Shown here in pieces: positions 1 to 64,000 of a stretch of 64,000 bases of DNA. How positions within the stretch are numbered: position 1 is the first letter of the stretch; each line of letters opens with the position of its first letter. This DNA comes from an uncultured Cohaesibacter sp. (GTDB taxonomy: Bacteria > Pseudomonadota > Alphaproteobacteria > Rhizobiales > Cohaesibacteraceae): NCBI RefSeq assembly GCF_963676275.1, contig NZ_OY781091.1, positions 4,607,001 to 4,671,000 of the forward strand, written 5' to 3'. A program made the translations under genes and the position numbers. The notes below the pieces were generated by a model, which saw only the letters and a program-made list of their open reading frames with translations, ran no database searches and had not been told where the DNA came from.

Positions 1-145
1 GAACGTAAATTCATGGAAATATCTCCCGATGGAAGTTGTGAACGGTTTTCCGTTTCATTTGATTGCAGCAAAACTGTAACACAAGAAAAACACACACAAA
101 GCGCAGAATTCTTGCTATTAAAATAAGATATGCTAATTTTATGGA

Positions 146-1012
146 ATGGATACGCGGCAACTTGAAACATTACTGGCCATTGTTCAGCATGGCGGCTTCG
201 CCGCTGCGGCAGAGGCCGTCAATCTCACGGCCTCGGCTGTCAGCCAGCAGATCGCAGCGCTGGAGAGCGAGCTGGAGACCGACCTGTTTGACCGCTCCCG
301 CCGCCCGCCGGTCCTGACGGTCAAGGGGGCCGAGATGGTGCGCTCAGCCCGCGCCATTCTTCAAATCGTAACCGAAACGAAAGCCTCGGTCAGCGGCGCC
401 AAGATCCGGGGAACACTGGCCTTTGGCGCCCTGCGCACCACCGCCAATTCCTATGTGCCGCAAACATTCGCGCGCCTGCGGTCGGCCTTTCCGGACCTTA
501 ATTTCCGCCTCAGGGTCGGCCTTTCCGAGCAATTGATGAGTGAAGTGGCATCGGGACAGCTCGATGCTGCGCTGGTCGCCGATCAGGTGACCGTCCCGAG
601 CGGCCTCAACTGGACCGAAGTGCTGAGCGAACCGCTGATATTGCTCGTTCCGGCAGGGGCAAAGGAGTTGTCCTTTGAGGAGCTTGTGCAGTCCATTCCC
701 TATATCCGCTATCGCATCCATGTGCCGCTGGCGCGTCAAATTGACACGGAAATGGCGCGGCTCGGCGTTGAGCCAAGGCGGGTTTTCTCTGTCAACACAA
801 TGCCCGCCATTGTCGGATGTGTCGAGGCCGGGCTGGGTTTTTCGGTGGTTCCCGAGGTGGCGCTCCATGGCATGAAGACATCCGATCTGGGCAGCCAGCC
901 ATTCGGATCGCCCCCCATCTATCGCAAGCTCGGCGTCGTGCGACGGCCAACATCGAGCCGCGCTGCGGTGCTCGACGCCCTGACCGCCGCCCTTTCGAGC
1001 TATCGCACCTGA
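146..1012 (+). CDS. LysR family transcriptional regulator
   Basis: The 288-residue product has the normal LysR length. An N-terminal winged helix-turn-helix (about residues 2-60, with AAEAVNLTASAVSQQIAALE) is followed by a periplasmic-binding-protein-like effector domain. The ATG at 146 begins directly with MDTRQLETL, the usual start of this family. The next gene (M20 amidohydrolase) runs convergently, so there is no divergent partner inside the window; the target may lie left of base 1. The ligand cannot be told from sequence. Confidence 0.9.
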   Translation: MDTRQLETLLAIVQHGGFAAAAEAVNLTASAVSQQIAALESELETDLFDRSRRPPVLTVKGAEMVRSARAILQIVTETKASVSGAKIRGTLAFGALRTTANSYVPQTFARLRSAFPDLNFRLRVGLSEQLMSEVASGQLDAALVADQVTVPSGLNWTEVLSEPLILLVPAGAKELSFEELVQSIPYIRYRIHVPLARQIDTEMARLGVEPRRVFSVNTMPAIVGCVEAGLGFSVVPEVALHGMKTSDLGSQPFGSPPIYRKLGVVRRPTSSRAAVLDALTAALSSYRT

Positions 1013-1048
1013 ATGTGATACCGATAGCCCCACATCAACGGGTAAAAT

Positions 1049-2248
1049 TCAGGCCTTCTTGCCTTCGAGCATCAGCGAAATGATGGCCTCGCTGAGCACC
1101 TTGACCGCGGTTGGAATACAGGCTTCGTCAAGATCGAAATCACTGCGATGAAGCATCGTCTTCAAGGTCGGATGCTGCGAGCCGATCCGCAGATGGGCTG
1201 CCGGTTTGCGGCTGGAATATTCGGCAAAATCCTCACTGCCCATCGAGCCTTGCGGCAATTCGACAACCTTGTCAGCCCCGAGAGACTGCCGGGCCACATC
1301 CACCACATGCGCCAGAATATCCGGTGTATTGACCACCGGCGGCACCCCTTGCAGGAAGGAAACCTCAGCCTCCATGCCATATTGCAGCGCGATGCCCTCG
1401 ACGATGCGCCCGATGGCATCCTTGACCAGTTGGCGAACATCTTCCGCCTGCGTGCGGACAGCCCCTTGCAGTGTCACCTCATCAGGAATCTGGTTGCGGG
1501 CCGAGCCGCCATGAATGGAGCCAACGGTTACAACGGCAGCACTGAGCGGCGCCACTTCGCGGCTGACAATCGTCTGCAAGCCCGAAACAAGCGCGCCAGC
1601 GGCAACAATCGGATCCTTGGCCATATGCGGATGCGCACCATGGCCGGATTTGCCTCTGATGGTAATATCGAACGGATCAGAAGACGCAAAGGCAGTTACC
1701 GGATGCCAGCCGATGGTGCCTGCGGGAAGCGGTGGCCAATTGTGATAGCCCAGCATGATATCGGGATCGCAATGCTCGAACAGCCCGTCGGCCAACATCG
1801 CACGCGCCCCGCCCAAGCCTTCTTCTGCGGGCTGGAACACAAACATCGCCTTGCCCGGCAGATCCTCGATCTGCGAGAGAACCCGCACCACCCCCAGAAT
1901 GATCGCGGTATGCGCATCATGGCCACAGGCATGCATCTTGCCTGCGATCCGGGACTTATAGTCCGGATTGCCGGTCTCATTGATTGGAAGCGCGTCAAAA
2001 TCGGCGCGCAGCGCAATGCATGGCCCTTCACCGCCTTCAATCGTAGCGCAAATCCCGGTCTTGCCGAAACCGCCTTTCCATGAAACGCCGATCTTGTCCA
2101 GCTCATGCTGGATCATGCCGGAGGTCTCGACCTCTTCAAAGCCCAGTTCGGGATTTTCATGCATCCATCGCCGGATGGCAATCAGATCCGGTGTCATCTG
2201 CTCTGTGAGCTGTTCGATCTTGGTGCTGATTTCAGAAGGGCAGGTCAT
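1049..2248 (-). CDS. M20 family amidohydrolase (hippurate hydrolase/IAA-amidohydrolase type)
   Basis: A 399-residue M20D metallopeptidase. Visible motifs are HACGHDAHTAIILG (metal-binding Cys/His, near residue 105), FQPAEEGLGGARAML (catalytic Glu) and MGSEDFAEYSS near the C terminus. The family hydrolyses N-acyl amino acids or aryl-acyl amides to an acid plus an amino acid in the cytoplasm. It is the last gene of a leftward unit with a TRAP transporter and a creatininase-family enzyme, about 185 bp after the broken dctP gene. The unit therefore probably imports and hydrolyses an amide-containing acid. The exact substrate is unknown. Confidence 0.88.
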   Translation of the reverse strand: MTCPSEISTKIEQLTEQMTPDLIAIRRWMHENPELGFEEVETSGMIQHELDKIGVSWKGGFGKTGICATIEGGEGPCIALRADFDALPINETGNPDYKSRIAGKMHACGHDAHTAIILGVVRVLSQIEDLPGKAMFVFQPAEEGLGGARAMLADGLFEHCDPDIMLGYHNWPPLPAGTIGWHPVTAFASSDPFDITIRGKSGHGAHPHMAKDPIVAAGALVSGLQTIVSREVAPLSAAVVTVGSIHGGSARNQIPDEVTLQGAVRTQAEDVRQLVKDAIGRIVEGIALQYGMEAEVSFLQGVPPVVNTPDILAHVVDVARQSLGADKVVELPQGSMGSEDFAEYSSRKPAAHLRIGSQHPTLKTMLHRSDFDLDEACIPTAVKVLSEAIISLMLEGKKA

Positions 2249-2433
2249 GTCTATTGTCTTGCTCCAATCGCGTCACCGGTGCGGGGGCTACCTTCGGCGC
2301 GCTTGCGAAATTATTGGGGAATTGCACGCGCAGGCCATATTCGATCGTTCCTGTCGTGGGCGCAGGAGCAGAATAGACAGCCTACGAAGCGGATGCCGCA
2401 CCCATGCGCGACACCCGATGATCAATAAGAGGG

Positions 2434-3346
2434 TTACTGAGCGCCAATTTCCTTGATCTGCTCATAAACATCCTTGCCCCAGGCCTTTGTGCCAAGCTCG
2501 TCACGAACGGACTGGGTGGCTTCGATGAACGGAGCCTTGTCCGGATAGGAGATTGTCACTCCAGCATCCTTCATGACTTGCAGATATTGCTCTGCCTGCT
2601 CGGGCAGAAGCTTCTCGACAACCGCCGTGGAAGCCTCGTTGGCTTCGATCAGAACGGCCTGATCGGCTTCTGAAAGGGAATCCCAGAAAGGCGCAGAGAT
2701 CGTCACATAGGCAGGCTTGACGATATAATCGATCATCGCCACGCCTTTCTGCACTTCGTAGAATTTCTGCGCATAAATGGTCTCGATCGGATTTTCCTGA
2801 CCATCTACAACGCCGGTCTGCAGGGCGGTATAGACTTCAGCAAAAGCCATCCTTGCGATCGCGCTCGGGGGCACGAAGTTTCAGGCCAGCAAGGTCTCCG
2901 ATGCTTTCGATGGGTTTGTTGGCACTGATCTGGCGGGGATTGCGCGGCATGAAGCCGAGAATGCGAACCTTGCGATCCTCGATCAGTTTCCGGTTCCATT
3001 CCTCGGCAAAGTCGGTCTTGAGCACCTCTTCATAGCTCTTCATGCTATTCATCAGATAAGGCAGCGCAAGATATTCGATTTCCTTGAGGCCCGGATCGCC
3101 CGAGGCCAGAATCTGCGTCGTGCCAAGCGCCATCTGGGTGTAAACCTCTTTCGGCTTGCCCAACTGGTCGCCCGGGAAGATGGTGACGGTATGATCGGTC
3201 TTTTCTTCAACCACACGCTTGAATTCCTCGGCACCGGCATATTGGGCTTCGCCCTGTTTGGCCCATGTGGCATAGCGGATTTCGTCAGCCTGTGCTGTGG
3301 TTGTCAGCAGAGCGAGAAAAGCGAAGGCTTTCAATACTGATTTCAT
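2434..3346 (-). pseudogene. dctP: TRAP transporter substrate-binding protein DctP, disrupted by an internal deletion with frameshift
   Basis: The first part starts at ATG 3346 with a signal peptide (MKSVLKAFAFLALL...AQA) and reads DctP sequence up to LKLRAPE. It then runs out of frame to a stop at 2837. The remaining family sequence (MAFAEVYTALQTGVVDGQEN onward) continues in another frame to 2434. In the intact DctP at 17905-18909, about 17 residues lie between the matching points (IRGAD and PWGEL); here only about 5 remain. A deletion of roughly 37-40 bp, not a multiple of three, near 2840-2875 explains both the missing residues and the frame change. A sequencing or assembly error cannot be excluded. 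The downstream permease genes are intact. Confidence 0.8.
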
Positions 3347-3375
3347 TTGGTTGGATCCCTGTCTGGAGGTGGTGT

Positions 3376-4191
3376 TTATTTTTTGGGGTCGGTTGGATCG
3401 GCCTTGCGGAAATGCTCGACAAAGTCGGCGCAGAAACCGATCAGATATTCGGCGAATTTCTCGCCCTTCTCGGCAGATGACAGGCGGGGGTCGCCATTGA
3501 CGATGCCATCCGGGCACCGGTCATCCACATTGACGGGCATGCCGATTTCAACATCCTTGAATTTGGCCCCCCCAAGCCCCATGACCGGCATGCCGGCCAT
3601 TTCAAGCGGCGCATCAGGCAGCTTGGCTTTTTCGGGGTGGGTCAATTCAGGGAAATAATGCATATAGACCGAGGTGATCGGATCGCCGCCATGAGAGAAG
3701 GCCTTCTTGCCATACTCGCCATGGATCTCGGTCCAGACGCTGTCCGGAATGGCGCGCCAGAGATTGATGCAGGGAATGATCAGCCCCGTCTCGCGACGCA
3801 CCGCGCGAATGACCTGATCAATCAGCGAATAGTTGCCGCTGTGACCATTGAGGATCACCAGACGCTTGAAACCGTGGCGCAGGAAATTGTCCAGAATATC
3901 GCGCAGGACACCGCGGAAACTGTCAGCCGACAGGGCAATGCCGCCCGGCACCGACCAGAAATATTCCGCATAGCCAAACGGCATGGTTGGCGCGGTGACC
4001 GCATTGGCGCGCTCGGCAACCTCTTCTGCAATCTTGCGGGCCAGCATGAAGTCTCCCATGGGAACCACCGGCCCCTGAATTTCCTGTGAGCCCAGCGGGA
4101 TCAGCACAACCGGATTTTCTTCCTCTTCGCTCCATGTTCGGAACTCTTCGAAGGTCATATTCTCCAGGAGATGATTTTTGGTCTTGGTCAT
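3376..4191 (-). CDS. Creatininase family protein (amidohydrolase)
   Basis: A 271-residue protein of the creatininase fold (metal-dependent amide/lactam hydrolases). The core motif NGHSGN is present, with SHGGDPITSVYMH near the C terminus. The first metal motif reads GSQEIQGPVVPMGD where classical members have GSTEQHGPHLPLGTD, so one usual histidine is replaced by Gln and HAGE is HGGD; this is a divergent subfamily. I chose ATG 4191 because GGAG lies 9 nt upstream; an ATG at 4206 is also in frame. It lies between dctM (stop at 4210) and the broken dctP, so it probably acts on the imported substrate. Confidence 0.82.
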   Translation of the reverse strand: MTKTKNHLLENMTFEEFRTWSEEEENPVVLIPLGSQEIQGPVVPMGDFMLARKIAEEVAERANAVTAPTMPFGYAEYFWSVPGGIALSADSFRGVLRDILDNFLRHGFKRLVILNGHSGNYSLIDQVIRAVRRETGLIIPCINLWRAIPDSVWTEIHGEYGKKAFSHGGDPITSVYMHYFPELTHPEKAKLPDAPLEMAGMPVMGLGGAKFKDVEIGMPVNVDDRCPDGIVNGDPRLSSAEKGEKFAEYLIGFCADFVEHFRKADPTDPKK

Positions 4192-4209
4192 TTTTGGTTT
4201 CTCCATATT

Positions 4210-5487
4210 TTAAGAGCCGAAGACGAGATTGGGCAGAAAGAGGCTGATTTGCGGGAACATGACCAGCAACACCACTGCAATGAAAATGGGGAGATAATAG
4301 GGGAGCATCGCCTTGACCATCTGGCCATGGCTGATCTCGGCAATATCCTGCGCGATGAACATCAGCACCCCGACCGGCGGCGTTGCACCGCCGATGATCA
4401 GCGTGAACACCATCAGAACGCCGAAATGCACCGGATCGATGCCGAATTGCAGGATCACCGGAACAAGGATCGGCGTCAGCACGATCTCGGCCGACGAGGC
4501 AACCATCAGCAGGCCGACGACCAGCAGCATCACCACGATCAGAAAGAAAACGATGGTCGGATCATCGGAGATATTGGAAATCGCCCCGGCAATCGCCAGC
4601 GGCACCCCTTCGCGCACCATGATCCATGAAAAGGTCGAGGCAACCGAAATGATTGCCAGAATGCGCGCCGAGCCAAGCCCGGTCTTGATGATGGCGTCGG
4701 TGATATCCTTGAGCCCGACATTCTTGTAGAGGAAGCCAAGGCAAAGCGCATAGAGCACGGCAACCGCAGCCGCTTCTGTCGGCGAGAAGATCCCGCCCAG
4801 AATGCCCCCGACAATGATCACCGGAAAAAGCAGAGCCGCCCCGCCTTCTTTTACAGCACCGCAGGCCTCCTCCATGCTGGCGCGCTCATATTTGGGGAAT
4901 TTCTTGTAGCGGGCATAGAAATAGGTGAACACCATCTGAGTGCCGACAATCACGATGCCCGGCAGAATACCGGCCAGCAGCAACCGCCCGATGGAGACGT
5001 CAGCCAGCGTGCCATAGATCACCAGCGCCACCGACGGCGGTACCATCGGCCCCACCATCGAGGAAGCAACCGTCACCGCGGCAGAGAACGGCGCCGGATA
5101 ACCTTCCCGCTTCATCGCCGGGATCAGGACCGAGCCGAGCGCGGTGGTATCCGCTGTGGGCGAGCCGGACATGCCCGAGAAGATCAGGCTGGCAAAGATA
5201 TTGACCTGCGCCAGACCACCATCGATATGGCCGACAAAAGCGCGGGCCAGATTGATGATGCGGTCGGTCAGCTTGCAGGCATTCATCAGCTCACCGGCCA
5301 GAAAGAAGAAGGGAATGGCCAGAATGAGAAAGGAATCCACGGCCCCGCTCATGCGCTGTCCCATCAGCGCCAGATTGATGTTGGCCATGTAGAAATAGAC
5401 CATCGAGGAAATACCGATGGAGAAGAAGAGCGGCAGGCCGCAGGCAATCAGAACCAGCAGCAGCACAATGATGGATACGGTCAACAA
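4210..5487 (-). CDS. dctM: TRAP transporter large permease DctM
   Basis: A 425-residue, strongly hydrophobic protein of about 12 membrane segments, the usual size of the large TRAP subunit. Family sequences such as AIPFFFLAGELMNA, FSGMSGSPTADTTALG and LILVVMLL-like helices are visible. It forms the Na+-driven transport channel with DctQ. The start appears to be a TTG (5487 or 5484), with GGAG about 9 nt upstream; the dctQ stop is immediately before it, indicating translational coupling. The cognate binding protein gene is disrupted, so the transporter may not work unless another DctP serves it. Confidence 0.92.
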   Translation of the reverse strand: MLTVSIIVLLLVLIACGLPLFFSIGISSMVYFYMANINLALMGQRMSGAVDSFLILAIPFFFLAGELMNACKLTDRIINLARAFVGHIDGGLAQVNIFASLIFSGMSGSPTADTTALGSVLIPAMKREGYPAPFSAAVTVASSMVGPMVPPSVALVIYGTLADVSIGRLLLAGILPGIVIVGTQMVFTYFYARYKKFPKYERASMEEACGAVKEGGAALLFPVIIVGGILGGIFSPTEAAAVAVLYALCLGFLYKNVGLKDITDAIIKTGLGSARILAIISVASTFSWIMVREGVPLAIAGAISNISDDPTIVFFLIVVMLLVVGLLMVASSAEIVLTPILVPVILQFGIDPVHFGVLMVFTLIIGGATPPVGVLMFIAQDIAEISHGQMVKAMLPYYLPIFIAVVLLVMFPQISLFLPNLVFGS

Positions 5488-5491
5488 GGGC

Positions 5492-6007
5492 TTACTCCAT
5501 GTCCTCTGAAATGTCCTGCGAAGAAGGTCGAGACGGTGCGGAAGGGTTGGGGAAATATTCCGGTGCCCGCTTGTAGAAGATGCGTAACAACAGCGCAGCG
5601 ATCATCAGGAAGCTGCCAACAGTGACCGCAAGGCGCAGATGTCCCAGCGTCAGGGGCAGAGCCGAAAGGTCATTCATCATGTCGATCTTGACCAGCGTGA
5701 TCGAGGTCCAGCCCAGAATGGTCAGAAAAGCAAAGGAGAGGATGGCATTGAACCAATGCAGCGCACGCTTGATCGGTCCGGGCGCCTTTTGCAGAAACAC
5801 GTCGACATTGAGATGCCGCCCGTCATAGCAAACGACAACCGCGCCGATGAAGGTCATCCAGACGGTGACGAAGCGAACGAATTCCTCGCTCCAGATCAAG
5901 GGGGCATTGAACAGATAACGCAGCGCAATCTGCAACAGCGTCACCACGACAACCATGGACAGCATTGATGCAGTGAGCCACCGCAAGGGTAGGAAAAGAT
6001 CCATCAT
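5492..6007 (-). CDS. dctQ: TRAP transporter small permease DctQ
   Basis: A 171-residue protein with four predicted membrane segments (about residues 8-30, 45-65, 85-105 and 125-150), the layout of the small TRAP subunit. The motif WSEEFVRFVTVWMTFIGA is typical. It is the first gene of the leftward operon dctQ-dctM-creatininase-dctP-M20, starting opposite a divergent LysR gene 107 bp away. Two adjacent ATG codons (6007, 6004) could each be the start. Confidence 0.9.
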   Translation of the reverse strand: MMDLFLPLRWLTASMLSMVVVVTLLQIALRYLFNAPLIWSEEFVRFVTVWMTFIGAVVVCYDGRHLNVDVFLQKAPGPIKRALHWFNAILSFAFLTILGWTSITLVKIDMMNDLSALPLTLGHLRLAVTVGSFLMIAALLLRIFYKRAPEYFPNPSAPSRPSSQDISEDME

Positions 6008-6066
6008 TTTAACTCTGGTCTGGTGAATTTTTGTTTTTTTGAAAAATTAAGCACTGACAAATCAAG

Positions 6067-6077
6067 CTGTCCAATAT
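6067..6077. promoter_or_regulatory. Candidate LysR operator core shared by two promoters (copy 1)
   Basis: The 11-mer CTGTCCAATAT lies between the divergent LysR gene and dctQ. The same 11-mer occurs at 7114-7124, upstream of the FAH-family gene. A shared element in both putative control regions of the LysR at 6115 suggests a binding half-site; this is inference from sequence alone. Confidence 0.35.
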
Positions 6078-6114
6078 ATTAATCATTATAATTATTCTGT
6101 TTGGCGACTTAATC

Positions 6115-7008
6115 ATGCAAGGCATTGAAATCAGGCATCTTCGATATTTTCTGCGCGTGGCCGACGAGTTGCACTTCGGGCGCGCGGCGGAAATTCTCGG
6201 CATCAGTCAGGCTCCCCTCAGTCAGCAGATAAGACAGCTGGAGGAACGCATCGGCGTTCGCCTGTTTGACCGCAACACACGCAGCGTGCAGTTGACGCCC
6301 GCCGGCGAGGTCTTTGCCCACAAGGCGCAGGCATTGGTCGCCGCCCTTTCCGAAGCGGTTGATGAAACCCGCATGGCTGGCGGACTGGGCTCTGGCCTAT
6401 TGCGTATTGGCGCGATGGGGTCTGCCGTGCATTCGGTGCTGCCCAACGCCCTCTCCGCCTTCAGCAGCAAATATCCCTCCGCACGACTGGATGTACATCT
6501 GCATACCACCGAAGAGCAACTGGATCTGTTGGCCTCCCGCCAGATCGACATTGCCCTGATGCGCCCTCCCCGCGTCTCCAGCGGTCTGGAAACACGGCAG
6601 ATCTACAAGGAGGGTTTCGTCGCTGTCCTGCATGAATCTTCCGCGCTGGCCAGCAAACCACAGCTGACCATAAAAGATCTGAAAGATCAGAACTTTATCA
6701 GCTTCACAGAAATCCGTGGCATCGGCTATCAGGATATTGTCAACCAGCATTGCCGCGAGGCCGGATTCCTGCCCCATGTCATCCAGCGGGTATCGCACAC
6801 GATAGGTGTGGTGACGCTGGTTGCCGCAGGCCTCGGCGTTGGCATCGTGCCTGCCTGGGTGCTCAATGAACCCGTGGCTGGCGTTTGCTATCGTCCCCTG
6901 CCCGAATTGCCAAGCGCCATTACACTGGTATGCGCCTGGCGAACCGATACCATGAACCCGCTGGTTCTCCCCTTCGCCGCAGAGCTGGCCGCCGCCGCGC
7001 CCCGGTAG
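6115..7008 (+). CDS. LysR family transcriptional regulator
   Basis: A 297-residue LysR protein: N-terminal helix-turn-helix (MQGIEIRHLRYFLRVADELH, then AAEILGISQAPLSQQIRQLE) and a C-terminal effector domain. The N-terminal style (HLRYFLRVAEELHFGRAA) is that of the BenM/CatM/CbbR-like branch, whose members often sense small carboxylates. It is divergent from the TRAP operon and followed in the same direction by an FAH-family hydrolase, so both are likely targets. An ATG just downstream of an AT-rich stretch fits the family start. Confidence 0.9.
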   Translation: MQGIEIRHLRYFLRVADELHFGRAAEILGISQAPLSQQIRQLEERIGVRLFDRNTRSVQLTPAGEVFAHKAQALVAALSEAVDETRMAGGLGSGLLRIGAMGSAVHSVLPNALSAFSSKYPSARLDVHLHTTEEQLDLLASRQIDIALMRPPRVSSGLETRQIYKEGFVAVLHESSALASKPQLTIKDLKDQNFISFTEIRGIGYQDIVNQHCREAGFLPHVIQRVSHTIGVVTLVAAGLGVGIVPAWVLNEPVAGVCYRPLPELPSAITLVCAWRTDTMNPLVLPFAAELAAAAPR

Positions 7009-7074
7009 ACCTGTCAATGGTCACCCCGACCGGATAACCAACAGCTATAGACCATAGAACGGACCATTGAGCGC

Positions 7075-7106
7075 CACCATGCATTGCTGGATTGGCAAGC
7101 ATGGTG
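7075..7106. promoter_or_regulatory. Inverted repeat upstream of the FAH-family gene
   Basis: CACCATGC at 7075-7082 is perfectly complementary to GCATGGTG at 7099-7106, and inside it TTGC pairs with GCAA. The dyad ends 52 bp before the start of the FAH gene and is followed by the second copy of the CTGTCCAATAT element (7114-7124). It could be an operator or a leader hairpin. Confidence 0.4.
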
Positions 7107-7113
7107 TTTAATT

Positions 7114-7124
7114 CTGTCCAATAT
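7114..7124. promoter_or_regulatory. Candidate LysR operator core (copy 2)
   Basis: Exact second copy of the 11-mer CTGTCCAATAT found at 6067-6077; it lies 34 bp before the FAH-family start codon. Confidence 0.35.
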
Positions 7125-7158
7125 CCAACCATAACCCACCATTCCGTCAGGCATATTC

Positions 7159-7878
7159 ATGAGCAACAGCGATCACCAATCCCTTTACGCGATACCCATG
7201 CCAGCAATCCCGGCACTGCCGATTCGCGGCACAGACAAGCTTTTCCCCGTCCGGCGCGTCTATTGCGTTGGCCGCAATTATGCCGCCCATGCCATCGAAA
7301 TGGGACATGACCCAGACCGGGAATCGCCTTTCTTCTTTCAGAAAAATCCATCCAACCTGCTTTACGGAAAAGACTTCCCCTACCCGCCCCTCAGCGAAGA
7401 TGTACATTTCGAAGTCGAGCTTTTCCTTGCTCTCAAGGAGGGCGGCTCCAACATTGCAACAAGCGAGGCCATGGGCACCATTTTCGGCTATGGCGTAGGC
7501 GTTGATTTCACGCGGCGCGACCTGCAGGCCGAAGCCAAGAAGAAAGGGCGCCCATGGACCGCCGCCAAGGCCTTCGAACAGTCAGCCCCCGTCTCAGCCA
7601 TCGTCCCGGCTACAGATGTGCCGACATTGGCCAGCAAGAAAATCCGGCTTGATAAAAATGGTGAGACCCAGCAGCAGAGCGATCTGGATCACATGATCTG
7701 GAAAGTGCCCGAAGTGATTGCGGAACTATCCAAGCAGTTCGAACTGGCCGCCGGAGACATCATCTTCACCGGCACGCCCGCAGGTGTCGGCGCAGTTGAA
7801 ATCGGGGATCAGCTCGATTGCGAAATCGAAGATATCGCTCAACTGTCCTTCGAGGTTACCGGGCCAGCCGTTATCTGA
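7159..7878 (+). CDS. Fumarylacetoacetate hydrolase family protein (fumarylpyruvate hydrolase-like)
   Basis: A 239-residue FAH-fold enzyme. Visible are YCVGRNYAAHAIEMG (substrate-binding N-terminal motif), FEVELFLAL (metal-binding Glu pair), GYGVGVDFTRRDLQ and the C-terminal FTGTPAGVGAVEIGD. The family cleaves C-C bonds of 2-keto acids such as fumarylpyruvate, or decarboxylates or hydrates related compounds. The long N terminus with PIRGTDKLFPVRR and FFFQKNPSNLL resembles fumarylpyruvate hydrolases of the gentisate pathway (NagK). No ring-cleaving dioxygenase is near, so the pathway is open. Confidence 0.85.
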   Translation: MSNSDHQSLYAIPMPAIPALPIRGTDKLFPVRRVYCVGRNYAAHAIEMGHDPDRESPFFFQKNPSNLLYGKDFPYPPLSEDVHFEVELFLALKEGGSNIATSEAMGTIFGYGVGVDFTRRDLQAEAKKKGRPWTAAKAFEQSAPVSAIVPATDVPTLASKKIRLDKNGETQQQSDLDHMIWKVPEVIAELSKQFELAAGDIIFTGTPAGVGAVEIGDQLDCEIEDIAQLSFEVTGPAVI

Positions 7879-7906
7879 AAAAGGCCGGAAAAGGCCTGAG
7901 GGTTCC

Positions 7907-7944
7907 AAAGGGTGCATCTGTTTCAAAGCAGCGGCACCCTTTTT
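7907..7944 (+). terminator. Rho-independent terminator of the FAH-family gene
   Basis: AAAGGGTGC (7907-7915) pairs with GCACCCTTT (7934-7942) around an 18-nt loop and ends in a run of five T. Confidence 0.75.
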
Positions 7945-8130
7945 CGCATCCATCACCTTTAAGGCAAATATTCGCCTCGCGCCTTGCCAATCCGGCGCAA
8001 ATGAAACGCATCTGGGGAAAGACCAGCCTACTGAACTGCTATCGATCTGTTTCTACACATGTCTTACTCGACAGATAGAAAAATATAGTCATATTTATCA
8101 TTGATAATTCTAACTAAAATTCGGGCAGAT

Positions 8131-8463
8131 ATGATGAACACTGTTGTGATGAAAAAGATTACAGGCTTTGCACTGACCGCTGCATTGCTGAGCGCCTGCA
8201 CGACCTCGCAAGTCGTCCAGACCAATCAGATCGGGGACGAAGCCAAAAGCTGTGACGAACTGAAAATTGCGATTGCCGAAGCACAGGATTTCGAGCGCAA
8301 GGCACGAAAGAACAAGGGCGTAACGGGAACGAATGTCGCCGCCGCCGTCTTCTTCTGGCCCGCGATGATAGCAACTTACACCAGCGCAGAAGAAGCTGAA
8401 GACGCCGCTAGAGAGCGCCAGTCGAAGCTGGTCATGATTGCAAACCAGAAGGGCTGCAAATAG
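8131..8463 (+). CDS. Small lipoprotein, unknown function
   Basis: A small exported protein of about 110 residues. The N terminus MKKITGFALTAALLSACTT is a lipoprotein signal with lipobox LSAC, so the mature protein would be anchored by Cys. A second hydrophobic stretch (TNVAAAVFFWPAMIATYTS) lies mid-protein and may form a membrane segment, and a short acidic helix follows. The start could be 8131, 8134 or 8149; 8149 gives the cleanest signal peptide. It is monocistronic with its own terminator. I recognise no further family. Confidence 0.7.
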   Translation: MMNTVVMKKITGFALTAALLSACTTSQVVQTNQIGDEAKSCDELKIAIAEAQDFERKARKNKGVTGTNVAAAVFFWPAMIATYTSAEEAEDAARERQSKLVMIANQKGCK

Positions 8464-8490
8464 TCATTCGCCTTTCAATGAAAAATCCCA

Positions 8491-8517
8491 AAAGGCTGCA
8501 TTGTTGCGGCCTTTTTT
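8491..8517 (+). terminator. Rho-independent terminator of the small lipoprotein gene
   Basis: AAAGGCTGC pairs with GCGGCCTTT (one G-U pair) around ATTGTT, followed by six T. Confidence 0.8.
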
Positions 8518-8715
8518 ATGACTGGCATGCAGACCAGCCAATCCGGCGTCCCGTCAGGTCTGACAAGATGGGTCAGTCAACTCAGGTCACATCGCAGCAA
8601 GGCATGAGAAGAGATCAGCATGCTCACTCCCTATGCATCTATTGACCCTGTCAATTGGCCTGTATCATTGAACCAGTTTCAGCTTCGCAGCCTCGCTGGA
8701 TCACTTTGGGCAACA

Positions 8716-9099
8716 CTACATCCGGCAATAACGGCGCGGACCATTATAGGGCTGGAAGGTGCAGTCATAAGCTCTGAAGCTTCTATAGCGTGAAGCGCAG
8801 GCTCGCACGTTGCACCATGGCGGCGCACCGCGATAATCCTGTGGCGGATACCGTCTGTTTGCAGCGCCCGCAGCGATTGCACCTGCGGCCAGACCAATGA
8901 TTGCCCCGGCGGCGACGGCTCCTGCCGTATTATTGGACCGTCTGACCGGCGGACGAGGCCGACGTGGTGGAGCTGGCTGGGCTTGAGCCTTCGATACAGC
9001 CAGAAGATCGGACGAAGTTCCGGGCACGGTTACAGGCATGGCACCGAAGCTCATGCTGACAGCGATTGCGGATGCGATGAAGAGATTGGAAAACTTCAT
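8716..9099 (-). CDS. BA14K family protein
   Basis: A 127-residue exported protein. Signal peptide MKFSNLFIASAIAVSMSFG, a proline/arginine-rich linker (PAPPRRPRPPVRR), a Gly/Ala membrane-like segment (AGAVAAGAIIGLAAGAIAAG) and a C-terminal Cys-rich BA14K motif (CASRYRSFRAYDCTFQPYNG ending in C). The family, named for a Brucella immunoreactive lectin-like protein, is typical of Hyphomicrobiales and sits in the envelope. ATG 9099 was chosen for its strong GGGGGA ribosome site and for the signal peptide. Confidence 0.8.
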   Translation of the reverse strand: MKFSNLFIASAIAVSMSFGAMPVTVPGTSSDLLAVSKAQAQPAPPRRPRPPVRRSNNTAGAVAAGAIIGLAAGAIAAGAANRRYPPQDYRGAPPWCNVRACASRYRSFRAYDCTFQPYNGPRRYCRM

Positions 9100-9378
9100 G
9101 ACATTTCCCCCTTTTGCCAAGCAGTCCCCGTTAAAATTCACATCTGGAGAAATTCCCCCGCGAATTTCTTGCGCCCTGGCACAATCGGGGACTTGAATCG
9201 TCAATTTCCAGCGACAGAAATCTTGCCGTCACTGCAATATTGTAACATTATTTCGCCCGGAAAACATCGGAAAAATGTACCTGCTACATGCCTTCGCCTT
9301 GCCGCAAAGCCGCCCGATGCACCTTCTTATTCTCCTTTCATACGGCATAAGGAGCAACTGGTGCTGGACTGACGTCTT

Positions 9379-10227
9379 TCACGCTACATGTGCGTTCGCT
9401 TCCATTGCCAAGGCGCCATCGGCTCTTTGTGCCCAGAGGCTGAAACATCTGCCATCCCCTTCAGCTTTGCCATGCAGGCTGAAGCTCTCATTGGCAAAGA
9501 TGGTCGAAACAGCCCTGAAATCAAAGCGGGTCACCAAAGCATCCGGCTTGTTTCTTCTGAGCAGGTCGAGAAGCAGCGTCGCAATCAGCGGACCATGCAC
9601 CACCAAGCCCTGATAGCCCTCGCAATCAACACAGAAGGGATGGTCATAATGAATCCGGTGCCCGTTGAATGTGAGCGCTGAATAGCGGAACAACAACACC
9701 GGATCAGGCAGCATCTCCCGTTGGAAGGCACTGTCCACGGGCGCCCGTGGCGGAGCGAGAGGGGCCGCCGCCGGATCGGCCTCTTCCCGATAGACAATAT
9801 CATGCTCTTCATCAATGCCCAGACAACTACCATCGAACAGTTGATGACCAACAGTGACAAACACCAGCCGCCCGGACCGCCCCGTCTTGGCCACAATGGA
9901 TTTAACGGTTGAAACCTTGCGCAGCCTTTTGCCGATGGCCATCGGTGCGAAGAATTTCAGGCGGCTGCCAGCCCACATCCGGCGCGGCAAAGGCACCGGA
10001 GGAAGAAAGCCGCCAAGGGCTTCATGACCATCATAGCCAGCATCGGAAAGCTTGAAAATGGACAGGAAATGCAGCCAGTGCCAAAGCGGCGGCAGCGGGG
10101 TACCATCGCCATAGAGGGGGTCATCGCGATCCAGCGTCGCGGCCAGAGCATTGGACGGGAATGGAGCGATAACCTCCTCCCGTGTCTGGGATTTTCCAAT
10201 CCATTGCTCAAGATCTGCCATTGCCAT
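9379..10227 (-). CDS. MaoC/HTD2-like acyl-CoA hydratase (mesaconyl-C4-CoA hydratase type)
   Basis: A 282-residue double hot-dog protein with an N-terminal FAS1-like dehydratase domain (PLWHWLHFL, GGFLPPVPLPRRMWAGS) and a C-terminal MaoC half (YSALTFNGHRIHYDHPF, GLVVHGPLIATLLLDLL). The FNGHRIHYD segment carries the Asp/His hydratase pair. The family hydrates mesaconyl-CoA or related branched enoyl-CoAs. No CaiB or CitE gene accompanies it here, so the substrate is undetermined. ATG 10227 follows AGGGAGAG at good spacing. Confidence 0.8.
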   Translation of the reverse strand: MAMADLEQWIGKSQTREEVIAPFPSNALAATLDRDDPLYGDGTPLPPLWHWLHFLSIFKLSDAGYDGHEALGGFLPPVPLPRRMWAGSRLKFFAPMAIGKRLRKVSTVKSIVAKTGRSGRLVFVTVGHQLFDGSCLGIDEEHDIVYREEADPAAAPLAPPRAPVDSAFQREMLPDPVLLFRYSALTFNGHRIHYDHPFCVDCEGYQGLVVHGPLIATLLLDLLRRNKPDALVTRFDFRAVSTIFANESFSLHGKAEGDGRCFSLWAQRADGALAMEANAHVA

Positions 10228-10387
10228 AATTCTCTCCCTGACGCTTCACCCACGACGCTCGATATTACTAGCATCAAGCGGCTTGCCATTAAAAGCTGCC
10301 AATAGGGGCCGCTCGGGCCTCAAAGCCATATATTGCCGGATGCCAGGCCAATCAGATCGATCAGTCGCGACATGGTCGCCATGAAGG

Positions 10388-10768
10388 CTAGGGAAAGAGA
10401 TTATGGCTTTCCCATTCACTGCGCGGAACCAAATCGCCCTTGCTGAAGCGATAGGATTGAATGGAAAGATTGTCGGAACTGGCGACACAGGAAAATTGCA
10501 GCCGATACCATTTCCCGGCCCGGCGATAGGCCGCCCCGGCAGCGATTACCGTGTTTTTCTCATATTCAATCGGTGCGAATGCATAAGGCAATACCCGTTC
10601 GGCATCCAGCCTTTCGAGCGTTTCCATATCGCATCGTTGCACAAGTTGTTCGTCTGGCACCATCTCTTCGATTGATGCCGCTGCCTTTGCCCCCAGAGAA
10701 GCCGCGTCCGCCCCTGAAGCGATCAGGAGAAAACAAAGCCATAGCGGCGAAATACGGATATTTGTCAT
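10388..10768 (-). CDS. DUF930 domain-containing exported protein
   Basis: A 126-residue protein with a signal peptide (LWLCFLLIASGADA) and a DUF930-like body: a Cys near CDMETLERL, PYAFAP, GAAYRRAGKWYRLQFSC and a C-terminal SEWESHNLFP. The two Cys residues may form a disulfide in the periplasm. The family is found mostly in Rhizobiales and has no known function. It is monocistronic and divergent from a LysR gene 78 bp away. Confidence 0.75.
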   Translation of the reverse strand: MTNIRISPLWLCFLLIASGADAASLGAKAAASIEEMVPDEQLVQRCDMETLERLDAERVLPYAFAPIEYEKNTVIAAGAAYRRAGKWYRLQFSCVASSDNLSIQSYRFSKGDLVPRSEWESHNLFP

Positions 10769-10846
10769 GAAGGCGCTATATCAGCTCTTCATTTTTCTAA
10801 AAATTATAAATAAAATAAGATAGCATTCACAAAATAAGAAAGCTCA

Positions 10847-11782
10847 ATGGATATTCATCAGCTCCGGCTCTTCCTCGCCATCTATGAGAAGGGCAGCCTT
10901 TCTGCGGCGGCGGATAGCTGCCGAATTGCCGTGTCGGCCGTTAGCCAGCATCTGGGCAATCTGGAAGCCCGGATGGGAACGCCTCTGTTTTCTCGTATGC
11001 CCAGAGGCATGAAGCCAACCGCAGCCGGACACAGGCTGGCATCTCACGCGCGCGGCATTCTGGACGCGGTGTCCCTTGCCGTTGAGGATATTCGCAGCCT
11101 TTCCGGCGAGATCGAGGGGAAAATTACCATCGGCATGGCCAGCAGCGTGGTCAGCGTCATTGGCGGCGATCTGCTCAGAGAGATGAATGACAGCTATCCA
11201 TTGGTGCATTTGACACTGGAAGGGGGCGTCTCCAGCGATCATGTCGCCAAACAGCTCAAGCAGAAAATGGATATTGCTCTGGTCTTCAACCCCGCCGCCA
11301 ACGCCGAGATGGATTGTGAACCAATGCTTGAAGAGCAGCTTTTCTGCATCGGAGACAAGCAACTGCTCGGAGCAACAGACGAACCGATCGAGTTGGACCA
11401 ACTGCTCGCCTTCCCGCTCATCCTGCCCCATCAGGGCGAGACCATGCGAGCGCTTATCGGTGGGTCGGGCCTGTTGCGGCGACTTGAGAGCGAAGCGCGC
11501 TATCAGCTCAATTCCGTGCAGGCCATTCGCGAAGCGCTCTTTGCCGGCTTGGGCGTCAGCATCGCCTCGCCACAACTCGTCGCTCAGGACCGTCGATCGC
11601 CCATGCTGAGCCTCAGACCGATAATTTCGCCGGTTCTTTCCCGCAAGCTCTGCATTTGCGAAGACAAGTCCCGCCTCGCAACGCCTGCAAGAGAAGCCTG
11701 CCGACCATTGCTCAAGGCTTTGCTGAAAGAGAAGATTGCCAGCCCGCATTGGCCCAATACCAACCCCATCAAGACCGGCTGA
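10847..11782 (+). CDS. LysR family transcriptional regulator (Nac/Cbl-like N terminus)
   Basis: A 311-residue LysR protein: helix-turn-helix near residues 17-40 (LSAAADSCRIAVSAVSQHLG), then MPRGMKPTAAGHRLASHA and a C-terminal ligand domain. It precedes a glutamate dehydrogenase gene in the same direction by 261 bp, which makes nitrogen-related control possible. The ligand is unknown. Confidence 0.88.
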   Translation: MDIHQLRLFLAIYEKGSLSAAADSCRIAVSAVSQHLGNLEARMGTPLFSRMPRGMKPTAAGHRLASHARGILDAVSLAVEDIRSLSGEIEGKITIGMASSVVSVIGGDLLREMNDSYPLVHLTLEGGVSSDHVAKQLKQKMDIALVFNPAANAEMDCEPMLEEQLFCIGDKQLLGATDEPIELDQLLAFPLILPHQGETMRALIGGSGLLRRLESEARYQLNSVQAIREALFAGLGVSIASPQLVAQDRRSPMLSLRPIISPVLSRKLCICEDKSRLATPAREACRPLLKALLKEKIASPHWPNTNPIKTG

Positions 11783-12043
11783 TGAGGTTGGCGCACGCAA
11801 TCCCCCCAAAAGCTGCGGATTACCCTCAAGCGGCAGAACAACAGCATAGGGCGCAAAGCATGGAAACATCGCCTATCACAAAATAGGTTGACGCCATAAG
11901 TAATCCGTCTTGGAGCCGATTTCCTCTCAGTATTAGTCTGGAGCATATCGGGTCTTCTGCATGCCTTTGTTCCCTTGCGCATGCACTTTGCCTGAAAAGA
12001 TGTATGAGAATCTCTCCAATCTCGGAGCTCGGGAGGAAAAACC

Positions 12044-13459
12044 GTGCCCAAAATTTCCGAAAACTCGATACTGCACAGTGTCGACAAGCTATTCGACCAT
12101 TCTTCTTCTTTGTGCCAACTGGAAGAAGGCATCAAAGAGCGCATCAAGTCTTGCAACCTGACCGTGACAATCCGTTTCGGCGTCAGGCTGAGAGGACGTG
12201 TCTACAGCTTCACCGGCTGGCGCTCGGTTCACAGCGAACATCAGCATCCGGCCAAAGGCGGGATTCGCTATGCAATGAATGTGGATCAGGACGAGGTCGA
12301 GGGCTTGGCCGCCCTGATGACCTATAAATGCGCCCTGATCGGCATTCCCTTCAGCGGTTCAAAAGGCGCATTGCAGATCAACCGCAATGATTGGGAACCG
12401 CACGAACTGGAGCGCATCACGCGCCGCTTCACGCAGGAATTGGCCAAGAGGAACCTGATCGGCCCGAGCCAGAATGTTCCTGCTCCGGACATGGGCACCA
12501 GCGAAGTGGAAATGGCCTGGATTGCCGATGAATATCAGCGCCTCAACCGTCTGGATATCAATGCGGCGGCCTGCGTGACTGGCAAACCGCTCAGCACGGG
12601 CGGCATAGAAGGGCGCATCGAGGCCACCGGTCGCGGCACCCAATATGCCACTCAGGAATTCTTCCGCTCATGGCCGAATTTGCAGAAATCGGGGCTGGCA
12701 CCGGGCCTGCGCGGCAAACGTATCATCATTCAGGGGCTGGGCAATGTCGGCTATCACGCCGCCAAATTTCTCTCGCAAGAAGATGGCTGCCTCATTCAGG
12801 GCATCATCGAGCGGGACGGTGCCATCTATCGGGAACAGGGCCTTCCCGTTGACGAGGTTCGTGCCCACATGAACCGGACCGGCGGCGTGCGCGGCTTCCC
12901 CGATGCAGGCTATATCGAACATGGCCAGAGCCTGCTTGAGAAAGACTGCGACATCCTGCTGCCTGCCGCGCTCGAAAATGTCCTGACATCGGAAAATGCC
13001 CCCCGCATCAAGGCTCCGCTGATCGTCGAAGCGGCCAATGGCCCAACCACCTATGATGCTGACAAGATCCTTAAGGAGCGCGGCATCGTCATTCTGCCCG
13101 ACATCTATGTCAATTCGGGCGGGGTTACGGTCAGCTATTTCGAATGGATCAAAAATCTGGGCCATATGCGGCTGGGTCTGCTGGACCACCAGCGTCAGGA
13201 ATCCCAGAACCGCCAGATCGCCGAAATGCTTGAATCCATGACCGGCGTCAAGATTGCGCCAGAGCAATGGAAGGCCTTTGTACGCGGCAGCGAGGAAATA
13301 GATCTGGTCCGCTCGGGACTTGAAGAAATGATGCGCAAGGCCTTTGGCCGCATGCTGTCAGTCTATCAGGAGCGCAAGGGCGTGGACGATCTGAGAACGG
13401 CAGCCTATGTGCTGGCAATCGAGACGGTTGCCAATGCCTACAAATCCAGCGGCATCTGA
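12044..13459 (+). CDS. Glu/Leu/Phe/Val dehydrogenase (glutamate dehydrogenase)
   Basis: A 471-residue NAD(P)-dependent amino-acid dehydrogenase. The N-terminal dimerisation domain holds GWRSVHSEHQHPAKGGIRYA and the catalytic-lysine region SGSKGALQIN; PAPDMGTSEVEMAW follows. The Rossmann domain begins near residue 220 (IIIQGLGNVGYHAAKFL) and VEAANGPTT marks the nucleotide-binding end. The GTG start at 12044 has a very good site (GGGAGG). The enzyme links 2-oxoglutarate and ammonia with glutamate, and could drain amino groups from the aminotransferase encoded at 14748. Substrate preference cannot be read from sequence. Confidence 0.88.
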   Translation: MPKISENSILHSVDKLFDHSSSLCQLEEGIKERIKSCNLTVTIRFGVRLRGRVYSFTGWRSVHSEHQHPAKGGIRYAMNVDQDEVEGLAALMTYKCALIGIPFSGSKGALQINRNDWEPHELERITRRFTQELAKRNLIGPSQNVPAPDMGTSEVEMAWIADEYQRLNRLDINAAACVTGKPLSTGGIEGRIEATGRGTQYATQEFFRSWPNLQKSGLAPGLRGKRIIIQGLGNVGYHAAKFLSQEDGCLIQGIIERDGAIYREQGLPVDEVRAHMNRTGGVRGFPDAGYIEHGQSLLEKDCDILLPAALENVLTSENAPRIKAPLIVEAANGPTTYDADKILKERGIVILPDIYVNSGGVTVSYFEWIKNLGHMRLGLLDHQRQESQNRQIAEMLESMTGVKIAPEQWKAFVRGSEEIDLVRSGLEEMMRKAFGRMLSVYQERKGVDDLRTAAYVLAIETVANAYKSSGI

Positions 13460-13523
13460 TTTGTGGTGAGCCCTGCCGAAGGCCCGATCCGATTGCGGCC
13501 TTCGGCAAGCGACAGGAAATCAA

Positions 13524-13554
13524 AAAGCCCCGGTCCATAATGAACCGGGGCTTT
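13524..13554. terminator. Bidirectional terminator between convergent genes
   Basis: AAAGCCCCGGT (13524-13534) pairs perfectly with ACCGGGGCTTT (13544-13554). A run of T follows on the minus strand, so it serves the 2-hydroxyacid dehydrogenase side best and probably also the glutamate dehydrogenase. Confidence 0.85.
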
Positions 13555-13605
13555 GTCGCATCAAACTCAGGGAATGGATTTCAGCGACAAGGTCTGAGAA
13601 CAGAG

Positions 13606-14553
13606 TCAGAGAACAGGCGTCGGCAGCGGCTGCTTGTCAAACTGGGCGGCCAGATTGTCATAGACAAGCTTGCCCATGGCCTTGCGGGTCTCAATGGTGC
13701 CGCTGGCGTGATGCGGCTGCAAAAGCACATTGTCGAGCGCCAGAAAACGTTCATCGACATTCGGCTCTCCATCAAACACGTCAAGGCAGGCAAAGCCCAG
13801 CGCCTTGCTTTCCAGAGCGTCAAGAAGCGCCACTTCATCGATATTTGATGCCCGGGAGATATTGATCAGCATGCCATCGGGCCCTAATGCCTCAATGACA
13901 TCCTTACCGACAATACTCTTTGTCGCCGGACCGCCGGTCAGGGTCACAAACAGGAAGTCGACCTCTTTGGCCAATGCGACAGGATCAGCAACAAAGCGCC
14001 AGTCGCTGGCAAAATCGCGCGCTTCAAGATCGCTATAGTGAATATCCATGTCGAAGGCTGCGCAACGGCGGGCAACCTCATAGCCGATGCGACCAAGCCC
14101 CAGAATGCCGACCTTCTTGCCAAAGACACGGCTCTTTAGCGGATAAAGCCCCTTGTTCTTCCAGTTGCCCGAGCGCACCCACTCCTCTGCCCCGACAAGC
14201 CCGCGCGAGGCGGCCAGCATCATGGCAACGCCCAGATCGGCAACATCCTTGGTCAGAACATCCGGTGTATTGGTAACACGCACCCCGGCGGCCTTGGCTG
14301 CCTCCAGATCAACCGCATCATAGCCAACGCCATAAACCGAAATGATTTCGAGATTGGGTAAGGCCTCGATCAGGGCCCTGTCAGCGCCCAGCTCGCCGCG
14401 TGTGGCGATCCCCCGGATCTGCTGCGCGCATGCGCTCAGAAAGGTCGCCTTGTCTTCGGCTTCGAAATAGCGATGCATGACGAAGCGCTTCTCAAGCCGC
14501 TCCATGTCCCAGTCCGGATAGGGACCGATTTGCAGGATATGTGGTTTTTCCAT
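13606..14553 (-). CDS. D-isomer-specific 2-hydroxyacid dehydrogenase (glyoxylate/hydroxypyruvate reductase type)
   Basis: A 315-residue enzyme of the 2-hydroxyacid dehydrogenase family. The NAD(P)-binding motif GLGRIGYEVARR is at about residue 153; the catalytic Arg lies in NISRASNID, Glu in LDVFDGEPNVD and His in QPHHASGT. It reduces 2-oxo acids such as glyoxylate or hydroxypyruvate. ATG 14553 has a GGAGGAAAA site; the upstream in-frame ATG would add 44 residues without family similarity. It is the last gene of the second TRAP operon, after an aminotransferase, which suits handling of the 2-oxo acid that the aminotransferase or a downstream aldolase makes. Confidence 0.88.
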   Translation of the reverse strand: MEKPHILQIGPYPDWDMERLEKRFVMHRYFEAEDKATFLSACAQQIRGIATRGELGADRALIEALPNLEIISVYGVGYDAVDLEAAKAAGVRVTNTPDVLTKDVADLGVAMMLAASRGLVGAEEWVRSGNWKNKGLYPLKSRVFGKKVGILGLGRIGYEVARRCAAFDMDIHYSDLEARDFASDWRFVADPVALAKEVDFLFVTLTGGPATKSIVGKDVIEALGPDGMLINISRASNIDEVALLDALESKALGFACLDVFDGEPNVDERFLALDNVLLQPHHASGTIETRKAMGKLVYDNLAAQFDKQPLPTPVL

Positions 14554-14747
14554 GATATTTTTCCTCCTGAAATCCCGACCTTCTAGACCGAGATCATTGT
14601 CCCGAAGGGCACCCCCAAGAGGCGCACCCGGAGCCCGCTTGCAACGCGGTATTGCTTGGAAAGAGAGACGAGTGCCCCGTGGCAAAAAGAATTGGAGCCA
14701 GCATCTGGAATAGGGCTGCTAAGCTGGCTCCAATTACAAGTTGGCGA

Positions 14748-15959
14748 TCACTGGGATAGCGCACCACATGCCTTGATGATTCTTTCGCATCCGTCGCGGA
14801 TCACCGCTTCGCTGGTGGCAACCGAAATGCGGAAATAGGGCGACAGACCGTAGGCCGCACCGGCGATGACGGCAACTCCCTGGCTTTCCAGCAGATAGAG
14901 CACAAAGTCGCCGTCATTTTCGATCACCTTGCCATCCGGTGTCTTCTTGCCAATCACACCGGCGCAGTTGGGATAAACATAGAATGCGCCATCGGAGTTG
15001 CGGCAACTCAGACCGGGAGCCTGATTGAGAAGCTCGACGGCGAGCGCGCAGCGCTTGCGATAGACCTTCAGCCATTCACCCACTTCCTTCTGATCGCCAC
15101 TCAAGGCAGCAACGGCAGCGGCCTGACTGACGGAAGAGGCACAGGAAGCCATTTGCGATTGCAGCGTATTGATAGCCTTGACCAGCGGGGCCGGACCGAC
15201 ACCATAGCCGATACGCCAGCCGGTCATGGCATAGGTCTTGGACACGCCATTGATCAGGAAGGTCCGATCAATGAGGCCCGGCTCGACGGAAACCGGGCTG
15301 GCGATGGCGGCATCGGTGAAGACGATCTCGTCATAGATGTCGTCGGTGAGAAGCCACACTTGCGGATGCCGCATCAGGACATCGGTCACTGTCTTGAGAT
15401 CTTCAGCCGTATAGACCGCCCCGGTTGGATTGCTTGGCGAATTGAGGATAAGCCAGCGGGTGTTCGGCGTGATGGCCGCTTCCAGCGCCGCAGCTGTCAG
15501 TTTGAAGCCATCTTCCTCGACGCAGGGAATGATCACCGGATTGCCACCACAGGCCAGCACCATGTCGGGATAGGAAACCCAGAATGGAGCCGGAATGAGG
15601 ACGTCATCCCCCTTGCCCACCGTCGCCATCAGCGTGTTGAAAATCACCTGCTTGCCACCATTGCTGACCGTGATCTGGTCCAGACCATAATCCACGCCGG
15701 TGCGCTGTTTCATGCGGGTAGCAATGGCCTTGCGCAGTGGGACTGTGCCCGGAACAGCGGTATATTTGGTCTCGCCAGCCATGATGGCAGCGCAGGCAGC
15801 CTGTTTGATGGACTCCGGCGTATCGAAATCCGGCTCTCCCACTGTCAGATTGACGATATCACGGCCCTCTTCGCGCAACTGGCGGGCACGGTCCGCCGCC
15901 GCGGTACTGGGAGAAGGTTTGATGCGCTTGATGCGTTCGGCGAGTTTAAGTTCAGACAT
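14748..15959 (-). CDS. Pyridoxal-phosphate aminotransferase, class I/II (aspartate aminotransferase-like)
   Basis: A 403-residue fold-type I aminotransferase. Motifs seen: NLTVGEPDFDTP (N-terminal), NSPSNPTGAVYT, LTDDIYDEIVF (PLP Asp/Tyr) and the PLP-lysine region LINGVSKTYAMTGWRIGY. C-terminal FRISVATSEAVI contains the substrate-carboxylate Arg. ATG 15959 was chosen because GGAGGA lies at ideal spacing; the TTG four codons earlier overlaps that site. It belongs to the TRAP operon (28 bp after dctM), so it probably deaminates the imported or partly processed amino acid. Confidence 0.9.
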   Translation of the reverse strand: MSELKLAERIKRIKPSPSTAAADRARQLREEGRDIVNLTVGEPDFDTPESIKQAACAAIMAGETKYTAVPGTVPLRKAIATRMKQRTGVDYGLDQITVSNGGKQVIFNTLMATVGKGDDVLIPAPFWVSYPDMVLACGGNPVIIPCVEEDGFKLTAAALEAAITPNTRWLILNSPSNPTGAVYTAEDLKTVTDVLMRHPQVWLLTDDIYDEIVFTDAAIASPVSVEPGLIDRTFLINGVSKTYAMTGWRIGYGVGPAPLVKAINTLQSQMASCASSVSQAAAVAALSGDQKEVGEWLKVYRKRCALAVELLNQAPGLSCRNSDGAFYVYPNCAGVIGKKTPDGKVIENDGDFVLYLLESQGVAVIAGAAYGLSPYFRISVATSEAVIRDGCERIIKACGALSQ

Positions 15960-15987
15960 GACGTCCTCCAATTGCTAGACGGTCCGA

Positions 15988-17292
15988 TCAGCCATACAGG
16001 ACTGCAGGCAGCCACATGACAAATTCGGGGAAAAGGGCGAGGAATGCGATAAAGGCGAGCATCAAGGCGACGAATGGCAGGGTCACTCTGGTGATGTAAC
16101 CAATCCCGTCCCCGGTAACCCCTTGAATGATGAAGAGATTGAAACCGACCGGCGGCGTGATCTGGGCCAGTTCGACAACGATGACGAGAAAGACGCCAAA
16201 CCAGACCTTGTCAAAGCCTGCTGCGGTGACCAATGGCAGCACCACCGGCAGCGTCGTCACGATCATGGAAAAGCCTTCCAGAAAACAGCCAAGCAGCAGA
16301 TAGACGCATGTCAGGACGAAAATCAGCATATAGGGGGAAAGCTGCAATTCGGAAACAAAGCTGGCCATGAAGTTGGGAATGCCGAGGAATGACGTGACAT
16401 TGCCCAGAATGGTCGCACCGACGATGATCAGGCCGATCATCGAGCAGGTTTGCATCGAACTCAGCGCAACGTCCCGAACGGCCTTAAAGCTCAAGCCGCC
16501 CTGTATCGCGGCGACAAAGATCGCACCAAACACACCGACAGCAGCCGCTTCCGACGGGGTCGCCAGACCCCCATACATCGAGCCAAGAACCACAAGGATC
16601 AGGAAAAGCGCGGGGGCCAGTTCCTTGAGAGCATAGAAGCGGTCAGCCATGGAGACATGACGCAGGCGTTTTTCCGCCTCCGGAATGGCATCCTTGTTGA
16701 TACCCGTGCGGACCATGATGACCGCCATGAACAGCAGGGCCAGCAGAATACCGGGAAGAAAGCCGGCGGTGAAAAGCTTCAACACGGATTCTTCGGCCAG
16801 CACGCCATAGATGATCATCACCGTGCTGGGTGGAATAAGGAAACCGAGGGTTCCCGCACCGGCAAGGCTGCCGATTGCGATGTCGCGCGAATATCCGCGG
16901 CGCAGCAGTTCCGTCAGGGAGATCCGCCCAACAACCTGTGTCGTGGCGGCAGAAGAGCCCGAAATCGCGGCGAAGATAGAGCATCCGACAATATTCACAT
17001 GCAGCAATCGTCCCGGAAGCAACCCCATCCAGGGAGCCAGACCATTGAACAGGGAACGGGAGAGTTTCGTGCGAAAGAGAAATTCACCCATGATGACAAA
17101 CAGCGGTAAGGCCACCAGTTCGCTGGTTGTCAGAATATTGAAAACATATTGCGGCAGCAGCTTGTCGATCGGGATATCGCGAAACAGCGAAATGACTGTA
17201 ACACCAGTCCCCATCAGGGAAAGCCCCACCCAGATACCCGAGCCCAGAACGACCAGTAGAGAGAGGAGCAGGGTTGTAATGATAACGCTCAT
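15988..17292 (-). CDS. dctM: TRAP transporter large permease DctM
   Basis: A 434-residue polytopic protein of the large TRAP subunit family, with FVIMGEFLFRTKLSRSLF, AAISGSSAATTQVVG and PPSTVMIIYGVLAEESV. ATG 17292 lies 4 nt after the dctQ stop, so translation is coupled. The operon order is SDR, dctP, dctQ, dctM, aminotransferase, 2-hydroxyacid dehydrogenase. Confidence 0.93.
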   Translation of the reverse strand: MSVIITTLLLSLLVVLGSGIWVGLSLMGTGVTVISLFRDIPIDKLLPQYVFNILTTSELVALPLFVIMGEFLFRTKLSRSLFNGLAPWMGLLPGRLLHVNIVGCSIFAAISGSSAATTQVVGRISLTELLRRGYSRDIAIGSLAGAGTLGFLIPPSTVMIIYGVLAEESVLKLFTAGFLPGILLALLFMAVIMVRTGINKDAIPEAEKRLRHVSMADRFYALKELAPALFLILVVLGSMYGGLATPSEAAAVGVFGAIFVAAIQGGLSFKAVRDVALSSMQTCSMIGLIIVGATILGNVTSFLGIPNFMASFVSELQLSPYMLIFVLTCVYLLLGCFLEGFSMIVTTLPVVLPLVTAAGFDKVWFGVFLVIVVELAQITPPVGFNLFIIQGVTGDGIGYITRVTLPFVALMLAFIAFLALFPEFVMWLPAVLYG

Positions 17293-17296
17293 GTGA

Positions 17297-17902
17297 TCAG
17301 TCCTTCGAGATATCAAGATCGCTCGCTGCAACCACCTTGAGACCATGGATTTCAAGATCCAGCCCATAGAAGCAACGGATCAGGCGTTCAATCAGGGCCA
17401 GCGTCAGAAAGAGCGCGCCAATTGCAATCGCCGACTGGGGAATCCAGAGAGGGGTGTAGCTGGCAAAAGACACATTGCCGTCATGAAACGATCTCAGCGC
17501 GGCCGCGATGAGCGCATAGGATAGGAAAGCGGAGAAAAGCACCCCGATCATGGTCGTGAAGCATTCCACGACATGCCTTGTCTTTTCAGAGAGCGTACCG
17601 ATCAGCGCCGTCACACGGACATGCCCGCCAGCGCGCATGGTGATCGACGATCCCAGCATGAAAGCGGCCCCCATCAGATAACCGCTATATTCCCAGGCAA
17701 CGGGAATATCGGCATGCATGGCGGGAAAGAGTTTTGTCCAGGCAGACAGCAGGACTTCGGCAAAGACAAGAAAGGTCAGGATGACAAGGCAGAATGTTGC
17801 GAGAATGCCTCCAACTATGGCGAGCCAATGAACGACCCGCACATAGAAGGAGAATATTCCCGGAATCTTTGCCTCAGCGGAAGAGATTTCCGGTGCAGAC
17901 AT
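17297..17902 (-). CDS. dctQ: TRAP transporter small permease DctQ
   Basis: A 201-residue protein with four hydrophobic segments (near residues 22-45, 70-90, 108-130, 152-172), the DctQ layout. The start is 2 nt after the dctP stop. It scaffolds the DctP-DctM interaction in the inner membrane. Confidence 0.9.
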   Translation of the reverse strand: MSAPEISSAEAKIPGIFSFYVRVVHWLAIVGGILATFCLVILTFLVFAEVLLSAWTKLFPAMHADIPVAWEYSGYLMGAAFMLGSSITMRAGGHVRVTALIGTLSEKTRHVVECFTTMIGVLFSAFLSYALIAAALRSFHDGNVSFASYTPLWIPQSAIAIGALFLTLALIERLIRCFYGLDLEIHGLKVVAASDLDISKD

Positions 17903-17904
17903 AC

Positions 17905-18909
17905 TCAGTCTCTCCCGAGCTCGGCAAGATAAGCCTTTACGATTGGCTTAGCTTCCGGTACGCGCTCAAGATATTCCTCAAGCAATCCTTTTGCTTTTGT
18001 CTGCATCTGGGCAAACATTTCAGGCGAGATCTCGACCAGCTCCATACCATGCTGCTGCATGGTGACCACACTCTGCATATCCTTGTCGCGCGCGACATCC
18101 CAGAAGCTTGGTTCCAGACTGGTGGCAATGTCCTGAACGATTTTCTGATCTTCAGGAGAAATCTTGTTCCATGCATCCAGATTGATGGAAACGATGTTGC
18201 TGCCCCATGTATGGTTGGTCGGGTAGATATATTTCAGGAATTCCCAGAATTTGCCATCAACCCCGGAAGTCGCAGAGGTAGCCACCCCGTCGACGCGGCC
18301 AGACGCAAGCGCAGGGATCAGCTCGCCCCACGGGATCTGGACACCGGCCATGCCAATCGCCTTCATGGTATCAACCGTGGTCTTGTCAGCGCCACGGATC
18401 TTGACGCCCTGCAGCTCATCGACAGAATTCGCATCGATTTTCAGATACATATACTGTTTTGGTGATGGCACATAGAAGAGGAACTTCTGGTTATATTCGT
18501 TGGCTACCTTCTCGATTTCCGGCTTCCAGTATTTATGCAGCACGCGAAGGTCTGCCATGGACGACACCAGAAACGGAACATTTTCCAGACCGAACAAAGG
18601 CTGATCACCAATCTGCTGACTGCCAAGAACATCAGCCATGGGGACGAGACCATCGCGCACTGCACGCAGATGTTCAGGGCCCTTGAAGCCAAGCGCGCCA
18701 CCGGCATGGACCTGAATATCGACGCGGCCATCCGTCGCCTTTTTGACTTCGTCGGCGAACTTTTTGACATTTTGCGTCCCGAAGTTGGATTCGGGCATGA
18801 CCTCTGACAGGTCGAAAGTCGCTGCATGGGATGCGGGGACCGGAGTAAAGGCGGTGATGGCCAGAATGGCAACAGCACCGTAGGCTATATTCTTCAATGC
18901 CTTAAGCAT
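17905..18909 (-). CDS. dctP: TRAP transporter substrate-binding protein DctP
   Basis: A 334-residue periplasmic binding protein: signal peptide (AYGAVAILAITAFTPVPASHA), VKKFADEVKKATDGRVDIQV, then LQGVKIRGADKTTVDTMKAI with the conserved Arg that normally contacts the substrate carboxylate, and PWGELIPALASGRVDG. ATG 18909 has the site GAGGGAA. The conserved Arg region points to an organic-acid ligand. This intact copy is the comparison used to recognise the deletion in the dctP at 2434-3346. Confidence 0.93.
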   Translation of the reverse strand: MLKALKNIAYGAVAILAITAFTPVPASHAATFDLSEVMPESNFGTQNVKKFADEVKKATDGRVDIQVHAGGALGFKGPEHLRAVRDGLVPMADVLGSQQIGDQPLFGLENVPFLVSSMADLRVLHKYWKPEIEKVANEYNQKFLFYVPSPKQYMYLKIDANSVDELQGVKIRGADKTTVDTMKAIGMAGVQIPWGELIPALASGRVDGVATSATSGVDGKFWEFLKYIYPTNHTWGSNIVSINLDAWNKISPEDQKIVQDIATSLEPSFWDVARDKDMQSVVTMQQHGMELVEISPEMFAQMQTKAKGLLEEYLERVPEAKPIVKAYLAELGRD

Positions 18910-19025
18910 ATTAGTTCCCTCATATTTATGGTGATTGAATGCGGTTTTATTTCCCGTCATTATGGCTCCTCCTGCTTTCTTTCCTCCACGATCCCGGAAC
19001 AGGATTGCCCCGGGACCAAACCACG

Positions 19026-19772
19026 TTACTTCGCGGTGTAACGTTCGAATCTCAGGCCTCCTTCAACCTGAAAAGTCGAAAAAACCTCGATATAGCTCAC
19101 ATTCACATGAGACGGAGCAGCAACCGCATTCGCCACGGCTTCTGAAATATCCTCTGGCTGCAAAATCTCATACCCGTCGACAAAATCTTTTTGTGTCTTT
19201 TCGGGATTGCCGTGAACCTTGCCGAAAATCTCGGTTGCCACGCGAGCCGGGCAAAGCTCGGTAATCCGGATGCGTTTTCCATAGACATCGTGACGCAAAT
19301 TATTGGTCAGAGCCCGGACACCGGCCTTGGTGGCGTGATAGATGGTGTTGCTTGGAAAAGAATAGGCTGCGGCGATCGATGTGGTATTGATGATATGACC
19401 ACGATCACGCTCCATCATTCCCGGCAGGGCGGCTGCGATACCATGCAGAACAGCTCTGAAATTGATGTCGACCTGAGCGTCGATCTGGCTTGCGTCAATG
19501 GTGTGAATGCTGCCAGCATGGTCGATACCGGCATTGTTGACCATGACGTCAACGTCAAGGGAGGCAACCAGTTCACGATAGGCTGCGGTATCGGAAATAT
19601 CGATGGCATGGGCCGTGCAGCCACACCGGTCAGCCAGCTCATCCAGCTTCTGTTTGTTGCGGCCAACAGCATGTACGGTCAGCCCCTCTCTGGCGAACCG
19701 CTCTGCAATAGCCCCGCCGATGCCGCCAGAAGCACCGGTAACAAGGGCAACCTTATAATCTGAAAATGCCAT
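19026..19772 (-). CDS. Short-chain dehydrogenase/reductase (SDR)
   Basis: A 248-residue classical SDR. Cofactor motif TGASGGIGGAIAERF at about residue 12, NNAGID near 86, catalytic Ser in TTSIAAAYSF and Tyr-x-x-x-Lys in YHATKAG. It interconverts a hydroxyl and a keto group with NAD(P). It is the first gene of the leftward TRAP operon, opposite a LysR gene. SDRs of this type (serine/3-hydroxy-acid dehydrogenase-like, YdfG-type) often act on 3-hydroxy acids or hydroxy-amino acids. Confidence 0.88.
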   Translation of the reverse strand: MAFSDYKVALVTGASGGIGGAIAERFAREGLTVHAVGRNKQKLDELADRCGCTAHAIDISDTAAYRELVASLDVDVMVNNAGIDHAGSIHTIDASQIDAQVDINFRAVLHGIAAALPGMMERDRGHIINTTSIAAAYSFPSNTIYHATKAGVRALTNNLRHDVYGKRIRITELCPARVATEIFGKVHGNPEKTQKDFVDGYEILQPEDISEAVANAVAAPSHVNVSYIEVFSTFQVEGGLRFERYTAK

Positions 19773-19994
19773 TATGACCTCATACAAAACTAGTGTTTTT
19801 CGAGATCGTAGTTCGGGCAATGGCATGTGAAAAAGAATATTTCATTCTACCCATAAAAGATTCGGATATATTTCATTTTCGATCGGGAGGTGTATGCTTG
19901 CTGCGAAGCGGCAGATCGGTTCGTTTCATGCCGCTGAAGCCACAACTAGACTTCATGTTGTTGCAGGTAACGTTTTTCGTCGGGAAGGTAATCA

Positions 19995-20933
19995 ATGGAT
20001 ACCAAAAGGCTGAGCTATTTCATCAAGATTATCGACAAGGGCAGCCTGACCCGTGCCGCAGATGCCCTCAACATAGCTCAACCCGCCCTCAGCCAGCATC
20101 TGATCGGCCTTGAGGCCCATTTCAAGCAGCAACTGGTCATACGCAGCCGTCATGGGGTGACCCCGACGGAAGCTGGCAACGCCCTTTACCGACATGCCCA
20201 GATCATTCTCAAGCAGCTCGATTTCATGAATGCCGACGTCTGCGCGGCGGCGAAAATCATTTCCGGCAGCGTCTCCGTGGGCCTTGCGCCCTATAGCACG
20301 ACCTCAACCCTTTCCCTCTCCCTCCTCAAGGAGGTAAAGCGGAAATATCCCGAGATCACGCTTCACATAAACGACAATTTCGGCAGCATTTTCAGCGAAC
20401 TGGTCATGAACGGCCGCATGGATCTGGCGCTCATCTATGACCCGGGCATGATGCGCGGTGTGAATTTTCAACAGGTGGCGGTGGAAGAGCTCTTCCTGAT
20501 TTCGCACCGATCCTTGCTCAATGCAAAAGACGGAGCCACCGAAATCTCCTTCAAGTCCATCGAGAATATTCCCCTGCTGCTGCCCAGCAAGATCCATCTG
20601 TTGCGCAGTCTGGTGGACAATGCCTTCGAGAAAGTTCAGGTGACACCCAATATCGTGGCCGAAATCGAATCCATGGAAACGCTGGGCATGGCCATTTCCG
20701 AGGGCATGGGATCGACGATCCTGCCATGGTCGGCCGCCAGCCGCATGTCCGATTTCAAACAGCTGATTCTGCTGCCGCTCAAGGAACCCAAGATCGAGGC
20801 ATCTATCTCCATATGCGTCTCGGATTCCATCCCGCTCTCTGAGCCGGCCATGGCTGTGCATGACATCCTGTTCAAGCTTGTGCGGGAGCTGATCGCCTCC
20901 AATCAATGGCCCGGCGTCCGCCCGCCTCAATGA
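19995..20933 (+). CDS. LysR family transcriptional regulator (Nac-like)
   Basis: A 312-residue LysR protein: MDTKRLSYFIKIIDKGSLTR, helix-turn-helix AADALNIAQPALSQHLIGLE, then the effector domain. The start of this type (RLSYFIKIIDKGSLTRAA) is shared with nitrogen-assimilation-control-like LysR proteins. The ribosome site GGGAAGG supports ATG 19995. It sits between the divergent SDR-TRAP operon and the co-oriented RraA-biotin-Pxp genes, and is the natural candidate to control both. Confidence 0.9.
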   Translation: MDTKRLSYFIKIIDKGSLTRAADALNIAQPALSQHLIGLEAHFKQQLVIRSRHGVTPTEAGNALYRHAQIILKQLDFMNADVCAAAKIISGSVSVGLAPYSTTSTLSLSLLKEVKRKYPEITLHINDNFGSIFSELVMNGRMDLALIYDPGMMRGVNFQQVAVEELFLISHRSLLNAKDGATEISFKSIENIPLLLPSKIHLLRSLVDNAFEKVQVTPNIVAEIESMETLGMAISEGMGSTILPWSAASRMSDFKQLILLPLKEPKIEASISICVSDSIPLSEPAMAVHDILFKLVRELIASNQWPGVRPPQ

Positions 20934-21038
20934 GTTCCATAAGGCGAATTGATCACCCCATTTTCTATTAATGTTGGTCGCGGGGTGATGTTTGGACCTA
21001 CCCTTTCCTTGAGATTTTTCAAAGGAAAGGACATCCGA

Positions 21039-21713
21039 ATGGTCCATGTGATTCAGAATATCAAGCGCCCTGATCCTGCCGACATCAAGGCAATCGCGCA
21101 ATTCACGCCAGCCACCCTGCATGAAGCGCAGGGGCGCAAGGGCGCTTTGTCTTCATACATCAAGCCGATCTATCATGGCATGACCGTATGCGGTCCGGCG
21201 ATCACCATCAAATCCCATCCCGGCGACAATATGATGCTGCAACTGGCCATCTCCATTGCCAAGCCCGGTGACGTGCTGGTCTTTGCCACCGATGGCTCCA
21301 GCGAGCAGGGCTGCTTTGGCGAGGTTCTGGGAACATGGTGTCAGGCCCGCGGCATTGCCGGTCTGGTAACCGATAGCGGTGTCAGAGACGGACCGGCCCT
21401 CCACAAGAATGGTTTCTCGGTCTTCAGCCCGGGTCTTTGCATCAAAGGCACCGTCAAGGAAACGCTGGGTTCCGTCAACAAACCGGTCTCCTTTGCTGGA
21501 GAAATCATCAATCCGGGCGACATCATCGTTGGGGATGATGACGGTCTCGTCGTCGTCCGCCCCGAAGATGCCCAGTGGGTTGCCAGGGAATCCCGCGCCA
21601 GAGATGACGCCGAGGCAAAATTGATGGAACAGCTCAAGAAAGGCACCAACCTGCTTGAGGCCGTCGGCATGGACAAGCGCGCGTTGGACAAAGGCTGCAG
21701 CTTCGAGAGCTGA
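21039..21713 (+). CDS. RraA family protein (4-hydroxy-2-oxoglutarate/4-carboxy-4-hydroxy-2-oxoadipate aldolase type)
   Basis: A 224-residue RraA-fold protein. GDVLVFATDGSSEQGCFGEV, the Arg/Asp motif VTDSGVRDGPAL, and INPGDIIVGDDDGLVVV are present; the D-G-D/Arg set is what HMG/CHA aldolases use with a divalent metal. Those class II aldolases split 4-hydroxy-2-oxo acids into pyruvate plus a 2-oxo acid. ATG 21039 follows AAAGGACA; an upstream ATG would add 30 unrelated residues. It opens the biotin-Pxp operon, 18 bp before the biotin carrier gene. Confidence 0.85.
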   Translation: MVHVIQNIKRPDPADIKAIAQFTPATLHEAQGRKGALSSYIKPIYHGMTVCGPAITIKSHPGDNMMLQLAISIAKPGDVLVFATDGSSEQGCFGEVLGTWCQARGIAGLVTDSGVRDGPALHKNGFSVFSPGLCIKGTVKETLGSVNKPVSFAGEIINPGDIIVGDDDGLVVVRPEDAQWVARESRARDDAEAKLMEQLKKGTNLLEAVGMDKRALDKGCSFES

Positions 21714-21730
21714 TCCTCCCGAAAAAGGCC

Positions 21731-22201
21731 ATGCAAGAAAGCCCCCCGATGATGAATCTGGAACGACTGAAACGCCTCATTGATCTGGCGTCAGACCCTC
21801 AAGTCGCTGAACTGGAGGTAAAACAGGGTGATTTCCATTTGAAAATCACTCCGGACCAGACAGCAAGGACACGCCCCTCAAGCTCAACCTCTGGGGCAAC
21901 AGTCGATCTGTATCATGACCCGGATGATGCACACCTCCCCCTCCGGGTGCATGCGGAATCCGAAACTGTCATCCAGTCGCCCTTGTATGGCCTTTTTCAC
22001 GCCTCGGCCGCGCCGGATCAGCCAGCCTTTGTCGCGCTGGCCTCGAAAGTCAGCAAGGGCGACACCCTTGGCATGGTCGAATCCATGAAGATGCTGCATC
22101 CGGTCACCGCCCCCCATGATGGCACCATCACGCAAATCCTGATTGGAGACGAAGCAGATGTCGTTGCCAATCAACCTCTCTTCGCATTGAGCCCGGCATG
22201 A
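21731..22201 (+). CDS. accB: Biotin carboxyl carrier protein (AccB-like)
   Basis: A 156-residue BCCP. The N-terminal part (LERLKRLIDLASDPQVAELE) matches the AccB oligomerisation segment, and the C-terminal biotinyl domain carries GMVESMKMLHP, with the biotin-accepting Lys at about residue 120. It overlaps accC by 4 nt (ATGA). Because PxpB/PxpC genes follow rather than accA/accD, it likely serves a dedicated carboxylase and not fatty-acid synthesis. Confidence 0.88.
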   Translation: MQESPPMMNLERLKRLIDLASDPQVAELEVKQGDFHLKITPDQTARTRPSSSTSGATVDLYHDPDDAHLPLRVHAESETVIQSPLYGLFHASAAPDQPAFVALASKVSKGDTLGMVESMKMLHPVTAPHDGTITQILIGDEADVVANQPLFALSPA

Positions 22202-23544
22202 AATTTTCACGCATCCTCATCGCCAACAGAGGCGAAATCGCAGTGCGGATCATCCGGGCCTGCCAATCCATGGGCATCACGGCGATCATCGCCCACTCAC
22301 AGGCCGATAGCGCGGCAGCCTATGTCAGGCTTGCCGATGAAGCGGTCTGCATTGGTCCCTCGGCGGCATCCAAAAGCTATCTGAACATCCCGGCGCTGCT
22401 GTTCGCCGCAGAAAGCTGCAAGGCCGACGCCATTCATCCCGGCTATGGCTTCCTGTCGGAAAGCGCCGACTTTGCCCAACAGGTCGAAGAAGCTGGCTTT
22501 GTCTTCATTGGCCCCTCGCCGCACGCAATCAGAACCATGGGCGACAAGATCCGCGCCAAACAATCCATGCAGGAGGCCGGCATTCCGTGCATTCCCGGAT
22601 CCAGCGGCAGCCTGCCGGACGATTTCAGCCAGATCAGCTCCATTGCCGAGGAGATCGGCTATCCGGTCATGATCAAGGCAGTATCAGGAGGCGGCGGACG
22701 CGGCATGCGCGTCGTCACCGACCCGGCAGAATTGAAAGCGTCCATCACGCTGACACGTGAAGAAGCCCGCAGCGCCTTTGGCAATCCGACGCTTTACATG
22801 GAGCGCTATCTGCAACGCCCCCGCCATGTGGAAATTCAGCTTCTGTGTGATGGCCATGGCAATGCCTTCTGGGTCGGCGATCGCGACTGCTCCCTGCAAC
22901 GCAGGAACCAGAAGGTGATTGAAGAATCCCCGGCCATGGCAATCGATCGCAACCAGATAGCCGCAATCGGTGAACTGTGTGTCACCGCCTGCCAGCGCAT
23001 CGGATATCGGGGTGTCGGCACGTTCGAATTCCTCTATGAAGACGGCCACTTCTTCTTTGTCGAGATGAATACCCGCCTTCAGGTGGAGCATCCGGTCACG
23101 GAACTGACCTCCGGCCTTGACCTCGTCCAGCAACAGATCCGTATCGCAGAGGGCGAGCCCCTCAGGCTCAAGCAGCAAAAGGATCCCGTGCATGGCCACG
23201 CCATCGAATGTCGCCTGAATGCGGAAGATCCGGAAAGCTTTGCCCCCTGCCCGGGAACAATCTCCCTGTGGCAGACCCCCGACTATAACTGGCTTCGAAT
23301 CGATACGCATATCCATTCCGGCCATGTCGTCTCCCCCTATTACGACTCTCTCATCGCCAAGATCATCACCTATGGCTCTGACAGAGAGCAGGCACTCGCC
23401 CGAATGGAGAAAGCCCTATCAGAGATCGTGATTGAAGGTGTGAAGACCAATCTTCCCCTCCTTCTGGATCTGCTGAAAGATCCCGCCATTCAACAGGGCG
23501 CTGTCGATATTCACTTCATCCAAAACAGGTCATTTGAAACATGA
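22198..23544 (+). CDS. accC: Biotin carboxylase (AccC-like)
   Basis: A 448-residue ATP-grasp biotin carboxylase of standard length. N-terminal FSRILIANRGEIAVRIIRAC, ATP loop VSGGGGRGMRVV near residue 163, and the catalytic EMNTRLQVEHPVTE are all present. It carboxylates biotin on the neighbouring carrier with ATP and bicarbonate. Start and stop codons overlap with both neighbours by 4 nt, indicating tight coupling in the operon accB-accC-pxpB-pxpC. Confidence 0.92.
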   Translation: MKFSRILIANRGEIAVRIIRACQSMGITAIIAHSQADSAAAYVRLADEAVCIGPSAASKSYLNIPALLFAAESCKADAIHPGYGFLSESADFAQQVEEAGFVFIGPSPHAIRTMGDKIRAKQSMQEAGIPCIPGSSGSLPDDFSQISSIAEEIGYPVMIKAVSGGGGRGMRVVTDPAELKASITLTREEARSAFGNPTLYMERYLQRPRHVEIQLLCDGHGNAFWVGDRDCSLQRRNQKVIEESPAMAIDRNQIAAIGELCVTACQRIGYRGVGTFEFLYEDGHFFFVEMNTRLQVEHPVTELTSGLDLVQQQIRIAEGEPLRLKQQKDPVHGHAIECRLNAEDPESFAPCPGTISLWQTPDYNWLRIDTHIHSGHVVSPYYDSLIAKIITYGSDREQALARMEKALSEIVIEGVKTNLPLLLDLLKDPAIQQGAVDIHFIQNRSFET

Positions 23545-24227
23545 GCATACGCTTCTCTGCTTTCAGCAAGTCGAAAGACCAAGCCAATATCAGCCTATTG
23601 GGCACCACAGCAATGCTGTTTGAAGCCCCCGGCGCCTTCGATCTCCTCACCCAAAAGCGCATTTGGGCGCTGGCCAATGAAGCGCAGGGCTGGGAAGGCA
23701 TCAAGGAAGCCATTCCAGGCATGACAAACATGATGCTGACATTCCGCTCCCCATGTGAAGATCCCTCCGCGCTGAAAGAGCGCCTGCTCGCGGCTTGGGA
23801 AAAGGCGACAGACTGGAAAATCGAAGGCAAGACCATCGAAATTCCGGTGGTCTATGGCGGTGAGCTTGGCCCCCATCTGCATGACGCAGCCAAGCTGACC
23901 AACATGTCCGTCGACGAACTGGTGAACCTGCATGCAAACAGGGACTATTCGGTCTTTGCGCTAGGCGCCCATCCCGGTCTTGGCTATCTGGGCATCACCG
24001 ACGAGCGCATCTGGGTCCCCAGACGCGAAGTTCCCGTCCTCAGCATTCCGGCAGGCTCCGTCTCGATTGGCGGCATGCAGACCGCCGTATCCGCCTCCCC
24101 CGGAGCCAGCGGATGGCACACGCTGGGCCACACCGATGTGGAATTCTTCTTCCCGCAGAAGGAAAAGCCCACCCTCCTGTCCCCCGGTGACACCGTCCGT
24201 TTCAGAGTTGAAAGGATCATCCCATGA
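23541..24227 (+). CDS. pxpB: 5-oxoprolinase subunit B (KipI/AHS1 family)
   Basis: A 228-residue AHS1-domain protein. Typical sequence is GELGPHLHDAAKLTNMSVDE, LGAHPGLGYLGITDER and GSVSIGGMQTAVSASPGASG. In E. coli PxpB works with PxpA and PxpC as ATP-dependent 5-oxoprolinase; the AHS1/AHS2 pair is also the carboxyltransferase half of urea carboxylase. Gene starts and ends overlap accC and pxpC by 4 nt. Confidence 0.88.
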   Translation: MSIRFSAFSKSKDQANISLLGTTAMLFEAPGAFDLLTQKRIWALANEAQGWEGIKEAIPGMTNMMLTFRSPCEDPSALKERLLAAWEKATDWKIEGKTIEIPVVYGGELGPHLHDAAKLTNMSVDELVNLHANRDYSVFALGAHPGLGYLGITDERIWVPRREVPVLSIPAGSVSIGGMQTAVSASPGASGWHTLGHTDVEFFFPQKEKPTLLSPGDTVRFRVERIIP

Positions 24228-25225
24228 TCAGAATTTCCTATACCATCGGATTGTCGACCATTCAGGATCTGGGCCGCGACGAAAATTACCGCCACGGTGT
24301 CAGCATTGGCGGCGCTATGGATCGCCTCGCCCTGCAAATGGGCAATGCCCTGCTAGGAAATGACAAGTCGGCGGCAGCCATTGAAGTGACCCTCTTTCCC
24401 ATCAAGTTCGAAATTCTCTCCAGCGTCAACATCGCCGTAACAGGCGCTGATTGCGCGATTGAACTGGATGGCAAACAGATCAATCCCAATTGGGCCTTCT
24501 ATGCCGAAAAGGGACAGACCCTTTCACTCAGCAAGCTCAATTCTGGCTCCTTTGCCTATGTGCATCTGGCTGGCGGCATCGATGTGCCGCAAGTGCTCGG
24601 CTCCCGCAGCACCTATCTGCGCTGTGCGTTCGGCGGACTTGACGGCCGCATGTTGCAAAATGGAGATGTCATCAAATCTTTGCCCGAGGCGGATCCCTTC
24701 CCGCCCATTGCGCCGGGCGGGTTTGGTGCCATACCGCCCATGCTGGCCCTGCCGCAGCCGCCACACGCCACCGCCGACACAGGCCAGGCCATGACGATGC
24801 TGCGCTATCTGCCCGCCGCCGAGCATGATTATTTTGACAAGGCCTCGCTGGATGCCCTTGTTCTGGCACCATGGCAAATCACCCCCCAGAGCAGCAGGGC
24901 GGGCTACCGACTGGCAGGTCCCAATCTTGCGATGACGGAAAAGCTGGAAATGCGGTCACACGGCATTGTGCCCGGCGTCATTCAGGTTCCCCCCGGAGGC
25001 GCACCAATCATTCAGACCGCCGATTCGCAAACCTCGGGTGGTTATCCGAAAATCGGGACTGTCATCGAGGCGGACATGTGGCGTTTGGCCCAGACCCGTA
25101 TCGGCAATCAGATCTGCTTGCAGAAAACCACCTATGAAGAGGCACTGGCCGCCTTCAGGCAGATGCACGCCTTCATAGACAAGGTACGCGCCCTATCGAA
25201 GGCCTACCGGGACTTTTTGAAATGA
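24224..25225 (+). CDS. pxpC: 5-oxoprolinase subunit C (KipA/AHS2 family, biotin-dependent carboxyltransferase domain)
   Basis: A 333-residue AHS2-domain protein: TIQDLGRDENYRHGVSIGGA, MDRLALQMGNALLGND, VHLAGGIDVPQVLGSRSTYL and SHGIVPGVIQVPPGGAPII. The family shares its fold with the carboxyltransferase part of urea carboxylase. Physical coupling to accB and accC (4-nt overlaps) suggests a true biotin-dependent reaction. Substrate is not known. Confidence 0.88.
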   Translation: MIRISYTIGLSTIQDLGRDENYRHGVSIGGAMDRLALQMGNALLGNDKSAAAIEVTLFPIKFEILSSVNIAVTGADCAIELDGKQINPNWAFYAEKGQTLSLSKLNSGSFAYVHLAGGIDVPQVLGSRSTYLRCAFGGLDGRMLQNGDVIKSLPEADPFPPIAPGGFGAIPPMLALPQPPHATADTGQAMTMLRYLPAAEHDYFDKASLDALVLAPWQITPQSSRAGYRLAGPNLAMTEKLEMRSHGIVPGVIQVPPGGAPIIQTADSQTSGGYPKIGTVIEADMWRLAQTRIGNQICLQKTTYEEALAAFRQMHAFIDKVRALSKAYRDFLK

Positions 25226-25650
25226 GCAAAGCCGTTTCTGCCAATGCAGTTTCCGAGGACGAAATCGAACAGATCATCGCGTTTGCCAAAGAAGGCAATC
25301 TGCTGGAACTGAGCATCCGTGAAGAAGAGGCTTATGTCAGGGTCGTCCTGCTTCCAAAGGCTGAAGCCAGCAGAAACGCACCCGACGGGGCCAGCCGAGC
25401 CAGCGAACAGATGGAAGTCACGGCCAGCCTTGCTGCGCAATATCTGCCGCAACATCCCTTTCGTCCCAATGGCCGGGTGAAGGTCGGCCAGAGCGTGCGC
25501 AAGGGCGCCCCGGTCGGCTACTTGCTCAGTGGCCCCCTGCTAACGCCCCTGCTCGCTCCCTGCAATGGCAGGATTGCCGATCTGCGGGTCGAACCGAACC
25601 GGCAAGTCGACTATGGCACGGCCATTCTGTCCATTTCGCATGAGGAATGA
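25222..25650 (+). CDS. Biotinyl/lipoyl-domain protein lacking the biotin-accepting lysine
   Basis: A 142-residue AccB-like protein. The N-terminal part (SEDEIEQIIAFAKEGNLLEL) resembles BCCP and the C-terminal half has the biotinyl-domain pattern (VKVGQSVRKGAPVGYLLSGP, then LLAPCNGRIADLRVEPNRQV). Where the first carrier reads GMVESMKMLHPVTAP, this reads GYLLSGPLLTPLLAP, so the Lys and both flanking Met are gone. It overlaps pxpC by 4 nt, so it is probably expressed and may be structural. A decayed duplicate is the alternative. Confidence 0.75.
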   Translation: MSKAVSANAVSEDEIEQIIAFAKEGNLLELSIREEEAYVRVVLLPKAEASRNAPDGASRASEQMEVTASLAAQYLPQHPFRPNGRVKVGQSVRKGAPVGYLLSGPLLTPLLAPCNGRIADLRVEPNRQVDYGTAILSISHEE

Positions 25651-25721
25651 AGCAGCCGGAGCCGCCCCGCAGCCACAAGGCAAGTGCGAGGCTCCATACT
25701 GCAAAGGAAAAGGATATTGAG

Positions 25722-26489
25722 ATGAAAATCGATTTGAACTCGGATCTGGGAGAAGGTTTTGGTCCCTACAAGCTTGGTGATGATCAGGCTCTGCTCAAGA
25801 TCGTAACATCGGCCAACATTGCCTGCGGCTATCATGCCGGTGATGCTGTCATCATGGACCAGACGGTGCGCGCCGCCAAGGCAAGCAAGGCGGATATCGG
25901 TGCCCATGTCGGCTTTCCCGACCGGCTCGGTTTTGGCCGTCATCCCATGCATATGGAGCTGCGCGAACTGGAAAAGCATGTCATCTATCAACTGGGCGCA
26001 CTCTACGGTATTGCCACCGCAGCGGACCACAAGATGACCCACATGAATTTCCACGGAGCTCTCGGCAATATGGCATTTGTCGATAGGGAGCTGGCGGAAA
26101 TGCTGGTCAATGCCGTTTATTCCTTCGACGAGGATCTCATCCTGCTTTGTCTGGCGAACACCGAATTTTCCAAGGCGGCGGAAAAGAAGGGCTTCAGGAC
26201 AGCCAATGTCTTTCTGGCAGACCGCGCCTATGACGACAACGGCATTCTGGTGAAACGGGGGCTGCCCGGTGCGGTAATCAAGGAACCTGAAGCGGTAACC
26301 GAACGCGTCCGGCAATTTCTCAATGATGGCTCCATCATCAGCATCAACGGCAAACGCCTCTCAACGCCAATCCATACCATTCTTGTTCATGGCGACACGC
26401 CCGGCTCTGTCACTCTGGCTCGCAACATCCGCAATCTGATCCAGCATGAAGGGCATGAGCTGACACCCTTATCAAGAATGCTGGCCTGA
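25722..26489 (+). CDS. pxpA: 5-oxoprolinase subunit A (LamB/YcsF family)
   Basis: A 255-residue LamB/YcsF protein: KIDLNSDLGEGFGPYKLGDD, SANIACGYHAGD, GAHVGFPDRLGFGRH and FLADRAYDDNG. This is the standard length. The family opens the ring of 5-oxoproline with ATP after activation by PxpBC. ATG 25722 has AAAAGGA upstream; the longer frame overlapping the preceding stop is unlikely. It ends the operon that begins with the RraA gene. Confidence 0.9.
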   Translation: MKIDLNSDLGEGFGPYKLGDDQALLKIVTSANIACGYHAGDAVIMDQTVRAAKASKADIGAHVGFPDRLGFGRHPMHMELRELEKHVIYQLGALYGIATAADHKMTHMNFHGALGNMAFVDRELAEMLVNAVYSFDEDLILLCLANTEFSKAAEKKGFRTANVFLADRAYDDNGILVKRGLPGAVIKEPEAVTERVRQFLNDGSIISINGKRLSTPIHTILVHGDTPGSVTLARNIRNLIQHEGHELTPLSRMLA

Positions 26490-26499
26490 TCTCCGGGTG

Positions 26500-26537
26500 G
26501 CTTTCGTGCAGAGGCCCTTGGTGCTCTGCGCGAAAGC
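26500..26537. terminator. Long hairpin between convergent pxpA and the LacI-type regulator
   Basis: GCTTTCGTGCAGAG (26500-26513) pairs with CTCTGCGCGAAAGC (26524-26537) through 14 bp with one G-U pair. There is no T run on either side, so termination is likely but not certain. Confidence 0.5.
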
Positions 26538-26549
26538 TGGAACAGGCCA

Positions 26550-27608
26550 TCATGGCTGCGGCTTCAGTGATCGACGGAACATCAGTTCAGGCTTTAATCG
26601 CAGATGCTCGGACATTTGTTGTCCGCCATCTCCGGCTTCACCCACATTATCCTCATTGCGGATTCGCAAGATGAGTTCGGCAGCCTTGCGGCCTACCACG
26701 GTAGCATCAACCCCGACTGTGCTGATGGGGGGATGAGTGAATCTCGATATTTCGAAATTGCCAAAGCCGCAAAGCCCGATAGCATCGGGGACCGCGATCC
26801 CTCGCTCCTGCAACAGACTGAGCGCGCCAAAGGCGGCAGGATCGGAGACACAAAAGATGCAATCGATCTCTGGATAGCTATCGAGCAATTCCTCACAGGC
26901 CTGCTTTGCACCCTCAATGCTGATCGGCATGACATCATGCTGGATCACACGCCCGGCATCGAGACCGGCGTCGGCCATGGCAGCCTGAAACCCTTTGCGA
27001 CGGGCTCCGGCCCGGGTTCCGTCATCACAGGCTTCACCAATAAAACCGATGGCCTGATACCCCCGGGCGATCAGCGCCTCGGTCATCGCATAGGCAGCTT
27101 TGAAATTGGAGAAGCCAACCGTATGCTGGATGGGGGCATCCGGATCTTCCCACAGCTCGATAACGGGAACCGAAACGGACTTGAGAAGCTTCATCGCCTG
27201 CTCCGTGTGCCCGTCATAACAGATGACGAGGGCCTCAGGACGCCTCCTCATCATCATTTCGATGAGCCTTTCTTCCTTGCTTGAAAGATAATCGGTGTGA
27301 CCGATCAGCAATTGCAGATCCGCCTTGGCCAGTTCATCGGTCAGGGCATGAACCATTTCCGCCAGATGCTGGTTATTCAGGGAAGGCAGCAACAAGGCAA
27401 TGAAGCCCGACCGCATGGAAGACAGGCTGCCCGCAGTCATGTCAGGAACATAGCCCAGCTCCTTGACGGTCTTGAGAATGCGCTTCCGGGTCTTTTCGCT
27501 GACGCGACCATCCTTTTGCAGCGCCCGCGAAACGGTCATGGTCGAGCAACCAGCAGCGGCGGCAACATCCCGCATCGTCACTTTTGAATATTGTTTGGGT
27601 TGCTTCAT
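26550..27608 (-). CDS. gntR: LacI family regulator, gluconate repressor GntR type
   Basis: A 352-residue LacI-family repressor. N-terminal helix-turn-helix (TMRDVAAAAGCSTMTVSRAL) is followed by the hinge helix and a sugar-binding domain; the long LLPSLNNQHLAEMVHALTD and EERLIEMMMRRRPEALVI segments resemble GntR/IdnR of the gluconate system. Two copies of the GntR operator motif lie upstream of gnd (29288) and between idnD and idnO (30461), which supports the role. It probably releases DNA when gluconate or gluconate-6-phosphate is present. Confidence 0.85.
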   Translation of the reverse strand: MKQPKQYSKVTMRDVAAAAGCSTMTVSRALQKDGRVSEKTRKRILKTVKELGYVPDMTAGSLSSMRSGFIALLLPSLNNQHLAEMVHALTDELAKADLQLLIGHTDYLSSKEERLIEMMMRRRPEALVICYDGHTEQAMKLLKSVSVPVIELWEDPDAPIQHTVGFSNFKAAYAMTEALIARGYQAIGFIGEACDDGTRAGARRKGFQAAMADAGLDAGRVIQHDVMPISIEGAKQACEELLDSYPEIDCIFCVSDPAAFGALSLLQERGIAVPDAIGLCGFGNFEISRFTHPPISTVGVDATVVGRKAAELILRIRNEDNVGEAGDGGQQMSEHLRLKPELMFRRSLKPQP

Positions 27609-27690
27609 TCAGACACTCATTCTCTTTTTGAGGCCGCTTCCCGACGCACAGACCTGACCTATCAATATTCTTCTGCCAAACATTTTATCA

Positions 27691-27698
27691 AGCGCTTT
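27691..27698. promoter_or_regulatory. Possible LacI-type half-site palindrome upstream of gntR
   Basis: The 8-bp palindrome AAGCGCTT, with a central CG as in many LacI-family operators, lies about 83 bp before the gntR start codon. It may serve autoregulation; the match is short. Confidence 0.25.
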
Positions 27699-27811
27699 TT
27701 ATCAGCCAGTCTGTCAGCAGGCCGGAAAACAGCATGACGCCGCCCATCCAAAGCGGCGCCATTTGGCAAAGTGCAGATGAAGGGCCATGAGGAGCCTTAA
27801 GGCAAACAGGG

Positions 27812-29239
27812 CTATTTCCATTCGGTATGGAAAATCCCTTCCCGGTCGATTCTTCGATAGGTATGCGCTCCGAAGCAGTCTCTCAGCCCCTGTAACATAT
27901 TGGCCGAGGAGCGCGCCGTGCGGCAACCGTCATAATAGCTCAGTGCAGCAGACATGACAGGCGCAGCGACAGCATGCTCCGCGCAAAGGCGCGCATTGGT
28001 GCGCCACTCATTTTGACAATCTGCCAGCAATGGGACAAAGAAATCCGAGCATAGAAGATTGCCAAGATCAGGCTCGGCTTCATATGCCTTCACGATCGCG
28101 TCGAGCAATTTTGACCGCACAATGCAGCCGCTGCGCCATACCTTGGCCACGCTCGCCAGCTCAACGCCCCATTTCTCCTGCTCGGTTGCCGCCTTGATCA
28201 GGGCAAATCCCTGCGCATAGGCCACAATGACAGACGCAAAGACCGCAGATTGCAGAGACTTCAGAGACATGCAGTCGACCACCGCCGACTGGCTATCCGG
28301 TCCGGGCAGGATTGCGGCAGCGCTGACCCGCTGGCTCTTCTGCGACGCCATGGCCCTTGCAAAAACAGCCTCGCTGATCGTGCTCGCCGGAATGCCATAT
28401 TTGAGAGCCGCTTCCACGCTCCAGCGCCCCGTTCCCTTTTGCTCGGCAACATCAAGGATAGCCTCCACCAGACTGCCCCCCTCATTAAGATCATCGGGTT
28501 GCTGGAGGACCCTTGCAGCAATTTCCATCAGATAAGACCCTAAAGGTCCTTCATTCCAGTCGGAAAATATCCTGCTGCACCATGAAATATCCAGATGGTA
28601 GACATCGCGCATGACCATATAGGCCTCTGCGATGATCTGCATGATGGCATATTCGATACCGTTATGAACCATTTTGACGAAATGTCCGGCCCCGCCCATC
28701 CCGACATGAGCGCAGCAGGCTTCGCCTTCAAAACTGGCTGCAATGCTTTCAAAGATAGGCTGCACCAGACGATAGGCCGAAGCGTCTCCTCCGGCCATCA
28801 TCGAAGGCCCGTGGCGGGCACCCTCATAGCCGCCAGAAACCCCAAGTCCGATATAATGCACGCCCGTTTGCTGCAACTCTGCCTGTCGGCGGATTGTATC
28901 CTCATAATGGGAATTGCCTCCGTCGATCACGACATCCCCACTTCCCAGAGATGGTCGCAAGCGGGCGATCAGATCGTCCACCGGACTGCCTGCCTTGACC
29001 ATCAGCAAAATGATCCGGGGCGAAGCAAGGCCGGCCAGAAAGGCATCTGCATCATCGGCCACAGTGACCCGTGGTGCCAGATCGCGATTGTCCTCTTGCT
29101 GCAAAAGACCGGCAAAACCCGTGCGCGCCTTTTCCCAAGGGTCGAAGGCAGCAACGCCATATCCGTTCTGTGCGATGTTCAACGCCAGATTCTGCCCCAT
29201 GACGCCCAACCCTATGATGCCAATTTCCCGTTGTTTCAT
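27812..29239 (-). CDS. gnd: 6-phosphogluconate dehydrogenase, decarboxylating
   Basis: A 475-residue full-length 6PGDH. NADP motif GLGVMGQNLALNIAQNGYGV, DGGNSHYEDTIRR, GLGVSGGYEGARHGPSMMAG and the catalytic Lys/Glu region GHFVKMVHNGIEYAIMQII are present. It oxidises 6-phosphogluconate to ribulose 5-phosphate and CO2. It stands upstream of gntR in the same direction, with a GntR operator 49 bp before its start. Gluconokinase encoded at 31252 would supply the substrate. Confidence 0.92.
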   Translation of the reverse strand: MKQREIGIIGLGVMGQNLALNIAQNGYGVAAFDPWEKARTGFAGLLQQEDNRDLAPRVTVADDADAFLAGLASPRIILLMVKAGSPVDDLIARLRPSLGSGDVVIDGGNSHYEDTIRRQAELQQTGVHYIGLGVSGGYEGARHGPSMMAGGDASAYRLVQPIFESIAASFEGEACCAHVGMGGAGHFVKMVHNGIEYAIMQIIAEAYMVMRDVYHLDISWCSRIFSDWNEGPLGSYLMEIAARVLQQPDDLNEGGSLVEAILDVAEQKGTGRWSVEAALKYGIPASTISEAVFARAMASQKSQRVSAAAILPGPDSQSAVVDCMSLKSLQSAVFASVIVAYAQGFALIKAATEQEKWGVELASVAKVWRSGCIVRSKLLDAIVKAYEAEPDLGNLLCSDFFVPLLADCQNEWRTNARLCAEHAVAAPVMSAALSYYDGCRTARSSANMLQGLRDCFGAHTYRRIDREGIFHTEWK

Positions 29240-29287
29240 GGACCTTCTCCAAATCGCTGCCCATTCGGACAGTTTTGCGCCTAAATA

Positions 29288-29303
29288 ATGTTATCGATAT
29301 CAT
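29288..29303. promoter_or_regulatory. GntR operator upstream of gnd
   Basis: ATGTTATCGATATCAT matches the known GntR/IdnR consensus ATGTTA-N4-TAACAT with one mismatch. It is 49 bp upstream of the gnd start codon. Confidence 0.8.
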
Positions 29304-29354
29304 TATATCGTTAAAAAATATGGTGGCATAAGGGATTCTTATGCCACCACTGGA

Positions 29355-30386
29355 TCAGAATTCGATCTGCACCTTCATCGCTCGCTTGCGATCCGAAGCC
29401 AGCTCAAAAGCATCCACCACATTTTCGAGAGAAAAGGTCTGCGTGAGCAGAGGCGACAGATCAACGCGCCCGGACCCGATCAATTCAACCGCCCAGGCAA
29501 AGTCTTCATAGAAGCGGAAAGATCCACACAGCTCGACCTCTTTGGTGACAATCGCATTTTGCGGAATCGTGACATCACCACCGAGCGCCAGCTGCACAAT
29601 CCGGCCCTTGGGACGCACCACGTCGAGCGCCGAAAGGATGGCTGCCTGACTGCCGGAACATTCGACCACAGCATCGAAATATCCCTTATTCTCACCATAA
29701 GCCGCCAGCGGATTGCCACCCTGCCCGACATTGAAAACCTTGTCCGCCCCCAGCACTTGCACACGCTCAAGAGCCTCATCGACAATGTCGGTAGCCACAA
29801 CTTCCAGCGCACCATGGAGCTTGGCAGCCACAACAACCAGCGCCCCGATTGGCCCAGCACCCGTCACCAGAATGCGCTTTCCGATCAGCGACCCTATCCG
29901 GCCAACCGCATGCAAAGCAACGGAAAATGGCTCGGAAAAAGCCGCATCGGAAGCCCGCGTTCCAGCCTTGAAGGCAAAGCATTGGCTGGCCTTGGCCACA
30001 AGCTGCTGACTGAAGGCTCCATGAATATGGGGCACCCGCATGGCGCTGCCATAGAAGCGCATGTCAAGGCAGTGATTATACATCGCCTTCTTGCAATATT
30101 CACAGCAGCCACAAGGCACGCTGGGATTGACCGCCACCAGATCACCAACGGAAACATTGGAGACCGCCGCACCAACCTCAAGCACCTGTCCGGAAACTTC
30201 ATGGCCCAGCACCATGGGATGCTGGATCTTGACCGCCCCGAACCCTCCGTCATGATAATAGTGAAGATCGGAACCGCAGATGCCACCCGCCTTCACCGCG
30301 ATCAGCACATCCTCACTCCCCATTTGCGGCACCTTGGCCTCTTCGACCCGAAGATCATGGGGCCCATGACAAACAATCGACTTCAT
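29355..30386 (-). CDS. idnD: L-idonate 5-dehydrogenase (zinc-dependent MDR family)
   Basis: A 343-residue zinc alcohol dehydrogenase, the same length as E. coli IdnD. Catalytic-zinc sequence GGICGSDLHYYHDGGFG and GHEVSGQVLEVG, structural-zinc cysteines in NPSVPCGCCEYCKKAMYNHC, and Rossmann motif VTGAGPIGALVVV. It oxidises L-idonate to 5-keto-D-gluconate. ATG 30386 is preferred over ATG 30392 because GGGAG lies 7 nt upstream. It is divergent from idnO across a shared GntR operator. Confidence 0.87.
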   Translation of the reverse strand: MKSIVCHGPHDLRVEEAKVPQMGSEDVLIAVKAGGICGSDLHYYHDGGFGAVKIQHPMVLGHEVSGQVLEVGAAVSNVSVGDLVAVNPSVPCGCCEYCKKAMYNHCLDMRFYGSAMRVPHIHGAFSQQLVAKASQCFAFKAGTRASDAAFSEPFSVALHAVGRIGSLIGKRILVTGAGPIGALVVVAAKLHGALEVVATDIVDEALERVQVLGADKVFNVGQGGNPLAAYGENKGYFDAVVECSGSQAAILSALDVVRPKGRIVQLALGGDVTIPQNAIVTKEVELCGSFRFYEDFAWAVELIGSGRVDLSPLLTQTFSLENVVDAFELASDRKRAMKVQIEF

Positions 30387-30460
30387 TTCCATTCTCCCGC
30401 CCAATCAGAATTCACCTGCTTCATGTCACTTTGGGCTTGACATAAACCATTTGCTGAAGA

Positions 30461-30476
30461 ATGTTATCGATAACAC
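30461..30476. promoter_or_regulatory. GntR operator in the idnD-idnO divergent promoter
   Basis: ATGTTATCGATAACAC matches ATGTTA-N4-TAACAT in all but the last base. It lies 46 bp before idnO and 75 bp before idnD, so one bound repressor could control both directions. Confidence 0.85.
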
Positions 30477-30521
30477 TATATTCGTCAAGAAAATTCTGAA
30501 ATTTTCAAAGGAGGAAAGGAA

Positions 30522-31298
30522 ATGACCGTAAAAATTGACAGTCTTTTCGGCCTGAAGGGCAAACGCGCCCTTGTGACAGGGTCAGGACAGGGCATCGGCT
30601 TTGAACTGGCCAAGGGGCTGGCAGAGGCTGGCGCAGAAGTGATCATCAACGATATCGCGCCTGATCGGGTTGAAAGCGCCGCCAGCAAGCTCGCCTTTAT
30701 CGGCGCAACCGTTCACAAGCTGCCCTTTGATGTCACCGACCCGGAGCTGGTTGCCAGCAAGATCGACGCATTCGAGCAGGAAGTCGGCCCCATCGACATT
30801 CTGGTCAACAATGCAGGCATGCAATATCGCGCTCCGCTGGAAGAGTTCCCCGCTGACAAATTCGATTTCCTGATGAAATTGAATGTCAATTCGGTCTTCT
30901 ATGTCAGCAAGGCGGTTGCCCGGCATATGATCGAGCGCGGAAAAGGCAAGATCGTCAATATCTGCTCGGTCCAGACGGCCCTCGCCCGTCCATCCATTGC
31001 GCCCTATACCGGCTCGAAAGGGGCTGTTGCCAACCTGACCAAGGGCATGGCAACGGATTGGGCCCGTCACGGCCTCCAGATCAACGGACTGGCACCGGGC
31101 TATTTCAAGACAGAGCTTACCTCGGCACTTGTCGCCGATGAGGAATTCACCAAATGGCTGAGCAACCGGACCCCAGCCGGACGCTGGGGCGACGTTTCCG
31201 AACTGGTCGGCGCCTGCATTTTCCTGAGCTCTGAGGGCTCATCCTTCGTGAATGGACATATTCTCTATGTTGACGGCGGCATCACAGTCTCGGTCTAG
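30522..31298 (+). CDS. idnO: Gluconate 5-dehydrogenase (SDR family)
   Basis: A 258-residue classical SDR: FGLKGKRALVTGSGQGIGFE, NNAGMQYRAPLEEFP, catalytic Ser in VNICSVQTALARPS and YTGSKGA. The FxLxGKRALVTG start and the NNAG-MQ-R pattern are those of gluconate 5-dehydrogenases. It reduces 5-keto-D-gluconate to D-gluconate. The site AAAGGAGGAAAGGAA is very strong. Its 3' end overlaps the gluconokinase frame. Confidence 0.88.
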   Translation: MTVKIDSLFGLKGKRALVTGSGQGIGFELAKGLAEAGAEVIINDIAPDRVESAASKLAFIGATVHKLPFDVTDPELVASKIDAFEQEVGPIDILVNNAGMQYRAPLEEFPADKFDFLMKLNVNSVFYVSKAVARHMIERGKGKIVNICSVQTALARPSIAPYTGSKGAVANLTKGMATDWARHGLQINGLAPGYFKTELTSALVADEEFTKWLSNRTPAGRWGDVSELVGACIFLSSEGSSFVNGHILYVDGGITVSV

Positions 31299-31809
31299 CG
31301 CCCTGCCGGTCCTGATCGTCATGGGCGTTTGCGGATCTGGCAAGTCATCGGTGGGTGCGGAATTGGCGCGTCGCCATGCCCTGCCATTTCTTGATGCAGA
31401 TGATTATCACCCCAAGGCCAATGTCGACAAAATGTCGAACGGCATCGCCCTTCAGGATGCTGATCGCTGGCCCTGGTTTGAACGGCTTTGCGCTGCAATC
31501 AATGAAAAGGCAGCAAAGACCGGAAGCGTGGTCTGCGGCTGTTCTGCCTTGAAACGCAGCTACCGCACATATCTTGCCGATCATATTGCGCGACCGGTTC
31601 TGTTTGTTCATCTGGACGGGAGCAGAGAGCTGTTGCTGGCGCGCATGTCAGCGCGCAAGAATCACTATATGCCCCCCAGCCTTCTCGAAAGCCAGCTGGC
31701 AACGCTTGAAAGACCGCAAAGTGATGAAAACGCCATCGAGATTTCAATTGATAAAAGCATCTCGAACATCATCGCGGAAGTAGAAAGCAATCTGGCGCAA
31801 TATGACTAG
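31252..31809 (+). CDS. gntK: Gluconokinase
   Basis: A 185-residue P-loop kinase of the GntK/IdnK family. Walker A MGVCGSGKSSVGAELA, FLDADDYHPKANVDKMSNGI, DRWPWFERL and CSALKRSYRTYL are all typical. It phosphorylates gluconate to 6-phosphogluconate, the substrate of Gnd. The start is uncertain: ATG 31252 or 31267 both overlap the end of idnO by 30-47 nt, and neither has a good ribosome site, so it probably depends on coupling with idnO. Confidence 0.9.
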   Translation: MDIFSMLTAASQSRSSALPVLIVMGVCGSGKSSVGAELARRHALPFLDADDYHPKANVDKMSNGIALQDADRWPWFERLCAAINEKAAKTGSVVCGCSALKRSYRTYLADHIARPVLFVHLDGSRELLLARMSARKNHYMPPSLLESQLATLERPQSDENAIEISIDKSISNIIAEVESNLAQYD

Positions 31810-31842
31810 GCCACCATCGATCGAGTGGAAGCAATCATTCAT

Positions 31843-31869
31843 ATTTCCGGGGGAATTCCTCCCGGAAAT
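31843..31869 (+). terminator. Hairpin after gntK
   Basis: ATTTCCGGG (31843-31851) pairs perfectly with CCCGGAAAT (31861-31869), starting 34 bp after the gntK stop. No T run follows, so it is a probable rather than proven terminator. Confidence 0.45.
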
Positions 31870-32261
31870 TACCGATCCGCCGATCAAATTCATCAGAAAT
31901 TACTATTGAACATATATTTTATATTACACAACGAAATCAATAGATCTAAAAAGTCAAAACAGCATTTATATATCGATCTATATTTCTGATTTTTTGAATT
32001 TTCCATCAATACAACCCAATAGTTTAAATAAAAATATCAAATTCACTTTAATAATTCGTCTCCAGCCTAGAATAAAGGCAAATGTTGGGCGGAAATTCAT
32101 TAGAATTATTTAAATTTCGTCTAATTGCCTTGCTATGCAGATCCCGTAAGATTCTGTCGATGCCGAGTCTCGAAAAAGCAAAATGTTGCTTCGAGGTCAG
32201 GCAGAATCAATTCGTGATTTCCGTCCGCCGCCCTTGTCGGCGTGACGCTGGAGAATGGATC
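31870..32261. other. AT-rich intergenic region without recognised gene
   Basis: This stretch is visibly AT-rich, mainly between about 31890 and 32060, with repeated TATAT-like runs. I see no convincing coding frame in it; the open frame from 32082 most likely becomes coding only at 32262. It may hold the promoter of the small membrane protein gene. Confidence 0.4.
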
Positions 32262-32531
32262 ATGTTCCTGCAAACCACCCCCGCGCCAATCATCGCTCGC
32301 AAGCGCATTTACACGCTCACCGGCATGATCAGCTTCGTTTCAGCCACTATCCTGATCGACACGCTCATCCTGTCGACAGCAGCTATTCTCGTATGGGCAA
32401 TCGGGAGCATATTGATGCTTTCCATTGCACCCTTCCTGACCTTTGCCACAATCATTCTGGTCCCCGCATTCATATTGGCGGTGAAAGTCGGAATGATGGT
32501 CTTTGATGTCGAAACGACCCCGGAGAGCTAG
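32262..32531 (+). CDS. Small two-helix membrane protein, unknown function
   Basis: An 89-residue protein with two long hydrophobic segments (TLTGMISFVSATILIDTLIL and a second one around ILMLSIAPFLTFATIILV, with further hydrophobic residues between). ATG 32262 has GGAG about 8 nt upstream; the open frame extends upstream to 32082, but that part does not look like protein. No family is recognised. It is isolated between gntK and the convergent ECF ATPase gene. Confidence 0.5.
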   Translation: MFLQTTPAPIIARKRIYTLTGMISFVSATILIDTLILSTAAILVWAIGSILMLSIAPFLTFATIILVPAFILAVKVGMMVFDVETTPES

Positions 32532-32609
32532 GAAGCCATCAGGCTTTGCCCATTGCATCGGCTAGCGGCCTGCCTCGGAAGTGTCGCTCAAAGCGTCAAG
32601 CCAAGGGCC

Positions 32610-32637
32610 AGAGGCAAGAGGCAAGAGGCAAGAGGCA
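32610..32637. repeat. Four perfect tandem copies of a 7-mer
   Basis: AGAGGCA is repeated four times head to tail without a mismatch. The array is in the non-coding gap between convergent genes. It is a candidate slippage-prone locus. Confidence 0.85.
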
Positions 32638-32665
32638 AAGCCAAGTTAGAAGCAGGAATTCCAGT

Positions 32666-32696
32666 AAAAAGGCGAGAACCCTAAAGGGTCTCGCCT
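32666..32696 (-). terminator. Terminator at the end of the mad/ECF-ATPase transcript
   Basis: On the minus strand GGCGAGACCC pairs with GGGTTCTCGCC (one bulged base) and is followed by five T. The hairpin overlaps the stop codon of the ECF ATPase gene. Confidence 0.8.
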
Positions 32697-33445
32697 ATTT
32701 CTATATCATCAGCAATCGCCAGCTTTTCCATCGCCTCGCGATAGGCAGGAAGCACCTCATCAGGCCTTCCATCCTGCACCAGCTGACCATGCTCAATCCA
32801 GATGATACGGTCGAATTGCTTCAGATGCTCGAAATCGTGAGTGACCAGCACAAGCTGCTGTTCAAGCCGCTCCAGCCTTGCGAAGAGCTTGCGGGATGTT
32901 GGCAGATCCAACCCCGCGAAAGGCTCGTCCAGCACGATCACGCCGGGCTCCATTGCCAATACCGACATCAGGCAAACCAAATGGCGCTGCCCCTGGCTGA
33001 GAGCATCGGTGCCACGCTCTGCCCATGACAGCAATCCGAAATCTTCCAGAAACGCCCTTGCCTTCTCTCTCGCCAGTTTGCGGCTTCCAAGCAGGCTCTC
33101 CAGCCCGAACGCGATTTCTTCCTCAACAGAGGGAAAGATGATCTGATGATCGGGATTTTGAAAGATAATTCCGATTGTTGCAATCGCCGCAGCGCGATCC
33201 TTGAAAACATCCACGCCATTGACCCGGACATCGCCGACCTTCGGCTCTATCAGTCCGCACATAATGCGCGACAAGGTCGATTTGCCGGAACCATTGCGCC
33301 CGATCAACCCGATGCGATGTTCCTGCAGTGACAGCGAAAAGTCACTGAACAGGCTCTTTTCTCCGATGGAATGCGACAGATTGCTGATCGATATACCGCA
33401 TTGTTGAGCGATTTTTATTGCTTTTGGATCTGCAAGAATATTCAT
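32681..33445 (-). CDS. bioM: ECF-type ABC transporter ATP-binding protein, probably biotin transporter ATPase BioM
   Basis: A 254-residue CbiO/EcfA-type ATPase. Walker A GLIGRNGSGKSTLSRIMCG, Q-loop FQNPDHQIIFPSVEEEIAFG, signature SQGQRHLVCLMSVLA, Walker B GVIVLDEPFAGLDLPTS and switch His VTHDFEHL. The FQNPDxQ motif is characteristic of energy-coupling-factor ATPases. The end sequence VLPAYREAM resembles BioM. No BioN or BioY gene is adjacent. Its place at the end of a biotin-dependent enzyme operon supports a biotin role, but this is inference. ATG 33445 was chosen by domain start. Confidence 0.72.
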   Translation of the reverse strand: MNILADPKAIKIAQQCGISISNLSHSIGEKSLFSDFSLSLQEHRIGLIGRNGSGKSTLSRIMCGLIEPKVGDVRVNGVDVFKDRAAAIATIGIIFQNPDHQIIFPSVEEEIAFGLESLLGSRKLAREKARAFLEDFGLLSWAERGTDALSQGQRHLVCLMSVLAMEPGVIVLDEPFAGLDLPTSRKLFARLERLEQQLVLVTHDFEHLKQFDRIIWIEHGQLVQDGRPDEVLPAYREAMEKLAIADDIEIGETL

Positions 33446-33476
33446 AACACTCGACTTCCCATAACAGCGATCACGT

Positions 33477-33521
33477 GGGGGCACCAGGTAGCAGCCGCAT
33501 CAAAAGCCACCCGGCGCCCCC
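33477..33521 (-). ncRNA. Stable 16-bp hairpin in the leader between the HutP-like gene and bioM
   Basis: Stem halves are 33477-33492 and 33506-33521, with a 13-nt loop. The outer six pairs are GGGGGC with GCCCCC. The inner ten, read on the minus strand, are GCCGGGTGGC with GCTACCTGGT and need three G-U pairs. On the plus strand those positions would be A-C mismatches, so the structure favours minus-strand RNA. It ends 31 nt before the bioM start and lacks a T run. It may be a regulatory leader or a processing site. Confidence 0.5.
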
Positions 33522-33560
33522 ATTCCGCGATCCGGCGCAATAGACAAACCAGACCGAGGT

Positions 33561-33974
33561 CTAGATATGCATGATGCCGAAGCCGATGCGCTCGTGATTG
33601 GTCTCGGGATGGAAAGCCGATTCACCATAGGCTGCGACGGCAAGCCATGTCCCATCATTAACGATGGCAACCTTGAGCTTGAGCTGGCTTTCACCCGCCA
33701 CCAAAGGCGCGATGCCGCTCAAAGCCTCAAGACCCGCATGGATAACGGCATGAATCTCGTTGGGTGTCTTTTTGACAACGCCACCATGCAGAGCCGAACC
33801 GACCACCGTCTTGGAGAAATTCTTTTTAACAAAACCAAGGGCGCCGGATACATAGGTAACAGCGATCTTGACCCCCTCTCGGCTATAGACCTCCCGTACG
33901 CCAGATTCTTCTTCGTCGGAGGACATGGCGATGAGCATCGCCATTTTGCCAATTCGAGTGGTATCCTGTTTCAT
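33561..33974 (-). CDS. HutP family protein (RNA-binding antiterminator family)
   Basis: A 137-residue protein resembling Bacillus HutP in length (about 150) and pattern: RIGKMAMLIAMSSDEEESG at the N terminus, NEIHAVIHAGLEALSGIAPL mid-protein and WLAVAAYGESAF...ERIGFGIMHI at the end. The two histidines of the IHAVIHA segment and the last His align with HutP metal ligands. HutP binds mRNA with Mg2+ and L-histidine to prevent termination. No histidine-utilisation gene is near. It follows madM by 373 bp and lies between two hairpins, so it could control mad mRNA. ATG 33974 has GAGG upstream. Confidence 0.68.
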   Translation of the reverse strand: MKQDTTRIGKMAMLIAMSSDEEESGVREVYSREGVKIAVTYVSGALGFVKKNFSKTVVGSALHGGVVKKTPNEIHAVIHAGLEALSGIAPLVAGESQLKLKVAIVNDGTWLAVAAYGESAFHPETNHERIGFGIMHI

Positions 33975-34282
33975 TATCGTGCCTCGTGAGCTTCAGGTTG
34001 ATTATTGGCCATGCCGGAACAAGTGCCTTAGGGCAAACCCGTTCATGATCGACAAAAGCGCATTCATTTTGACGCCGAATTCAGCCTCCCCGAACCGGTG
34101 GAACCTTTTAGCGCACCGAGACGAATTGGGGTATCAAAACTTTACTAATATTTACGCAAAAACACTTAGAAAAGATCAAAAACCTTGACCATTGCGTTCT
34201 GTTGCGCCATGCCTTGGAATGGCAGTGCCGCGCCGGAAATAACGTGGACCTGTTTGAAGCCTGTCCTGTCATCCCCGACGCG

Positions 34283-34332
34283 GTCGGAAGGGCTCGAGAT
34301 CGGTCAACCGAGAAGCCGATTTCGAGTCCGAC
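34283..34332 (-). promoter_or_regulatory. Stem-loop immediately after madM
   Basis: On the minus strand GTCGGA-CTCGA-A-ATCGG pairs with CCGAT-C-TCGAG-CCCT-TCCGAC: 16 base pairs with a bulge. The structure starts 16 nt after the madM stop. No T run follows. It may protect the mad mRNA 3' end, mark a processing site, or act with the HutP-like protein encoded next. The remaining gap to 33974 contains no gene; a weak promoter-like pair lies at 34131-34159 (minus). Confidence 0.5.
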
Positions 34333-34347
34333 TTTTACTTGCAGTGG

Positions 34348-35121
34348 TTAGCCAACGATGGCCTGCAAGATGAAGTAGCAAACGGACGGACAAACCAGGC
34401 AGCCGAAGCCGGTGTAGAATGTCGCAACCATTGCACCATAAGGAACCAGCTTGGCATCCGTTGCTGCAAGACCTGCAGACACACCGGAAGTGGTTCCCAT
34501 CAGGCCACCATAGACCGTAGCCGCAGCGGGCGTGGTCAGGCCAAAGCGTTTGGCAAGGAACGGCGTCAGAAGCATAACTGCGATGGATTTCACAACGCCG
34601 GCGGCGATTGACAAGGCAATCACTTCCGAAGTTGCCCCCAGTGCCGTACCGGTAACCGGGCCAACAATGAAGGTCACAGCGCCTGCACCAATTGTCGACA
34701 TGGAAACGGAGTCTGTATAGCCGAAGGCATAAGAGACAGCCGCACCAATGAAGAATGACATAAAGGTGGAGATAACAAGAGCCAGCGTGCCGGCAAGGCC
34801 AGCCTTTTTCAGCTCTTCAAGCTTGATGCCGAAAGCGGTTGCGATGATGCAGAAGTCGCGCAGCATCGAGCCACCCATAAACGCCATTCCCGAGAAGAAG
34901 GCGATATCGGCAATACCGTTCTTGCCGCCGGTCATAGTACCGCCGACATAAGCCAAAACCAGACCGAGAATAATAGCAATGGCGGAGCCATGCATACGAC
35001 CCTTGGTCAGGTGTTTTGAAACAAAGTAGGAAATCCAGGTCAATCCGCCAACGACAACGAAGGCGGTGATCAGAGAATATTTGGTCGCTACTTTAAAAAC
35101 GATTGTTTGCAAAATATCCAT
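34348..35121 (-). CDS. madM: Malonate transporter subunit MadM
   Basis: A 257-residue membrane protein with about 8 hydrophobic helices. Recognisable family stretches are VKVATKYSL-like start, YVGGTMTGGKNGIADIAFFS, GSMLRDFCIIATAFGIKLEE and VTFIVGPVTGTALGATSEVI. With MadL it imports malonate, in the known systems together with cations. It is 13 bp downstream of madL and is the last structural mad gene. Confidence 0.92.
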   Translation of the reverse strand: MDILQTIVFKVATKYSLITAFVVVGGLTWISYFVSKHLTKGRMHGSAIAIILGLVLAYVGGTMTGGKNGIADIAFFSGMAFMGGSMLRDFCIIATAFGIKLEELKKAGLAGTLALVISTFMSFFIGAAVSYAFGYTDSVSMSTIGAGAVTFIVGPVTGTALGATSEVIALSIAAGVVKSIAVMLLTPFLAKRFGLTTPAAATVYGGLMGTTSGVSAGLAATDAKLVPYGAMVATFYTGFGCLVCPSVCYFILQAIVG

Positions 35122-35134
35122 GATTTCCTACCCT

Positions 35135-35515
35135 TTATTCTGCGGCTTCTTCAGAAGCACTCGTATCTGCAAGAGCAGAAAGTGGACGGATCAGCAAGAA
35201 ACCGGCAAACACAGCTACAAGGCCTGCAATGATCGCGATTGCACCACCACTGGCAGCAGCAACAACATTCTGTTTTGCAGCCATAGCGACAACAACCGGG
35301 ATATACATTGCATTCCAGAACAGAATGCCGCTTTCAGCAAGTTTGGATAGTTTGTTCTGATCCATCAGACGACGGGTAATAAGCACCAGGAACAGCATAG
35401 CAAAGCCTACGCCGCCAACGTTGGCAGAAACGCCCAACGCGTAGCCAAGTCCCTGACCGAGCATGCTACCAACGAGCATGCAAGCCCCCATTATTGCCAG
35501 GCCATAAATTACCAT
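35135..35515 (-). CDS. madL: Malonate transporter subunit MadL
   Basis: A 126-residue membrane protein with four hydrophobic helices (MVIYGLAIMGACMLVGSMLG, GVSANVGGVGFAMLFLVLIT, ILFWNAMYIPVVVAMAA, GGAIAIIAGLVAVFAGFLLI). This is the standard MadL size and sequence. It partners MadM. The ending (SASEEAAE) is acidic. Confidence 0.92.
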   Translation of the reverse strand: MVIYGLAIMGACMLVGSMLGQGLGYALGVSANVGGVGFAMLFLVLITRRLMDQNKLSKLAESGILFWNAMYIPVVVAMAAKQNVVAAASGGAIAIIAGLVAVFAGFLLIRPLSALADTSASEEAAE

Positions 35516-35584
35516 TGTCTCAACTCCCTTTTCTAATAGTTATGGAACGGTGGCTTTTTACAAAGCCACCGCAGGGATGAATAA

Positions 35585-35800
35585 TCATGCAGGGTCTACG
35601 ACCAGAATGACTGCACCAGGTTTCAGGCGATCGCCTTCTTTCGCAGCGATAGAAGAAACAGTGCCGTCGATTGGGGAAGGCATCTTGTTTTTCATTTTCA
35701 TCGCTTCGACGATGCAAAGGATGTCGCCTTTGGATACGGTCTGACCGACAGTTACTTCGATTTTCTCGATCAGACTTGGCATTTTAGTTTTGATTTCCAT
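35585..35800 (-). CDS. madF: Biotin carrier protein MadF of malonate decarboxylase
   Basis: A 71-residue free-standing biotinyl domain: MEIKTKMPSLIEKIEVTVGQ, then VEAMKMKNKMPSPIDGTV with the biotin Lys at residue 35. It carries the carboxyl group from the MadCD transferase to the membrane decarboxylase MadB. BirA, encoded in the same operon, is the expected ligase. Presence of this gene shows that the malonate decarboxylase is the biotin-dependent kind. Confidence 0.93.
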   Translation of the reverse strand: MEIKTKMPSLIEKIEVTVGQTVSKGDILCIVEAMKMKNKMPSPIDGTVSSIAAKEGDRLKPGAVILVVDPA

Positions 35801-35858
35801 TGCTCTTTCTCCTTTTATCTTGTGTCACGAGACAATTCTCGCGACGAGAAATAGAAAA

Positions 35859-36554
35859 TTACTCTGCCGCCACAACCAGTGTTTTCAAAACACTGTCTCG
35901 GTTGAGGAGACAAACATCTGTCAAGCTTTTTGCCAGGATGTTGGGGGACTTACTGACGAGCTCGCTGAGTTTGACACCATTGCCATCAGCAAGGATGACT
36001 TCAGCATCTGTGGCTCGGCCATAGTCTTGGCCAATATTCGAGATCGCCAGATAGAATTCTTTCAGGCAGTCATGTGAAGCTGCCTTGACAACAAGATCGA
36101 GATCGGACGAGGCGCTGGTATAGCCATGCCCGGTATGGATCTCAAGAGCCGCTGATCCGATCAACCCCATCTGCAAGCCACAACGCTCGGCAGCAAGGGT
36201 GATCTCATCGAGCATGGCCTGAAAGGCTGGCGACGCCAGTCGGGCACCCGATACAAGATCAAACGGTCTGATAATGCGCGCGATCATCTGCTTCTCGACA
36301 AGAAGCGAACTTCTCACCCGCACCCCTTCCACACGGAAGGGGAAGGAAAGCCCAAGCTGGACCTGATCGGCACCGACCTCCTGAACGGGGCGGCAAACGA
36401 TGCCGGGCAGCGGATGCTGGTGCAGGAATGCTTCTACCTTCGGCGCGACATCATGCTGTCGGCAACATGGGAGCAATCCCTCCACGGCCACTTCGGCCAG
36501 ACGGGCGTGATAGGCAGGGACGAAATCGACCAGATCATGACGCTGAAGCTGCAT
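35859..36554 (-). CDS. madK: Malonate decarboxylase holo-ACP synthase (phosphoribosyl-dephospho-CoA transferase)
   Basis: A 231-residue protein of the MdcG-like nucleotidyltransferase family. The core is GLIGSAALEIHTGHGYTSAS followed by SDLDLVVKA; GSxA...DLD supplies the metal-binding acid pair. IARIIRPFDLVSGARLASPA precedes it. It would attach 2'-(5''-phosphoribosyl)-3'-dephospho-CoA to the Ser of MadE, using the precursor made by MadG. The start is 2 nt after the madH stop. The symbol rests on position in the cluster. Confidence 0.82.
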   Translation of the reverse strand: MQLQRHDLVDFVPAYHARLAEVAVEGLLPCCRQHDVAPKVEAFLHQHPLPGIVCRPVQEVGADQVQLGLSFPFRVEGVRVRSSLLVEKQMIARIIRPFDLVSGARLASPAFQAMLDEITLAAERCGLQMGLIGSAALEIHTGHGYTSASSDLDLVVKAASHDCLKEFYLAISNIGQDYGRATDAEVILADGNGVKLSELVSKSPNILAKSLTDVCLLNRDSVLKTLVVAAE

Positions 36555-36556
36555 GC

Positions 36557-37657
36557 CTATCTCCCTTTCGTCCAGGTTGGATCATTTTTGGCGGTGGACT
36601 GCAGCGCCAGCTGCGCCTTGACCAGATCATCGAACATCACGGTCTTTTCTGGGCCGACCAGACGCAAGGCGTCGGCATTGGCCTCATCGCGCTCGCCCAT
36701 TCCGGGCACCAGCTCCAGCACTGTGGCCTCGGCATTGGTTTCAAGATCCGGACAGACCTTTACGATCCGCCCCTTGATGCGCAAAATGGTTCGCGCCACC
36801 TTGTCGATGGTCTCGGCCGAAGCCTGCGTCGTCGCCTTGACCATCACCTCATATTCGGGATGGGTACGCTGGCGCCGATAAGTCAGGATATGGCCTGCCG
36901 GATTGCAGACATGGCCGGTCGTGGTAACGGGAAAACTGTCAGCCATTGGCAGTCCGCCGACCACCAGTTCGCGATATTTGGATCCCGCCGGAGAAGGAAC
37001 CAGAGAAAGGTCGTCCCGCAGGGGAACACCATCCAGAACCAGCCACCCGAATTCCTGACAGCCATAGAGATCATGGACAGAAAATCCCGATCCGCGAACC
37101 TCTTCGATCAATTCCAGATCCAGCGGAGTGCCAGCGGCAAGGATCTTGCATTTTTCCGGCAGATATTCAGCCAGTCCGAGCTTCTTGGCTTCTGCCAGAC
37201 TGGCGCGGATGAAGGAAGATTCCCCGACAATGACATCGGGCTTGTTCTGGCACAATTTGGCAATGAAGGAGTCGCGGCTGGAGCGGGTAAGGAATTCCCA
37301 GCTGATGCCAGCGCGTTCAAGCGCCACCTTCGAGAATACATTCACCAGTGGCGCATAGGTCACCAGCATTCGTTGCCCGGCGGATATTTCCAGTGCATCG
37401 AAAATCCGCCGAGCAACGTCGCATCGCTGCGGAAGCTCGGTTTCAACCACGCCTACGATATTCTGAAATGCTGAAGACCCCGTCGTAAATGTCATATAAC
37501 TGAGGTTGAAGGGCACGTGAACCTCTTCTATGACATGCGCTGCTGTCGGGCCGTTAATGCCTTTATCGGCAAGACAGCGGCGCGGCATCTCCTCAAGCGA
37601 GGGGGCACTTGAGAGCACGTCGGCGATTTCAACAAATTGATTCAGAATATCAGGCAT
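36557..37657 (-). CDS. madH: Acyl-carrier-protein:acetate ligase MadH (adenylate-forming)
   Basis: A 366-residue adenylate-forming ligase related to phenylacetate-CoA ligases, shorter than usual. Seen are LSYMTFTTGSSAFQNIVG (phosphate-binding loop region), ILAAGTPLDLELIEEVRGSG, LYGCQEFGWLVLDG and a C-terminal IKGRIVKVCPDLETNAEAT. It reloads the decarboxylase carrier protein with acetate at the cost of ATP, giving the acetyl-ACP that MadA exchanges for malonyl-ACP. It lies between madD (16 bp) and madK. Confidence 0.85.
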   Translation of the reverse strand: MPDILNQFVEIADVLSSAPSLEEMPRRCLADKGINGPTAAHVIEEVHVPFNLSYMTFTTGSSAFQNIVGVVETELPQRCDVARRIFDALEISAGQRMLVTYAPLVNVFSKVALERAGISWEFLTRSSRDSFIAKLCQNKPDVIVGESSFIRASLAEAKKLGLAEYLPEKCKILAAGTPLDLELIEEVRGSGFSVHDLYGCQEFGWLVLDGVPLRDDLSLVPSPAGSKYRELVVGGLPMADSFPVTTTGHVCNPAGHILTYRRQRTHPEYEVMVKATTQASAETIDKVARTILRIKGRIVKVCPDLETNAEATVLELVPGMGERDEANADALRLVGPEKTVMFDDLVKAQLALQSTAKNDPTWTKGR

Positions 37658-37672
37658 GGTCGTTACTCCCGA

Positions 37673-38566
37673 TTAGGCGGCTCCGGGGAGAAAGTGTTCC
37701 GAAACCGCATCCCATTCCTTATTCAGCAATGCGATCACTGTTGGACGAACAGCGCGACCTTCGCGCTCTGCTCCGATGGCAGCACGGCCAAGCGGGCCAA
37801 GGCTGTCTTCCTGTCCATTCACCTTTGCAGCGCGCACAGCTTCAACATGCTTGATGGTTACTTCACGCATGTCGCTGATCTGCGAGACAATTTCCTCGAC
37901 ACCGCCGAGCTGGTAGAAGAATTGCGGTCCTGCTGCGAAGACCGGATTTTTCGAAGCCAGCGTTTCAAGAAGTTCGATATCCTTCTTGATGATTCGGGAA
38001 ATGGAGGTGATCGGCATCACATGGATCATGGTGCCAAAGCTGGCATCGAGCGCCAGAATATGGTCAGCCTGCAAGCCATGGCACAGGAACGCGCCAGAGA
38101 TCGCACGACCCACCACGAAGGCAACGATCGGATGACCAGCCAGACGAGCCTCTGCCAGAGCCAGCTGATAGGCACCGGTAGACTTGTTCATGCCGAAAAT
38201 TTCCTCGACCTTGCCTGGGCCGTTGCCCGGGGTGTCGACGACGAGCACGATGGCACGCTTGTCAGCCTTGTCCTTGTCGGCATCGGCTTCGACGGTGGCA
38301 TAAACGGCCTGAGCCATTTTGTAGCCTTCTTCCATACCGATGATACCGGCATAGACGACAGGGAATTTCATATTCATCGCCTCGGCATCGCTGGCGATAA
38401 CCGTGACTTCCTTGCCATCCAGTTTCGCTGTGCCAACCACAGCGCCGGGTCCGAATTCCGGGTCATCAAAGCTTTTCTGGGCAATCTGATTTTCAACGAA
38501 GCTGTCAGCATCGCAAATCAGATCAATCGCCATTTTGCCTTGACCCAATAGGGTTTCGATTTCCAT
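37673..38566 (-). CDS. madD: Malonate decarboxylase carboxyltransferase subunit MadD
   Basis: A 297-residue crotonase/carboxyltransferase-fold protein, the gamma-like half of the transferase. Motifs are VVDTPGNGPGKVEEIFGMNK, VGRAISGAFLCHGLQADHIL and SFGTMIHVMPITSISRI. The GGG-like oxyanion site is replaced by GRAISGAF as in MdcE/MadD. With MadC it moves CO2 from malonyl-S-ACP to biotin on MadF. Confidence 0.92.
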   Translation of the reverse strand: MEIETLLGQGKMAIDLICDADSFVENQIAQKSFDDPEFGPGAVVGTAKLDGKEVTVIASDAEAMNMKFPVVYAGIIGMEEGYKMAQAVYATVEADADKDKADKRAIVLVVDTPGNGPGKVEEIFGMNKSTGAYQLALAEARLAGHPIVAFVVGRAISGAFLCHGLQADHILALDASFGTMIHVMPITSISRIIKKDIELLETLASKNPVFAAGPQFFYQLGGVEEIVSQISDMREVTIKHVEAVRAAKVNGQEDSLGPLGRAAIGAEREGRAVRPTVIALLNKEWDAVSEHFLPGAA

Positions 38567-38602
38567 TAGATCTCTCCGTAATTTCTTTGCGATCGCAACA
38601 GG

Positions 38603-39559
38603 TTAGACGCTCAGCCGTTTGACACTCGCACGGAACTCGTCGAGCGGAACGCTAGCCAGTTTGATGGGATCGGCATTGCCGGCATGGGCCCAGACATAGC
38701 GGGAGTCGCTCGGCTGCATTTCAGCAGCGAGAGCTACGGCGCGCAGCTGCTTGTCGACCATTTCGACAGAGCCGATACGGCGATATTGCTCGAAGCTGTC
38801 ACGCGGCTGCTTGGCCAGTTCCTCGACCTGTGCGCGGAAGGCGGCAATCGTGTCATCAACGATGAAGTTGCAATCACCCATCACATATTTGTGGCGACCA
38901 CCGGTGGTGCGGTAAACCAGAGCACGGTCAGCGGAGTCGAATTCGTCCTTGCCCATTTCCTGCTCGATCACTTCAGGACCGGTCAGGCCGAGGCGACCAA
39001 ACTCGCTCATGATGATGACGTCGGTTGCAGCCGCAACGAAGCCCATACCACCAAAACAGCCGACCTTGGAGCCGATCAGGGTGATGACAGGAACTTTCTT
39101 GCGTGCCTTCTGCAGCTGATCCATGACTTCAGCATGGGCCAGCAGACCGGCATTGGCTTCATGCAGACGCACGCCACCGGTTTCGAAGGAGATCACGACG
39201 ATCGGCTTCTGCACTTCGCTGGCATCGGGAAATTCCTTTTCCAGACGTTCGCAGAAAGCAATCGCGGCCTGAATGGTACCAACCATCTTGGCACCGCCCA
39301 CTTCACCAACAGCACCGCCGATGAAACGGCCTTCCTGAGAAATCACGAAGGTCGGTGTTTCGCCGATTTTGCCGATACCGGTTACAACGCCGTCATCAAA
39401 CTCAACGGCATCGCCCAGCGTTTCCAGATGCGGGCTGGTGATACGGTCGAAAGGACCGACAAATTCTACAAAGCTACCAGCATCAACCAGCGCTTTGGCT
39501 CGCTCTCTGGCACCGGCCTCGAGAAAGCTTTTTGTTTGCAAATTTTCCCAATTTGACAT
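38603..39559 (-). CDS. madC: Malonate decarboxylase carboxyltransferase subunit MadC
   Basis: A 318-residue beta-type carboxyltransferase subunit: SFVEFVGPFDRITSPHL, GGAVGEVGGAKMVGTIQAAI, SFETGGVRLHEANAGLLAHA, GSKVGCFGGMGFVAAATDVI and RLGLTGPEVIEQEMG. It is of normal length and pairs with MadD. 23 bp separate it from madE. Confidence 0.92.
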   Translation of the reverse strand: MSNWENLQTKSFLEAGARERAKALVDAGSFVEFVGPFDRITSPHLETLGDAVEFDDGVVTGIGKIGETPTFVISQEGRFIGGAVGEVGGAKMVGTIQAAIAFCERLEKEFPDASEVQKPIVVISFETGGVRLHEANAGLLAHAEVMDQLQKARKKVPVITLIGSKVGCFGGMGFVAAATDVIIMSEFGRLGLTGPEVIEQEMGKDEFDSADRALVYRTTGGRHKYVMGDCNFIVDDTIAAFRAQVEELAKQPRDSFEQYRRIGSVEMVDKQLRAVALAAEMQPSDSRYVWAHAGNADPIKLASVPLDEFRASVKRLSV

Positions 39560-39582
39560 CTCGGTATTTCCTTTCCTCTCGA

Positions 39583-39906
39583 TCAGTCTGCGGGGCTCAT
39601 GGCTTCGGCCAGCGTTTGCCGCAGGCGCAGAGAGACGACGGCCGGGGTCGCATTGTTATCGTTGATTTCGATGGCGACATTTCCGATGTTGGAACGCTCG
39701 ACAAAAGCGCCCAGAACACGCTGCCAGAGCGCATCGAAACCGGACACCGGCGTGACGATCTTGACGCTGACTTCACCGCCGAGATCGGCAGGCATCATCA
39801 GGACTTCCAAATCGCTCGAACCGGTAACCCCGAAATGGGCTTGCGTCTTGATTTCCGCGGTTGGATTCGCGCTTTTACATTTAAACTCAATGGTATTGAG
39901 TGCCAT
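39583..39906 (-). CDS. madE: Malonate decarboxylase acyl carrier protein MadE
   Basis: A 107-residue ACP of the MdcC/CitD kind, not the fatty-acid type. The prosthetic group site is the first Ser of GVTGSSDLEVLMMP (about residue 30), matching the GSGDLEVL motif. It carries acetyl and malonyl groups on a phosphoribosyl-dephospho-CoA arm installed by MadG/MadK. Confidence 0.9.
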   Translation of the reverse strand: MALNTIEFKCKSANPTAEIKTQAHFGVTGSSDLEVLMMPADLGGEVSVKIVTPVSGFDALWQRVLGAFVERSNIGNVAIEINDNNATPAVVSLRLRQTLAEAMSPAD

Positions 39907-39924
39907 TTCATGTACCTCCTTGGC

Positions 39925-41589
39925 TTACCAGTTGCGGAACCGTGCTGGTGGCTCGTAAAGACCACCGGACCAGGTAACCAGCTCTTGCATATTCTTGGCA
40001 GCCAGCATGTCGCGGTTCGCGCGATCGCGATTGATGCCGAGATCTTCTGGCGTCATGACGATTTTTGCGTCCCGCAGACGACGGGTTTGATCGGGATCGG
40101 CTTTCAGGCCAAATTCGGTGAAACCGGCGACAGCGCGCATGGCGGCGGTGCGGGTTTCCAGATCTTTACAGCGGCTGAGATAGGCAATGCCTTCTTCGGT
40201 CACGACGTGGGTAACGTCATCGCCATAGATCATGACTGGAGGCAGATCGAGACCGGCATTCTGAGCCAGTTTCCATGCATCAAGTTCTTCCACGAAGGAA
40301 GGCGCCAGCCCTTCACCGAAGGTTTCACAGCCCTGAACAACCAGACGCTTGCCGCGTGGCATCTTGCCGATCACTTCTTCAAGATTTGGCTGTTCCTGAC
40401 CACATTTCAGCCAGGTATCGCTCGGATGACGACGGCCCTTGGCATCACAGCCCATGTTTGGAGCACCACCGAAGCCGGCGACGCGGTTGGCTGTTGCTGT
40501 CGAGGAGTTGCCATAAGGGTCCATCTGCAGCGTACCGCCAATGAACATGTCGATCGCATAGTGACCGGCAGTCTGGGCAAAGGCACGGTTGGAACGCAGG
40601 CTGCCATCAGGACCGACAAAGAAGACGTCGGAACGTTCAGCAACATATTTTTCCATACCCAATTCACCGCCGAAGCAGTGGATGGTATCAACCCAGCCTT
40701 CTTCGATCGCAGGGATCATGGTCGGATGCGGGTTGAGGATCATGTGGGTGCAGCATTTGCCCTTCAGGCCCAGCTCTTCACCATAGGTCGGCAGCATCAA
40801 CTCGATAGCCGAGGTCAGGAAGCCGATACCATGGTTCATGGAGCGAACGCCATATTCGGCATAGATGCCCTTGAGGGCAAGCATGGCCTGAAGAATGTGG
40901 CTTTCCTTGATCAGCGCCGGATCGCGCGTGAACAGAGGCTCGATGAAGAATGGCTGCGGAGATTCGATCACCGCATCGATCCAGTCAGCCGGGATGTCAA
41001 CGCGCGGCAGCTTGTCGACGATCTCGTTGACCTGAGCGATCACGATGCCGTTACGGAATTTGGTAGCTTCGACGATGGCTGGCGTATCTTCGGTGTTGAA
41101 ACCGGTATAGAGGTTGCCTTCACGGTCGGCCTGATAGGCGCAAATGAGGGAAACCTTCGGCGTCAGATCGAGGAAATAGCGGCCAAACAGCTCGAGATAG
41201 GTGTGAATCGCACCAAGCTCCAGCTTGCCTTCCTTGATGAATTCGGCAACGCGACCGGACTGCGGTCCACCGAAAGCAAAGTCGAGCTTTTTGGCAATGC
41301 CAGCTTCGAACAGGTCAAGATGGGAGGCCAGCGGCACAGCCGACTGCACCATGTGCAGATCGTAAATCTTGGACTTGTCGACTTTCAAAAGGGACTCGGC
41401 AAGAAAATCGGCCTGCTTCTGGTTGTTGCCTTCGATATTGACCAGGTCGCGAGGACGGATCACCGCCTCCAGCAGAGCGACAGTATCCTCTGCCTTAACC
41501 TGTTTGCCCGACCCGATGAACTGACTGGCTTGCGCCATTCGCTCAGCGGTATCTGAGGCCAGGTTGTTCCATTTTTTCTGTTTTGTCAT
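39925..41589 (-). CDS. madA: Acetyl-S-ACP:malonate ACP transferase MadA
   Basis: A 554-residue protein with the length of MdcA/MadA. Characteristic sequence includes WNNLASDTAERMAQASQFIG, IRPRDLVNIEGNNQKQADFL, LTPKVSLICAYQADREGNLY and NRVAGFGGAPNMGCDAKGRR. It swaps the acetyl group on MadE for malonyl, starting each turnover. Its start overlaps the birA stop by 4 nt (ATGA). Confidence 0.93.
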   Translation of the reverse strand: MTKQKKWNNLASDTAERMAQASQFIGSGKQVKAEDTVALLEAVIRPRDLVNIEGNNQKQADFLAESLLKVDKSKIYDLHMVQSAVPLASHLDLFEAGIAKKLDFAFGGPQSGRVAEFIKEGKLELGAIHTYLELFGRYFLDLTPKVSLICAYQADREGNLYTGFNTEDTPAIVEATKFRNGIVIAQVNEIVDKLPRVDIPADWIDAVIESPQPFFIEPLFTRDPALIKESHILQAMLALKGIYAEYGVRSMNHGIGFLTSAIELMLPTYGEELGLKGKCCTHMILNPHPTMIPAIEEGWVDTIHCFGGELGMEKYVAERSDVFFVGPDGSLRSNRAFAQTAGHYAIDMFIGGTLQMDPYGNSSTATANRVAGFGGAPNMGCDAKGRRHPSDTWLKCGQEQPNLEEVIGKMPRGKRLVVQGCETFGEGLAPSFVEELDAWKLAQNAGLDLPPVMIYGDDVTHVVTEEGIAYLSRCKDLETRTAAMRAVAGFTEFGLKADPDQTRRLRDAKIVMTPEDLGINRDRANRDMLAAKNMQELVTWSGGLYEPPARFRNW

Positions 41590-42434
41590 GAAATGGACCT
41601 CGTATGATCAAGTTCAGTTTGCGGCACATCGATGTACCGCATTTCGCCCGAGTAAAAGCGGCATGTCCTCCCGCCTCGCTCGCGTATCAGGAGACAGCCG
41701 TCTGGACCCAGACCGACAATGTCTCCCACTCCGGAAAAGTCCGGTATTTCGAATTCGACAGTGCGCCCCAACGTGCAGGATTGAGCGACCCAGGCCTTGG
41801 CGACCGGATCAAAACCTTCCTCGCACCAGCGCGACCACCAGAGGGCAAAGTTTGAAAGGATGGCTTCCACCAGTTGCTTGCGGCAAACGCCGCCACAGCC
41901 GGCTTCAAACAGCGAGGTTGCGATTGACCGCAATTCCTCTGGGAATTCATCTTCTCGCAAACTGACATTCAGACCGATTCCGAGGATGACGAAATCCGGA
42001 TCACCTTCTGCATTGACACAGGATTCCGCCAGAATGCCGCACAATTTCCGCCCGCCGATCAGAATGTCATTGGGCCATTTGACCTGTGCGCCTTTCGCCC
42101 CGATCTGATGGAGCGCATCCAGCACAGCAACAGCACTGAGCAGCGTGATCTGGGAGGCATTCATCAGCGACATTTCCGGCCGCAGCAGCATGGACATCGA
42201 GATCCCGGCGGACGGTTTGGAGAACCAGCCGCGATTTCTCGTGCCATATCCAGCAGTCTGATGATCGGCGACGAGCACAGTGCCCTGTGCCTCTCCTGCC
42301 CTTGCCCGCTCCATCAACAGAACGTTCGTGGACTGAGCTTCGCGCAATTCATGAATCACCCAGTTTATTCCCCCCTTCGGGGCTTCTTTCTGATCGGCAA
42401 TTCTTTGCTGAATTTGACTGCTGGCGGGTGCCAT
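41586..42434 (-). CDS. birA: Biotin-protein ligase inside the mad operon
   Basis: A 282-residue biotin ligase without an N-terminal DNA-binding domain (class I). The biotin/ATP site HQTAGYGTRNRGWFSKP matches GRGRxGR-type motifs, and KWPNDILIGGRKLCGILAES is the catalytic lysine region. A C-terminal SH3-like cap follows. It covalently attaches biotin to MadF Lys35. ATG 42434 is preferred over GTG 42440 by spacing to AGAG. Location between madB and madA is unusual compared with the cluster order I know. Confidence 0.9.
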   Translation of the reverse strand: MAPASSQIQQRIADQKEAPKGGINWVIHELREAQSTNVLLMERARAGEAQGTVLVADHQTAGYGTRNRGWFSKPSAGISMSMLLRPEMSLMNASQITLLSAVAVLDALHQIGAKGAQVKWPNDILIGGRKLCGILAESCVNAEGDPDFVILGIGLNVSLREDEFPEELRSIATSLFEAGCGGVCRKQLVEAILSNFALWWSRWCEEGFDPVAKAWVAQSCTLGRTVEFEIPDFSGVGDIVGLGPDGCLLIRERGGRTCRFYSGEMRYIDVPQTELDHTRSIS

Positions 42435-42514
42435 TTTCACTCTCTGGACACTTGGGTCTAACGCTTGGGGAAGAAGCCGCCTGAATAATCAGGCGACTCC
42501 AGGAGTTGCGGGAA

Positions 42515-43723
42515 CTATTGGACAAGACCAATGGTTGAGGCGAAAACGCCAACTGCAATTGCGGACACGATCACACCGCAGATCGAGGCACCCATAGCGA
42601 GAGGCATGACCATCGCATAAGGGTTGGCAGCGGTCGCAGCCTGCTGTGCCAGCTTCGCGGTAGAAGGCATGCAGGACACGCCAGCAATACCGGTTGCAGG
42701 GTTGTAGGTTCCTTTGGAGATTTTCCAGACGAACCAGCCACCGAGCAGACCACCCACACCGGAGATAGCCAGAGCGGAGATACCAAGCACGAGCAGCACG
42801 GCAACGCGCGGATCAAGCAGCGTACCGGCTTCACAGAGCACGCCAAGCATCAGGCCAAGGAACAGGGTGGAAGAGTAGGTAACGGTCTTTTCCAGCAGTT
42901 CCTGATAAGGTCCGATTTCCGCTTCCTTGATGGCAACACCCAGGAAGAAGGACAGGATCAGCGGAGCAGCAACCGGCAGCAACAGACACAGCACGGCAGC
43001 CATGACGATGGTGAAGATGAACTTCGCTTCGCGGGAAACTTCCGGGAACTCGATTTCTGGCTCGATTGCGCGATATTTCTCAGGCACGATCCATCTGATC
43101 AGATAAGGATATCCGGCATAGGTCAGCGAGAGATACAGATAGGCAATGATGGAGATCGGAACGAACAGATCCTTGGCCATGACCAGCGAGGCAAACAGAA
43201 CCATCGGGCCATCAGCACCACCGATCGATGCAGCAGCAGCGGCTTCACCCGGCGTAAGGCCGAAATAGTAACCCACGATGAGGGTGACAAAGGTACCAAG
43301 TTCAGCGAACAGGGCGACGCAGATGCTTGCCCATGGACGTGCCAGAATGAAGGTAATGTCAGCCATCGAGCCAATGCCGATGAACAGCATGCAGGCGATC
43401 AGCGAGTTGGTGAAGGTGAAGTTGTAAATCGGCTGCAGGAAGTCGATCTGCATGATATTGACCAGCGCGGACGGGTCAGACACCAGCGGATCAAGGAACA
43501 GCGTGCCGATTTTCTGCGCTTCAAGGAACATAACGCCACCGTTGACGCACATCATGCCAAGGCCCATTGGCACCATGATCAGCGGTTCAAGCTTGCGTTT
43601 AAAGCCCATCAGCGCGAGGACGAAACCAAGCACCATCATCGCAAGGCGTGAAAAGGCGATTACCGGATCCTGGACGAACATCGTCCCGATACCGGGGAAC
43701 ATGTATATGAGTTGTTCAAACAT
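42515..43723 (-). CDS. madB: Carboxybiotin decarboxylase MadB (Na+ pump subunit, OadB/GcdB/MmdB family)
   Basis: A 402-residue polytopic membrane protein. It has the invariant SIGGADGPMVLFASLV (the Asp that in OadB is essential for Na+ transport and decarboxylation), MGLGMMCVNGGVMFLEAQK and GIAGVSCMPSTAKLAQ. It decarboxylates carboxybiotin-MadF, consuming a proton from outside and exporting Na+. ATG 43723 has GGAGAAAG upstream; a TTG six codons earlier is also in frame. A 45-residue membrane protein gene ends 14 bp upstream. Confidence 0.94.
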   Translation of the reverse strand: MFEQLIYMFPGIGTMFVQDPVIAFSRLAMMVLGFVLALMGFKRKLEPLIMVPMGLGMMCVNGGVMFLEAQKIGTLFLDPLVSDPSALVNIMQIDFLQPIYNFTFTNSLIACMLFIGIGSMADITFILARPWASICVALFAELGTFVTLIVGYYFGLTPGEAAAAASIGGADGPMVLFASLVMAKDLFVPISIIAYLYLSLTYAGYPYLIRWIVPEKYRAIEPEIEFPEVSREAKFIFTIVMAAVLCLLLPVAAPLILSFFLGVAIKEAEIGPYQELLEKTVTYSSTLFLGLMLGVLCEAGTLLDPRVAVLLVLGISALAISGVGGLLGGWFVWKISKGTYNPATGIAGVSCMPSTAKLAQQAATAANPYAMVMPLAMGASICGVIVSAIAVGVFASTIGLVQ

Positions 43724-43737
43724 CTCTTTCTCCGATA

Positions 43738-43875
43738 TCAACTAGCGTCTTCGTCACCATGACCCTGGAAGGCCTTGGCCATAAGAACGACGAACCCGAT
43801 CACACCGAACGAAATAACGGCTGTGATCGCGTAGGCCATCAGTGAGTAAACTATGATATTCAAGAATGCCTCCAT
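43738..43875 (-). CDS. Small single-helix membrane protein between madG and madB
   Basis: A 45-residue frame (MEAFLNIIVYSLMAYAITAV, then ISFGVIGFVVLMAKAFQGHG and a DEDAS end) starting 11 nt after the madG stop and ending 14 nt before madB. It is one hydrophobic helix followed by a short polar tail with His. Size, topology and position recall small accessory subunits of other sodium-pumping decarboxylases (gamma/epsilon chains such as OadG and MmdE). A GGAG is 15 nt before the ATG. I infer a structural role with MadB; similarity was not tested. Confidence 0.65.
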   Translation of the reverse strand: MEAFLNIIVYSLMAYAITAVISFGVIGFVVLMAKAFQGHGDEDAS

Positions 43876-43886
43876 TAGGCGGGCAG

Positions 43887-44840
43887 TCAGCTCCGGGAGT
43901 GAGCACTGCCTTGGTGGTTCTGAATCATGGATTCTTGAGGGAAAACCTGGTGTTCCAGCAGATAGACCGCAGCGGTAACTGACAGTAGATCAGCAGCCCC
44001 ACCAGGGCTGATATTGCGGGCGATGCATGCGTCATTCAGGGCTGCGATCTGTCTCAGCCCCTCACTCGTCAAGACATTCCCGCTGGCGCAAATTCTTGCA
44101 GCTTCGTTTCGAATGAAGTCCTGGGCCTTCTTCCCACCCCGCCACAAGACGGTGGTGTCATCCGCTTTGGCGATCAGCTCGATCAGACTGTAGACGAGGG
44201 CATGATTGAGATCACACCCGGCATCCAGAGCCTCTATCAAGGCCGGCAATCCGAAGTTCAGAACCGTCGGAAAGCCGGCCTCGACCTCACCACGTATTCC
44301 GGTTGTGCCATGATCGCGATACAAAATTTCTCCGGCAGTCTTTGCCTCAATGGGATTGGCGTTGATCAGCTCACGCTCGCAGATGCCTTCGACAATCTTG
44401 GCAGATTGCTTGAGAACATCCTTGGCTGTCATGCCTCCGCCTGTCTTGTGACTGCGGCCGGCTGCTGCACTGATCACACCCGCGCAGAAAAGCGCTCCAC
44501 GCTGGGTATTCACCCCATGCGTAGAGCGGAGCAGTCTGCGGTCAAACTCTCGACCAAGATCACGGATAATGGGAAGAATGGTAAAGGCTGCACCGTCATG
44601 CATCAGACCAACGCGCGCACAGGCATACAAGCAGGGCGCTATCGCAGCCGAAGAAAGCATGAAGCTTTGCAGATCCATGTCTTTGTGCGACCCCATGCTG
44701 TGGGGTGCAACCAATCCCGGCTTGGGATAGGACGTGACTTCGAGCAACAAACCGGACAGGACGGCACTGCCGATTGTCCAGATCATACGCTCGTTCGCGT
44801 CAATGCTTGTGAGAAATTGTGCTTGCGTGGACAAGTCCAT
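43887..44840 (-). CDS. madG: Triphosphoribosyl-dephospho-CoA synthase MadG (CitG/MdcB family)
   Basis: About 317 residues of the CitG/MdcB family: LLLEVTSYPKPGLVAPHSMG, SHKDMDLQSFMLSSAAIAP, STHGVNTQRGALFCAGVISA and KADDTTVLWRGGKKAQDFI. It joins dephospho-CoA and ATP to make the precursor of the MadE prosthetic group. It is the first gene of the mad operon. The start is uncertain: ATG 44840, an upstream GTG at 44912, or ATG 44786. None has a clearly better ribosome site. Confidence 0.88.
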   Translation of the reverse strand: MDLSTQAQFLTSIDANERMIWTIGSAVLSGLLLEVTSYPKPGLVAPHSMGSHKDMDLQSFMLSSAAIAPCLYACARVGLMHDGAAFTILPIIRDLGREFDRRLLRSTHGVNTQRGALFCAGVISAAAGRSHKTGGGMTAKDVLKQSAKIVEGICERELINANPIEAKTAGEILYRDHGTTGIRGEVEAGFPTVLNFGLPALIEALDAGCDLNHALVYSLIELIAKADDTTVLWRGGKKAQDFIRNEAARICASGNVLTSEGLRQIAALNDACIARNISPGGAADLLSVTAAVYLLEHQVFPQESMIQNHQGSAHSRS

Positions 44841-45191
44841 GACTGGGAAATCTCGGAGATGTACACCACATCGGGTGCGCAGACCTTTTCCCGGAACCGC
44901 ACATAAATGCACGACCCCTAGTCGGACAAAAGGTCAGGACTTCACCGTTACGAAATCACAAAGTCACTTGGCTTGTCTGATGGTGGCACATACAGCTTTT
45001 TGAAGACTGACATGTCATCATCGTGAATGCAGCATCTACAAAATCACGATTGAAAGGAAGGCCCGAAGCTGCCAGACGCGCTTCCTGTTGGGGCCGGAAG
45101 CTAGAACTGGAAACCGCCGGAGTCAATACGTACAAACACGCAAGTCATTGGTCCTATATAGTCACTCTTCGACGATTCCCGGCAAAATAGT

Positions 45192-45206
45192 TTGAAGCCT
45201 GTTCAA
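45192..45206. promoter_or_regulatory. Dyad upstream of the mad operon
   Basis: TTGAAGCCTGTTCAA is a perfect 5-bp inverted repeat with 5-bp spacer, about 355 bp upstream of madG. The length and T-N11-A form fit a LysR-type or similar operator. No regulator gene of the mad operon is adjacent. Confidence 0.3.
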
Positions 45207-45234
45207 GCAAGAGATTGACTGCATGATAGCACAA

Positions 45235-45248
45235 TTGATCTATCTCAA
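45235..45248. promoter_or_regulatory. FNR/FnrL-like box upstream of the mad operon
   Basis: TTGATCTATCTCAA matches the FNR consensus TTGAT-N4-ATCAA in 9 of 10 defined positions. It is about 395 bp before madG in an AT-rich stretch, which is somewhat far but compatible with a long leader. It would link malonate use to low oxygen. Confidence 0.35.
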
Positions 45249-45545
45249 ATAACTATCGGTTGAGACAGCAAAAACAATCGCAATACATGCAATCTGGATT
45301 CGAGTTTCAGACTAGAAAGCAAAAGATAAGGTTATTTATTCTGGTGACTGTGAATTCTATATGTATTTCATAAAGATAAACCAAGTCCGATGACCGAGTT
45401 ATCCTTGAAAGCACCATCCTTGTCGACAGGGCACGTCGGCAACAGATTAGTTATAACACACTCACATAAATTACCGATTCCGAAACGCCAAATGCCACAG
45501 CTCAGGATGGTAGGAACAGAGGGGCAAGGAGCGCCCCAAAGGCCA

Positions 45546-45872
45546 TCACGCGGAACGAAAGAGATGAGCCGCCAACCACTCCGATTGCAAAATTGCTCCT
45601 CTGCCAGCGCCCGTCATTTTCAAAAGCAAAAACGCACCATCTCGACGATCATAATCGTCCAAGAGGCAATGACCCTCGACAGCAACCGGCACATGCCGCA
45701 GCATCGGCTGAACAAACTCCATACCCATCAACAACATAGCCAGAGGGCGTTTGAACCGGAGGCCCCTGTGCTGCAAAGCGGGATAAAAATGGGGAGAAAG
45801 CGTGAGCCCTGCGGCAAGAAACGGGACGGAGGCAATGGCACAGGATCGCCACCAGACAGCCCATCTATTCAC
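45546..45872 (-). CDS. Hypothetical protein, doubtful
   Basis: A 108-residue frame starting with GTG, with no recognised family. Composition looks protein-like (RFKRPLAMLLMGMEFVQPML, DDYDRRDGAFLLLKMTGAG), it is in the same direction as the mad operon and in a stretch that looks more GC-rich than its flanks. The ribosome site is weak. The complementary 176-residue frame (45390-45920, plus) is Gln/His/Arg-rich and looks like the shadow. It could be a remnant of a decayed gene. Confidence 0.3.
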   Translation of the reverse strand: MNRWAVWWRSCAIASVPFLAAGLTLSPHFYPALQHRGLRFKRPLAMLLMGMEFVQPMLRHVPVAVEGHCLLDDYDRRDGAFLLLKMTGAGRGAILQSEWLAAHLFRSA

Positions 45873-46316
45873 CCCGCTTTATGCAATCGCCACGGGCGTC
45901 ATCTGTTCGGAAAATCTTGATTATACACCGCCCATGGAACGGACAACGCCAAACAGCGCAACTCGGTAAATATGCGTATAAATTTCCGTGAGGCTGTAAT
46001 ATTTGATCTTGTCTCTCGCTCCACTATTTTTGCTTCCTGCTATCTAGGCAAGAAAAAGGCACCTGATCTGCACGGTCTCCGATTGGCATGGATTCAATCA
46101 AAAAGAGAAAGAGCAGGAGAAGTCAGGTCGCTTCAGACCATGTTTCAGACACCGTCAGGCACCATTTTCTTATCCCGATTCATTGCAAAATTTGTTGTGA
46201 ATTGAGCAACATTCATTGCCCTGATGTCCCCTTTTTCTAAGTCGACACTAGGCCTACCGCGCTTGATCTGCCCTCCCCCGAAAAGCAAACGAGCCCGCTG
46301 AGAGGCGTAACTTCAA
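45873..46316. other. Intergenic region, no supported gene
   Basis: I see no family-like protein in either strand. A 77-residue plus-strand frame (45972-46205) has a mixed composition and no ribosome site, and was not accepted. Confidence 0.4.
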
Positions 46317-46340
46317 TAAAAAAGGCCGGTTGCCCGGCCT
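46317..46340 (-). terminator. Rho-independent terminator of the tctC-tctB-tctA-argE unit
   Basis: AGGCCGG pairs with CCGGCCT around a 4-nt loop; on the minus strand a run of at least six T follows. It lies 27 bp after the argE stop. Confidence 0.85.
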
Positions 46341-46367
46341 CTGCTTCTCAATCTCTGTCAGGTGACG

Positions 46368-47567
46368 CTAGAGCGGCTTTTCCAACTCGGCAGTCAGGTC
46401 ATCAAGGAAAGCCAGACATTGCTCGAGCTGCTCGATATCGACAAACTCGTTGGGTTTGTGGGCCTGCTTGATAGAGCCGGGACCGATGATCACAGCAGGG
46501 ATATCGCCGATCGTTTCAAAAACGCCCCCTTCCGAGCCATAAGAGACTTTGCCGCCCCACTCGGTCATGAGATGGGCATAGCGCTCAAAGCCGATGCTAC
46601 CACGGGCCTCACCCATGGCAGGATAGGCAAAGATCCTCTCCCATGTTACGCCACAGCTCGCTGATTTCGCTTTCATCTTTGCCACGATGTCGGCATCGAT
46701 GCCATCGAGCAGAGCCTTCATGTCTCCTTCAGCATCCATGCCGCTGATCGAGCGCAATTCGAAGGTGAAGCTGCAACTGTCCGGCGTCACATTGGTGGCT
46801 ACGCCGCCGCTGATCATCGTGGCCAGCATGGTGGCATGCGGCACGGTGAAATCATTGTCAAACGGACCTTCCAGCTGATAGCGCTTTGCGCGCTCTGCGA
46901 TGGCACTGATGATCCGCGCCGCATATTCAACCGCATTGACATGCTCCGGAGCAAAGGAGGAGTGCCCCGACGTACCTTTCACATGGGCGCGCATGGCAAT
47001 CTTGCCCTTCTGGCCGGTGATCAGCTTCATCTCGGAAGGTTCGCCGATGATGGCCAGTTCCGGAGGCACATCCAGATCCGCCAGCCAGCGGGCAACAGCC
47101 GGAGCACCCAGACACCCCACTTCTTCATCATAGGAAAAGCAGATATAGACCGGACGTTTGAGATCGGCCTTGGCAAAAGCCCCGGCTGCGGCAAGGACAC
47201 AGGCGTCAAAGCCCTTCATGTCGCAGGCGCCGCGGCCATAGATGCGCCCTTCTCTTTCATCAGCAGCAAAGGGAGGCGTCAGCCATGTGTCTTCATTGGC
47301 CGGAACAACGTCGGTATGACCGGACAGCACCACACCGGCAACGCCAGCCGGCCCAAAGCGTGCAATCAGATTGGCCTTGGTGCCTTCGTCATTGGGCAGA
47401 ATGGCAACTTCCGCCCCCAATTTTGCGAGTGTTTCGGCAGCATAGTCGATAAGCGCTCTGTTTGAACGACTGGATACGGAATCATATCCAATCAAAGCCC
47501 CCAGATGCGCCTTGGCCCTTTCAAGGGCAGGATGCTGGAGCATGGGGGCTTCGATGGTGAGGCTCAT
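46368..47567 (-). CDS. argE: Acetylornithine deacetylase/ArgE-family M20 deacylase
   Basis: A 399-residue M20A-type metallopeptidase: LSGHTDVVPANEDTWLTPPF, GRIYGRGACDMKGFDACVLA, catalytic FSYDEEVGCLGAPAVARWLA, and IIGEPSEMKLITGQKGKIAM. This matches ArgE, which removes acetyl from N2-acetylornithine. ATG 47567 overlaps the tctA region closely, and the gene is at the end of a Tct transporter operon. It may therefore act on an imported N-acyl amino acid and not be in arginine synthesis. Confidence 0.88.
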   Translation of the reverse strand: MSLTIEAPMLQHPALERAKAHLGALIGYDSVSSRSNRALIDYAAETLAKLGAEVAILPNDEGTKANLIARFGPAGVAGVVLSGHTDVVPANEDTWLTPPFAADEREGRIYGRGACDMKGFDACVLAAAGAFAKADLKRPVYICFSYDEEVGCLGAPAVARWLADLDVPPELAIIGEPSEMKLITGQKGKIAMRAHVKGTSGHSSFAPEHVNAVEYAARIISAIAERAKRYQLEGPFDNDFTVPHATMLATMISGGVATNVTPDSCSFTFELRSISGMDAEGDMKALLDGIDADIVAKMKAKSASCGVTWERIFAYPAMGEARGSIGFERYAHLMTEWGGKVSYGSEGGVFETIGDIPAVIIGPGSIKQAHKPNEFVDIEQLEQCLAFLDDLTAELEKPL

Positions 47568-47572
47568 TGGTC

Positions 47573-49054
47573 TCAAGCCTTTCTATTTCTGGATTTGAGG
47601 AATTCTCGTCGGACGGTAAGCCCGACAACAAAGACGATCAGAACGGCAAAGATCATCGTGATGGGCGACGAGATCAGAACAGAGGGATCGCCACGGGAAA
47701 TGGCCAGCGAGCGGCGCAGATTGTCTTCGATCATCGGCCCGATGATGAAGGCAATGAGGAAGGGAGCCGCCGGAATATTCAGCATGAACATCACAAAGCC
47801 GGTAACGCCCATGATCAGCAGCACCGCCACATCGAACATGCTCGAAGCAATCGAGTAGATGCCAAACAGGCAGAGCAGCAGAACCACAGGTGCCAGCAGG
47901 GTCTGGGGGACACGTGCAACATGGGAGAAGGCCCGCATGATGACCTTGCCTGCAAAGAACAACAGGACCGAGGAGAAGAGCATGCCGATAAACAGCATAT
48001 AGACTTCGTGGATGTTGGTCTGGAACAGCAGCGGCCCGGGGGTCAGGCCCTGTATCATGAAGGCACCAAGCATGACGCCGGTAATCACGTCGCCGGGAAC
48101 GCCCAGCGCCAGCAGCGGGATCATGGTCGCGCCACATGCGCCATTGTTGGCGGATTCGGAGGCGGCGATGCCTTCCAGCTCGCCATTGCCGAAATTGCTG
48201 CCATTCTTGGAGGTGCGCTGCGCTTCACCATAGGAGAAGAAGGCGGCCGCTGATGGTCCGATGCCCGGAATGGCCCCGAGAACGGCCCCGATAGCCGAGC
48301 CACGCAGAATGGATTTCAGCGATGCCATGAATTCGCTGCGCGTCACCTTCTGATCGCCCAGCTTGGCAGCCTCATTCTTGTGGGCGGCGCGGAAAACGAT
48401 CAGCTTGAGCAGTTCAGGCAGGGCGAACAGGCCGATCAGGACCGGCGCAACCGAAAGCCCCGCCTGCATGTCGTCGGTGAAGGCAAAACGGAAAGAGCCG
48501 TAAAGATCCTCGCCAGCCGTTGCCAGCAACAGGCCGAAGAGCGCCGAAATCAGACCAAGAAGCAAGGAATTACCCGAAACGCCGGCAACGGTGGTAAGGG
48601 CAAACAGCATCAGCATGAAATATTCCGGCGGCCCCACGCGCAGAGCCAGAATGGCCAGCGGCGCAGCAAGAAAGATCAGCGAGAGGTTGGAAATGAAATC
48701 ACCAATCACCGAGGAATAGAGCGCCATATTCAGCGCCTTGCCTGCCTTGCCCTGACGGGCAAGCGGATAGCCATCAAGGGCAGTACAGGCCGCAGAAGCC
48801 GTGCCGGGGGTCTTGATCAGGATAGCGGATACCGAGCCGCCATAGGTCGAGCCTTTATAGAGCGCGACCAACAGCAGAATGGACGGCACCGGCTCCATAT
48901 AAAAGGTAAAAGGCAGAGCGAGGGTAACAGCCATCGTTCCGGTCATGCCGGGAATGGCTCCGATGATCACACCGCCCCAGATGCCTGCGGCCATGATCAG
49001 GAGATTCTGCCAGGTCGCTACAGCCTGCAGAGCATAAAGAATGTCGTGCGCCAT
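47573..49054 (-). CDS. tctA: Tripartite tricarboxylate transporter large permease TctA
   Basis: A 493-residue protein with about 12 helices. TctA signatures are GAIPGMTGTMAVTLALPFTF, LLVALYKGSTYGGSVSAILI and NTPGTASA-type KTPGTASAACTALDGYPLAR. It forms the channel of a Na+ or H+ driven carboxylate importer. 15 bp separate it from tctB. Confidence 0.93.
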   Translation of the reverse strand: MAHDILYALQAVATWQNLLIMAAGIWGGVIIGAIPGMTGTMAVTLALPFTFYMEPVPSILLLVALYKGSTYGGSVSAILIKTPGTASAACTALDGYPLARQGKAGKALNMALYSSVIGDFISNLSLIFLAAPLAILALRVGPPEYFMLMLFALTTVAGVSGNSLLLGLISALFGLLLATAGEDLYGSFRFAFTDDMQAGLSVAPVLIGLFALPELLKLIVFRAAHKNEAAKLGDQKVTRSEFMASLKSILRGSAIGAVLGAIPGIGPSAAAFFSYGEAQRTSKNGSNFGNGELEGIAASESANNGACGATMIPLLALGVPGDVITGVMLGAFMIQGLTPGPLLFQTNIHEVYMLFIGMLFSSVLLFFAGKVIMRAFSHVARVPQTLLAPVVLLLCLFGIYSIASSMFDVAVLLIMGVTGFVMFMLNIPAAPFLIAFIIGPMIEDNLRRSLAISRGDPSVLISSPITMIFAVLIVFVVGLTVRREFLKSRNRKA

Positions 49055-49069
49055 GAATGGTGTCTCCGA

Positions 49070-49579
49070 TCAGAAGCCGAATTGTTTGGTCAGGATGCCA
49101 ACGGGGAACTGGGTTCCCAGCGCCGAATGGAAAATCAGCTGCAGCAGGATCGGACCAATAAGGGACAGCCCAAGGATCCAGACCCGATAATTGCGCTCAC
49201 CGGTCAGCAGGATCATGGCACCGGTCAGGGCCATGGAGGCGATGAGAAAGCCGACATAGGGCATCAGCCAGACATAAGCGGTAAAGGCCACCAGAGCGCC
49301 AATGAAGCGGCTGATCTGGACAATGCGCGGCGCTCCATCGCTTTCTATCGGCTCACTTTCTCCCATCCGGCCAAGCAGAGCCAGAATGAAGAGAACAAGG
49401 CCAAGAAAGGCACCGATGATGGATACTGTGCGCGGCCACATGTCTGGCGGCGGCGCAAAGCCGGGAATGAAAGCCGGGCGCGGCACATAGACAGGGATCA
49501 GGGCAAAGATGACGAAGACGAAAAAGGCAGCAATCATCAAGCCGCAAAACCACGGACTACGAAGAATGGAATTGTGCAT
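49070..49579 (-). CDS. tctB: Tripartite tricarboxylate transporter small permease TctB
   Basis: A 169-residue protein with four hydrophobic helices, the TctB pattern (LMIAAFFVFVIFALIPVYVP; FIGALVAFTAYVWLMPYVGF; GAMILLTGERNYRVWILGLS). The ATG at 49579 is preferred because the frame upstream lacks family-like sequence. The SESEPIE-like acidic loop joins helices 2 and 3. Confidence 0.88.
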   Translation of the reverse strand: MHNSILRSPWFCGLMIAAFFVFVIFALIPVYVPRPAFIPGFAPPPDMWPRTVSIIGAFLGLVLFILALLGRMGESEPIESDGAPRIVQISRFIGALVAFTAYVWLMPYVGFLIASMALTGAMILLTGERNYRVWILGLSLIGPILLQLIFHSALGTQFPVGILTKQFGF

Positions 49580-49665
49580 GACGGGAAGTCCCCAACAAAT
49601 GGCGTGGCCCTTTAAAAGGGCCACGCTTGCTGTCAGATGATGTTGTTATTTTTAGTTGGCTGGTA

Positions 49666-50643
49666 TTAGTTGGCTGGCAAATAGCCAAATTTCTGAGCGA
49701 GACCATGGAACAGGTCATACTGCTCTTTTGCATAAGCGGTCATGTCAACCTTGCCGACGGTGGAGATGGAGCCGCGACGACCGGCCAGTTCCAGCCAGGT
49801 CTTGTCGGTAGCAACCTTGCCCAGGACGTCTTTCCATTTGGCAACGACATTTTCAGGCAGATCCTTGGGAGCATAGAGCGCGCTCCAGCCGGTCACCTGA
49901 CCTGCCAGCTTGTAGCCCAGTTCGGCAGCCGTCGGGGTATCTGGCAGCTTTTCCATGCGTTCCGGTGCGAACACCATCAGGGCTTTCATGTCGCCGCTTT
50001 CGATATGCGGAAGGAGAGAACCGGCAGAAACAGCAAGGAAGTCCACATGACCACCCAGCAGAGCGGTTGCCAGCGCGCCACCGCCCTTGTAAGGCACCAG
50101 CGTTGCTGCGGTCAGCGGATCAAGACCCACATCAGCCAGAAGAGCCTGTGAAGTAAAGCCATCGATTGCAGTTGCACCCGATGCCGCATAGGTCATGGCG
50201 CCATTGCTGTCTTTGACAGCGGTGAGCAGTTCTTCGACGCTGTTATAGGGGGAATCGCCCTTGACGGCGAGGATCATCGGAGTCGCTTCAAGCGCACCCA
50301 GGAAGCTATAGGCATCCCATGCGGGGGTAGCCTGCGGGGTAACGGCTGGCGTCAGAGCCATGCCAACGCGGGCCAAAAGCAGGGTATAGCCATCCGGGTC
50401 AGCTTCAGAAACGGAACGGGCACCGTTCATGCCGCCAGCGCCGGGTTTGTTGACCACGGTAATCGGCTGACCGAGATAGCTTTTGGCGGTTTCAGCAAGA
50501 GCACGACCGGCAAGGTCGGATGCGCCACCTGGGCCATATGGAATAACGAGAGTTACGGCTTGAGTCGGGTAGCTGTCTTCGGCCATTGCCGCACCAGTGA
50601 AAAGAGCTGTCGCCATCGCGAGGGCGGAAACAAATTTTTTCAT
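49666..50643 (-). CDS. tctC: Tripartite tricarboxylate transporter substrate-binding protein TctC (Bug family)
   Basis: A 325-residue periplasmic protein. Signal peptide MKKFVSALAMATALFTGAAM, then the Bug-family motifs YPTQAVTLVIPYGPGGASDL, VNKPGAGGMNGARSVSEADP and DGYTLLLARVG. It delivers an organic acid to TctAB. It is the first gene of the unit and divergent from a LysR gene across 143 bp. Confidence 0.93.
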   Translation of the reverse strand: MKKFVSALAMATALFTGAAMAEDSYPTQAVTLVIPYGPGGASDLAGRALAETAKSYLGQPITVVNKPGAGGMNGARSVSEADPDGYTLLLARVGMALTPAVTPQATPAWDAYSFLGALEATPMILAVKGDSPYNSVEELLTAVKDSNGAMTYAASGATAIDGFTSQALLADVGLDPLTAATLVPYKGGGALATALLGGHVDFLAVSAGSLLPHIESGDMKALMVFAPERMEKLPDTPTAAELGYKLAGQVTGWSALYAPKDLPENVVAKWKDVLGKVATDKTWLELAGRRGSISTVGKVDMTAYAKEQYDLFHGLAQKFGYLPAN

Positions 50644-50786
50644 ATTTTGTTGAACCTTTTAGACTGCGGTCCGAATAGACCTATGGAAGGTGATTGGATA
50701 ATCCACAAAACTTTTCTTTCACAGTATTCCCTTTTTTGCAAGAAAATAAGATAGTATGCATTTTTGTAATACTGAGACAGATAGAA

Positions 50787-51698
50787 ATGATGAAAATCCG
50801 CGAATTGGAAGCATTCGATGCTTATATCCGCCTTGGCGGTATGCGCAGCGCCGCAGACGAGCTGGGCCTGAGCCAGCCAATGATCAGCCGCCTGCTGATG
50901 GCGCTTGAAACACGGGTTGGCTTCTCTCTCTTTTTACGCAAGCGAAACAAGCTGATACCGACACCGGAGGCCTTCCAGTTTCACCAGACCGTTGTACGGG
51001 GGCTGGAAAGCATCCGGTCTCTTTCCGAAGAAGCCAGCGCCATTGCCAACAACCAGCGAGGCCATCTGGTGATCGCCGCCCAACCGATTTTCTGCGACAC
51101 CTTTCTGATTGATGCCATCGCCGAGTTTCAGAAAACGCATCCACATGTGTCCGTCAGATTGCACGACACAGGCATGAGCGAGATCATGCGCATGGTTGCA
51201 GAACGAAGCTGCGACCTTGCTCTGGGCATCACGCTGGATGCGGACCCTTACGGCGCGGATGTGACGTCACTGGCCATTTGTGAAGCCCGCTGCCTCATGC
51301 CCAAGCATCACCCCTTGAGCAGCTCGCAGGAGGTCACTCTTCAGCAGCTCAAACGTGAAACCTTCGTCGATCTTGCACCGGGCAGCCCGCTCCGCATGCG
51401 GATTGATTATATGATGCAGTCCATTGAAGTGGAGCGTTCGATCGTTGCCGAGACACGCACATTGCATGGCGTCGTCAGATTGGTGGAAATGGGTGTCGGA
51501 CTGGCAATCGTCGATCCCGTCGCCTGCCTCCAGCTCGACCATACAAGGGTGGTTCATTGCCCGCTGCTGCCAGCCATTCGTTGGGATATCGCACAATTCG
51601 TCCCCAAAGACCGCCCCCTGAGCGGCATCGGCCAAGCCTTTTCCGATGTCGTAGCCAACCGAATCGGTCAGCTAAAAACCGCAGGCGTCATCCATTAA
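50787..51698 (+). CDS. LysR family transcriptional regulator of the tct operon
   Basis: A 303-residue LysR protein: KIRELEAFDAYIRLGGMRSA, helix-turn-helix AADELGLSQPMISRLLMALE, then FLRKRNKLIPTPEAF. The N terminus resembles GbpR/opine-type regulators. ATG 50787 or 50790 are the likely starts; the open frame before them is not LysR-like. It faces tctC and is followed by the att repeat of the integrated element. Confidence 0.9.
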   Translation: MMKIRELEAFDAYIRLGGMRSAADELGLSQPMISRLLMALETRVGFSLFLRKRNKLIPTPEAFQFHQTVVRGLESIRSLSEEASAIANNQRGHLVIAAQPIFCDTFLIDAIAEFQKTHPHVSVRLHDTGMSEIMRMVAERSCDLALGITLDADPYGADVTSLAICEARCLMPKHHPLSSSQEVTLQQLKRETFVDLAPGSPLRMRIDYMMQSIEVERSIVAETRTLHGVVRLVEMGVGLAIVDPVACLQLDHTRVVHCPLLPAIRWDIAQFVPKDRPLSGIGQAFSDVVANRIGQLKTAGVIH

Positions 51699-51816
51699 CC
51701 AGCTTCCCCGTAATAGCAAAAGAAAAGCAGTCACAATCAATAAACAGGGAAGAACAAGGGGAAATCGAGGATTTGCTTTTCCCGCGGGTACGTATTCTCG
51801 ATCACTTGCAGGATTG

Positions 51817-51835
51817 AATGGCGGAGAGAGAGGGA
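51817..51835. repeat. Left attachment repeat of the integrated element
   Basis: AATGGCGGAGAGAGAGGGA is identical to 56917-56935, which includes the CCA end and acceptor/T-arm start of tRNA-Ser. It lies 119 bp after the LysR gene. Confidence 0.85.
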
Positions 51836-52043
51836 AAGTCCCTTTAAGAAAGTTTTCTTTATCTTTTCAATAGCGTATGGCCAACAGGCGAGTTTAACGT
51901 ATCTCACATCAGTATCTCAGTGTCAAACCATTACGGCTAGTAACGCCAGCGAAGACTTTTGCCAAAAGAACAAGACCAAAGAGACAATTTAAAATTGAAT
52001 TTCTTCAAAACAAACCTCACGATACATTAAGGGGGAAAGCAAA

Positions 52044-52427
52044 ATGAAGAAATCAGTTTCATTGTTATTGATATGCGCATTGGGCGGCTGTACGGGAATG
52101 AGCCGCGCAATGGAATATAATCAAGGATTACACCACGTTCGAGTAGGAAATGAAGCATACCGCGTATTTGAGCATCCCAAAGAAAATATGCTCATGACGA
52201 CTCCATCGGTTGCAGGATCATTCGCAAGCGGAGCTATGCAAGGTTTAACACTTGGCCTTGTAGACGCCACACCTCCAGAAAAGCTCCATGAACAAGCTGC
52301 AAGATCGTATTTGGACGAGACTGATCGAGCAAATTGCAAAATCACACGCGGCTATCTCCTCGTAAAACCTCAATATGAATTTACATTTGAATGCCCAGCA
52401 AACTCAGAAAATACTAATCAGCACTAA
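52044..52427 (+). CDS. Small lipoprotein in the integrated element
   Basis: A 127-residue protein with lipoprotein signal MKKSVSLLLICALGGCTGMS (lipobox LGGC). The mature part has a short Gly/Ala segment (GSFASGAMQGLTLGLVD) and two Cys (NCKI, FECP) that could pair. It has a GGGGG ribosome site, and codon use is more AT-rich than in the surrounding chromosome. No family recognised. It is the only cargo gene found near the left end. Confidence 0.75.
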   Translation: MKKSVSLLLICALGGCTGMSRAMEYNQGLHHVRVGNEAYRVFEHPKENMLMTTPSVAGSFASGAMQGLTLGLVDATPPEKLHEQAARSYLDETDRANCKITRGYLLVKPQYEFTFECPANSENTNQH

Positions 52428-53332
52428 AGGACACCAAAGACCTAAAGAGTTGGAGAAAATCCCAACTTCTGCAGCTTATTTCACATCCACGGCAAAAATG
52501 ATGCTAAGCAGCATCTCGCCAAATTCAAATGACAGATAACTTTCTTGGAAGGCTAATTCAGGGTTACGACATTGACACCGAGAAAACGCAGTAAGTGGGA
52601 CGAAGGCAGCTCTTGCGGTTCCCAACCTTAGAGTATCCTACCAAAGCTCTAATCCATCCGGACTAGTCATATGGCAGTGTCGTCTTGAGGTTTTCCGAGT
52701 TTCCAGCCACCTTCTCAAACTTATCCGCTGGGTATGTGATACCTATACTCGAACGTGGGTTATCCGGGGTCACCGGGCCCAAGTTCGGCATACACTGTAT
52801 TTGCAGACCTATTGTGTTGTACCAACAGGAACACTTTTTGTTCTATCCCTAAGTCCCCGAGCAGGAAACTCACATACCGTTACAACCCGGCATGGTGCAA
52901 GTTGGGGAATCCAAAAACGCTTGCAAAACAAGCTCCTTTTCTATCCCCTCAGATGAGGACTACAGCCATTTTACATTAAATTATAAGATCCTCAATTGTA
53001 CTCAGTACTTAGCTGGCTAAGTCAGGCTGCTTCGCCCGCAAACATTTGGCCACCACCAAACCATACAGCTTATTCAATAGTTGACATCCCGTATCTCGCG
53101 CCAAACACCGTACCCGAGATAGCTTAAATTCAATAGCTAACAATGGTGACGTTAGGTACCCATTTGTTTTTGGGGCAAATTTGTAAGCCCCCCTTCTAAG
53201 CATCTGGGTGTGTCGCTTTTACCCCCATATGGTCAATCAACGGGATGGGGCTAGCTCAGCATAGAACTATCAAATAAGCAATCGCGATGAGACCAACCAA
53301 GACTTCCACCTCGCAACACTATCCAACGGAGC
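52428..53332. other. Non-coding part of the integrated element
   Basis: No convincing gene. Noted structures are an inverted repeat TATCTCG/CGAGATA at 53092-53121 and a near-direct repeat ATTCAATAGTTGACA (53072-53086)/ATTCAATAGCTAACA (53128-53142) around it. A 64-residue minus-strand frame covers them but has no family. Confidence 0.4.
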
Positions 53333-53875
53333 CTATTGCTCCCGTTTCAACAGCCGGTAGACACTAGCGCGACCAATTCCCAGCTCTTGCGCAATAGCCG
53401 TGGCTCCTTTGCCTTCTGCCTTCAGCTTGCGGATTGCGTCTATATCCAAAGACCGTTTTCTTCCTTTGTATTTCCCATCAGCCTTAGCTTTGGCGATCCC
53501 CTCAAGCTGTCTTTCTCGCCTGATGTTGGTCTCGAACTCTGCAAATACTCCAAGCATTCCAAGGAAAGCCTTGCCCGTTGCTGTTGAGGTGTCAATTTGC
53601 TGTTCCGTTGCCTCTAGGAAGGCTCCTTTGGCTTGTAGCTGCTGGACAATGGTTGAGAGATCTGCAACTGAGCGAGCCAAGCGGTCAATTCGAGTAACAA
53701 CCAGCGTATCGCCTTCTCTGATGAAATCGAGCAGCGTCTGTAGCTCTGCTCTTTTGGCAAGGCTGGTGCCTGTCTGCTTCTCCGCTCTCACCTGATCTGT
53801 GATAGGTGTCAGAGCCGCCAGTTGAACCTCAAGGTTCTGGTCAATCGTGCTCACCCTTGCATATCCGTAACGCAT
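53333..53875 (-). CDS. Serine recombinase (resolvase/invertase family)
   Basis: A 180-residue small serine recombinase: catalytic Ser in MRYGYARVSTIDQNLEVQ, the Arg cluster VVTRIDRLARSV, GKAFLGMLGVFAEFETNIRR at the start of the long helix, and a C-terminal helix-turn-helix (GKGATAIAQELGIGRASVYR). Size is that of a Tn3-type resolvase or a DNA invertase. A three-part res-like region lies directly upstream, so resolution of cointegrates or plasmid dimers is the likely job. Confidence 0.92.
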   Translation of the reverse strand: MRYGYARVSTIDQNLEVQLAALTPITDQVRAEKQTGTSLAKRAELQTLLDFIREGDTLVVTRIDRLARSVADLSTIVQQLQAKGAFLEATEQQIDTSTATGKAFLGMLGVFAEFETNIRRERQLEGIAKAKADGKYKGRKRSLDIDAIRKLKAEGKGATAIAQELGIGRASVYRLLKREQ

Positions 53876-53886
53876 TCAACACCTCC

Positions 53887-54004
53887 TGTCTCATTAGGGT
53901 CTAGAGGTGACAGATTCCCATGTATCTAAAAGGGAAGTCAATTTAAATAAGACACTTTGAGCATAGACTTGAGACGTATCTTTAGGGTTTACCCAAATAA
54001 GACA
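53887..54004. promoter_or_regulatory. Candidate res site of the resolvase (three subsites)
   Basis: Three dyads lie in tandem upstream of the resolvase start: 53887-53912 (26 bp), 53921-53954 (34 bp) and 53975-54004 (30 bp). Each begins with TGTMTC or CGTATC followed by an AGGG core, and ends in GACA; the two larger end in AAATAAGACA. Lengths and order (about 25, 34, 28 from gene outward) match subsites III, II and I of Tn3/gamma-delta. Repressor and recombination functions are expected. Confidence 0.7.
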
Positions 54005-54315
54005 TGCGCATGCAGGCCTTCGGAGTGGGGGGAAATGTAAGAGAGCACTGCTTATTGGGATGAGGCCACAAGCAACAGGTTTCATCAACATGATGTCTTA
54101 GCATCTAATTGAGGTTGCTGGTGAGATAGACCCCATAGCAAGGGTACAAGCTGATTGCTGCCGCCAGCGTGCTCTGTATGGCCCTCAGAAGCGCTGTGAG
54201 GCGAATTTACACGATGCCAATGGGAATACGCCTCAAACCTCCAATTTCTCTGTACAGGAGTCTGAGGGGCTCTTGTGATTAGGTGTTCAAACTAGGTCAT
54301 TCCAACATGAAGGCG

Positions 54316-54353
54316 GGCAATTACCCTGATGTAAAAGAGCATCGCTCTGGTTA
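54316..54353. repeat. Imperfect direct repeat upstream of the integrase end, copy 1
   Basis: The stretch starts GGCAATTACCCTGATGTAAA and continues with GAGCATCGCTC and GTTA. A near-identical stretch is at 54493-54529, with one 1-bp indel and about three substitutions. Confidence 0.8.
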
Positions 54354-54492
54354 CCCATTGAGGAGCATACTGAAGAGGTGGCTAAAGTTGAATACTCTAG
54401 CGACAATCTGTCTTCCAGACTTCACTGAAAAGTAATCTATGCCCATATCTGGTGTCCAAATATCAAAGGAAAATCATACCCATAGGGGGAGT

Positions 54493-54529
54493 GGCAATTA
54501 CCCTGATGTAAAGAACATCGCTCCAGTTA
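54493..54529. repeat. Imperfect direct repeat, copy 2
   Basis: Second copy of the repeat at 54316-54353, shifted by 177 bp. Both copies begin with the same 20 bases, GGCAATTACCCTGATGTAAA. Confidence 0.8.
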
Positions 54530-54558
54530 TATATAGAGGGGTGATGCTAAGGTCAGAT

Positions 54559-54590
54559 CTATAGCTGGTAACTATAGTTGATAGCTATAG
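54559..54590. repeat. Three CTATAG hexamers at exact 13-bp spacing
   Basis: CTATAG starts at 54559, 54572 and 54585. Further copies are near 54776. The whole gap 53876-54985 has no convincing gene; apart from the res site it carries these repeats. Confidence 0.65.
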
Positions 54591-54985
54591 CTCCTCCCTC
54601 CCTCCCCACCTATTAGGGGAGTGGTTATCTGGCTAAGAGAGGTAACTTATGTTGCCTACAGAAGAAGACCCCTGATCTCTCCCCCCCCAAAGGGAGATAG
54701 TCAAGAGCATAGCTCTAGGGAAGGCCTTTGCTGTTACCATCAGGCAGCTCTTCTGTTAGGCATAAGCTTAGAGATCTATAGATGCACCACACCTCCACAT
54801 GGTCCATTATTCAAGACCGCTCATTCCTTCAGATTTCGAGAGATAGGAATAGCTAAGCCCGTCTATCCATCCCCTATCGGTCAAATCAAAAAGAATCGGT
54901 CGGCCAGCTCAGCTCATCACAGTTAAGCTATCCACTAGCGACACCACTCAACACATAACCTTCGTCATTGGGTCGTGCTGCCATT

Positions 54986-56824
54986 CTACGGTAGCTCAAG
55001 CCCCTCATAGGTGACACGCTCGATTTGCTGCTTGAGGAATCTGGCACTAATGTTGCCACCATAGTTGTCATCGGTCTTACCAGAACTCCAGCCACCGAGC
55101 GCCAAGACCACATCATGATTCAGCCCAGCTTCACGCATTGCGTCACGGTAGTTATGCCTGAAGCTATGAAACGAAGCTCCTTTCCCAGCCAATCCAAGTT
55201 TTCCAAGAAAGCGATTCTTATCGTTAAACCATTTGGAGAAATTGTTAGAGAGATACCCATCGGCTGATGGCTTTAACTCTGGAAACAAACGAACATGCCC
55301 TTCTCGTTTCTGCTGAAGCGCGAAATTAATGAAACCCAACCCTTCAAGAGCGGAATGGATAGGTACAAAGCGCTCCCCCGAAGCCGTTTTGACCCTCTGC
55401 CGGTCCCCTTCGTCCACACCTTCACCGTCTTTGGTTTCCTTGATGATTAAGCACCAAACTCCATCAATCTGCTTAACGTCATCGCAATGAAGCTGGCAGC
55501 ACTCACCAAGCCTCATACCGGTCCAAAGAGCAATCAGAGGAACCCAGTACCGACCCTTTTTGATTATCTGGCTTCCCGGCAAATGGTATTTAAGTTCGCT
55601 TTGACAGCCCGTATACAGCGGAGCGGAGAAGATAGCGTTGAGTTCTTCAGTCGTGAACGAGCGGCGCTTATCCCTAGCCTTAACAGGATCATTCACCCTA
55701 AGACCTTCAGCGGGATTTTTGATCATGTAGTCTTCTTTTACTGCCCATTTGAACAAAGCGGATATATTGTTAAGCCTGTTGTTGATAGTGGAAGGGCTTA
55801 GAAGCTTGAGAGCACGCTCTTCTGCTAGCTTAACTACTTCGAATGCATTCTTGTCGGGAAACATCTGATGAGCGTTTACAGGCGTTTTGAGCAAGAGGTC
55901 TTGAACCTTCCGACAATCCTGCCGTGTTATGGTTCTGATATCCGTTTCAGCTCCAATGACATCTTTGAGCATCCGGTAAATCACATCATACCCTTTGTTG
56001 GTCCGCTCAGAGGCAGATCTGCCGGGGTCTGATCTATAGTGAGAAACCAATGTTTCGAGAGCAATTCCCCCCGAGGGGGTTTTTTCACCAGAAACGCTTG
56101 CCTCAATCCTTTCTTCATCAGGCGTAAAAGGCGGCGGACTTAAGTCAAACTCATCAGGCTCGCCATTGTTTCTTCGCTCAAGCACATCAATATAGCGCAC
56201 CCACATTTTCAGAACTTCTCGCGCAAGATTACACCAGCCTTCAGACCCTTGGTCCAGTTTGAGATGATGCTCTTCAGAAAGTTCCTCTATGTCTTCTTCA
56301 GCCACAGATAGATCCTGCCGCGCCAACGCATCCCGATAATAAGGCTTTAACATCTCAACGGTCGCCAGCCGCGCATCATAGTCGCGACTAGTCAAACCAA
56401 AATCAGAGATCACCTCATCAAAGGAATAGCATGAAGGAGTGTAACCTAATCCTTCCTTGGCAGCCTTCTTTTGCAAATCGAAGTGCACATTAACGAACTG
56501 CACCTGAGAAGGCTTGTCCCCTTCCTGACGGCTTTCCATATCCTCAAGCAGCATGTCTTGAAGATGCCCCTTTGCAATGGACTGAGCTTCTTCTGTCGAA
56601 AGCTGCTCCTTTAAATCAGCTTCCGCAGCCTCAAACTCGTCATCCAGAGCGGCAAGCGCTTTGTGCAGACGTACTTTCGCCTCGGTGAGGTCTTTTGTCC
56701 GCAGAGAACGCCTAACAAACTTTTGATGATTGAATGCCTCCAGCAGTCCCTGAGGGACGCGTTTGTAGAGGTAATAGGTACCGTTTCGACGGTGTAGATT
56801 TGGGTATCCGGGCACAGCTTCCAT
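54986..56824 (-). CDS. Tyrosine site-specific integrase
   Basis: A 612-residue integrase with an N-terminal DUF6538-type motif (GYPNLHRRNGTYYLYKRVPQ), a long middle part and a C-terminal catalytic domain: LIALWTGMRLGECCQLHCDD (first Arg), FHSFRHNYRDAM (His-x-x-Arg), GGWSSGKTDDNYG (Trp in the place of the second His, as in Cre, and the Tyr). ATG 56824 was chosen because a GGGGGG run precedes it and the upstream extension is unrelated. It starts 93 bp from the tRNA-Ser att site and probably inserted this element. Confidence 0.92.
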   Translation of the reverse strand: MEAVPGYPNLHRRNGTYYLYKRVPQGLLEAFNHQKFVRRSLRTKDLTEAKVRLHKALAALDDEFEAAEADLKEQLSTEEAQSIAKGHLQDMLLEDMESRQEGDKPSQVQFVNVHFDLQKKAAKEGLGYTPSCYSFDEVISDFGLTSRDYDARLATVEMLKPYYRDALARQDLSVAEEDIEELSEEHHLKLDQGSEGWCNLAREVLKMWVRYIDVLERRNNGEPDEFDLSPPPFTPDEERIEASVSGEKTPSGGIALETLVSHYRSDPGRSASERTNKGYDVIYRMLKDVIGAETDIRTITRQDCRKVQDLLLKTPVNAHQMFPDKNAFEVVKLAEERALKLLSPSTINNRLNNISALFKWAVKEDYMIKNPAEGLRVNDPVKARDKRRSFTTEELNAIFSAPLYTGCQSELKYHLPGSQIIKKGRYWVPLIALWTGMRLGECCQLHCDDVKQIDGVWCLIIKETKDGEGVDEGDRQRVKTASGERFVPIHSALEGLGFINFALQQKREGHVRLFPELKPSADGYLSNNFSKWFNDKNRFLGKLGLAGKGASFHSFRHNYRDAMREAGLNHDVVLALGGWSSGKTDDNYGGNISARFLKQQIERVTYEGLELP

Positions 56825-56916
56825 GACCCCCCATGTATCACAGGGTTGTATCACAGTCGACCTTACTACCGCATTGAAATGTTGGGAAAACTCGGGTTTC
56901 TGCCGTTTTTAAGACT

Positions 56917-56935
56917 AATGGCGGAGAGAGAGGGA
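56917..56935. repeat. Right attachment repeat, within the 3' end of tRNA-Ser
   Basis: Identical to 51817-51835. It covers 17 nt of the tRNA (CCA end, discriminator, acceptor strand) and two bases beyond. Confidence 0.85.
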
Positions 56936-57008
56936 TTCGAACCCTCGGAACGCTTGCGCGATCAACGGTTTTCGAGACCGCCCCGTTCGACCACTCCGGC
57001 ACCTCTCC
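56919..57008 (-). tRNA. tRNA-Ser, anticodon CGA
   Basis: 90 nt with encoded CCA. Acceptor GGAGAGG pairs with TCTCTCC (one G-U pair); anticodon stem GCGGT/ACCGT closes loop CTCGAAA, giving anticodon CGA (reads UCG). Long variable arm typical of tRNA-Ser, and T-arm GAGGGTTCGAATCCCTC. It is the attachment site of the element to its left. Confidence 0.93.
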
Positions 57009-57242
57009 GCAAAGCCTTTCGAGCGAATTATGGTCATTGCAAGCTCAAAAAGGTGGCCGGACCATACACATCCCCACCACCAAGCTCAAGCCTGCAAACG
57101 AAAAAATCCCCACCATCGAGCATAAGGACAAACAATATATCGCTCAAAGCGCGGATGGGTCATTTATCGAGAAACCAGTTTCCTCACTCCCCACTTCTCC
57201 AATGAGCCATACAACGCGCCGAAAACAGAGAGAGAATCCTCT

Positions 57243-57677
57243 TTAGAGCCAGGAAATTCCGAGCATGACCATCAGAACAAGCTGGGCGAGAAGAGCAAGA
57301 AGATAGAAATAGCTCCGCAGACTGGGATTCTTGCGCGTAGCCATCAGATAATAGATCACCATATGCGCCAAGCGGCAAAGCACATAGACCCAGCTCAACA
57401 GCGCAAGCCACCATGCGTCAAAGCCGGTGAAAACCGCCAGAAGAACCAGCGCGATCATGAAGGGCACATTCTCGAGAGAATTCATGAAGGTGCGATGGCT
57501 GCGAAAGACAAAGGACTCCGGCCCAAGTTTTTCATCGACGATCCCCGGCACATAGGATTTCTGTGCCCGATGGGCAACCGAAGCAACCAGAGCCTGCACG
57601 AACACCATGACCAGCAAAAGATAGAGCGCCAGAAAACTCGAGCCATAAGGAGCAAATTCTGCAATCAAATAGGGCAT
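57243..57677 (-). CDS. MAPEG family membrane protein
   Basis: A 144-residue protein with four hydrophobic helices. Typical MAPEG sequence is SHRTFMNSLENVPFMIALVL and RLAHMVIYYL. Members are membrane-bound, glutathione-dependent or related enzymes in prokaryotes of unknown substrate. ATG 57677 is chosen because GGAAAG lies 7 nt upstream; the ATG at 57692 has no site. Confidence 0.82.
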   Translation of the reverse strand: MPYLIAEFAPYGSSFLALYLLLVMVFVQALVASVAHRAQKSYVPGIVDEKLGPESFVFRSHRTFMNSLENVPFMIALVLLAVFTGFDAWWLALLSWVYVLCRLAHMVIYYLMATRKNPSLRSYFYLLALLAQLVLMVMLGISWL

Positions 57678-57782
57678 AATGAAACTTTCCATATCACAAA
57701 ACAACAATTACACGCCTGATGTGGGGCGCAAAACACCCCCATTCAAGCAGACCACGAAACATAGTAAAAATGCAGCTTTTTC

Positions 57783-57810
57783 TTGACTCTTCTCCCTTTC
57801 CCAGTATATT
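57783..57810 (+). promoter_or_regulatory. Sigma-70-like promoter of rplU-rpmA
   Basis: TTGACT (57783-57788), 16-bp spacer and TATATT (57805-57810) fit a strong housekeeping promoter. It implies an approximately 160-nt leader before rplU. Confidence 0.6.
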
Positions 57811-57822
57811 GCCCGGGAACTC

Positions 57823-57848
57823 ATGGCGTGGACGCGAATCCGCGCCAT
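57823..57848 (+). promoter_or_regulatory. Leader hairpin upstream of rplU
   Basis: ATGGCGTGGA pairs with TCCGCGCCAT (10 bp, one U-G pair) around loop CGCGAA, close to the predicted transcription start. It may be a ribosomal-protein leader that controls L21/L27 synthesis. Confidence 0.45.
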
Positions 57849-57976
57849 TTCGCTTGTTTGTTTCATTTTCGGTAAATAACTGATTTATTTAAGCAAACAG
57901 GTTTCCATCAACTGACTGAAAAAAGACAGACCCGTAGATTGCAAAATCCCGGAGCCTGGATTGAACGGAGACAAAA

Positions 57977-58588
57977 ATGTTCGCAGTCATCAAAACCGGC
58001 GGTAAGCAGTATACTGTTTCCCCCGAGGATGTAATCAAGGTCGAGAAGCTCGAAGGCGAAGCTGGCGAAACTGTCGTGTTTGACAGCGTTCTGCTGGTTG
58101 GCGGCGAAGGCGAAGCACAGGTTGGCGCTCCTCTGGTTGACGGCGCATCTGTTGCAGCAGAGATTGTTGATCAGGGCCGCGGCCGCAAGATCATCATCTT
58201 CAAGAAACGTCGTCGTCAGAATTCCCGTCGTCGCAACGGCCATCGTCAGTATTTCACCACCGTCAAGATTTCCGAAATCCTGACCGGTGGCAAAGCCCCT
58301 GCGAAAGCAGCCAAGAAAGCAACTCCGGCCAAGGCTGAAGCCGCTCCGGCTAAAGCTGCTCCGGTTGCCGCTGCACCAGAGGGCGAAAAAGACGACCTGA
58401 AGAAACTCAAAGGTCTCGGCAAGGTCATGGAAGGCAAAATGAATGACATGGGTATCACCACCTATGCACAGATTGCTGCCTTCAATGCTGAAGACATCGA
58501 AAAAGTCGAAGAAGCCCTGAGTGCAAAAGGCCGCTTCGAACGTGATAACTGGATCGAGCAGGCCGCTGCTCTTGCAGCCGAGAAATAA
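57977..58588 (+). CDS. rplU: 50S ribosomal protein L21 with C-terminal extension
   Basis: A 203-residue protein. Residues 1-100 are L21 ([40 protein letters not shown]). A Lys/Ala/Pro-rich linker follows, and the last 65 residues look like a helix-hairpin-helix unit ([40 protein letters not shown]). The normal length is about 103; extended forms occur in alphaproteobacteria. Ribosome site GGAG is 8 nt upstream. Confidence 0.95.
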
Positions 58589-58611
58589 GATAGAGACCAG
58601 GAGACACCAAA

Positions 58612-58881
58612 ATGGCACATAAAAAAGCAGGTGGTTCATCCCGTAACGGTCGCGACACAGCCGGCCGTCGTCTGGGCGTGAAAAAATTCGGCGGTGAAGC
58701 AGTCATCGCAGGCAACATTATTATTCGTCAGCGCGGTACCAAATGGCATCCGGGCAATAATGTCGGCATGGGCAAAGACCACACCATTTTTGCGACCGCC
58801 GAAGGCAACGTAGAGTTCAAGACCAAAGCGAATGGCCGAACATACGTGTCCGTGAACCCGATGGCGGAAGCGGCTGAATAA
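58612..58881 (+). CDS. rpmA: 50S ribosomal protein L27
   Basis: An 89-residue L27: [40 protein letters not shown] and [20 protein letters not shown]. It is 24 bp after rplU and ends in a strong terminator. The N-terminal Met-Ala-His-Lys reaches the peptidyl-transferase centre. Confidence 0.97.
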
Positions 58882-58978
58882 CACTGGCATGAAGATAATA
58901 CGATTTGCCGGTGTCCCAGACCCCGGTAAATCGACAAGGCCTCCCTCCTGAAAAGGGTAAACAGAGGCAAAAGATTTC

Positions 58979-59014
58979 AAGGGGAGATGGGACACCATCT
59001 CCCCTTTTCTTTTG
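58979..59014 (+). terminator. Rho-independent terminator of rplU-rpmA
   Basis: AAGGGGAGATGG pairs with CCATCTCCCCTT (12 bp) around GACA, followed by a T-rich tail. Confidence 0.9.
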
Positions 59015-59048
59015 ACCTTGAATTTACCCCAGCCCTTAGGAGGGACCT

Positions 59049-59729
59049 ATGTTGGAAATTGATGAAAACTTGCAACAGACCGAGCCTGACAGTAGAGCGG
59101 GTTCGGAAATCAAACCTTTCCTGTTGCGCCACCCTGCCCGGACCGATCTGGCATCACTGGTCGCCCTGGCAAACAATCCGGCACTCACCAAGAATCTTTG
59201 CAGCAACTGGTTGCCCTGTTCGGACATTCAGGCCGATTCCTGGTTTCTCAACTATACCGAGAAGTCGGACCCGACAGAATTTCCTTTCATCATCACTGAC
59301 ATGAAAGGCACCATGATTGGCGTGATCTGCCTGCTTCTGCAAGAAAACCGAAAGCAGGCCGAGATCAGTGTCATGATCATGCGCGAGCATTGGCAGCACG
59401 GATATGCCACACGCGCCATTCAGGCCGTGGCAGACTTTGCATTTTCGAGCCCGAACATCAATCAGCCGTCTCTGGAAGCGCTGGAGGCGCGCTGCAGGGT
59501 TTCCTGTGGCCGCTCACGGCGTATCGTCGAGAAATGCGGCTTCCAATATAGCGGCACCGGCATGGCTCATTCCCAGCATTACAAGGGTATGATCCCGATT
59601 GATCGCTATCGTCTTGACCGGGGCGTCTGGTATGCCCTGCGCAACTGGTCCGGGATGGGGCAGAGCAACCCCTGGGCTTTCGGGCCGAACAGCACGCCAA
59701 GAGGTTATAGCCTGAAAGGAGCAGCATGA
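59049..59729 (+). CDS. GNAT family N-acetyltransferase (RimJ/RimL type)
   Basis: A 226-residue acetyltransferase: FLLRHPARTDLASLVALANN, ISVMIMREHWQHGYATRAIQ (motif A, acetyl-CoA-binding) and RRIVEKCGFQYSGTGMAHSQ. The first 20 residues and the WGMGQSNPWAFG-like end are outside the core. AGGAGG supports the start. Its end overlaps the next GNAT gene by 4 nt. It sits in the conserved rpmA-obgE interval. Confidence 0.88.
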   Translation: MLEIDENLQQTEPDSRAGSEIKPFLLRHPARTDLASLVALANNPALTKNLCSNWLPCSDIQADSWFLNYTEKSDPTEFPFIITDMKGTMIGVICLLLQENRKQAEISVMIMREHWQHGYATRAIQAVADFAFSSPNINQPSLEALEARCRVSCGRSRRIVEKCGFQYSGTGMAHSQHYKGMIPIDRYRLDRGVWYALRNWSGMGQSNPWAFGPNSTPRGYSLKGAA

Positions 59730-60283
59730 TGCAGATACCTGATCTTGCAAGTGAACGGCTAATCTTGCGCCCTTTGCGCGCAAGTGACGCACCGGCGCTG
59801 GCACAGCATTGTCAGGATTTCGAGATTTCGAAATATCTTGCAGTGGTGCCTCACCCCTATCCTGAAAGTGCGGCCAATGACTGGCTGGAAAAGCAGGAGA
59901 AGGGTGTTGCCGGGATCAATATGGCCATCACCAAAGACGATATTCTCATGGGTGTCGTCGGCATCAAGGCGTCCAGCGAACGGGACGTCGGCATCTTTGC
60001 CCCAACCATAGGCTACTGGCTTGCGACAGCCTATTGGGGAAAAGGCTTCATGCAGGAAGCCGTGCGCCGGCTGCTCGACTGGTATTTGCCCCACGAGCCG
60101 ACCGAAAAAATGTGCGCGGCCGCCTTTGAGGACAATCCACGCTCACTGAACCTGCTGCGCAATCTCGGCTTTGAAGAGGTCAAACGCGACATCGGCTATA
60201 GCCTCGCCCGTGGCGAGAAAGTGCCGGAAATCATCATGGAGCTGACCTCGCAGCGCTTTTCGCAATTGGGGAGCGCCTGCTAA
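59726..60283 (+). CDS. GNAT family N-acetyltransferase (RimJ/RimL type)
   Basis: A 185-residue acetyltransferase: LASERLILRPLRASDAPALA, GYWLATAYWGKGFMQEAVRR (motif A) and ALRNLGF-like NLLRNLGFEEVKRDIGYSLA. The AAGGAG site gives ATG 59726. It and the preceding gene may be an old duplication. A third, decayed copy of motif A follows at 60397. Confidence 0.88.
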   Translation: MMQIPDLASERLILRPLRASDAPALAQHCQDFEISKYLAVVPHPYPESAANDWLEKQEKGVAGINMAITKDDILMGVVGIKASSERDVGIFAPTIGYWLATAYWGKGFMQEAVRRLLDWYLPHEPTEKMCAAAFEDNPRSLNLLRNLGFEEVKRDIGYSLARGEKVPEIIMELTSQRFSQLGSAC

Positions 60284-60396
60284 CCAGGACGCCCCTTTCG
60301 CGACAAATGGTCCAAAAGGCATCAAACCATTGGTCCAGAGAGCATAAAGGAGGCAAATAGGCCGCAAAAGGGCCTTGAGCCTCCCCGCTCCGGACG

Positions 60397-60453
60397 ATTG
60401 GCTATTGGCTTGGAGCCCCATTTTGGGGTAAAGGCTTCATGCAACAGGCAGCA
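60397..60453 (+). pseudogene. Relic of a third GNAT acetyltransferase gene (motif A fragment)
   Basis: In one frame the DNA reads IGYWLGAPFWGKGFMQQAA, closely matching IGYWLATAYWGKGFMQEAV of the gene at 59726, with matching DNA over about 55 bp. Sequence on either side does not continue as GNAT, and no start or ribosome site exists. It is the only recognisable part of the otherwise empty gap 60284-60653. Confidence 0.65.
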
Positions 60454-60536
60454 TCGCCGGGCCAGACCGCCATTGGCGTACGAAAGCGGCAGGAAATACT
60501 GCGCGCTCACCCCTTTTTCCGGCACCGATATCCTGA

Positions 60537-61691
<1,155 letters not shown>

Positions 61692-61779
61692 GAAAGTCAT
61701 GAGCATGTCATGACGCTTTTGGACCTGTTACCAGCAATGTCGGCCTGAGCCCTCAGGCCTTGAAGAGACGGATTTCCAA

Positions 61780-62919
61780 GTGAGACTTGAGGATCAAAAG
61801 AGAATTGTCGTCAAAATCGGATCGGCAACGCTCATAGACGAGAAAACCGGCCGCCTGCGCGCGGCATGGCTGCAGACACTGGTCGATGATGTGGCCATGC
61901 TTCACGAGCAGGGCAAGGAAGTCATCATCGTATCGTCAGGGGCCATCGCCCTTGGCCGCCGCAAGGTCAAGCTGCCCAAAGGCAAACTGCGCCTGCATGA
62001 GAGTCAGGCCGCAGCCGCGATCGGCCAGATCGCGCTGGGCGAAGCCTATGCCGACGCCCTGCACAAGGTCGATCTGACCTCTGGACAGGTGCTGCTTACC
62101 CTCAGCGACACCGAAGAACGCCGCCGCTACCTCAATGCCCGCGCCACGCTGGCCACCATGCTCAAGCTCGGAGCCGTGCCGATCATCAACGAGAATGACA
62201 CGGTCGCCACCACGGAAATCAAGTTCGGCGACAATGACCGCCTTGCCGCCCGCGTTGCGACCATGATCAGCGCCGACTGTCTCATTCTCCTCTCCGACAT
62301 CGATGGCCTTTATACCGCACCCCCGGCCCACAATCCCGATGCGCAGCATATTGCGGTCATCGACCATATCACGCCCGAAATCGAGGCCATGGCAGGCAGT
62401 GCCGGATCAAGCCTTGCCAAGGGCGGCATGACCACCAAGATTGCAGCAGCCAAGATCGCGGTCAATGCCGGCACCGCCATGATCATCGCCAATGGCAGCG
62501 ACTATAATCCGCTGCGCGCCATCATGAATGGTGCAAAGCACAGCTGGTTTGCCCCCAAATCCAACCCGATCACCCAGCGTAAGCGCTGGATCAACGGCAA
62601 TCTGGAACCTCATGGCACCATCACACTGGATGAAGGCGCGGTGCGTGCCCTGCTGGGAGGCAAGAGCCTGCTGCCCGCTGGCGTGAAGCGTCTGGAGGGC
62701 AACTTCGCCAAGGGCGACGCCCTGATCATTCTTGATCCCGCTGGCGTCGAAATTGCCCGCGGCCTTGTCGCCTATGACCGCTCCGAAGCGGACCAGATCA
62801 AGGGATGCAAATCCTCCCAGATTGCGGAAATTCTGGGTTATGATGGCCGAGCCGAGCTCATCCATCGCGACGACATGGTTCTGAGCGCCGAATCCGGCGA
62901 TCATGCCGACCACGCCTGA
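61780..62919 (+). CDS. proB: Glutamate 5-kinase
   Basis: A 379-residue ProB with a GTG start. The amino-acid kinase domain holds [53 protein letters not shown] and [14 protein letters not shown]. The C-terminal PUA domain begins near residue 280 ([20 protein letters not shown]). It catalyses the first step of proline synthesis and hands the unstable phosphate to ProA. Confidence 0.95.
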
Positions 62920-63042
62920 GGCAATGGCATCGGGCAGCGTTGCTCCCAAGGCCTTGCCCGCCAACGAAACAGCTTCGCAAAGAGGCACAAGGACTCTGTG
63001 CGCTGAAATAACGTCATGTTCCCAAAGGGGAGGGAGACAGCC

Positions 63043-64000
63043 ATGAATGACACGACTGCATCCGTTAGCGAAATCATGAAGGCACTGGGCGCAAAGGCCC
63101 GCAAGGCAGCCCGTCATCTGGCCAATGCCCCGACCGAGCAGAAGAATGCAGCGCTCAGCGAGGCGGCGAAAGCCATTCGCGCCAATGTCCCGGTCATTCT
63201 GGATGCCAATGCCAAGGATATCGCCAAAGGCAAGGAAGATGGCATGACATCCGCCTTTCTTGATCGCCTGACCCTTTCTGAGGACAGGATCGAAGCCATC
63301 GCCGCTGGCCTTGATGCCATTGTCGCCCTGCCCGATCCCGTCGGTACCATCATGACCGGCTGGGACCGTCCCAACGGCCTGCATATCGAGCGCGTGCGTA
63401 CTCCTCTGGGCATCATCGGCGTCATCTATGAAAGCCGCCCCAATGTCACCGCCGATGCGGGCGCCCTGTGCCTGAAGGCGGGCAACGCCTCCATCCTGCG
63501 CGGCGGTTCGGACAGCTATCATTCCTCAAGGGCCATCCATGCCTGTCTCGCAGAAGGCCTGCAAAGCGCCGGCCTGCCCAGCGATTGCATCCAGATCGTT
63601 CCCACCACGGACAGGGCTGCCGTTGGCGAGATGCTCAAGGGGCTGGACGGCAATCTCGACGTGCTGGTGCCGCGCGGCGGCAAGGGGCTGGTCGGACGCG
63701 TGCAACAGGAAGCCCGTGTCCCGGTCTTCTCCCATCTGGAAGGCATTTGCCACATCTATATCGACAAGCAGGCCGACCCGCAAAAGGCGGAAGCCATAAC
63801 CGTCAATGCCAAGATGCGCCGTACCGGCATTTGCGGTTCGGCAGAAACCCTGCTGATCGACCGGACCATTGCCGACACCATCGGCAAGACGGTGCTGGAA
63901 GCCCTCAGCCGCTCGGGCTGCGTGGTGCGCGGCACCGAAGAGGTCATTGCATTGCTGCCGCAAGCCGAACTGGCCAATGAGGAAGACTGGTCAACCGAAT
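63043..64000 (+). CDS. proA: Glutamate-5-semialdehyde dehydrogenase, cut by window end
   Basis: 319 codons of ProA are visible before the window ends; the frame is still open. ATG 63043 has GGGGAGGGAG. Family sequence includes [36 protein letters not shown] and the catalytic Cys in [16 protein letters not shown]. It reduces glutamyl 5-phosphate for proline synthesis, completing the obgE-proB-proA block. Confidence 0.95.

Follow-up and report, generated by a model that had tools for sequence, protein, structure and literature searches.

The stretch of DNA analysed here (64,000 nt from an uncultured Cohaesibacter sp., GCF_963676275.1, NZ_OY781091.1, positions 4,607,001-4,671,000; hereafter the window) carries on its minus strand, between positions 44840 and 34348, a complete Malonomonas-type operon for a biotin-dependent malonate decarboxylase; operons of this type are already known. 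We consider it probable (approximately 0.7) that this operon was acquired laterally, that a co-encoded HutP-family protein regulates it at the level of RNA, and that a small ORF preceding madB codes for a subunit of MadB. HutP is known from one Bacillus operon, that of the histidine genes, as an RNA antiterminator triggered by a metabolite together with a metal.

In the mechanism that we infer, malonate would be imported by MadLM, its carboxyl group would be transferred from malonyl-ACP by MadA, MadE, MadC and MadD with MadF serving as carboxybiotin carrier, and MadB would couple decarboxylation to the export of Na+. The 41-45-aa product of the small ORF would be a fixed subunit of MadB, in place of the gamma or delta subunit of other decarboxylase pumps. 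In the presence of malonate and a divalent metal, a HutP-like oligomer would bind, within the 5' leader, a single-stranded element of GUG repeats and prevent termination at the neighbouring hairpin, which would limit mad expression to times when the substrate is present.

Gene content of the mad locus

The genes listed in the original prediction were all found on the minus strand in the predicted order, separated by short gaps. The operon starts with madG (43887-44840), which codes for a triphosphoribosyl-dephospho-CoA synthase of the CitG/MdcB type (PF01874, 234 bits; against TIGR03132 the score was 279 bits, slightly below the cut-off of 282). It is followed by the small ORF (43738-43875, 45 aa; recognised from alignments and locus counts), by madB (42515-43723) encoding the carboxybiotin decarboxylase or Na+ pump subunit (TIGR03136, 742 bits, cut-off 597; PF03977), and by a gene for a birA-type biotin-protein ligase (41586-42440; TIGR00121, 167 bits, cut-off 83). 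The acyl-carrier-protein transferase is encoded by madA (39925-41589; TIGR01110, 937 bits, cut-off 789), the acyl carrier protein by madE (39583-39906; TIGR03130, 115 bits, cut-off 84), and the carboxyltransferase subunits by madC (38603-39559; TIGR03133, 376 bits, cut-off 278) and madD (37673-38566; TIGR03134, 304 bits, cut-off 237). The product of madH (36557-37657), which we take to be a putative ACP:acetate ligase, had no match in Pfam or NCBIfam, and was identified by 55% identity to the Malonomonas rubra protein; its counterpart is labelled AMP-binding protein in the Rhodobacter capsulatus record. The remaining genes are madK for an MdcG-type holo-ACP synthase (35859-36554; TIGR03135, 116 bits, cut-off 100), madF for the biotin carrier protein (35585-35800; PF00364, 66 bits), and madL (35135-35515; TIGR00807, 138 bits, cut-off 113) and madM (34348-35121; TIGR00808, 367 bits, cut-off 236) for the malonate transporter subunits.

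Both predicted motifs, EAMKM in the translation of madF and GGADGP in MadB, are present. Assignment to the biotin-dependent, membrane-coupled type was borne out by MadB, which scored above the cut-off of the Na+-transporting malonate decarboxylase equivalog and retained the OadB residues D203, S382, N373, G377 and Y229 in the alignment. MadA is the sole PF16957 match in the genome; lacking a second MadA-family gene, the genome gives no indication of a soluble Mdc system.

The gene order G B A E C D H K F L M, quoted in the prediction for M. rubra, agrees with the M. rubra record and is shared by the window; in both clusters a small ORF precedes madB. The clusters differ in that birA lies between madB and madA in the window and is absent from inside the M. 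rubra cluster. Moreover, a hutP gene (33561-33974, minus strand) is located downstream of madM in the window, together with a gene for an ECF-type ATPase (32681-33484, minus strand), whereas in M. rubra hutP is upstream of madG. From its position we guess that the M. rubra gene is the published madY or madZ. The HutP-family gene and the ATPase gene had been left unnamed in the prediction, although they fall in the interval that it covered.

Origin of the operon

Horizontal transfer, proposed in the original prediction, was supported by three lines of evidence. Among 18 genomes of the genus the window's genome alone had MadH and alone had HutP. Synteny with four relatives of the genus ends at 46314-46375, where the flanking gene ends on the side that faces mad. 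In the concatenated tree the window joined clusters of the Rhodospirillales type (6 rows, support 100) and stood away from Afifella and Rhodobium, which belong to families of the window's own order that also match. The nearest relatives are Rhodospirillales-like. The reasoning behind the prediction, that the system occurs mainly in anaerobes and is exotic here, was not supported: an alphaproteobacterial clade, to which Rhodobacter, Rhodoplanes and Afifella belong among others, comprises 21 of the 77 tree rows.

The Na+ site of MadB

Asp203 and Ser382, residues of the first Na+ site, are present in all 63 Mad-type rows including the window (63/63 each). At the second-site position N412 of OadB the window has Ser, and the 63 rows show N in 34, S in 17, G in 10, T in 1 and Q in 1. 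R304 and N311 are also essential in OAD according to PMC7274780. In an alignment that contains an indel near 304-311, the window's MadB has Pro and Lys at these positions, P occupies the R304 position in 59 of the 63 rows and N the N311 position in 22. Asn412, Arg304 and Asn311 vary within the Mad-type rows and are therefore not defining residues of the Mad family. The window's MadB probably pumps Na+, although its lack of R304 and N311 counts against this.

The small ORF preceding madB

The small ORF encodes 45 aa; with the TTG at 43863 as start codon, the position used by most of its relatives, the product would have 41 aa. By eye it has a single hydrophobic stretch resembling a membrane segment, and the ORF ends 14 nt upstream of madB. 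Our sample of 80 MadH loci consisted of 62 with Mad-type MadB, 5 with OadB-like MadB and 13 without MadB; the ORF was found in 62/62, 0/5 and 0/13 of these, respectively. Y10 and T18 are invariant, and five further positions nearly so, in 34 members from different phyla. The window's ORF belongs to no NCBIfam or Pfam family, and the OAD gamma/delta family was absent among the Pfam matches of the 34 members at E-values up to 10.

This pattern suggests that the ORF may encode an unrecognised small subunit of the MadB pump, a candidate gamma/delta-like protein, and that a small membrane protein beside the pump has apparently been overlooked. Like OAD gamma and MCD/GCD delta it is small, has one hydrophobic stretch and is encoded beside a beta-type subunit; unlike OAD gamma it lacks a long C-terminal tail. 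In the available part of PMC7274780 the delta subunits of MCD and GCD are described as homologous to OAD gamma, and for malonate decarboxylase only MadB is named in this context. The shortness of the ORF and its position 14 nt before madB would also fit a leader peptide or a translational coupler for madB. We regard this as unlikely, since conservation is at the protein level and crosses phyla, and the ORF follows Mad-type and not OadB-like loci. If the subunit role is correct, this constant micro-ORF would give Mad the gamma/delta-like subunit that other decarboxylase Na+ pumps have.

A HutP homologue linked to mad

The window's HutP matched PF09021 with 117 bits (cut-off 25) and is a putative RNA-binding regulator; a profile search found it to be the only copy in the genome. 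With the NCBIfam HutP equivalog NF002838 it scored 42 bits, below the cut-off of 155. Its AF2 model had a pLDDT of 93, and the ten best PDB matches in Foldseek were all HutP chains (E 5e-10 to 1.4e-7).

Of 297 genomes in the order, the 7 that matched MadH were also the 7 that matched PF09021. In the class (385 genomes) MadH matched the window's genome alone and so did HutP, provided that HutP had to pass the cut-off. Across several phyla HutP was present in 58 of the 62 clusters with Mad-type MadB, and in 49 of the 51 with full flanks; the locus counts of this analysis are not independent, as many rows are near copies of each other. The four Mad-type loci without HutP are L024, L057, L088 and L089. 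The laboratory strain R. capsulatus SB1003 has the same mad cluster, with hutP and the small ORF inside it.

The predicted fold and the positions of three His residues are shared with Bacillus subtilis HutP. H73, H77 and H138, the metal-binding His residues, are all present in the window's protein; in the Mad-linked set H73 and H77 were found in 58/58 and H138 in 57/58. In contrast, R88 and E90, which lie beside the histidine ligand, are retained in 0/58 including the window, a deletion of 4 residues adjoins them, and T140 is replaced by Arg in 58/58. Four HutP copies of an enterobacterial type lack H73, H77 and the Arg, all together.

The leader element

Upstream of madG an element of the minus strand (44882-44971) was recognised by conservation with three loci and by folding; it had escaped the original prediction, as had the possible identity of the small ORF. 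It consists of GUG/GUGA repeats with an 8-nt period (44971-44934) and a 54-nt hairpin (44935-44882, -20.2 kcal/mol) with no U-tract. Within the 700-nt leader, conservation with L012, L013 and L016 is confined to this element, and no Rfam match was found for it. In eight loci, 90-175 nt separate it from the MadG start downstream. All nine best matches of a four-seed profile were leaders, with weak E-values for the other leaders (L023, 0.016; L019, 0.14; L028, 0.15; L020, 0.93; L027, 0.98), for which values below 1e-5 arise only after their inclusion in the profile.

Of 30 non-Firmicute leaders, 13 contained the motif AGTG-N4-NGTG, with 15 matches in total (300 shuffles gave a mean of 0.91 and at most 6); the strict 8-nt motif was absent from the other 17. 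AGTG occurred in the leaders 77 times in sense and 15 times in antisense orientation. ATAGTGG, selected because it ranked among the top k-mers, was present in 10 leaders out of 67, against 1.1 expected. In 13 leaders the mean folding z-score was lowest (-2.13, 9 leaders under -1.5) in the folding window starting 30 nt after the AGTG of the element; it was weak there in some leaders (L012, -0.8; L022, 0.1), and other positions were equally low in some, including the window's own leader (-3.1 at +170).

A terminator scan of the window's leader was at chance (2 found, 1.8 expected). Given this and the hairpin without U-tract, the step concerned may be Rho-dependent or translational here. Among 33 loci of Firmicutes and Actinobacteria, 26/36 gaps after hutP held a terminator, versus 6/158 other gaps (26/27 versus 6/51 for gaps of at least 90 nt); where a small ORF came first, its 300-nt leader held one in 17/17 cases. 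An AGTG-type motif was near the terminator in 19/36 gaps after hutP and in 2/17 of these leaders. Hairpins with U-tracts also follow AGTG motifs in L052, L059, L021 and L025.

Comparison with hut and alternative explanations

According to PMC7430163, B. subtilis HutP is a hexamer whose activators are L-histidine and Mg2+; it binds to NAG repeats and blocks terminator formation in hut. The hut leader has NAG clusters, whereas the window's leader and 12 others show the 8-nt AGUG/GUG spacing and the target is mad. The terminators that mostly follow hutP in the Firmicute and Actinobacterial mad clusters may correspond to the terminator in hut.

It is conceivable that an ordinary transferred mad operon merely carries HutP along, the protein still sensing histidine or controlling something else in trans, and that the leader element is the DNA operator of a transcription factor. 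The literature consulted describes HutP only as a histidine-dependent regulator of hut, the equivalog match is weak (42 bits), and 17 of the 30 non-Firmicute leaders lack the strict motif. We nevertheless think this improbable in view of the association of HutP with MadH and Mad-type clusters, the loss of R88 and E90 combined with a new invariant Arg, the sense-strand bias of the motif, the hairpin at a fixed distance from it, and the terminators after hutP. Somewhat less doubtful, though still a minority expectation, is that HutP acts on mad RNA other than by antitermination, through translation or RNA stability in alphaproteobacteria. The missing U-tract and the chance-level scan speak for it; the U-tract hairpins after AGTG motifs, in Firmicutes and in the four loci named above, speak against it, as does the distance of 90-175 nt, which places the element too far from the MadG start to mask the ribosome site directly.

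Antitermination by the co-encoded HutP remains our preferred reading. Its widest form stands at about even odds: a HutP branch that crosses phyla would have switched from histidine to malonate, the invariant Arg140 and the three retained His residues would form the binding site for a malonate-metal chelate, the activated protein would open AGUG-type mad leader RNAs from Alphaproteobacteria to Firmicutes and Actinobacteria, and the 37-49-aa protein would be an obligatory MadB subunit. If so, Bacillus HutP would be one branch of a wider family with a re-tuned ligand pocket, a set of natural leader RNAs would be available for comparison, and the Mad-linked branch would sense malonate and act on RNA, which could make it of use as a biosensor.

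The BioM-like ATPase

The ATPase encoded after hutP is BioM-like, with a TIGR04520 score of 169 bits that falls below the equivalog cut-off of 315. A bioMNY set is located elsewhere in the genome (BioY by PF02632, its neighbours by eye). In R. capsulatus SB1003 the ATPase, EcfT and BioY genes directly follow madM, whereas the window has the ATPase gene alone at mad.

A HutP-family gene downstream of madM

The genes madG, a 45-aa ORF, madB, a birA-type ligase gene and madA, E, C, D, H, K, F, L and M follow each other on the minus strand from 44840 to 34348, with gaps of at most 74 nt. Nine products (MadB, the ligase, MadA, MadE, MadC, MadD, MadK, MadL and MadM) passed NCBIfam equivalog or equivalog-domain cut-offs, MadG scored slightly under its own NCBIfam cut-off (279 bits vs 282), and MadH, for which the family models gave no match, was 55% identical to the M. 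rubra protein. On these grounds the gene list of the original prediction was correct. The genome contains a single MadA-family gene. As a new example of the Mad type, the operon is sound but unremarkable. A second OAD-beta gene (PF03977) is part of another decarboxylase cluster (locus L104, G000:C1:440000-455000; cluster at 6852-10408), which also encodes a biotin carrier, a 137-aa delta-like protein and an MmdA-type carboxyltransferase and is adjoined by oxidoreductase-like frames; all of these except the beta subunit were named by eye.

Two genes absent from the original prediction were found downstream on the minus strand: a HutP-family gene (33974-33561) located 3' of madM and, 3' of this, an ECF-type ATPase gene (33484-32681). 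The HutP-family gene is the sole copy in the genome. The predicted structure of its product had a mean pLDDT of 93, and the top 10 Foldseek matches were all HutP chains (E 5e-10 to 1.4e-7), the next match having an E value of 0.04. The records of Rhodobacter capsulatus SB1003 and K. pneumoniae label this gene a HutP family protein; in the former strain the entire hutP-mad-ATPase-EcfT-BioY cluster resides on plasmid pRCB133. A role of the lone ATPase as the completing part of a biotin transporter was rejected, since a bioMNY set is present elsewhere in the genome (BioM and BioN of that set were named by eye). A short tandem repeat (tgcctct, minus strand) was noticed by eye at 32600-32640, just 3' of this BioM-like ATPase gene.

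Co-occurrence of HutP and Mad

MadH and PF09021 were each detected in 7 of the 297 genomes of the order, and the seven genomes were identical. The window's genome was the only one of 385 in the class to have MadH or a HutP scoring above the cut-off; three others had sub-cut-off HutP matches lying inside frames of 540-564 aa. In the genus (18 genomes) MadH, and likewise HutP, was restricted to the window's genome. The possibility that HutP is simply widespread among the kin was rejected, because it tracks MadH across order, class and genus.

The same association was seen in the 80 named MadH loci, the best 80 of 96. Mad-type MadB was encoded in 62 of the 80, and 58 of these 62 (49 of the 51 with full flanks) carried a HutP gene, the exceptions being loci L024, L057, L088 and L089. 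HutP was present in one (L070) of the five mad clusters that have an OadB-like B subunit instead of the Mad type (L032, L070, L074, L077 and L078), and in one of the 13 loci lacking MadB, 10 of which are truncated. HutP-bearing mad clusters occur in Proteobacteria, the phylum of M. rubra, Firmicutes, Actinobacteria and Deferribacteres; in M. rubra itself HutP is located upstream of madG. Phascolarctobacterium-type and related clusters (L042, L046, L058 and L075) have two hutP copies with terminators after each.

The best explanation, to which we assign a probability of roughly 0.7, is that the mad operon is under RNA-level control by its own HutP-family protein, and that the product of the small ORF is a subunit acting with MadB. 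A literature search covering mainly open-access papers found no paper linking HutP to malonate. As far as the open-access literature shows, an altered-pocket HutP-type regulator that is part of Mad across phyla, with matching leader elements, looks new.

The putative ligand pocket of Mad-linked HutP proteins

In B. subtilis HutP, His73, His77 and His138 are metal-binding residues, and Arg88 and Glu90 lie beside the histidine ligand. Residues were counted in 58 Mad-linked HutP sequences including that of the window. Left out were L022 (wrong stretch aligned), the first L056 match (spurious) and L061 and L067 (partial), and four enterobacterial-type rows were kept apart. Equivalents of His73 and His77 were found in 58/58 sequences and of His138 in 57/58. 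Arg88 and Glu90 were retained in none of the 58, a four-residue deletion falls in the same region, and B. subtilis Thr140 is replaced by Arg in all 58. This pattern suggests a pocket that may bind a malonate-metal chelate. In the enterobacterial-type proteins (L047, L052, L055 and L059) His73, His77 and the invariant Arg are all absent together, as expected if these residues form one site; these proteins could be either natural ligand-blind variants or decayed regulators.

Leader elements

Of the 700 nt preceding madG, BLASTN comparison of 27 leaders showed a single stretch to be conserved, 44971-44930, common to the window and loci L012, L013 and L016. The element reads AAGTGACT TTGTGATT TCGTAACG GTG, with GTG or GTA at 8-nt spacing. 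When a profile built from the leaders of the window, L012, L013 and L016 was run against both strands of 81 sequences, the top nine matches were the four seeds followed by L023, L019, L028, L020 and L027, all of them leaders, the non-seed matches having E values of 0.016 to 0.98. Iteration of the profile brought eight loci under an E value of 1e-5, each with its match on the sense strand 90-175 nt ahead of MadG. Beyond the four closest leaders the support from the seed-only profile is weaker than that from the iterated one, and for this reason the probability of the best explanation was set slightly lower, at 0.70.

Motif counts were made in 30 non-Firmicute leaders (Proteobacteria, M. rubra, two Deferribacteres, L068 and contig L052), representing 30 of 31 named loci; L027, which has no MadG or MadB, was excluded. 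AGTG-N4-NGTG occurred 15 times in 13 of the 30 leaders (shuffle mean 0.91, maximum 6 in 300), the strict motif being absent from the other 17, and AGTG was found 77 times on the sense strand vs 15 times on the other. Plain NAG-N4 triplet recognition, as in hut, was rejected, as the leaders show AGTG/GTG with an 8-nt period.

Folding was tested in 60-nt windows of 13 leaders, selected for having the element in strict or relaxed form and not for the hairpin. The mean z-score had a single clear minimum (-2.13) at a window start 30 nt after AGTG, where 9 of the 13 leaders were under -1.5, and was positive for windows starting 10-40 nt before AGTG. Single leaders were noisier: L012 and L022 showed little at +30, and the leader under study was equally low at +170. 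Its hairpin (44935-44882, -20.2 kcal/mol) has no U-tract, and hairpin sequences vary among loci. The scan for intrinsic terminators in this leader was at chance; in the alphaproteobacterial leaders the hairpin may serve in Rho-dependent termination or in control after transcription. No sigma-70-type promoter was found in the window leader. Rfam gave no match at E up to 1 in 31000-47500 of the window, and at gathering level only T-box, ALIL, c-di-AMP and cobalamin elements in six other loci.

In 33 Firmicute and Actinobacterial loci terminators were detected in 26 of 36 gaps after hutP vs 6 of 158 other intra-cluster gaps, and in 17/17 of the 300-nt leaders of a leading small ORF-madB pair; many rows are close relatives, thus the counts are not independent events. 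Gap length does not explain the excess, because among gaps of at least 90 nt the figures were 26/27 after hutP vs 6/51 elsewhere. The stems frequently start with GAGAGAG, and many are preceded by ATAGTGG, which ranked among the leading k-mers below those of ribosome sites and terminators (present in 10 of 67 non-redundant leaders vs 1.1 expected from 30 shuffles). An AGTG-type motif was located near the terminator in 19/36 gaps after hutP and in only 2/17 leaders of a leading small ORF.

The small ORF and the predicted MadB pump

The small ORF preceding madB (43875-43738, minus strand) encodes 45 aa, or 41 aa from the TTG at 43863, the point at which its relatives start in the alignment. Among the best 80 of the 96 MadH loci it was present in 62/62 with Mad-type MadB, in 0/5 with an OadB-like subunit and in 0/13 without MadB. 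Its length varies from 37 to 49 aa, and an alignment of 34 members has two invariant positions, Y10 and T18, and five nearly invariant ones. There was no NCBIfam match and, in the 34 members, no match to Pfam gamma subunits; scattered weak Pfam matches to families of other small membrane proteins (best E 0.0068) were taken as due to composition. The ORF of R. capsulatus SB1003, like that of K. pneumoniae, lies in a gap for which the gene table used, an incomplete one, lists no gene. The part of PMC7274780 considered here names a gamma or delta subunit for other decarboxylase pumps and MadB alone for malonate decarboxylase. The small ORF product is thus a candidate for the missing small subunit of the Mad pump, and a constant micro-ORF accompanying Mad-type MadB looks new as far as the open-access literature shows.

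Alignment with Salmonella OadB (PDB 6iva) showed that MadB retains Asp203, Ser382, Asn373, Gly377 and Tyr229. In OAD, according to PMC7274780, substitution of Asp203 or Ser382 abolished Na+ binding, and Arg304 and Asn311 are essential. The latter two positions are Pro and Lys in the window, Pro occupying the Arg304 position in 59 of 63 Mad-type rows, and Asn412 is replaced by Ser (N 34, S 17, G 10, T 1 and Q 1 among the 63 rows, window included). These three replacements argue against a direct transfer of the OAD model to MadB. The MadB residues are consistent with a Mad-type Na+ pump, for which transport is predicted.

Origin of the operon

In a FastTree phylogeny of concatenated MadA, C, D and H (77 of 81 rows; L029, L049, L043 and L014, each missing a gene, were excluded) the window grouped with Rhodospirillales-type rows (6 rows, support 100), with other Alphaproteobacteria adjacent, and apart from Malonomonas, Afifella and Rhodobium. 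The nearest full-flank rows (L012, L013 and L016) also have hutP after madM. Synteny with four genus relatives (L114-L117, drawn from the ten genus members whose flanking-gene copy is at least 65% identical) spans the neighbour gene and stops at 46314-46375. The horizontal transfer proposed in the original prediction is supported by this break, by the Rhodospirillales-type grouping and by the presence of MadH in only 1 of 18 genus genomes; transfer between alphaproteobacteria, in either direction, is the simplest reading. About 1.4 kb upstream of madG (44912-46320) contains no recognised gene and is possibly a remnant of the insertion event; a 108-aa frame in it (45546-45872) had no Pfam match. 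In the same tree L052, a MAG contig labelled Sporobacter termitidis, has an almost enterobacterial mad cluster and is probably misbinned.
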